Shown here: positions 1 through 24,269 of the stretch, in pieces | Layout: every line of letters starts with the position of its first letter | How positions within the stretch are numbered: position 1 is the stretch's first letter | From: a virus | Reading direction: 5' to 3' (one strand) | DNA length: 24,269 nt | Virus record (IMG/VR): IMGVR_UViG_3300010354_000635 | Coordinates: 1-24,269 of that record | Program-made: the position numbers and the translations under genes | Notes under the pieces: model-generated | Told to the model about the DNA's origin: nothing | Database searches by the model: none | What the model saw: the letters and a program-made list of their open reading frames with translations, nothing else

Positions 1-666
1 AAAGATATGAAATCCCTTAGGATCATTATAATCGCTCCAAGTAAACTCACCATGATTGCCAAGGTAATGAATATTGCCAGAAGAGGACTTATGATGATAA
101 TGACCAGAGCAAACAAGATCAAAACGGTTAAAAATGCTAGCATCGTCACCGTGCGACACCATGGACCCCCTGTACATCTCAAATCCAGCGAGTTCCAAAT
201 GTCCAAAACAGACTTGCGCGTTTGTTCCACGAATCTTCTCCAATGAAAGTTTTCTGTTCTCATCACATATCCATGGTAGCATAAGAACGATTAGACCATC
301 AAAGTCAACTTCTCTTGGCAGTTGATCATAGATATGAAACGGGTATTGACCCCTAACGAGTTCGTTAAGAGCGTTTACTGAATTAGTGTTCTTATAGTAA
401 GTATCATGGTTACCAGCGATGATATGCACATCATAATTACGTCCAGCAATCGGGTCCAGAAAATCTTGTCGAAGACGCCGAGCAGTGTTAATATTAATGT
501 ACTTACGACGGTCAACGAGATCACCAAGATGGCATATCGTTGATACTCCTTCCTGTTCCAAAGTAGGAAGAAAAATGCTGCTAATAAATTGTTTATTATT
601 ATCGAGAAAAGCAATGCCGTCATTTCGAACACCCCAATGGGTATCTGTAATTAAAGCAATTTTCAT
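1..666 (-). CDS. 47: Recombination endonuclease subunit gp47 (SbcD/Mre11-like), C-terminus cut by window edge
   Basis: This is the nuclease half of the gp46/gp47 complex (the SbcCD/Mre11-Rad50 counterpart), which resects double-strand ends for recombination-dependent replication. The first 222 residues are present, and T4 gp47 has about 339, so the C-terminus lies beyond position 1. The calcineurin-like phosphoesterase motifs are intact. They are DTHWG at residues 8-12 (metal ligands D8, H10), GDLVDRR at 48-54 (D49), GNHD at 85-88, FGHLE at 154-158 and SGHYHH at 187-192. The ATG at 666-664 overlaps the stop of the upstream small orf as ATGA, so translation is probably coupled. It is the last visible gene of the uvsY-uvsW-orf-55-orf-47 operon. 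Gene 46 would be expected just outside the window. Identification rests on the full motif set and on gene order. Confidence 0.95.
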   Translation of the reverse strand, partial: MKIALITDTHWGVRNDGIAFLDNNKQFISSIFLPTLEQEGVSTICHLGDLVDRRKYININTARRLRQDFLDPIAGRNYDVHIIAGNHDTYYKNTNSVNALNELVRGQYPFHIYDQLPREVDFDGLIVLMLPWICDENRKLSLEKIRGTNAQVCFGHLELAGFEMYRGSMVSHGDDASIFNRFDLVCSGHYHHKSSSGNIHYLGNHGEFTWSDYNDPKGFHIF

Positions 667-869
667 CTAACAAAGTTTTTCTTCTTAGAGGGTGTTGTAA
701 ATTTAGTATTGTTATGCTTAATAACCGCAGCATTACAATAATCTCTAATTGCTTCTAGACGATGCAAATAGTTTGTTCTTTCGTTTTCATGCTTTGTTTC
801 ATTAAATGCTCCTTCCACAAGATCCTGAACGATTTGTGGAACAAGATGCATATTATGCTTCAAGTTCAT
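663..869 (-). CDS. Small conserved-position protein between genes 55 and 47 (68 aa), function unknown
   Basis: I do not recognise this 68-aa protein. It is basic at the C-terminus (it ends in a PSKKKNFVR-like tail) and probably mostly helical, with no membrane segment. The start at 869 is chosen because a good Shine-Dalgarno sequence (GGAG) lies 7 nt upstream. A longer reading from 893 would use a non-canonical position deep inside gene 55, and an alternative ATG at 851 has no clear ribosome site. With the chosen start it overlaps the end of gene 55 by 17 nt, and its stop overlaps gene 47 as ATGA. The tight fit supports a real coupled gene. Marine T4-like phages often have a short orf in this position. 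Confidence 0.7.
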   Translation of the reverse strand: MNLKHNMHLVPQIVQDLVEGAFNETKHENERTNYLHRLEAIRDYCNAAVIKHNNTKFTTPSKKKNFVR

Positions 870-1413
870 CTTCAATCTCCACATTATTATCAATCATGAG
901 TTCTTCTAACTTATTCTTTTTCTTCTGTTTTGTCAACAGTTCTTTTTCTTCGAAAGAACGAATGATCTCAGAAGAGTATTCATTTGTGTGGCTTCCAGTC
1001 GCAACATGCCTATCATGGAATATAGAATCCATCTCTTCGTTTGTAAACTGATTTTCAAAATTCTTGTGTTTAATGTATGTCTGTTTTTTTTCTTTAGCGA
1101 TGCGCCTAAGAAAAGCATTCCATGCAATCTGAGTAAAGTATGCAAATGGATTTGTAGATTTTGTTGGATTAAAATTATCCACAGAAGCTATACAGTTCTC
1201 AATACCATCTGCGATCATATCATCTCTATAAGAGTAATTCATGAAGTTTGGTTTATATGACAACTTTGTGCATATGAGAAGCACACACTCTCCAACGTAG
1301 TTAGGAATGGGTGGCTTAGGTTCATTGTTTTCTTTAGAAAGAACAAGCTTTTCATGATACACTTTCATGTGTTCATAAAGAGTCTTGTTATTAACATAAT
1401 GTTTAGTTGCCAT
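853..1413 (-). CDS. 55: Late-transcription sigma factor gp55
   Basis: gp55 is the phage sigma factor that directs host RNA polymerase to TATAAATA late promoters, with activation by the gp45 clamp. The protein is 186 aa (T4 gp55 is 185). It keeps the family signature: YVNNK near the N-terminus (residues 6-10), MIADGIE at 66-72, and NPFAYFTQIAWNAFLRRI at 88-105 followed by the basic stretch AKEKKQ. This corresponds to the sigma-region-2-like core. The start codon overlaps the upstream stop as TAATG. Seven octamers in this window match its expected target exactly. Its placement in the uvsY-driven operon implies that gp55 is made before late transcription begins. Confidence 0.93.
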   Translation of the reverse strand: MATKHYVNNKTLYEHMKVYHEKLVLSKENNEPKPPIPNYVGECVLLICTKLSYKPNFMNYSYRDDMIADGIENCIASVDNFNPTKSTNPFAYFTQIAWNAFLRRIAKEKKQTYIKHKNFENQFTNEEMDSIFHDRHVATGSHTNEYSSEIIRSFEEKELLTKQKKKNKLEELMIDNNVEIEDELEA

Positions 1414-1832
1414 TAATTTACCGTATTGCTAGCTGGTTGAGACATATAAAACTTTATAGTTTCTTCGTTTATGTTTGGTTTTTTTCTTGTTCTTTGATTA
1501 AGATAATTTTCTAAATATTCAGTAGATCTTCTCAAATTTGCTGTAAAGTTTTTATCAAAAGTTTTATAACAATAGATTCTAGAAGCAAAATAATACTTTA
1601 TCATATCTTCGTTTATATTAATTATTGATACGATATTAGTTTTATTCAACGCTACATAATTTTGTGATGAAAACGGTATGTAATTTATTAGTATTGCACC
1701 GGCTTCTTCATTATCATCTTGTTTTATTACCAGAATCATTGGATCTTTAATGATTACAGCATTATCATTTTCTGAGTCTAAGACACCAACGATATCATCT
1801 CTATTAGAGAGTTTCACTAGAACATGCGTCAT
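1413..1832 (-). CDS. LSm-like beta-barrel protein between uvsW and gene 55 (139 aa)
   Basis: This is a conserved-position protein of unknown role. Residues about 4-37 (V-K-L-S then RDDIVGVLDSENDNAVIIKD) look like the short beta strands of an Sm/LSm Sm1 motif. A second conserved block, YIPFSSQNYVALNKTNIVSI at about 51-70, follows. Related small proteins with this pattern occur in marine T4-like phages next to uvsW and gene 55. That is from memory and was not searched. The C-terminal 40 residues are basic and Asn-rich. The ATG overlaps the uvsW stop as ATGA, with AGGA upstream as ribosome site, and the stop overlaps gene 55 as TAATG. An RNA-binding or regulatory role is possible but unproven. 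Confidence 0.75.
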   Translation of the reverse strand: MTHVLVKLSNRDDIVGVLDSENDNAVIIKDPMILVIKQDDNEEAGAILINYIPFSSQNYVALNKTNIVSIININEDMIKYYFASRIYCYKTFDKNFTANLRRSTEYLENYLNQRTRKKPNINEETIKFYMSQPASNTVN

Positions 1833-3280
1833 GCTTTTAATCCTACCGTATATATCTTATACTCAAATTTTTCTTCATTGTAAATGTTTATTCTCTCTAT
1901 GAAGTGTAATAGTGTATGATTTTTCTTTGATTTCCAAGATAAATCATCAGATATATCATAAAGAGTACTGGTTGTTTTAGTCTCTGATTTTCTAAGACCA
2001 CGACCAATTGATTGCAAGTTTCTTATCCTTGACTTCGAAGGAGAAGAAAATATAATGTTATGCAAGTTACGAATGTTAACGCCGGTAGAGAAAGTCCCAT
2101 AACTAGCGACAATAATTGCATTCTTTTCTGACTCAACAATCTTACGAATCTGCTCACGTTCTTCTCCATCTATTTCTCCAGAGACAAAGAATACTTTTCT
2201 ATCACCGGCATCATTTTTAATCATGTCATATAAAACTTTTCCATGCTTCTCGACATACTGAAAAAGTAATAGTGTATTTCCATTATCTAATGATAATGCT
2301 AAGTTTTTAATAAATCTATTTCTTGCATCATTACGTACAATAAAATCTATCTCATCCTGATATGATGCATCTTTCAACATCTTTTTAATCTCATCAGGAT
2401 ATTTGAGAACTATAGCTTTAATATTAAAGTCTGCGAGATGTTTTTGTTCTATAAGTTCAGCTGTAGTTGTAACTTTCTTTACAGCTCCGAATATTCCCTC
2501 TAAAACCAATCTATGGGTTTGAGTCCCGTCGAGAGTACCCGTAAAGCCAAACCTATAACGGCAACGATGCAACTTGGACATAATAGAAGCCAAAGAAGCA
2601 GCTTTAAATAAGTGAGCTTCGTCACCTATGACCACATCAAACTGTTCGAAATACTTCTTATCAAGTTTGTAAATCGATTGCCAAGTAGAGATTGTGATTG
2701 GTTTATCTGTTTGTTTATCTTGTCCTGAGAAGATTCTATGAACATACCTATCAGATTCAAAGCCATAATCGGCAAAATCAGAAGCAAGTTGACTAACCAA
2801 AGAAGTAGTTGGCACAATAATAAGAGTACGGGCATTGTAGTATCTCGTTAGTAAGTAAATGATAAATGATTTACCAGATGCTGTTGGTGATAGTAATAGA
2901 GCTCTTCTGTTTCTAACAGCATAAACAAAAGCTTCAAGCTGATAATCTCTTGGTTCCATTGTGGGTTTAATTTTTGATACGAAGTCTTTAGCTTCTTTCA
3001 AAGAAAATTCTTCACAGGAAAAATCATCTATATAGTCTATAAGATAGTTTCTTTCCTTACAAAACTTTTCAATATATGGTATAAGACCAGTGTATATTAA
3101 GCATGTTAATGGATTAAATAGTCTAATCTTTCCATCCCAAAATTTATTCTTAAAAGCTGGCATGAATTTATAACCGGGTACAAAGAAAGTGAAATAATCA
3201 CTTAACTCTTGTGCTACGCCCGGTTCACATCTTACTTTTATATAAACTTCGTCGTGACGACTTATTTCCAATGAATCCAA
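1829..3280 (-). CDS. uvsW: UvsW superfamily 2 DNA/RNA helicase
   Basis: UvsW unwinds R-loops and branched DNA and drives the switch from origin-dependent to recombination-dependent replication. The protein is 483 aa (T4 UvsW is about 500). The N-terminal domain matches T4 in the DYFTFF...FWDGKIRLFNP segment (residues 28-57). Helicase motifs follow in order: Walker A SPTASGKS at 131-138, DEAH at 220-223, FTGTL at 246-250 and motif VI QSIGRGLR at 423-430. The initiation codon is TTG (3280-3278), directly after the uvsY stop. Alignment of the first residues with T4 UvsW supports it, and no nearby ATG preserves the N-terminal domain. Confidence 0.96.
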   Translation of the reverse strand: MDSLEISRHDEVYIKVRCEPGVAQELSDYFTFFVPGYKFMPAFKNKFWDGKIRLFNPLTCLIYTGLIPYIEKFCKERNYLIDYIDDFSCEEFSLKEAKDFVSKIKPTMEPRDYQLEAFVYAVRNRRALLLSPTASGKSFIIYLLTRYYNARTLIIVPTTSLVSQLASDFADYGFESDRYVHRIFSGQDKQTDKPITISTWQSIYKLDKKYFEQFDVVIGDEAHLFKAASLASIMSKLHRCRYRFGFTGTLDGTQTHRLVLEGIFGAVKKVTTTAELIEQKHLADFNIKAIVLKYPDEIKKMLKDASYQDEIDFIVRNDARNRFIKNLALSLDNGNTLLLFQYVEKHGKVLYDMIKNDAGDRKVFFVSGEIDGEEREQIRKIVESEKNAIIVASYGTFSTGVNIRNLHNIIFSSPSKSRIRNLQSIGRGLRKSETKTTSTLYDISDDLSWKSKKNHTLLHFIERINIYNEEKFEYKIYTVGLKA

Positions 3281-3715
3281 TTAACCACCCATAACGAATC
3301 GATTCCAATCTATTGCATTCTTAATGATAAAGTTTCTATTACTTATAGACTTAATAATAGTCTCTAATAACTCTACTTTTTCATTTTGGTATGCTACTTT
3401 AAGATTCATCTCTATGATATCTTTATCAGCATCCATGTACATTGGAATATCTTGTTTTAAGATAATACCTTTAGCTGGCAATTGCCAACCTTTTTCTTGT
3501 GATTCTTTAGTAGGTCCAAGAGTATAAAACTCATACTTATCTAGTTTTAGAGCTTTCATCTCTGACTCCATCTTTTTAAGACGAAGTCTTTCCTCTAAGA
3601 ATACACGATAATATTTATTATGTAGTGCAGGGATCTTTAAACTTTCAGATGCTAGCTCAGTGCTATCAATCTTCGTGTCACTTGTCCACATCTCAACAAT
3701 ATCTTCAATCTTCAT
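3281..3715 (-). CDS. uvsY: UvsY recombination mediator protein
   Basis: UvsY loads the UvsX recombinase onto gp32-coated single-stranded DNA. The protein is 144 aa (T4 UvsY is 137). Shared features with T4 are the N-terminal MKIEDI...IDSTEL pattern, the central basic helix around residues 40-58, the DADKDI motif at 95-100 (T4 SADKDV), and the C-terminal oligomerisation segment NRNFIIKNAIDWNRF at 126-140 (T4 SRGFAIKHIQDMRAF). It is the first gene of the recombination/sigma operon. uvsW begins immediately after its stop codon. A sigma70-like promoter is visible upstream and no TATAAATA octamer is present, which fits the middle-type timing known for T4 uvsY. Confidence 0.93.
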   Translation of the reverse strand: MKIEDIVEMWTSDTKIDSTELASESLKIPALHNKYYRVFLEERLRLKKMESEMKALKLDKYEFYTLGPTKESQEKGWQLPAKGIILKQDIPMYMDADKDIIEMNLKVAYQNEKVELLETIIKSISNRNFIIKNAIDWNRFVMGG

Positions 3716-3743
3716 GACGTATCTCGTGTTAATAATATTTTTA

Positions 3744-3772
3744 ATATTACCACATAAGTTTAAGTTTGTAAA
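3744..3772 (-). promoter_or_regulatory. Predicted sigma70-type promoter of the uvsY-uvsW-orf-55-orf-47 operon
   Basis: On the minus strand TTTACA (3772-3767) and TAATAT (3749-3744) are separated by exactly 17 nt. The gap to the uvsY ATG at 3715 leaves room for a leader of about 20 nt. The -35 box matches TTGACA in 5 of 6 positions and the -10 box matches TATAAT in 4 of 6. No late octamer is nearby. In T4 uvsY is transcribed from a middle promoter, but I could not make out a MotA box here. Confidence 0.5.
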
Positions 3773-3775
3773 TGA

Positions 3776-4297
3776 TTAAACGTCTTTTATTTCAAATAAA
3801 ACGTATTTAAATGAAGCTGTAGCTTCAATATAGTCTACACTTTGATCTGTTGTGTCAAATGATAGTTTACTTAAGTCGTATGGATACGCGTCTACAAATA
3901 CTATCTCGTAGTTTGCGTTTTTAGCGCTTGATAGTATCATCAAAGATATATCCGATCTTATACTGTCACCAGTATAAGTTTTTTTATCAGATAAAGCTTT
4001 ATATTCTGAAAAGTCTTTTGGTTTACCTAAAGCTCTTATCCAGTTATGAATCTCTAAATAATTTTTAAGGTTTTCATCTACTCTAAAAGTGATATCTAAA
4101 TCACCATAGTTTATGTGTTCACCGGGTTCGGGTATTTTTACGAAAGGATTTGGTGATTCATAAGATGGTAGAGTTATTGATGGTATGCTGACTTTTTGTA
4201 TAAAGAAGTTAATATGTGGTGCTCGCTTAATAGAAAACTTAAAATTAAGCGGTGAAAGAAAGTTAGGATTTGTTGGTGTATTTTCTAAAGCTGTCAT
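3776..4297 (-). CDS. Tail-tube-like structural protein (gp19-type fold; possible gp3 tail-completion equivalent)
   Basis: This 173-aa protein is not in T4 under this exact form. The pattern is that of tail-tube family proteins: an N-terminal block SPLNFKFSIKRAPHINFFIQ, then KVSIPSITLP (like the short loop of gp19 that precedes the pore strands), an INYGDLDITFRVDENLKNYL strand-turn, and an IHNWIRAL helix. The order of strands and the single helix resemble the paralogue gp19 found at 10821-11420. In marine T4-like phages the gene after 23 is often labelled gene 3 (tail-tube terminator), so that is the main alternative name. The ATG overlaps the upstream 142-aa gene as ATGA, and it should be transcribed from the late promoter at 4752. 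Confidence 0.65.
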   Translation of the reverse strand: MTALENTPTNPNFLSPLNFKFSIKRAPHINFFIQKVSIPSITLPSYESPNPFVKIPEPGEHINYGDLDITFRVDENLKNYLEIHNWIRALGKPKDFSEYKALSDKKTYTGDSIRSDISLMILSSAKNANYEIVFVDAYPYDLSKLSFDTTDQSVDYIEATASFKYVLFEIKDV

Positions 4298-4722
4298 GAA
4301 GTCCCTGCATTATCACTCGGATGTGTTGAAAGTACATCAATAACCTTTTTAAGTTTGTTTTGTGTTTCTTGATCTGCAGCTTTCTTTTCAGGTGTTACCG
4401 GTGGTCTACGTAGTTGATTATTTGTTGGAGCGTTTACATTTGCACCAGAACCATCTCGAGAAGCTAAACTTGTAGCTACACTTCTAAGAGTAGCAGTAGT
4501 CTGTGAATCTTCTCTTGTATAAGAAGGTTGTCTCTGCTGTCTATTTGCAGGCTGCTGTCTTTCTGGTCTACCCTGCCAAGCCGGCAATCTTTCTCTATCT
4601 CTTGGATACATAGCTTGTGTATCTGAACCACCGCCACGTGTTGTAGAAGGATATTGTGGCAACACACCAGACATTGTCTGTGTTGGTATATTTCGCTCTA
4701 TGAATTGTTTAAATTTTTTCAT
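4294..4722 (-). CDS. 142-aa Gln/Arg/Pro-rich protein with capsid-targeting-like N-terminus
   Basis: The function is not recognised. The first residues MKKFKQFIERN recall the capsid-targeting sequence of T4 internal head proteins (MKTYQEFIAEA). The middle (about residues 35-105) is a low-complexity, probably disordered, Gln/Arg/Pro-rich stretch, and the C-terminus (about 105-142) is a charged helix. The start at 4722 is chosen because it has a strong ribosome site (AAGGATAT). It also has its own late promoter 30 nt upstream and its own position behind the gene 23 terminator. The same frame is open further upstream, but that part lies out of frame inside gene 23. The last codons overlap the next gene as ATGA. 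A packaged internal head protein is possible, as is a tail protein co-made with its tail-tube-like neighbour. Confidence 0.75.
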   Translation of the reverse strand: MKKFKQFIERNIPTQTMSGVLPQYPSTTRGGGSDTQAMYPRDRERLPAWQGRPERQQPANRQQRQPSYTREDSQTTATLRSVATSLASRDGSGANVNAPTNNQLRRPPVTPEKKAADQETQNKLKKVIDVLSTHPSDNAGTS

Positions 4723-4751
4723 TAGAATATCCTTTCTAACTATTTTATTAC

Positions 4752-4759
4752 TATTTATA
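4752..4759 (-). promoter_or_regulatory. Late promoter (TATAAATA) for the 142-aa gene and tail-tube-like gene
   Basis: An exact minus-strand TATAAATA octamer lies 30 nt before the ATG at 4722, leaving a short leader that contains AAGGATAT. It directly follows the gene 23 terminator, so these two genes form a separate late unit. Confidence 0.8.
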
Positions 4760-4760
4760 T

Positions 4761-4788
4761 AAAAAAAGGGGAGCCGAAGCTCCCCTTT
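4761..4788 (-). terminator. Rho-independent terminator of gene 23 (UUCG tetraloop)
   Basis: Read on the minus strand, a perfect stem AAAGGGGAGC/GCTCCCCTTT closes on a TTCG loop. C(UUCG)G is an exceptionally stable RNA tetraloop. The stem is followed by a run of seven T residues. It starts about 28 nt after the gene 23 stop. Stem, loop and T-tract are all directly visible. Confidence 0.95.
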
Positions 4789-4816
4789 GTAGGTGACCGG
4801 TTGACCCGGTTCTTTA

Positions 4817-6157
4817 TTACATAAGGTTGTTAACGATAACTCTACGATAGTAGACGTTAGAATCCTTTGTAAGAGCACCAGCACCGGCTGTAGCACCTTC
4901 AGCGAATGGGTTTGCAACCATTCCGTAACGTGTCTTGAAGCCGATCTTAGGCTGGAAGCTGTTCTGGTCAACTGCACGAACCATCTGAAGAGGAACGTAT
5001 GGGCAGTAGAAGAGACCAGCGTCGAACGCTGAAGCACCCTTATAACCAACAGTGAGGTAGTTGCCACCGATTGCGTATGGATCGATGTAAACACGTAGGC
5101 GACCGTTAAGAACACCAGCGAATGTGTTACCTGTGTCATCTACCTGAAGGTTGTTGCTGTTAAGAGCTGGTGTATAGTCAAGAACACCGGCCATCTGAAG
5201 AGCTGAAGCAACGTCTGAAGAACAGATAACAATGTTACCCTTGCCTCTACGTGTATTCTTAGCAATCTGGTTGGCTTCTCTTTCAAGCTGGAACATAAGA
5301 CCCTTGAACTTTTCAACTGACCAACGGCCATTTGAGTCTGTATCGAGGTCGAAGATACCTGCAGTTGTTGTACCTTCCTGAGCACCAGACTGAGCTGTTA
5401 CGTTGATTGTACGAACAACTTCGCGGTTGATTTCAGCAAGGATTTCAGCAGAAAGAATGTTTGAAAGCTCTGTTTCAGCATCAAGGCCGTGAATTGCCTT
5501 AAGATCCTGAGCGAGTTCCATTGTGTATTCTGCCTTGAGAGCACGTGACTTAGCTGTTACAGTCACCTTCTCAATGCTGAATGCCATTTCAGCGAATGCT
5601 GAGTTGGAATCAGTACCAAGAGCTTCTGCCTGAGCTGTTGACATGCCTGAACCGAAGTTATAAGCACCGTTAGCAGCGTTGTTAGAAACAGCTGGAAGCT
5701 GACCAACATGCTTCTGACCAAGTGTGTTAGCACCAGAAACAACAGAAGAGAACGCTGTGTTAACTTCGTTGTAGAATGTTTCTGTACCAGACTGTGATGC
5801 ATAGCGTGAACGCATTGCGAAAATAAGGCCGGTTGGGCCTGTCATTGTCTGAACACCGCAGATGTCATAAGCAATGAGGTTAGGCATTGCACGACGAACG
5901 AGAGAAATCAATACTGGATCAAAAGTATCGATTGCACCTGTTGAAGCATCTGAACTTGATGCACCCATAAAGTTTGCTGGGATTGGCGATGCTTCTGAAA
6001 GAAGGAACTGGCTGTGAGCGCCTGACTCACGGAGAGCTCTTTCGGTATTTTCTAGAAGCTGAGCTGTAACCTGGCGCTTATGAGCATCCTTAATTGGATT
6101 AAGGTCATTATGCTCTAGGATTGGCGCCCATTTCTTTTGAATTTCTTCTACTAACAT
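4817..6157 (-). CDS. 23: Major capsid protein gp23
   Basis: gp23 forms the hexamers of the T4-type head. The precursor is 446 aa, shorter than the 521 of T4, as in marine T4-like phages. The N-terminal propeptide contains a helix (LVEEIQKKWAPILEH) and ends in a gp21 protease site, L53-S54-E55 before A56, matching the consensus (I/L)-x-E. The mature part begins ASPIPANFMG, and the conserved PVLISLVRRAMPNLIAYDICGVQ block follows at about residues 81-103. The ribosome site is AAGGAGA. There is a dedicated late promoter at 6190 and a strong terminator at 4761. Codon use is richer in C and G than in the neighbours, as expected for the most abundant virion protein. A separate vertex protein (gp24) gene is not seen in the window. 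Confidence 0.98.
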   Translation of the reverse strand: MLVEEIQKKWAPILEHNDLNPIKDAHKRQVTAQLLENTERALRESGAHSQFLLSEASPIPANFMGASSSDASTGAIDTFDPVLISLVRRAMPNLIAYDICGVQTMTGPTGLIFAMRSRYASQSGTETFYNEVNTAFSSVVSGANTLGQKHVGQLPAVSNNAANGAYNFGSGMSTAQAEALGTDSNSAFAEMAFSIEKVTVTAKSRALKAEYTMELAQDLKAIHGLDAETELSNILSAEILAEINREVVRTINVTAQSGAQEGTTTAGIFDLDTDSNGRWSVEKFKGLMFQLEREANQIAKNTRRGKGNIVICSSDVASALQMAGVLDYTPALNSNNLQVDDTGNTFAGVLNGRLRVYIDPYAIGGNYLTVGYKGASAFDAGLFYCPYVPLQMVRAVDQNSFQPKIGFKTRYGMVANPFAEGATAGAGALTKDSNVYYRRVIVNNLM

Positions 6158-6189
6158 TTATCTTTCTCCTTTTAGCGAAGGTTCTAAAT

Positions 6190-6197
6190 TATTTATA
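6190..6197 (-). promoter_or_regulatory. Late promoter of gene 23 (TATAAATA)
   Basis: An exact minus-strand TATAAATA octamer lies in the 45-bp gap between genes 22 and 23, 33 nt before the gene 23 start. It has an AAGGAGA ribosome site in the leader. Confidence 0.85.
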
Positions 6198-6202
6198 CTA
6201 TT

Positions 6203-7222
6203 TTATCTTTTAATAGTTCTTGAGATTGCCTGCACGTATGACTTGACACGTGGATCGGTATAGACCACATCTGTAGAAACTTCCTGTTCTTCGAACTCTT
6301 CTGTCACTACAGTTTGCGTGGGCGCCTTTTCAGATGTCTTGAAGAAGCTTTCCTTAATGATTGAAAGTTTCTTTGAGTACGTGTCAAGGTCACCGTCAAA
6401 ATCGATGCCTTCTGAAAGCGCGCGGAACTTTTCTATCTGTGTAAGAGCAAGATCTGAACATAGTGATTCAAACACATCGTTCATTTCATGTCCTACAACA
6501 TTAGTTCTAAGTTCACTATTTTCAGTAATAACCTCGTCTAACTTCTGTTCAAGTTCCTGTACTCTAAGAGCAAGTGATTCAAGTACATCTGTCTTATCAG
6601 CAGGTACTTCAATATAATGTTCTTCGAATACATTCTTAAGGCTATTAATGAATTCTTCCATTATCTCATTACGTAGTGTAGACTCAATAGCTACTTCATT
6701 TTCTTTCATCCATGATTCTACAACGTAATCTAGATATGTGTCTAACTTGCCAGCCATCATCTCTTCGATTTCAGAAGCCTTCTCAAGGAGTCTCTGTTCC
6801 ATTTCTTCTTCGAGTCTTACTGTCTCTACATTAATAGCAGAAGAAATTGCTGCTTCGAAAAGAGTTGTTGCTTTTTCTTTGAATTCTTCAGAAAGATCTT
6901 GACCTTCGAACATTACTTCAAAATCTTCTTTTAGTGATGACTTCATTGCTACAGATGCAGCATTTCTAGCAGAGTTGTCACCAACACCATAATCTTTATT
7001 AGGTCCGTACTGTGACATTACTTGATCATACCACTTTACAAAGTCTTTTCTTGGCATCTGACCGAGAGCTCCAAGAACAGAACCAATCATCTGGATTCTT
7101 GATTTTGGATCTGCAACAGACATTGCACCAGCCTTTAGAGTATCAGCAGCATTTGAAGCTTCATCAATTGCTTCAACGCTTTCTGTTACTTCAATTTCTT
7201 GATTTTCTAGTTCTTTACTCAT
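6203..7222 (-). CDS. 22: Prohead scaffold (core) protein gp22
   Basis: gp22 is the main core protein around which gp23 assembles, and it is later degraded by gp21. The protein is 339 aa (T4 about 269), very acidic and predicted largely helical/coiled coil (about residues 130-260, rich in Glu, Leu and Lys). The conserved stretch IGSVLGALGQMPRKDFVKWY (46-65) and the DYGVGDNSARNAASVAMKSS block (77-96) are typical of marine-type gp22. Possible gp21 cleavage sites of the (I/L)-x-E type include I19-D-E21 before A, L98-K-E100 and L121-F-E123 before A. It has its own late promoter and a strong ribosome site (AAGGAG). Confidence 0.93.
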   Translation of the reverse strand: MSKELENQEIEVTESVEAIDEASNAADTLKAGAMSVADPKSRIQMIGSVLGALGQMPRKDFVKWYDQVMSQYGPNKDYGVGDNSARNAASVAMKSSLKEDFEVMFEGQDLSEEFKEKATTLFEAAISSAINVETVRLEEEMEQRLLEKASEIEEMMAGKLDTYLDYVVESWMKENEVAIESTLRNEIMEEFINSLKNVFEEHYIEVPADKTDVLESLALRVQELEQKLDEVITENSELRTNVVGHEMNDVFESLCSDLALTQIEKFRALSEGIDFDGDLDTYSKKLSIIKESFFKTSEKAPTQTVVTEEFEEQEVSTDVVYTDPRVKSYVQAISRTIKR

Positions 7223-7251
7223 TTAAGGATCTCCTTAGTATTTTTAATAAT

Positions 7252-7259
7252 TATTTATA
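7252..7259 (-). promoter_or_regulatory. Late promoter of gene 22 (TATAAATA)
   Basis: An exact minus-strand TATAAATA octamer sits in the 49-bp gap between genes 21 and 22, 30 nt before the gene 22 ATG. AAGGAG is present in the leader. Confidence 0.85.
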
Positions 7260-7271
7260 TAATTAACACGT

Positions 7272-7946
7272 TTAGATAAGTGTTTTATTGGATGAAATGC
7301 TGTTAATGAAATTTTCAAAAACAACTAGCTTATTAGCTTCAATTTCATCCATAGTCATCTTTTTGAATTGTGTTTTAATCTTTTCAGCTGCTTCTTGAAC
7401 CCAAATGCCATTTCTTTCGTCATAAACCCAATCTACGTTTTCCATGATACCATGAACAAACGCGTTTGGAGCAGATGGATCAGCAACGATATCTGCAGCA
7501 GTTGCTAGATGAAAATCATTTTGAACTTCCATCACACCATTTTTTTCTACTAGAGATCCCATACCTCTCGATGAAACACCTAAATTTGCACCAGACTTTA
7601 AAAGACCTTTTACAATGTTTCCCATTGGTGTTTCGGTAATCTTTGCTTTTCCATAAACATCATTACCAGACCACTTTAATTCTGTGATCATATGTGAAAC
7701 TCTATCAAGGTTGATAGATGGACCCTGAGGATGACCAAGCTCGCCATATGCTCTATTAGAGTTTACATTTTCTCTAACGTATCTTTCCAATTCTTTTTCA
7801 AGGATTGGCTTTCTATAAATTCTGCCGTTTCTATTTTTCTGTTCAGCCTGTAAGAAAATTCCCTTGATGAAATGTTCTTTTTCACCATTTTCTTTAGCTT
7901 CAGAAATATATTCTACGTCTACGACTTGTTCTGCTATAAGTTTCAT
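7272..7946 (-). CDS. 21: Prohead core protease gp21
   Basis: gp21 is the serine protease that matures the T4-type prohead by cutting scaffold and capsid proteins after (I/L)-x-E. The protein is 224 aa (T4 212). Family motifs are visible: NRNGRIYRKPIL at 38-49, the catalytic-His segment AYGELGHP at 66-73 (H72), the LGVSSRG catalytic-Ser segment at 122-128 (S125 or S126), and the following DIVADPSAPNAFV strand. A likely self-processing site, I14-S-E16 before A17, is present near the N-terminus. The ribosome site is GAGG. The gene starts 2 nt after the stop of the small 80-aa orf. Confidence 0.95.
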   Translation of the reverse strand: MKLIAEQVVDVEYISEAKENGEKEHFIKGIFLQAEQKNRNGRIYRKPILEKELERYVRENVNSNRAYGELGHPQGPSINLDRVSHMITELKWSGNDVYGKAKITETPMGNIVKGLLKSGANLGVSSRGMGSLVEKNGVMEVQNDFHLATAADIVADPSAPNAFVHGIMENVDWVYDERNGIWVQEAAEKIKTQFKKMTMDEIEANKLVVFENFINSISSNKTLI

Positions 7947-7948
7947 TT

Positions 7949-8191
7949 TTAACCTCTATATGATGCGGCAGTTGCTAATACTGCAACGTTAGCAGCAATC
8001 GTATCAGTTGGATTCTTTTGAACAAAAATATATTGATTTGCTGGTATTGTGAACGTTCCAATAGTAACACTACTATTTGCTATTGTTATAACAGCAGCAG
8101 TAGTTGCACTAATATAAACAATAGGTGAATTATAAATCGTATTAGCTGTAGTTAAAGAAATTTGATTAGCTGTAGGTTTAATTATATTCAT
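7949..8191 (-). CDS. Small Thr/Ala-rich beta protein (80 aa), unknown
   Basis: This is an unrecognised 80-aa protein rich in Thr, Ala, Ile and Val, with alternating hydrophobic residues that suggest a small beta-sandwich. It has no signal peptide. The motif FVQKNPTDTIAANVAV near the C-terminus, ending in YRG, resembles small all-beta virion-associated proteins of marine phages (an impression from memory). The ATG overlaps the stop of the upstream gene by 4 nt (ATGA), and gene 21 follows 2 nt later, so it is firmly embedded in the head operon. A head decoration or accessory role is plausible from position only. Confidence 0.7.
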   Translation of the reverse strand: MNIIKPTANQISLTTANTIYNSPIVYISATTAAVITIANSSVTIGTFTIPANQYIFVQKNPTDTIAANVAVLATAASYRG

Positions 8192-8784
8192 TTGCCCATA
8201 GCTTTCTTAGTTGCAGTAGCATACATTACTTCTTTTGCTCTTTCACCATATCTCTGCTTGAAACCGGCTACGTTTTTTTTCATACCCTTAACAATATCTT
8301 CGCGCTTCTTCATCTCAGCGTCAGACATCTCTCTTTCACCGAGTTCTTTTCCATGGTAGAATGTATCCTCTTTCCAACATTCTTTAAGTCCATGTACTTC
8401 ACACATTACGTTCTCTGCAGTCATATTGCATTTTTTTTCAGATACTGTGCTACCTGTTGATGCATATCCATAATCAGTTGCATTTACATTTCTATCATCT
8501 TCTGAACCAACTTTTGAACCAGTAGTTTTCTTCTTAGCTTCAGCGACTTCTGTTTCTTCATAAGCTGCGGCGGCGGCTTCAACGCTACGATAACCATGTC
8601 TCTTGCCAGGATCATTCTTCTGAACTTTAGCTTCAGGCTTTACATTATCGGCGGTAAAAACATTCTTATTCTTGTTAACATCGCCACGATCATTAACAGT
8701 ATGTGTTGCGAGAAAATCTTCTTCGCCTTTAGGAACATTTCTACCAGCGTTTTTGCTTATGATATCTCTAAGATTCTTCGCCAT
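8188..8784 (-). CDS. 198-aa protein in the gene 68 position (prohead region), with Cys/His cluster
   Basis: This lies between 67 and 21, where T4 has the minor core protein gp68, but I see no clear gp68 likeness. It is charged and mostly disordered-looking. A block KNVFTADNVKPEAKV at about 40-54 and HGYRSVEAAAAAYEETEVAE at 63-82 are of a type recurring in marine phage proteins. A C119-x8-C128-x2-H131-x4-C136 cluster could bind a metal. The C-terminal basic helix KREDIVKGMKKNVAGFKQRY (160-179) leads into EVMYATATKKAM and is also recurrent in marine phages. The start overlaps the end of gene 67 by 17 nt. A structural or core role is inferred from position only. Confidence 0.75.
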   Translation of the reverse strand: MAKNLRDIISKNAGRNVPKGEEDFLATHTVNDRGDVNKNKNVFTADNVKPEAKVQKNDPGKRHGYRSVEAAAAAYEETEVAEAKKKTTGSKVGSEDDRNVNATDYGYASTGSTVSEKKCNMTAENVMCEVHGLKECWKEDTFYHGKELGEREMSDAEMKKREDIVKGMKKNVAGFKQRYGERAKEVMYATATKKAMGK

Positions 8785-9025
8785 TGCCTTCTAATTCCTC
8801 TGTATCGTTTTGTACTTCTTCTTCTGAAGGTTGATCTTCCTCTGAAGACTCATCCGGAATATCTTCTTCTGAATTAAAAATACTTTGAGCTATTTCTATT
8901 TTCTTATTATTTATAGAATCATTTATTCTGTCTGTTAAAGCTGAGTTGAACACACTTTGAAAATCTAATGGTTTTTCCAATACAGCATGATTTATTAAAT
9001 TTTTTAGAATTTCATCATTTTCCAT
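8768..9025 (-). CDS. 67: Prohead core protein gp67 (PIP)
   Basis: gp67 is a small acidic protein of the prohead core and is cleaved to internal peptides in T4. This one is 85 aa (T4 80). The signature SALTDRINDSINNKKIEIAQ at residues 28-47 parallels T4 AMAARTIDLIKEEKIAIARN, and both are followed by a long Glu/Asp-rich tail (52-85). The location directly after gene 20 is the T4 order. The start codon shares one base with the gene 20 stop (TAATG), indicating translational coupling. The tail overlaps the next gene by 17 nt. Confidence 0.88.
   Translation of the reverse strand: MENDEILKNLINHAVLEKPLDFQSVFNSALTDRINDSINNKKIEIAQSIFNSEEDIPDESSEEDQPSEEEVQNDTEELEGNGEES
8908..8915 (-). promoter_or_regulatory. 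Possible internal late promoter (TATAAATA) inside gene 67
   Basis: An exact minus-strand octamer lies within the gene 67 coding region. It stands 124 nt before the next start (8784), much farther than the other late promoters here (26-47 nt), so it may be a chance product of the coding sequence. If active it would boost the 198-aa gene, the 80-aa gene and gene 21. Confidence 0.35.
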
Positions 9026-10776
9026 TATAACTTAACTCCAGCGTTATATTTTTGTAGTATCTGCTTTGCTCTTGGATCACCGCTTTTTGCTATGATCTGA
9101 GAAGCTGATTTCAATTTAGCCTGATCTTGTAAAGATTTGTTATCTTTATTTATCAAACGTTGATATGTATTAGTAGCCTGTGTTAATTTATTAGAATCAT
9201 CGCCGCCACCAGCTGAGCCAGTTTGTACATTTTGCATTGAATTTGGATTCTGAACTAAGTTGCCGGAACCATCATCAATCATAGGTGGATTTAATATAGG
9301 ATCTGACTGTTCGGCTATAATTTCTTGATTCATAACATCAATGTCTTCTTTAGTTTGTTGTAAGATATTCTTTCTTACCCAACTGTGTGAATAGTATTTA
9401 CCAATCAATGGAGCTATTCCATTGTAAGTATCTATTCTAGCCATTGCAATTTCATTATCTTTTAATTCTTTGAAGAAACCATCGTTAGCAAAGTCAAAAG
9501 TAATTTGCTTAGAATATGCTTTCCATTCTTCAATAGTCATGATTCCCTTTAAAACAACTTGTCTTTCTAGTAGCTCTAGGAACAATGACGAGAATTTTCT
9601 TCTTAGTCTTGAAATAAATTTAGCAAACTTAACTTCTTCTCTTGTAATTTCAGAAGATCTTCCAAGATTAAACCCTGTATTTTCTTGTTCTAGTCTACTT
9701 ACAGGTACGTTAAGTGATCTATAAAGTTTCTTTTGGAAGTATAATACGTCTTCCATCTCACCTAAATTTTGACCGGCAGGAAGGGTAGTAACCTCCGTAC
9801 CTCTTCCGCCTTCACGACGTGGAAGCCAATAGTCTTCTAGCATCGTCATGAATTTACGATCGTCTCTGATCTCACCGGACGCAGCATCATAGACAAGACG
9901 ATTCTTATGTTTAACCATGATTTCGCGAACGTACTGTTCTGCCTTCATCTTAGGAAGGTTACCGACGTCAATATACCAAAGACGACGTTCCGGTGCACGA
10001 GAGATACGATAGATTACCGTTGCATCTTCAAGTGTACGAAGCTGGTTTAGAGGCTTAATACCTTTATGAAGATGTGAAAGAACCATAGTTCCATAACTAT
10101 CTGTTAAACCAGAAGTTATGTGAATTATAGAATCTTTAGCTATTTTTAAACCAGCAGAGTGTGTAGTTGGTCCTACATTTTTGTTGCCAACATTAAAACC
10201 TCTATCATTAAAAATGTAGTATTCTGCTTCTGTTTTTGTTAAAGTTATTTCACTTGTTTTAGATCTCTTTTTAGATACTTCTTTTACTTTTCTAATTTTT
10301 CTTGGATCTATGTATCTTATTTCATGAATACCGCTTTTAGTATCTGTATCTTTAATAACAACATGATAGTATAATCTTCCATCGATATACCATCTTTTAT
10401 ATGTGTCATAAGCATTATTATTAAAATCTATAAGATTTAAAACATTTTTAAATTCGTAGTCTAATACTTTTTTAATCTTAGGATCTAAATTAACTTTATC
10501 TAGATCAATCTTAACTATTTCATCTTCATCAACACATATAGATGCATTAATAATTTCATCAACAGCTGCATCTATCTCAGGTTGTATTGCCATTTCTCTG
10601 TACTTGGAGACTAATTCAGCTTCTGTTCTTACAGTGCCATCTAAATCAACATATGTACCATAAGAACCACCAGCGGAAACAACAACAGCTCCATCGTCGT
10701 TTTCTTGCGGGACAAACGACGGGAGCTGTTCTTCTTTTTCTGCTCTTTTGAATTCAAATCCAAATAGTTGTGCCAT
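9025..10776 (-). CDS. 20: Portal vertex protein gp20
   Basis: gp20 forms the dodecameric portal through which DNA is packaged and on which head assembly starts. The protein is 583 aa (T4 524). It matches the family in MAQLFGFEFKR at the N-terminus, the QPEIDAAVDEIINASIC helix at about 87-103, and the long central block with PERRLWYIDVGNLPKMKAEQ, DDRKFMTMLEDYWLPRREGG and TLPAGQNLGEMEDV. The last 80 residues are low-complexity, Asn/Gln/Ser-rich. The ATG at 10776 is chosen over the TTG one codon upstream, with an AGG ribosome site. The middle third (about 9770-10020) is notably GC-richer than the rest of the gene. The stop overlaps gene 67 by one base. Confidence 0.96.
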   Translation of the reverse strand: MAQLFGFEFKRAEKEEQLPSFVPQENDDGAVVVSAGGSYGTYVDLDGTVRTEAELVSKYREMAIQPEIDAAVDEIINASICVDEDEIVKIDLDKVNLDPKIKKVLDYEFKNVLNLIDFNNNAYDTYKRWYIDGRLYYHVVIKDTDTKSGIHEIRYIDPRKIRKVKEVSKKRSKTSEITLTKTEAEYYIFNDRGFNVGNKNVGPTTHSAGLKIAKDSIIHITSGLTDSYGTMVLSHLHKGIKPLNQLRTLEDATVIYRISRAPERRLWYIDVGNLPKMKAEQYVREIMVKHKNRLVYDAASGEIRDDRKFMTMLEDYWLPRREGGRGTEVTTLPAGQNLGEMEDVLYFQKKLYRSLNVPVSRLEQENTGFNLGRSSEITREEVKFAKFISRLRRKFSSLFLELLERQVVLKGIMTIEEWKAYSKQITFDFANDGFFKELKDNEIAMARIDTYNGIAPLIGKYYSHSWVRKNILQQTKEDIDVMNQEIIAEQSDPILNPPMIDDGSGNLVQNPNSMQNVQTGSAGGGDDSNKLTQATNTYQRLINKDNKSLQDQAKLKSASQIIAKSGDPRAKQILQKYNAGVKL

Positions 10777-10820
10777 CAATACCTACTTTACTGTTAAGTT
10801 TCATAATATAGTTATATAAA

Positions 10821-11420
10821 TTAAACCGGATTTAATTCAACGTTATAGATAGGTCCAGATTCTGTTGGTAGTGGTTCCCAATAATCATAAGAGAATGTAA
10901 CATCAAAAGATTCAATAGTATTTGTTGAATCCCAATCCAATGAGATAGCTCCAACAGATGTTGGGAATACACCATTGAACTTGTACTGTCTAATGATACC
11001 AGAATCATTAGATGGGCCAGCTTTACCAAACTGTTGAACTATTAGATCTACTTTATAAAGATCTGGTGTTCCACCTTGAATACCACCAAGAGCACCAGCT
11101 CTATTTGAAGCATGAGCATTAATTAAATTAAGCCATGATTCGAAAGAATTTCTAAGATCAAAGTCTTCATCATTCATACATGTTACCGACCAATCTTCGA
11201 ATGATCGATCACCTGCTACCTTGATAGTTCTTCCAAAATATGGAACTGGAACTGAAGATACAGAAGATGATGGTAAAGATGTTGATCTAATTAAATAACT
11301 AGCTCTCTCAACATCTCCAACAACTCCTCCAGGGAATTGCATGAGAACTCTGAAAAGTGTTGGTCTTGCACCACCAAAAATCAGACCCTGTGATCTAAAT
11401 GCGTCTACGTTAAAAGCCAT
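10821..11420 (-). CDS. 19: Tail tube protein gp19
   Basis: gp19 is the main subunit of the inner tail tube. The protein is 199 aa (T4 163). The signature elements are present: PTLFRVLMQFPGG (20-32), the loop STSLPSSSVSSVPVPYFGRT with the following IKVAGDRSFEDWSVTCMND strand pair, the FESWLNLINAH helix, and a C-terminal SFDVTFSYDYW strand. It is preceded by GAGGAG and lies directly downstream of the sheath gene. A protein with the same general fold is encoded at 3776-4297. Confidence 0.95.
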   Translation of the reverse strand: MAFNVDAFRSQGLIFGGARPTLFRVLMQFPGGVVGDVERASYLIRSTSLPSSSVSSVPVPYFGRTIKVAGDRSFEDWSVTCMNDEDFDLRNSFESWLNLINAHASNRAGALGGIQGGTPDLYKVDLIVQQFGKAGPSNDSGIIRQYKFNGVFPTSVGAISLDWDSTNTIESFDVTFSYDYWEPLPTESGPIYNVELNPV

Positions 11421-11443
11421 CTGTTAGACTCCTCTTTTATTTT

Positions 11444-11451
11444 TATTTATT
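11444..11451 (-). promoter_or_regulatory. Late-promoter-like variant (AATAAATA) ahead of gene 19
   Basis: One mismatch to TATAAATA, 24 nt before the gene 19 start and overlapping the gene 18 stop codon. Spacing is similar to the other late promoters, but the first base is altered, so activity is uncertain. Gene 19 may instead rely on transcription through gene 18. Confidence 0.35.
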
Positions 11452-14017
11452 AGAACTTGCCGACAACTTCAGAGAAGGCGACACCAGATCTAACAGCAAC
11501 GAAGTTCAACTGGATGAAGTTGATTGAACGAGCTGGCTTAATGTAGATATCACCAATAAACTCGTTACGATCAACAACTTCAGGTGTGTTGTTTGTTCCG
11601 TCACAAACAACCAAGAAGTCAGTGATACCGCGACGACCCTTAACATCTCTTAGATAAGGGATGATGAGGTTTCTAAATTGCGCTCTTGTGAATTCATCGT
11701 TGAACTCGAATAGAGTAAATTTAGCAGCTGTTGCGATTGCTTTTTCAAGAACAATAAACAATCTACGAACGTTAATTCTATCGAATGCAGATGGCTTATT
11801 AAGAGCTGTCTTATCACCGAATAGAACAATTCCTTGACCAGGGAATGCAACAACTGGGTTTACACCGGCTTTATAAAGCTGATCGCGATCTGCCTTTGAT
11901 GGGTTATAAGCTAGTTTGATAGCATTCTTAATATTGCCACGGTTGAAACCAGCAGGTGACCACCAAGGATCATTTGTAGAATCTGTGCGAACACATAGAC
12001 CAGCAATATCACCATTAAGTGGTACCCAACGATAAACATCGTTATACTTATCGTACATGTACTTATAACCAGAATCAACAACAGCATAAGAAGTACTTCT
12101 TACATTATTCTTAAATCCAAGAATCGAATCTAACTCGTTACCAGAATTATTAACAACATCGGACTTAAGTGGTGAGACAAAAGCTACGCAATCTTTTCTT
12201 ATTTCACAGATGTTATCAATAATATAGTTTGCTAGATCTGCATTTGATTTGCCCTTACCCTGAAGGATTAGAGAAACATCAACATCTTCTGCAGAAGCAA
12301 ACTTGTCGTAACCAGCAGCTATAACAGATAATGGAGCATTTAATTCACCATAACCGTCTTGACCAGTATTAAACTGTAGATTCAATGGAGCTTCATTTGT
12401 TGAGCTAACAATATTGACAGAGTTGTTATGAACAGCACCAGTTCTGTCGTTAGCGAACCAAACATATTTTGACTGTTCATTAATAACAGTCTTATAATAT
12501 AATGCTCCGCCATCGGCAGTCTTAGCATCGTCTGCTCTTGATAGACCTCTATAAACTTCTAGAAGAGTACCACCAACTCCACTAAATCTTCCGTTTTCAT
12601 CTACAATGACTACATGTAGTTCGTCATTTGCTGATGTGTTACCATATTCTGTTACATAATCAGATTGTCCTGGTGCTCTATCAACAGTATTATAGAATTC
12701 CCAGTAGCGATTGATTGTATTTGTTGTGTATGCTTCGCGAAGTCTATATCTATCAGAAGATGAAATAGAGATTGTCAGTGTTGTATTTGTTGCAGTAACA
12801 TTACTTCCAACTGAAGTAACTTTCATATACTGTTCACCAATTGATGCGTTACCAACTTTAATCAAATCACCTGCAGTAATTGAAGATGATAGAGAAAGAA
12901 TAGCTGTTTGAGCTAAGCTCCAAGCAACGAATGTATGGCTTTCAGAGTTTGCTTTTGGTGTTGGAACAATTAATCTTTCAACAGCTGTTAAGCTATGGCC
13001 AGATTCTGTAGCACCCTTTGTTATATTTACGTTTGAACCGCCGTATGTTGCGGCGAGAGTAACTGTTGTTGAGTTGGCAGTTGCAATCCAATAGTATGAA
13101 CCATTAGATAGACCACTGATTGCAGTATTTCCAGCAGCAACAATATACTGTACCTTATCACCAACAGCGTATTTTGTATTTGCTGAAGCAATCGCGATTG
13201 TTTCATCTGTATCATTAACAGATGAATTAGCGTTAAATGAAACAGCATTTGCAAAGTAACTTGTGTTACCAAGCTGGATACCTGTGCCATTTGAAGAGAT
13301 AACAAGGTATAGAGAGTTATTTGTTAAACCAGTTGGAGCTGTGTTTCCAGCTGCTGTAAGATACTTAACATAAGTACCATTTGCGATTGGATTTGATGTA
13401 ATTGTGAAGAAACCATTTGCATCAATACCTGTATTTGTATTAAATGATACGCTATTTGCACCAACTGTTACAGATAAACCTGAAGAATTAGCAGTAAATG
13501 TACCGCTATAATCATTTTCAGTGTTTGAAATTTGAATATTTGACTGGTAAGCATTTGCAGAGTCGCAAACTGAGATTCTTAGTGAATTACCAATTGTGCC
13601 TGGATATCTTGCAACATAGAGAACATCAGAATCAAAGTTACCATCCATTTCTTCATAGTGTTCTTCATTCTTAACAATTTGAGCTATAGAGTTTGATACA
13701 GCACCAACGTTTGCAAAAGCACTGAGAGTACCAACGTTTACAGTATCTGTTGTTGTATTTGCAACACGAACAACGTATAGCTTGTTTCCATATGAAAGGA
13801 AGCTTGCTGCAGTAAAGAATGTTTCTTCTGCAAAATTCTTATGTGGTGTACCAAAGCGCTGTACTAGAGCATTTTCTGAATCAATTAAAACACGCTTATC
13901 TAACGGGCCCCATCTGAATATACCGGCAATTGCACCTTCTGTAGTAGAAACTGCAGGCACGACCGTTGTTAGGTCGATTTCAGAAACATTTACGCCCGGG
14001 CTAACTTGAAATGGCAT
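11450..14017 (-). CDS. 18: Contractile tail sheath protein gp18, with repeat insertion
   Basis: gp18 is the contractile sheath subunit. The protein is 855 aa, about 200 longer than T4 (659). The N-terminus (FQVSPGVNVSEIDLTTVVPA, EGAIAGIFRWGP, residues 3-38) and the C-terminal domain (WWSPAGFNRGNI..., GQGIVLFGDKTAL, FDRINVRRLF, RGITDFLVVCDGTNN) are standard for the family. The extra length is mainly in an outer region at about residues 165-390. That region contains two tandem copies of an approximately 70-residue Asn/Thr/Ala/Ser-rich beta repeat (188-256 and 257-328). The core is thus intact and the insertion probably sits on the outer surface. The ribosome site is AAGGAGAG and a late promoter lies at 14064. 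Confidence 0.96.
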   Translation of the reverse strand: MPFQVSPGVNVSEIDLTTVVPAVSTTEGAIAGIFRWGPLDKRVLIDSENALVQRFGTPHKNFAEETFFTAASFLSYGNKLYVVRVANTTTDTVNVGTLSAFANVGAVSNSIAQIVKNEEHYEEMDGNFDSDVLYVARYPGTIGNSLRISVCDSANAYQSNIQISNTENDYSGTFTANSSGLSVTVGANSVSFNTNTGIDANGFFTITSNPIANGTYVKYLTAAGNTAPTGLTNNSLYLVISSNGTGIQLGNTSYFANAVSFNANSSVNDTDETIAIASANTKYAVGDKVQYIVAAGNTAISGLSNGSYYWIATANSTTVTLAATYGGSNVNITKGATESGHSLTAVERLIVPTPKANSESHTFVAWSLAQTAILSLSSSITAGDLIKVGNASIGEQYMKVTSVGSNVTATNTTLTISISSSDRYRLREAYTTNTINRYWEFYNTVDRAPGQSDYVTEYGNTSANDELHVVIVDENGRFSGVGGTLLEVYRGLSRADDAKTADGGALYYKTVINEQSKYVWFANDRTGAVHNNSVNIVSSTNEAPLNLQFNTGQDGYGELNAPLSVIAAGYDKFASAEDVDVSLILQGKGKSNADLANYIIDNICEIRKDCVAFVSPLKSDVVNNSGNELDSILGFKNNVRSTSYAVVDSGYKYMYDKYNDVYRWVPLNGDIAGLCVRTDSTNDPWWSPAGFNRGNIKNAIKLAYNPSKADRDQLYKAGVNPVVAFPGQGIVLFGDKTALNKPSAFDRINVRRLFIVLEKAIATAAKFTLFEFNDEFTRAQFRNLIIPYLRDVKGRRGITDFLVVCDGTNNTPEVVDRNEFIGDIYIKPARSINFIQLNFVAVRSGVAFSEVVGKF
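13034..13249 (-). repeat. Sheath insertion repeat, copy 2
   Basis: Residues 257-328 of gp18. The core is AVGDKVQYIVAAGNTAISGL then SNGSYYWIATANSTTVTLAA. It aligns with copy 1 through the shared A-x-G-x-x-V-x-Y, AAGNTA, GL-(S/T)-N and Y-x-x-I-x-(S/T) positions. At the DNA level the start (TTAAATGAAACAGCATTTGC on the plus strand) still resembles copy 1. Confidence 0.8.
13250..13456 (-). repeat. Sheath insertion repeat, copy 1
   Basis: Residues 188-256 of gp18. The core is ANGTYVKYLTAAGNTAPTGL then TNNSLYLVISSNGTGIQLGN. It directly abuts copy 2, with a period of about 70 residues, consistent with tandem duplication of one small beta domain. Confidence 0.8.
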
Positions 14018-14063
14018 TTTTCTCTCCTTCCATAGATGGAAATATTATTATTAATGTTTATTT

Positions 14064-14071
14064 TATTTATA
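14064..14071 (-). promoter_or_regulatory. Late promoter of gene 18 (TATAAATA)
   Basis: An exact minus-strand octamer sits in the 66-bp gap between genes 17 and 18, 47 nt before the gene 18 ATG, with AAGGAGAG in the leader. Confidence 0.85.
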
Positions 14072-14083
14072 AAAAAGAACATC

Positions 14084-15724
14084 TCATGTCAGTTTCTCAT
14101 TCGCCCACATCCAGTTCTCACCTTTTGGTAAGTCTAAATCTGGTTCATCTTCACCCTCTGAAAAGAATCCAAATGGTGTTAGTTCACTTGCTATTTGATC
14201 ATCATCTTTGTCTCTAATTTTGGTCAAAGTATTAATATCTGTCATTTCCCTAAAGTAGTGTTGATCTGATAACCAAGCAAAAAGTACGAGTCCAATAACC
14301 AAGTCGTCATGATTTCCTGACTCGGCTTCATATGATTTGCCTTTTCTAGAAAAAACAGATAGTTCATGTATTGTTTCATGATCATTAATGATCAACTGAT
14401 TCTGTTCTATTAAAAGTTTCATTATTGAACAACCTACAGACTTGACTGTCTTGGTTGTTCTAATCCCTTTATCAGCGCTAGATCCACTAAAACCAGATGA
14501 GATTCTCTTACCTGCTCTACCGTCATTTTCAGAAGATAAGAGAGTATCCATATCATATTCATAATATAGCATGTCTGAAACTTGACCACCAATATCATTG
14601 ATTTCCACAAGCACAGAAGCATTGTTATATGATCTGCTTATCCTATGAATAATTGAGCAATAATCAGTAGGAGTGATCATGTTATCTCTAAAAATACATA
14701 CTTGTTCGTATGGCATTTTAGTTACGTCTATAACTTGAAACGCAGAATAATCCAAACCTTTACCACGTGATACGTCGACAATTACAACATATGAATGACC
14801 TTGTTTAGGCTCAACATATTGTTTAATACCATTCTTATCAAAAAGTGGTATCTTAGCTACCAGTTCTTTTAATTTCCAACCAGCAATAAGAGTACCAGAG
14901 CTACCAAGAAACTCTACGCAGTATTCCTGCTCGAACTTCTCAGTGTCGAAGCTCATGGCGGCGATAGTGTCTTCTCTCCACTTATCATCTCTGCCAGGAA
15001 CATCATACCACATAACTTTGATAGGCTTATACTGATTCTTTTGTTGTTCAGCTTCTACCCAAATCTTATGAAAATGATTTAGTCCGTTTGGTGTAGAAAC
15101 TAACACGATCTTAGAATCATTACCAGAAGAAATCGTAGGATAAACTGAGGTAAAGAACTCATCCCATGTATCAATGAAGGCTGCTTCGTCGATGAATAGA
15201 AGGTTGATAGAATAACCACGAATAGCATCTGATGAAGTAGCAGCAGCTATAACTCTTGAATTATTTTCAAGTACGAAAGAACCTTTGTTCCATTCTATGA
15301 TGCCCTGCTGTAACCACTTTGGAAGATGCTGATATGCAAGCTGGATACGACCAAGAATTTCTCTAGCAGTATCACCCTTGTTGGCAAGAAGAGCAACAGT
15401 CTTATCTGGATTAAATATAATATACCATAATATGAAACCGCAGGTTGTTGTAGACTTACCAGCCTGACGTGCTGTTGCGATGACCGTATATCTGTTTTCG
15501 GCCATCGATGTTATCATTTCTTTTTGATAATCATAAAGATTAAAATTTATAAGACCTTCATTAATACTAATAATTTTCATATACTTTTCAATAAAGTATA
15601 TCGGATCTTTAGCACATTTCACGTATTCTTGTACGAGTTCTGGAGTCCATTGTATCTCTACAGAACGTCTTTTAAGATTTACGTTACCCTTATAACCACC
15701 TTCAATTATGACTTCTTCAGTCAT
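14084..15724 (-). CDS. 17: Terminase large subunit gp17 (ATPase and nuclease)
   Basis: gp17 is the packaging motor that translocates DNA into the prohead and cuts the concatemer. The protein is 546 aa (T4 610). ATPase motifs: Walker A ARQAGKST at 85-92, Walker B LLFIDE at 175-180, and coupling motif VSTPNG at 209-214. RNase H-like nuclease residues: D317 in VDVSRGKGLDYS, E374 in VEIND and D474 in NHDDLVIG, corresponding to the T4 D401/E458/D542 triad. The start overlaps the gene 16 stop by 8 nt, so it is probably coupled with the small subunit. All catalytic positions appear intact. Confidence 0.98.
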   Translation of the reverse strand: MTEEVIIEGGYKGNVNLKRRSVEIQWTPELVQEYVKCAKDPIYFIEKYMKIISINEGLINFNLYDYQKEMITSMAENRYTVIATARQAGKSTTTCGFILWYIIFNPDKTVALLANKGDTAREILGRIQLAYQHLPKWLQQGIIEWNKGSFVLENNSRVIAAATSSDAIRGYSINLLFIDEAAFIDTWDEFFTSVYPTISSGNDSKIVLVSTPNGLNHFHKIWVEAEQQKNQYKPIKVMWYDVPGRDDKWREDTIAAMSFDTEKFEQEYCVEFLGSSGTLIAGWKLKELVAKIPLFDKNGIKQYVEPKQGHSYVVIVDVSRGKGLDYSAFQVIDVTKMPYEQVCIFRDNMITPTDYCSIIHRISRSYNNASVLVEINDIGGQVSDMLYYEYDMDTLLSSENDGRAGKRISSGFSGSSADKGIRTTKTVKSVGCSIMKLLIEQNQLIINDHETIHELSVFSRKGKSYEAESGNHDDLVIGLVLFAWLSDQHYFREMTDINTLTKIRDKDDDQIASELTPFGFFSEGEDEPDLDLPKGENWMWANEKLT

Positions 15725-16124
15725 TCTTTCTCATATCCTGAATTACTTTTTGCAGTTCTGCCGTTGAGCCAACAAATAAGTTATTATGATTTACAGTAGT
15801 ATTATTTGTTGGCTTTTCAATATCCTCAATCTCTCTTATAGTTTTTTGTATGCCAAGAAGATCTTTATTAGCATCAAGTAAATTTTTCATAAGGATTGCT
15901 ACAACTTCATAAGCGCGGGCAGATTGTGACTGGTCAGCAAGTTGCATAAGCTTATCAAGAGCATCAGATCCAGTCTCTATGATATTATGGATATTAGCAC
16001 GTGCTACCGTAAAGTCATCTTTAGCTGTATCATCATTTGCTTCTTTTTCTAATTGTTTTACAACTGATGTTATTGGACTTATTCCTAGCGCATTACCAAT
16101 AGGATCGTTATTTGCTGTTGACAT
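15717..16124 (-). CDS. 16: Terminase small subunit gp16
   Basis: gp16 regulates gp17 and binds phage DNA at packaging initiation. The protein is 135 aa (T4 164). The central portion (about residues 40-105) is a helical pair of the gp16 type: ARANIHNIIETGSDALDKLM and SARAYEVVAILMKNLLDANK. An Asn-rich linker NNTTVNHNNLFVGSTAEL precedes a short C-terminal helix. Its position immediately before gene 17 with an 8-nt overlap confirms the call. The upstream ribosome site is weak. Confidence 0.92.
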   Translation of the reverse strand: MSTANNDPIGNALGISPITSVVKQLEKEANDDTAKDDFTVARANIHNIIETGSDALDKLMQLADQSQSARAYEVVAILMKNLLDANKDLLGIQKTIREIEDIEKPTNNTTVNHNNLFVGSTAELQKVIQDMRKND

Positions 16125-16131
16125 TTTTCAC

Positions 16132-16971
16132 TCATTCTGTTATAATGTTATCTATAGAGACACAATAACCAAAATCATCAGTTGCTTCAATCTCAGATAA
16201 TGCTACAGATTGTGATACGTTTGATGTTGGAGTGCCGTTTGCAGTAAGACCTGGTCTTACCGTAACTCTTTCTGAAGGGTTTGTTACTCCGACTGCACTT
16301 TGGAGTTGACCATCAGGCACGTTTGGAATATAGAAGTTAGTATTAGCAAACTTTATTATACCAGATTTCTTAACAGGACCATAAATGTATCCTTTTAAAG
16401 TGAAATCTAAAGTCCATATTAGAGCTCTTCTTCTCTCGAAGTCTCCTTCATACGAATCTTCAATATTTATATTATCTAATACAACAGGTATATCCATATT
16501 AATACCCATTTCAGGTATTAGTTGAACAGTAGTTGTCCAATCAGGAGTAAAAAATGGAAGTATTTGTTCTATAATTTTAGTGCCATCTTCAGCATTTTTT
16601 ACGTATACATAAAGTCTAAAAGATATATTATAAGGAACTGGATTATATTGATACTTTAATTTACTTGTAGAATCTGCATCTCTAACTACTGTTCTACCAA
16701 CGGTATTTAATTTTCTATTACCATCATATCTCATATCTAACATTTCAAAAGACATTCTTGGTAAGACTATAGCAGCCTGCCTGTCTATATTAGGGTCAGC
16801 ATCTATTCTAGCTAATACTTTTTCTTTAGGCGCATATGCTAAAGGTACTTTTATCAAAGCTACAGTAGTATTAGTTGAATCTGTTCTAGTGATATGAATA
16901 TCATTAAACAGAGTTCCAAATAACGTTACATATTTTCTTATCGTGCTGAAATAAAATGTATGACCAAACAT
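16132..16971 (-). CDS. 15: Tail completion / sheath-terminator protein gp15
   Basis: gp15 forms the hexameric ring that caps the tail tube and sheath and joins the tail to the neck. The protein is 279 aa (T4 272). The N-terminus MFGHTFYFSTIRKYVTLFGT matches the T4 start MFGYFYNSSFRRYATLMGD in spacing and aromatic pattern. It is followed by VPLAYAPKEKVLARI (T4 VPITYASKEHFMMKL) and a VLPRMSFEMLDMRYD block (T4 ILPRINLHLVDFSYN). The ATG overlaps the gene 14 stop as TAATG. Confidence 0.95.
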   Translation of the reverse strand: MFGHTFYFSTIRKYVTLFGTLFNDIHITRTDSTNTTVALIKVPLAYAPKEKVLARIDADPNIDRQAAIVLPRMSFEMLDMRYDGNRKLNTVGRTVVRDADSTSKLKYQYNPVPYNISFRLYVYVKNAEDGTKIIEQILPFFTPDWTTTVQLIPEMGINMDIPVVLDNINIEDSYEGDFERRRALIWTLDFTLKGYIYGPVKKSGIIKFANTNFYIPNVPDGQLQSAVGVTNPSERVTVRPGLTANGTPTSNVSQSVALSEIEATDDFGYCVSIDNIITE

Positions 16972-17696
16972 TAATATGTTCCGTTCTCTGAGAATGGATC
17001 TTTTTCAGTGAAATCTAAGAAATCATCTGTTTCATTTTGTATAAAGCTGTTATCAGAAAGATCATCAATCTCTTCTAAAGTAAAGTTTTCCATTACTATG
17101 TAGTCCGAATTCTCGTCTATTATTCTTTCACCATCTTCATTTAGAAGCGCCCAATCAAATACATTTAATGAAAAATTCTTTTGAATAGAATCGATTTCTG
17201 GTATACCTGTGTCAAACTTCTCGTTTGAGTATTCGAAGAGTTCACATGTAAGTTCCCAAGTTTGTAGAGCTCCGAGTTGATAGAACATTTCAAACTTATT
17301 GACGAACATGATCTTAAATACTTTATTATTAAGTGGAAAATAAATTAGATCACCTTCATTCGGTCTAAGTAATGTGCTGTCCATACCAACTTCTTCGTAG
17401 AATACTCTCTGCGCAACAGAGAATACAACTTGATCTCTAATTTCTAGACCAAACTTAGACATGAAATTACCATCACCTGTAAAACCATCAACAGACTTAA
17501 TGTATAGTTCTACAGGATAAGCCCTATTATATTCTGATACATCATCAGCACCATAGATGTCATCTTTATTTTTAATAACTCTTGGAACATAATACATATC
17601 TTGCCCATAGATTTTTATGGACTCAATAATAAGATTCTCAATGAGAAGCTGTTCTTGACTATTTTGAAAGTTATTAAAATAAAAATTTGTAGCCAT
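16971..17696 (-). CDS. 14: Neck protein gp14
   Basis: gp14 is a head-completion/neck protein that, with gp13, seals the filled head and receives the tail. The protein is 241 aa (T4 256). Conserved features are YFNNFQNSQEQLLIENLIIE near the N-terminus (T4 HYKNSQTLADLVVAE), IYGQDMYYVPR (T4 MRGVECYYVPR), the FMSKFGLEIRDQV segment, and GDLIYFPLNNKVFKI (T4 GDLIYFPMDNSLFEI), ending in an acidic tail with DPFSENGTY (T4 SPFDNDFMD). It overlaps gene 13 as TAATG. Confidence 0.95.
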   Translation of the reverse strand: MATNFYFNNFQNSQEQLLIENLIIESIKIYGQDMYYVPRVIKNKDDIYGADDVSEYNRAYPVELYIKSVDGFTGDGNFMSKFGLEIRDQVVFSVAQRVFYEEVGMDSTLLRPNEGDLIYFPLNNKVFKIMFVNKFEMFYQLGALQTWELTCELFEYSNEKFDTGIPEIDSIQKNFSLNVFDWALLNEDGERIIDENSDYIVMENFTLEEIDDLSDNSFIQNETDDFLDFTEKDPFSENGTY

Positions 17697-18436
17697 TAGC
17701 CTATCATATCTGTTACTGGCAGACTATAGCTGCTTATCATTTCTTTTTCTAAAGCTTTAATTTCATCGTCTGCTTCATCATATATTTTTTGACCATTAAA
17801 TTTTATACCACCTGGTAAAGTCATACCTTCAAATTTCTTTAAGTTTGTGCCCCACTGTTTTTTAATAAGAGCTGTTGTATATTGTAGTAACCAACGATCA
17901 CCCCAAGCATCAGTATAAACGTCAGGATCTACAACTTCATATGCTTCAACAATAAGATAGTGATTATCTTCTAGTTTATTCCAGTCCATATCAATATTTA
18001 ATTTATCCATATGTCTATTATATCTTAATGGTTGTTTTCCAACAAGAAGATATTCCAACATCTGGATATGTTGGAGAGCCATATAGTATGGAACCATAGA
18101 CACAGAAGTTAAAGTATAAAGATCATTTAAAGCGATCTGGTATCTAATATTGAACATATTATTAGTGTTTAAAGCATCACCAATATTAAAGATGTTTACA
18201 ACACCAATTATATTCTCTGGTAGAGTAATATACTTATTGATCTTATCTTGAGCTGTAACTTGGTGTTTATAATAAATTTTCTCAGAACCATCAAAATGAT
18301 AGTCCCAATAGTATCTTAATGCTTGGTCTATACGGTCTTCAACTTGATCATCATCTACGTTGATTTCCAAAACCGGCTTGCCAAGCGTACGGAGACAATA
18401 TTCTTTAAACTGTGATCTTGTTGTTGGTACTGCCAT
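17696..18436 (-). CDS. 13: Neck protein gp13
   Basis: gp13 is the partner of gp14 in the neck. The protein is 246 aa, shorter than T4 gp13 (309). Typical features are the N-terminal TRSQFKEYCLRTLGKPVLEI (6-25), then NVDDDQVEDRIDQALRYYWD and the C-terminal WLLQYTTALIKKQWGTNLKK block. It has a GGAG ribosome site 8 nt from the ATG. It is the first gene of the 13-14-15-16-17 unit and is read from the minus-facing late promoter inside the divergent palindrome at 18462. Confidence 0.94.
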   Translation of the reverse strand: MAVPTTRSQFKEYCLRTLGKPVLEINVDDDQVEDRIDQALRYYWDYHFDGSEKIYYKHQVTAQDKINKYITLPENIIGVVNIFNIGDALNTNNMFNIRYQIALNDLYTLTSVSMVPYYMALQHIQMLEYLLVGKQPLRYNRHMDKLNIDMDWNKLEDNHYLIVEAYEVVDPDVYTDAWGDRWLLQYTTALIKKQWGTNLKKFEGMTLPGGIKFNGQKIYDEADDEIKALEKEMISSYSLPVTDMIG

Positions 18437-18461
18437 TTTAAACTCCGGAAGGCCTTTTAAG

Positions 18462-18469
18462 TATTTATA
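18462..18469 (-). promoter_or_regulatory. Late promoter of genes 13-17 (TATAAATA, minus-facing half of a palindrome)
   Basis: An exact minus-strand octamer lies 26 nt before the gene 13 start. It shares four bases (18466-18469) with a plus-facing octamer. Confidence 0.82.
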
Positions 18470-18473
18470 AATA
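18466..18473 (+). promoter_or_regulatory. Late promoter of the plus-strand modification cassette (TATAAATA)
   Basis: An exact plus-strand octamer lies 33 nt before the ATG at 18506, whose ribosome site is GGAG. Together with the minus-facing copy it forms the 12-bp palindrome TATTTATAAATA at 18462-18473. It is the only exact plus-strand TATAAATA I found. Confidence 0.82.
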
Positions 18474-18505
18474 AGTCAGAGTGACTAATATAATATGGAG
18501 AACAC

Positions 18506-19207
18506 ATGAAGATCCTCAACTACATTAAAAATGAATTTCCTAAGATCAATAACAAAAACTTTCATAAGTTTCTTACCCTAGAATGGGTAGATGAAAACTT
18601 TATGTTTGATCTTAAAGCTTCAGATTATCAGACTCTACAAGAGTTTTGTGAAGCAATGCATGTAAAATACATTTCTAGATACTTCTCCGGAGTCTGGAAA
18701 TCTAAGCATGGATATGCAGAATCTGGTAGATACTTGATTAAGTTTGCTAACATGCAAAAATCACAGTCTATCTTAGATGTTGGATGTGGAGATAATTACT
18801 ATAAAGACAAGATTAAAAATCTAGTAGGCTTAGATCCTTATCATCCTAAAGCAGATATCAAGAAGACTCTTGAAGAATTTCAACCTAAGAAACAATATGA
18901 TCAAGTATTAGCTCTCGGAAGCTTGAACTTTGGTACTGATAGAAAACACATTGATGAAATGTTTGCTAAAGTTATTAATATGACGAAAATAAACGGATAT
19001 ATCTATTTTAGATTTAATCCCGGCATCGATCATAAACCATTCACTAAAGACAAGACTAGCTTTAAGTTTATTGATTGGTTCCCATGGACACAAGAACATA
19101 TATTTGGTTTGATGAAAATTCACAACCTTAAAATGATTAGGTTTGCAATTGAAAGAAATCAGCAGGGTGACGAGAGATACTTTTATATAATGCAGAGGTT
19201 AGGATGA
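18506..19207 (+). CDS. SAM-dependent methyltransferase, class I (copy 1)
   Basis: Predicted to transfer a methyl group from S-adenosylmethionine to an unknown acceptor. The 233-aa protein has motif I ILDVGCGDNYY at 89-99, an acidic ribose-binding position D110 in VGLDPYHPKADI, and the post-motif LALGSLNFG at 135-143. It has about 80 extra residues before the fold, and a Trp/Phe-rich C-terminal part (FIDWFPWTQEHIFG). The core is clearly paralogous to the protein at 20010-20612, with nearly identical LD(V/L)GCGDN...KNL(V/I)G(L/I)D and GS(L/I)NFG. It is the first gene of the operon, with ribosome site GGAG. The substrate cannot be read from the sequence. It is not like known DNA adenine or cytosine methylases (no DPPY or PC motif). 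Confidence 0.88.
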   Translation: MKILNYIKNEFPKINNKNFHKFLTLEWVDENFMFDLKASDYQTLQEFCEAMHVKYISRYFSGVWKSKHGYAESGRYLIKFANMQKSQSILDVGCGDNYYKDKIKNLVGLDPYHPKADIKKTLEEFQPKKQYDQVLALGSLNFGTDRKHIDEMFAKVINMTKINGYIYFRFNPGIDHKPFTKDKTSFKFIDWFPWTQEHIFGLMKIHNLKMIRFAIERNQQGDERYFYIMQRLG

Positions 19208-20013
19208 TTAGTTATAACACATCTCCATATGATCAGTGGATATCGCTAAAGACTAAAGAACCAGTAACATATCATGGGTTTAATGGGTTATATGAATTTT
19301 GTAAAGCAACTAGTCTTTATGATTTTAGTAAAAAAGTTGGAGATCAAGTAGGAGATATACCAAATTATATTCCTATATGTAAGTTTGATGGTCAGTGGGA
19401 AGATGATGTAAAACAAATGATATTTCAGACTGAACCTGCTACTTTTGATTTCAGATCTAATCCAAGATTTGATAATAATAACAACATGGAATATAATGAT
19501 TTTAAAAAATGGGGTTATAAAGTAGATGGTGAAGATGATTCTTATGCAGTCTTAAATAGGATAAGACACGCAGATCTTCCAGATAGTATGATAAAGATTG
19601 CTGAATTATTTCAGTTTGATAATCCATCTGGTAGAAAAAATAAAAAACCTAATATTAAATTTGATGTTCAGATGCCAGGACAAATGTTTTATTGGCATCT
19701 TGATAACTTCGGTGGTATTCTTAAAGAGCAGAGAAATGATTATAACGCTTTTGCTCCATGCGATCATGATCAACGCTTGATAATGCGAGTGATAGTTTTC
19801 TTAGATGATCAAAAAGAAGGTCAAGTATGGAAACAAGGAAATGAATACATCCACTGGAAGAAGGGTGATTGTATAACATGGCCATGGAGAGATGTTCCTC
19901 ACGGTACATGCAATTTCGGCCATGATCCTAGACCAACTCTAAATATTACTGGCGCAGTAACTGAAAAAACTTATGAGTTTTTAAAATCATGTCCGAGATT
20001 AATTTCGATATGA
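19204..20013 (+). CDS. 2-oxoglutarate/Fe(II)-dependent oxygenase (hydroxylase-like)
   Basis: Predicted to oxidise, most likely hydroxylate, a substrate using Fe(II), oxygen and 2-oxoglutarate. The 269-aa protein carries the jelly-roll metal site: H165-L-D167 in FYWHLDNFGG, and distal H233 in WRDVPHGTCNFGHDPRPTLN, with R243 in the position that binds 2-oxoglutarate. The H-x-D...H...R order and the GDCITWPW strand between them fit the aspartyl/prolyl hydroxylase-like families. Related oxygenases are frequent in marine T4-like phages. The start overlaps the previous stop as ATGA, with GAGG/AGG upstream. The N-terminal 100 residues are of unknown role. The substrate is unknown. Confidence 0.82.
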   Translation: MISYNTSPYDQWISLKTKEPVTYHGFNGLYEFCKATSLYDFSKKVGDQVGDIPNYIPICKFDGQWEDDVKQMIFQTEPATFDFRSNPRFDNNNNMEYNDFKKWGYKVDGEDDSYAVLNRIRHADLPDSMIKIAELFQFDNPSGRKNKKPNIKFDVQMPGQMFYWHLDNFGGILKEQRNDYNAFAPCDHDQRLIMRVIVFLDDQKEGQVWKQGNEYIHWKKGDCITWPWRDVPHGTCNFGHDPRPTLNITGAVTEKTYEFLKSCPRLISI

Positions 20014-20612
20014 ATGATCTAAATGAATCTATAAAAAAAGTTTTTCATAGAACTGATTTTAGAAAATTTCATTATAACAAATATGAAAAATGTGGTGATG
20101 AGACTATTGAATTGATTAATAGTTTAAACCCAGATTTAGTACTTGATCTAGGGTGCGGTGATAATCAATATAAAGAACATATTAAAAATTTAATAGGAAT
20201 AGATATAGCAAATAAAAATGCAGATATAATAGCTGATATTGCCAATCTACCTTACGAAGATAATAGTGTAGATGCATGTTTGTGTTATGGAAGTATTAAT
20301 TTCGGTGATGATGAAGTCATAGAAAAACAAATTAGAGAATTGAAAAGAGTCTTAAAAGTTAATGCTATCTCTGTTTTTAGAGGCAATATTCATAAGAGTG
20401 ATATGTTACCTTATTATGTATGGTCAGAAGAAAAAGTTAATTATTGGACTAAAAAATTAAATTTTACTTTGCAAGTAGAACCAATCATTATAAGAAGGTT
20501 GAAAAGAGGTAGAAAAGAAATAAATGATAAATGGAAAGATAGAATCTCTACAGAAGCTGGTGTTCAACCTAGACCTATCGAAAGACTTTATTGGATATGG
20601 AGAAAAAATTGA
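20010..20612 (+). CDS. SAM-dependent methyltransferase, class I (copy 2)
   Basis: A 200-aa methyltransferase. Motif I is VLDLGCGDN at 44-52, the acidic loop residue is D65 in IGIDIANKNADI, and then come the LPYEDNSVDA motif at 80-89 and GSINFG at 94-99. This resembles the methyltransferase-11 type (small-molecule acceptors), and it is a paralogue of the gene at 18506 without its N-terminal extension. The start at 20010 gives the usual ATGA overlap with the oxygenase stop. An in-frame ATG at 19989 would extend it by 7 residues and cannot be excluded, as neither has a strong ribosome site. The C-terminus is Arg/Lys-rich (RRLKRGRKEIND). Confidence 0.87.
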   Translation: MNDLNESIKKVFHRTDFRKFHYNKYEKCGDETIELINSLNPDLVLDLGCGDNQYKEHIKNLIGIDIANKNADIIADIANLPYEDNSVDACLCYGSINFGDDEVIEKQIRELKRVLKVNAISVFRGNIHKSDMLPYYVWSEEKVNYWTKKLNFTLQVEPIIIRRLKRGRKEINDKWKDRISTEAGVQPRPIERLYWIWRKN

Positions 20613-21475
20613 CAGACGGCAGTGATCTTATATTTGCAGCTGGTGCACCTGGAAGTAAATGGAGTAGAGTTTTAAGTATCTTAGCTCATCATAAAGATAT
20701 TAATTCATCTGATAAAAATAAATTTCCTACTTATCAAACTAAAGTAGATTTTCATGGTCAAGAAAAAAATGTTGGTATGCATTCTGCAGCATATTTTGGA
20801 CCAGGTCATGGGATAGGTGAATGGTTTGATGATTTATCTGGGCATACAAAAAAAGATTTTTTAAACGAAATAGAAAAAGCCTTTGATAATTTTAATCAAG
20901 GTTATAAAATAATAAAGTCACACTGGTTTTCATATAATCTCGACTGGTTAAAAGAAAATTTTCCAAAAGCTAAAATAATAATGGTTTATAACGGTGATGT
21001 TGAAGCTTTTAAATGGTGGCATCTTGTTGGTGGATGGAATATTAAGTTTCCATATTATGACTGGTACGGTACAGACGAAAAGCTTTATAAACATATAAAG
21101 ATAGAAAATAGATTAATATTTGATTTTATGAGAAAAAATAATCTCAGCTTTGACATTAGAGATTTTAAAGAACTAGTAAAATACCTTCAATTAGATGAAG
21201 ACTTAAATTTTTATGATACTATGCATGATGAGGATTCTGATTATTTTGCTGGTAGGAAATATACTAAAGGATTTAAAAAGTATGGTATAGGAACTACCAT
21301 ATCCGTATATAACCCAGAAATACAAGCTTCCAGCAATCTAGATGACTTGTTACCAAGCATAAATAATAAGATTTCAAGCAAACATGTAGAGGGTCGTATA
21401 GATGATATATTGACAAACCTCTATGGAAAAGATTGGTTAGATAGAATTCATGCTATTATAGCAGGAGAAAAATAA
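20609..21475 (+). CDS. Sulfotransferase-like P-loop protein (copy 1)
   Basis: Resembles PAPS-dependent sulfotransferases. The N-terminal phosphate loop GAPGSKWSR (residues 12-20 from the TTG) follows a hydrophobic strand LIFAA, and KIIKSHWFSYNLDWLKENFP with KAKIIMV forms the next helix-strand pair. The arginine usually found in the 3'-phosphate-binding region is not evident. I chose the TTG at 20609 because GGAG lies 6 nt upstream and because it overlaps the preceding stop (TTGA). It also makes the N-terminus line up with the paralogue at 22124 (MTDGSDLIF versus MRDDQLIFF). An ATG at 20597 would add four residues. The C-terminal 70 residues are absent from the paralogue. Sulfo-acceptor and donor are unproven. 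Confidence 0.75.
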   Translation: MTDGSDLIFAAGAPGSKWSRVLSILAHHKDINSSDKNKFPTYQTKVDFHGQEKNVGMHSAAYFGPGHGIGEWFDDLSGHTKKDFLNEIEKAFDNFNQGYKIIKSHWFSYNLDWLKENFPKAKIIMVYNGDVEAFKWWHLVGGWNIKFPYYDWYGTDEKLYKHIKIENRLIFDFMRKNNLSFDIRDFKELVKYLQLDEDLNFYDTMHDEDSDYFAGRKYTKGFKKYGIGTTISVYNPEIQASSNLDDLLPSINNKISSKHVEGRIDDILTNLYGKDWLDRIHAIIAGEK

Positions 21476-22099
21476 ATGAGAATTAATGCTTTTATATCAT
21501 TTGATCCTCTATTTTCAGAGATCAACACTGTTTTAGAACATCAGACTACAGCAGATATTATTGAAGATAAGAATGGTGAACTTTTTGATTTCCCTTATCA
21601 GAATATCAATGTTATTTCTGGTAGAACATATAGATCTAGTATATTGAGTGGGGCTTTACCAACACTTATTGAAAATATGTTTGATACTACTGGAAGAGAA
21701 GAAGTTAATTTTGGTGTTAGGATCATGAATGGTTTAGCACCAACAACTAGACTAATAAGTGCATTTAATGAAAAGCTTCCTTCTGGTTCAAGATTATTTC
21801 TTATAAAGAAGCAAGATCTATCAAGTGTTGTTACTTATTATCAGAATTTATATGATACACTTACAGCTTCAACCGCACGTCCTGACCAGATGAGAAGAAA
21901 AGTATTGTTCTGTCTTCCAGGTGAAACAGTTACACACCAGCAGATTTCAGATGCTGTGTATGATGTATACAACTATGTTGATGCATATTTTTCTTCTATA
22001 TATGCAACTGCTTTTTCAGAATTCAATCAATCTCATTTTGTAACCGGTGGATCTGAAACAAACACAGGATTACTTTACAGATTGCACGTAATTCCTTAA
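21476..22099 (+). CDS. Unrecognised 207-aa protein, possibly virion-associated
   Basis: No family is recognised. The protein starts MRINAFISFDPLF and has mixed alpha/beta character with no signal peptide or membrane segment. It contains a hydroxyl-rich middle (TYRSSILSGALP, SGSRLFLIKK), an ARPDQMRRKVLFCLPGETVT stretch and an aromatic helix (YDVYNYVDAYFSSIYATAF). It is preceded by a strong GGAGA ribosome site, and its 5' neighbour stops immediately before the ATG. Its base composition (about 42% GC by hand count at 21841-21960) is higher than in flanking enzyme genes (about 20% at 22561-22620) and resembles the structural genes. It is therefore likely well expressed and may be a virion component or the substrate of the surrounding enzymes, which is inference only. 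Confidence 0.8.
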   Translation: MRINAFISFDPLFSEINTVLEHQTTADIIEDKNGELFDFPYQNINVISGRTYRSSILSGALPTLIENMFDTTGREEVNFGVRIMNGLAPTTRLISAFNEKLPSGSRLFLIKKQDLSSVVTYYQNLYDTLTASTARPDQMRRKVLFCLPGETVTHQQISDAVYDVYNYVDAYFSSIYATAFSEFNQSHFVTGGSETNTGLLYRLHVIP

Positions 22100-22109
22100 T
22101 ATTTTAAGG
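22094..22109 (+). other. Small hairpin at the 21476 stop / 22124 ribosome-site junction
   Basis: CCTTAA, a TATT loop, then TTAAGG. It includes the stop codon of the upstream gene and the AAGG part of the only purine-rich stretch before the 22124 ATG. The stem is only six pairs with two GC pairs and no T-run follows, so it is not a terminator. It may influence reinitiation at the next gene. Confidence 0.3.
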
Positions 22110-22123
22110 GCGAATTATATTTA

Positions 22124-22828
22124 ATGAGAGATGATCAACTTATATTTTTTGTTGGAGCACCAGGTAGTTCTTGGTCAAGAATAGCAACCATTCTTGGATA
22201 CTCACCAAAACTAAATTTAAACCTCTCTGATTATTCATCAGAGAGGCAATACTATATTAAAAATAGTAAGTCATGGTCTCACTTAATAAACCATCAGGGT
22301 TCTTATTTCGGGTCTGAAATGGAATTTGGTTATAGGTTTGAAGATCCAGAAAGTTTCTATAACAAAATATCTTTTAAGAATGAACTAGCCAGAGCTTTTT
22401 CTGAGTTAGATGATGATAAAAATTACCTGATAAAAAGTCATTCTTTAGCATACAATCTAGATTGGTTAGTTAATAACTTTCCAAAAAGCAAAATTATTTT
22501 TGTAATAAAACAACCTATAGAAGAGTGTGTTGAATGGTGGCAAAGCGCTGGTGGATTTGATATAACTTATCCATGTTATGAATGGTATAAAGATAAAGAT
22601 CTATATAAAGAGTTTAATAAACAACAACTAAGCATAAAAAAGTTTATCAATGATTGCGGTTATCTTTTATATGCTCCAACTAATTCTTTGTTTAAAAATA
22701 AATTGCAAATTAATATAGATGAAAAACCAGTTAGTGAACATATTAAAGCTATTCAACTATTAAATCCAAGTGGTGAGGGTGATCCTGATTACAGGACACA
22801 AATTTGTTTTTATAATATGGATATATGA
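22124..22828 (+). CDS. Sulfotransferase-like P-loop protein (copy 2)
   Basis: This 234-aa paralogue of the protein at 20609 shares the loop GAPGSSWSR (residues 11-19), the YLIKSHSLAYNLDWLVNNFP helix region, KSKIIFVIKQP, a WW pair (VEWWQSAGGFDI) and YEWYKDKDLYKEF. Both copies therefore keep the same predicted cofactor fold while differing in the loop after the third strand and in the C-terminus. It is the only gene of the plus-strand operon not directly abutting its predecessor (24-nt gap), and its ribosome site AAGGG is far (13 nt) from the ATG and lies in a small hairpin. It overlaps the glycosyltransferase gene as ATGA. The acceptor is unknown. Confidence 0.75.
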   Translation: MRDDQLIFFVGAPGSSWSRIATILGYSPKLNLNLSDYSSERQYYIKNSKSWSHLINHQGSYFGSEMEFGYRFEDPESFYNKISFKNELARAFSELDDDKNYLIKSHSLAYNLDWLVNNFPKSKIIFVIKQPIEECVEWWQSAGGFDITYPCYEWYKDKDLYKEFNKQQLSIKKFINDCGYLLYAPTNSLFKNKLQINIDEKPVSEHIKAIQLLNPSGEGDPDYRTQICFYNMDI

Positions 22829-23550
22829 TGACACTAAAAATATATTGTTTCAAGTGGGGTACTAAGTACGGTCCTGAATACGTGAATAGGTTGTACAAAT
22901 CTATATGTAAAAATTATAAGGGCAGCATTGTATTTACGTGTATAACCGATGATAAGACTGGATTAAATTCGAATATCAATATTATTGATTACAATACCAG
23001 TAAAATACATAGTCTTAATAATGTTTTTACTATTGAAAAATTAAAACTATTTGATCCAAACTATGTTGGTCCTGGCAATAACATATTGTTTGATATTGAT
23101 GTCTTATGTTTAAAAGATTTTACTTCTTATATAAAAGAATATAATTTTGTTGAACCAAGATTTATTAAGAATTATTGGGCTAATCCTGAGCAATGCGTTG
23201 CTTATTTCCATAAAGGAGCCTGTGATATAAACAGTTCTTTTATTACATGGAAAGATAATCAATTAGAACCACTTTATAAATTCTATATAGACAATAAAAA
23301 GAAAATAAATTTCTTATTTAAAAGCTTCGATAAATCTCTTTTTGGCATATTCAGAGATAAATTAAAATATCATCCAAGAAATATTGTTTATGCTTATAAC
23401 TTTGGTGCTGATCATAGAGATGACATGAAACCAGATATTCTTAGAGATAATTACTATTTTTGTTTATTTAATACATCGCATGGAGTAGGTAAAGAACTTC
23501 ATGAAGTTGATGGCTGGGCAAAGAAGATGTGGGTTGATAACGATGCTTAA
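22825..23550 (+). CDS. Glycosyltransferase, GT-A fold (GT8-like)
   Basis: Predicted to transfer a sugar from a nucleotide-sugar donor. The 241-aa protein begins with LKIYCFKWGTKYGPEYVNRL, typical of small phage and bacterial GT-A enzymes. It has the metal-binding D-x-D motif D90-I-D92 in ILFDIDVLCL, preceded by the TIEKLKLFDP helix, and a C-terminal SHGVGKELHEVDGWAKKMW segment reminiscent of the final H-x-x-G-x-x-K motif of GT8. It has no membrane segment, so it acts in the cytoplasm. The ATG at 22825 overlaps the previous stop (ATGA); a second ATG follows one codon later. Donor and acceptor sugars are unknown. Confidence 0.83.
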   Translation: MMTLKIYCFKWGTKYGPEYVNRLYKSICKNYKGSIVFTCITDDKTGLNSNINIIDYNTSKIHSLNNVFTIEKLKLFDPNYVGPGNNILFDIDVLCLKDFTSYIKEYNFVEPRFIKNYWANPEQCVAYFHKGACDINSSFITWKDNQLEPLYKFYIDNKKKINFLFKSFDKSLFGIFRDKLKYHPRNIVYAYNFGADHRDDMKPDILRDNYYFCLFNTSHGVGKELHEVDGWAKKMWVDNDA

Positions 23551-24259
23551 TATGTCTCAGCTCAAAAAGCAGATGGATTCATATAATAAGTTTTATAATT
23601 CAAGACTTAGAGCATTTATTTCTGCTTATGAAGAAGAAAAGTCAAAAATATTTGAATCAGTACTTAATAAGTTCGATTTTATTAAGAATGAAAATGTGAG
23701 CTTTGTCGCTAGTGGCTTACCATTTTTTATGATTAATGTTTTAAATAAAAGATTTTATGAATGCGATAAAGAATTTAAATATCTAAATAGAAGTAAAAAA
23801 ATAATAAATCAAGATGATGGATTATTTGAAATTACTTTCATAGATTTAATTAAAAAAGAAAATGTTGAAAGACAAAATAACATTAAAACTATTAAACTAA
23901 TTGATTATAGTCCACTTATCAAATCTACATTTAATATTATTAAAGAACATTTTGAAAATTTATCAATAGAGTATCATAACAAAAATGTAAATTTTGAAGA
24001 TATCAGAGATATAACAAAAGATAGTTTAGTAATAATACCATACAGCGAATATTTGTATATATTGAATGAACTTAATATTTTCAACGAAGGACAGTATGTT
24101 TTAGTCTTCAATCAAAAAGATGATGACGAGAAAAGAAAAATTAATACAGTTCTTTGTATCGAAGATCTTGTAGAACAGTGTGGATTTAGTGAAACTTTAT
24201 TCGCCGAAAAATATGATTTAAACGGCATCAAGATGTATCTAGCTCTAGGAAAAATATGA
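23543..24259 (+). CDS. Unrecognised 238-aa protein of the modification operon
   Basis: No family recognised. It has an N-terminal helical part (MSQLKKQMDSYNKFYNSRLR, EEEKSKIFESVLNKF), then alternating strands and helices (VSFVASGLPFFMINVL, FEITFIDLIKKE, IKTIKLIDYSPLIKSTFNII, SLVIIPYSEYLYIL, YVLVFNQK) that suggest a Rossmann-like domain. It is very AT-rich with Lys, Asn and Ile. The start at 23543 overlaps the glycosyltransferase end by 8 nt; the ATG at 23552 is an equal alternative. Further upstream in-frame starts lie deep in the glycosyltransferase and were not used. Given the operon it may be another transferase, but there is no motif to prove it. Confidence 0.78.
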   Translation: MLNMSQLKKQMDSYNKFYNSRLRAFISAYEEEKSKIFESVLNKFDFIKNENVSFVASGLPFFMINVLNKRFYECDKEFKYLNRSKKIINQDDGLFEITFIDLIKKENVERQNNIKTIKLIDYSPLIKSTFNIIKEHFENLSIEYHNKNVNFEDIRDITKDSLVIIPYSEYLYILNELNIFNEGQYVLVFNQKDDDEKRKINTVLCIEDLVEQCGFSETLFAEKYDLNGIKMYLALGKI

Positions 24260-24269
24260 AAAACATAGT
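24256..24269 (+). CDS. Start of a further plus-strand gene, cut by the window edge
   Basis: An ATG at 24256 overlaps the preceding stop as ATGA and has AGGA 6 nt upstream (after TAGCTCT). Only the first codons (M-K-N-I) are visible, so no function can be assigned. The same ATGA coupling occurs elsewhere in this operon, which makes it likely that the operon continues. Confidence 0.5.

Follow-up and report, generated by a model that had tools for sequence, protein, structure and literature searches.

T4-like marine phages, cyanophages among them, encode multiple 2-oxoglutarate (2OG)-Fe(II) oxygenases of unknown function (PMC3037559); those tabulated are mostly proteins of 180-240 aa that fall in other clusters than the oxygenase described here, and the text of that paper describes no linked methyl- or sulfotransferase module, neither word occurring in it. 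Sulfotransferases are merely listed among viral auxiliary genes (PMC10829341), and a search of the literature for a phage module combining a sulfotransferase with a 2OG oxygenase yielded no description. In Pelagibacter phage HTVC008M, an operon encodes two 2OG-Fe(II) oxygenases, two phytanoyl-CoA-dioxygenase-like proteins and a ferrochelatase-like protein.

Here we describe a cassette of eight genes, c1 to c8, located next to the neck gene gp13 in a 24,269-nucleotide stretch of DNA from an uncultured T4-like aquatic phage (IMG/VR record IMGVR_UViG_3300010354_000635, positions 1 to 24,269; hereafter, the window). What is new is that c2-c3-c4(-c5), that is, an oxygenase, a methyltransferase and a sulfotransferase-type protein, usually with a fourth, unassigned protein, behaves as a module. 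We put at roughly 0.4 the probability that this is a mobile, late-expressed cassette for the tailoring of a surface glycan, a target that is predicted.

Operon layout and a two-way late promoter element

All eight open frames of the cassette lie on the plus strand, at positions 18506-24259, and every neighbouring gene in the window's ORF list is on the minus strand. Adjacent genes are joined by ATGA overlaps at the c1/c2 and c6/c7 junctions and by overlaps of 22-25 nt at c2/c3 and c3/c4, with a gap of zero between c4 and c5 and one of 24 nt between c5 and c6; judged by this layout, the genes are probably translationally coupled, and the original prediction of a coupled plus-strand operon opposed to all other genes is borne out. 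Some of the starts admit alternatives: c3 might begin at 20010, c4 at a TTG (20591) or an ATG (20597), and c8 at 23543 or 23552, not 23501. The operon was also expected to run on past the window and, in a contig 98% identical to it (L003), c8 is followed by one extra glycosyltransferase-like gene and then by convergent genes of the fibre region.

The divergent partner of the cassette, gp13 (17696-18436, minus strand), was identified by tblastn to annotated neck proteins. Between gp13 and c1 lies the palindromic TATTTATAAATA (18462-18473), which reads both ways and apparently comprises overlapping T4-type late promoter elements: the plus-strand copy of TATAAATA occupies 18466-18473, 33 nt upstream of c1, and the minus-strand copy, facing gp13, occupies 18462-18469. 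By itself, TATAAATA is not rare in the window (8 matches against 4.3 expected); GTATTTATAAATAA is invariant across 11 related loci despite varying flanks. The start from a late promoter, likewise predicted, thus holds up, the two-way element being conserved and TATAAATA standing 5' of the first gene as in T4 late units. A gene for a gp55-like late sigma factor (853-1413, minus strand; an ORF named from sequence reading and synteny, with no family search) is consistent with the use of TATAAATA promoters, and the cassette is predicted to be switched on together with the virion genes.

The encoded proteins

Two SAM methyltransferases had been proposed. For c3 (19989-20612, 207 aa), the assignment is firm by profile comparison, with scores above cut-off for both PF08241 (37.1 bits; cut-off 21.2) and PF05148 (37.5 bits). 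The class I SAM methyltransferase-like c1 (18506-19207, 233 aa) is weakly assigned, by motif and family link only: its VLDVGCG motif has a conserved DVGCG and 12 of 14 homologs match Methyltransf_23, the protein itself scoring 14.3 bits against a Pfam methyltransferase profile with a cut-off of 27.

In the 2OG-Fe(II) oxygenase c2 (19204-20013, 269 aa), the HxD...H triad (H165, D167, H233) and the 2OG-binding arginine (R243) are invariant in 27 homologs. The double-stranded beta-helix is recovered in the AF2 model of this protein (pLDDT 89.6), the 50 best PDB matches of which are 2OG oxygenases or cupin-fold proteins; the best Foldseek match and closest solved fold, though a distant one, is the peptide hydroxylase AspH (E 6e-6, with a TM of only 0.34), the other nearest folds being amino-acid or small-molecule oxygenases. 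The AspH family (PF05118) is matched weakly by 4 of 14 c2 homologs (best E 0.0066) but not by c2 itself, and AspH lacks the HxD aspartate, whereas c2 keeps the full triad. The proximity to a protein hydroxylase counts against a surface glycan as the substrate and for a rival explanation, under which a virion protein is modified, most likely one of the adjacent tail fibres or receptor-binding proteins, with c2 hydroxylating side chains and the transferases capping or glycosylating them; the aspartate that sets c2 apart from AspH speaks against this explanation.

The same fold matches bear on a second rival, namely a pathway for the hypermodification of DNA or RNA. Combinations of oxygenases, transferases and methyltransferases act on bases in phages, c1 bears a weak resemblance to RNA-modifying methyltransferases, and some c2-c3 pairs lie near DNA-metabolism genes (see below). 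However, with AspH as the nearest fold, there is no nucleic-acid oxygenase among the 50 best matches of c2, no base-modifying oxygenase or hydroxymethylase was named among the cassette proteins by Pfam or NCBIfam, and the predicted late timing would place these enzymes after most DNA synthesis; we consider such a pathway highly improbable.

The proteins c4 (20591-21475, 294 aa) and c6 (22124-22828, 234 aa), which can be aligned with each other, had been read as sulfotransferase-like, and it is the active-site residues that uphold this reading. Among 62 dereplicated homologs, P20, G21, W24 and H111 are present in all and S22 in 60, and PGSxW, D41, H64 and H111 are conserved in 60-62 of the 62; both c4 and c6 carry the putative PAPS-binding P-loop and catalytic histidine, the latter in a (K/R)(S/C)H motif at what we take to be the catalytic-base position of sulfotransferases. 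The N-terminal P-loop and this motif with its invariant histidine are shared with the Sulfotransfer_3 (PF13469) enzymes, but c4 (12 bits) and c6 (18.3 bits) score below the cut-off of that family (27 bits), and neither has any Pfam or NCBIfam match above cut-off, although 7 of 12 homologs do match Sulfotransfer_3 (best E 2.6e-5). Moreover, the Arg at position 134 that 43 of the 62 homologs share, presumably the residue contacting the 3'-phosphate, has given way to Asn in c4 and to Lys in c6, so sulfate transfer by these proteins is not certain.

The remaining proteins gave less. The predicted DxD glycosyltransferase, c7 (22825-23550, 241 aa), contains a DID motif of the GT-A type, the aspartates of which (D90 and D92) do not vary among 9 homologs, one of them encoded by the paralogous ninth gene; membership in a named glycosyltransferase family was not recovered, c7 having no Pfam, NCBIfam or PDB match. 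The AF2 model of c5 (21476-22099, 207 aa; pLDDT 81.7) is an alpha/beta protein with no PDB match (Foldseek, nothing below E 0.001); we considered it as a degenerate sulfotransferase, given a similar order of elements by eye, and rejected this on the same Foldseek result and an hhalign probability of 0.1. The last complete gene of the window, c8 (23543-24259, about 238 aa), has no family (Pfam, NCBIfam) or PDB match, and its interpretation as a degenerate methyltransferase was dropped as well (hhalign probability of 0.1 against the c1 family). Sequence-profile searches of the PDB with c2, c4, c5, c7 and c8 detected no credible relative, comparison with PHROGs provided no function, and a DNA-level search of isolate phages gave no match, nor did tblastn with c2 against 50,697 phage records. 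A bacterial origin of c2 was rejected: a genome scan produced five loci only, all on small MAG contigs and several with phage-like neighbours, which are probably binned viral DNA.

A core block and the gp13-side hotspot

The genes c2, c3 and c4, usually with c5, comprise a core that behaves as a single block in inheritance, replacement and loss. In 19 contigs, c2 and c3 are adjacent on the same strand in very different contexts, with c2 identity of 47-98%; in L014, as in the window clade, c5 comes after c4, and a distant copy of c5 is found also in L011. In one lineage (contigs L152 and L153), c2, c3 and c4 have been lost together, leaving a 14-codon stub of c2. In another (L115), c2-c5 have been replaced jointly and are only 51-64% identical to those of the window, against 97% for gp13 and gp17 and 85% for c6. 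Around this core, c1, c6, c7, c8 and extra radical-SAM genes come and go, yet at the gp13-side site the cassette genes act as a unit in at least 10 contigs. The independent scattering that would have spoken against the original prediction is thus seen, in part, for c1 and c6-c8, whereas the core moves into unrelated contexts as a block; one dedicated pathway of all eight enzymes is unsupported as stated.

Of the 80 distinct gp13 lineages in which a neighbour is visible, 10 have a divergent operon beside gp13, and each of these operons reads as sugar or 2OG enzymes. The Pfam-confirmed contents include a kinase plus nucleotidyltransferase, a cupin and an epimerase in L064; a protein of the DAHP/KDO8P-synthase family, a cytidylyltransferase, a 2OG oxygenase and a GT2 in L067; and DUF6445 in L091. 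By gene content, this site is a general hotspot for sugar-modifying and 2OG operons.

Conceivably, the cassette has no joint function and consists of accessory genes that were acquired independently and gathered at a permissive site, as the hotspot itself, the variable gene content around the core, with radical SAM genes present or absent, and the evolution of c6-c8 separately from c2-c5 might suggest. Against this, the core genes are found together in different lineages and have been lost or exchanged together; dN/dS of the cassette genes relative to L003 is 0.13 or less where measurable, and purifying selection appears to act on every one of them. We therefore consider this explanation very unlikely.

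Predicted target of the cassette

Tailoring of a surface sugar draws its probability from the core being gained, swapped and lost as a block at a site of sugar-modifying genes; the position of the cassette, between the neck genes and the fibre/LamG region, also counts in its favour. Under this scheme, c2 would place a hydroxyl on a sugar or another part of a glycan or glycolipid, this or a neighbouring hydroxyl would be capped through methylation by c3 or c1 or through sulfation by c4 or c6, and sugars would be added by c7 and the ninth gene. Most likely, it is the host envelope glycan that would be altered late in infection, perhaps to keep progeny from sticking to the cell that made them or to its debris, or to block adsorption by competing phages. 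The absence of the flippase and the membrane glycosyltransferase of gtrABC-type O-antigen conversion from the eight ORFs and the rest of the L003 operon counts against this reading, as do the c2-c3 pairs of L021, L113 and L114, which have clamp-loader, thyX-like or DNA-methylase-like genes as neighbours and lie a long way from fibre genes.

The latter pairs also tell against modification of a virion protein, for which other gene neighbourhoods speak. Fibre genes (LamG, Mtd_N) lie near the cassette families in several architectures, including the L003/L249 fibre region; in L125, L128 and L130, a fibre gene stands immediately 3' of c2; in L141, sulfotransferase genes come almost directly after a fibre gene; and the fibre region of G002 holds a further 2OG...sulfotransferase run. 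By contrast, the genes for ADP-heptose-type and CMP-Kdo-type nucleotide-sugar precursors and for glycosyltransferases at the gp13-side site tilt the interpretation towards a surface glycan, and the odds are, in our judgement, against a virion protein, although decoration of the adjacent fibres comes close behind; the host envelope is slightly favoured over virion fibres as the target. It is possible, if rather doubtful, that a self-contained, horizontally exchanged hydroxylase-methyltransferase-sulfotransferase module, of a kind not known from cultured phages, places a new mark of hydroxyl, methyl and sulfo groups on a surface glycan or fibre during assembly and is swapped to change virion-host recognition.

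Auxiliary metabolism, with a small molecule, a lipid or a cofactor in place of a surface structure as the product or substrate of the enzymes, is unlikely. Published pelagiphage 2OG genes have been discussed as metabolic partner genes (PMC9599517), and wider islands with the same families have a biosynthetic look, with TctA/TctC transport proteins, an AMP-binding domain, a class IV aminotransferase and a carbamoyltransferase. However, the latter genes are absent from the window cassette, the operons that share its site are of the sugar-nucleotide type, and the late promoter does not fit.

The role of the many 2OG oxygenases of aquatic phages has been open since the first catalogue. One of them is now linked to a methyltransferase and a sulfotransferase-type protein, with which it is inherited, lost and replaced jointly, and the resulting three-gene module is compact enough for expression and assay. 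The hotspot of divergent sugar and 2OG operons in unrelated phages predicts the kind of substrate and offers a way to find more such cassettes. The operons of L064, L067, L090 and L091 resemble that of the window in site, orientation, surface-sugar-type enzymes and an intervening TATAAATA-like element, with the difference that they make ADP-heptose-type or CMP-Kdo-type activated sugars, whereas the window cassette consists of tailoring enzymes. The operon of HTVC008M, unlike that of the window, has no annotated methyltransferase, sulfotransferase or glycosyltransferase, but it occupies the equal position, is divergent from gp13 and is similarly rich in 2OG oxygenases.

The cassette and its predicted expression

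The window has a T4-like gene order over its 24,269 bases: from position 1 to 18436 all genes lie on the minus strand, and gp17, gp16, gp15, gp14 and gp13 (the last a neck gene at 17696..18436) adjoin a cassette of eight plus-strand frames at 18506 to 24259. These encode, in order, a methyltransferase-like protein (c1), a 2OG oxygenase (c2), a methyltransferase (c3), a sulfotransferase-type protein (c4), c5, to which no class is given, a second sulfotransferase-type protein (c6), a DxD glycosyltransferase-like protein (c7) and c8, likewise without a named class. The genes are likely to be translationally coupled because, apart from 24 nt ahead of c6, all junctions overlap or abut. The expected continuation of the operon past the window was found in the related locus L003 (c2 98% identical), where c8 is followed by one further gene, a c7 paralog with 28% identity, and then by convergent opposite-strand genes for an oxygenase-like protein (by eye), a glycosyltransferase-like protein, small proteins and a LamG-domain protein of at least 688 aa. 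The cassette therefore comprises nine genes, flanked by the neck genes on one side and by the fibre region on the other. Some relatives have a gene for a nuclease-like protein (thermonuclease-like by eye, ~141 aa) between gp13 and gp14 (L009:1010-1435, L112:6063-6488, L120:2543-2968).

The intergenic sequence between gp13 and c1, TATTTATAAATA, carries TATAAATA on both strands; with 8 copies observed in the window against 4.3 expected, a single copy means little. Every one of the 11 loci in the window clade has the longer GTATTTATAAATAA unchanged amid variable surrounding bases, and the window contains a gp55-like (late sigma factor) gene, so the late promoter originally proposed for the cassette, and with it late, two-way expression shared with gp13, is well supported as a prediction.

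Enzyme classes of the encoded proteins

The class assignments of the original prediction held for c2 and c3 and require qualification elsewhere. In c2, H165, D167, H233 and R243 are invariant in 27 of 27 homologs, and the predicted structure (pLDDT 89.6) has its best solved-structure matches in AspH, WelO5, proline hydroxylase and prolyl hydroxylase; judged by residues and model, c2 is a 2OG oxygenase, although in the family profile search it did not score as a member of the AspH family. Whereas c3 exceeds the Pfam cut-offs for a methyltransferase, c1 falls below them, its family showing the motif and weak methyltransferase matches. The c4 and c6 proteins belong to a viral family for which the first 600 IMG/VR pattern matches contained more than 500 confirmed relatives. 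Across 62 dereplicated members there is no variation at P20, G21, W24, D41, H64, H111, W143 or Y156, and all but one have K or R at position 109; this pattern corresponds to the sulfotransferase P-loop and catalytic KxH. Position 134 is usually Arg, but c4 has Asn there and c6 has Lys, and activity should therefore not be taken for granted. Both DxD aspartates of c7 are kept in nine homologs, and family searches matched it to no family; c5 gave a fair predicted model with no PDB match in the structure search, and c8 was detected in the window clade only, with no match otherwise.

Joint inheritance, loss and replacement of c2 to c5

Homologs of c2 occur in 39 IMG/VR loci, and in 19 contigs (c2 identity 47 to 98%) a c3-type methyltransferase gene directly follows on the same strand. 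By reading of the sequences, this pair adjoins clamp-loader subunit and thyX-like genes in L113 and L114 and shares a contig with high-light-inducible-like genes in L021. The c2-c3-c4 order is repeated away from the gp13 site in L011, L012 and L014, with c5 relatives coming next in L011 and L014; the exceptions to c2-c3 adjacency are the nearly identical L125, L128 and L130, where an Mtd_N-domain fibre gene follows c2 instead. Two natural events say more. L152 and L153, recovered from separate samples, both lack c2, c3 and c4 between an intact c1 and c5; this is a loss, because the codons FDKSPYELWKNLKT from the beginning of c2, then a stop, remain at the junction. In L115, identity to the window is 97% for gp13 and gp17 and 77% for c1, drops to 64%, 58%, 60% and 51% for c2, c3, c4 and c5, and returns to 85% for c6, which fits a swap of the c2-c5 block by recombination. 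Purifying selection acts on all genes, with dS close to saturated in the more distant pairs. Between c6 and c7, other relatives carry a radical-SAM protein (CxxxCxxC; L004:13625-14561, L010:10745-11738, L112:11589-12534), preceded by a separate cysteine-rich protein of 109-128 aa resembling an auxiliary-cluster (SPASM-like) domain that has become detached.

Given that c2-c3(-c4-c5) are kept, lost and replaced together and that the radical-SAM and cysteine-rich genes are added in others, the cassette consists of a core module and a variable rim rather than one fixed eight-step pathway. The dedicated pathway of the original prediction is thus not supported as one that takes in all eight proteins; it is the core block whose order recurs in other phages. 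Separately, c5 shows a dS of 0.33 between the window (21476-22099) and L003:12273-12896, against 0.00-0.08 for neighbouring cassette genes, a sign of local recombination within the cassette.

TctA-family and TctC-like proteins of a tripartite tricarboxylate transporter are encoded within viral islands that share the oxygenase, methyltransferase and sulfotransferase families of the cassette (by Pfam, L014:5786-7237 and L011:8057-9016; by family clustering or eye, L143:401-2876 and L246:13669-16244); speculatively, they could provide organic acids, for instance 2-oxoglutarate. Also encoded in phage islands with these families are a carbamoyltransferase, a class IV aminotransferase and a short AMP-binding protein (L133:9251-10702, L246:7980-8816, L128:11659-12402), which together look like a biosynthetic cluster. 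In the close relative G002, an additional minus-strand run within the fibre region (L248:6836-9972) encodes a 2OG oxygenase, two unknowns, a small membrane-type protein and a sulfotransferase-type protein.

The gp13-side site and the target of the cassette

Two gp13 scans yielded 132 loci, among which 87 gp13 sequences are distinct; the upstream neighbour is visible for 80 of these. This neighbour is co-oriented or tiny in 70 and a divergent operon in 10, all ten of which encode sugar- or 2OG-type enzymes. The carriers are other uncultured T4-like phages. At the same site as the window cassette, but with sugar-precursor-type sets, L064 and L090 encode a PfkB kinase/nucleotidyltransferase together with a cupin and an epimerase, a set that can be read as ADP-heptose synthesis, and L067 has a DAHP/KDO8P-synthase family protein, cytidylyltransferase, 2OG oxygenase, GT2 and cupin that read as CMP-Kdo synthesis. 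Glycosyltransferase-like proteins (by eye) are encoded in L084, L090, L091, L094, L095 and L102, most with a DUF6445 protein (2OG-type) as well, and L267 and L276 have a 2OG/phytanoyl-type enzyme and a glycosyltransferase, again by eye; Pfam backs the calls for L064, L067 and DUF6445. Among isolates, HTVC008M resembles the window in that 2OG and phytanoyl-dioxygenase genes run divergently there, Mosig has a co-oriented set, and the annotations of DLP_6, Cr30, phiM12 and Melnitz list no 2OG/sugar-type genes there. Surface-sugar and 2OG genes thus settle at this site recurrently, and this company is the best clue to the target of the window cassette.

The chemistry suggests sequential tailoring, in which a hydroxyl would be added to the target, hydroxyls would be capped by methyl or sulfate, and sugars would be attached by c7 and the ninth gene. 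The other occupants of the site favour a glycan as the target, and we put a host-envelope glycan first. Decoration of virion fibres comes second and a small molecule third. Late timing would suit a host envelope remodelled ahead of lysis as well as virion decoration, and the presence of fibre genes near these families in several architectures is compatible with both.

By tblastn, c2 had no match among 50,697 phage records, and c4 had two weak matches, which trace to the same single-cell marine virus sample. 2OG genes have been described in cyanophages (PMC3037559) and pelagiphages (PMC9599517), and glycosyltransferases of pelagiphage myoviruses have been read as LPS modification; a linked module of this kind was not found in this literature. 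Since the cassette has neither the flippase nor the membrane glycosyltransferase of a classical seroconversion cassette, it is not one of these; it belongs among the phage accessory cassettes for surface modification, an already known kind.
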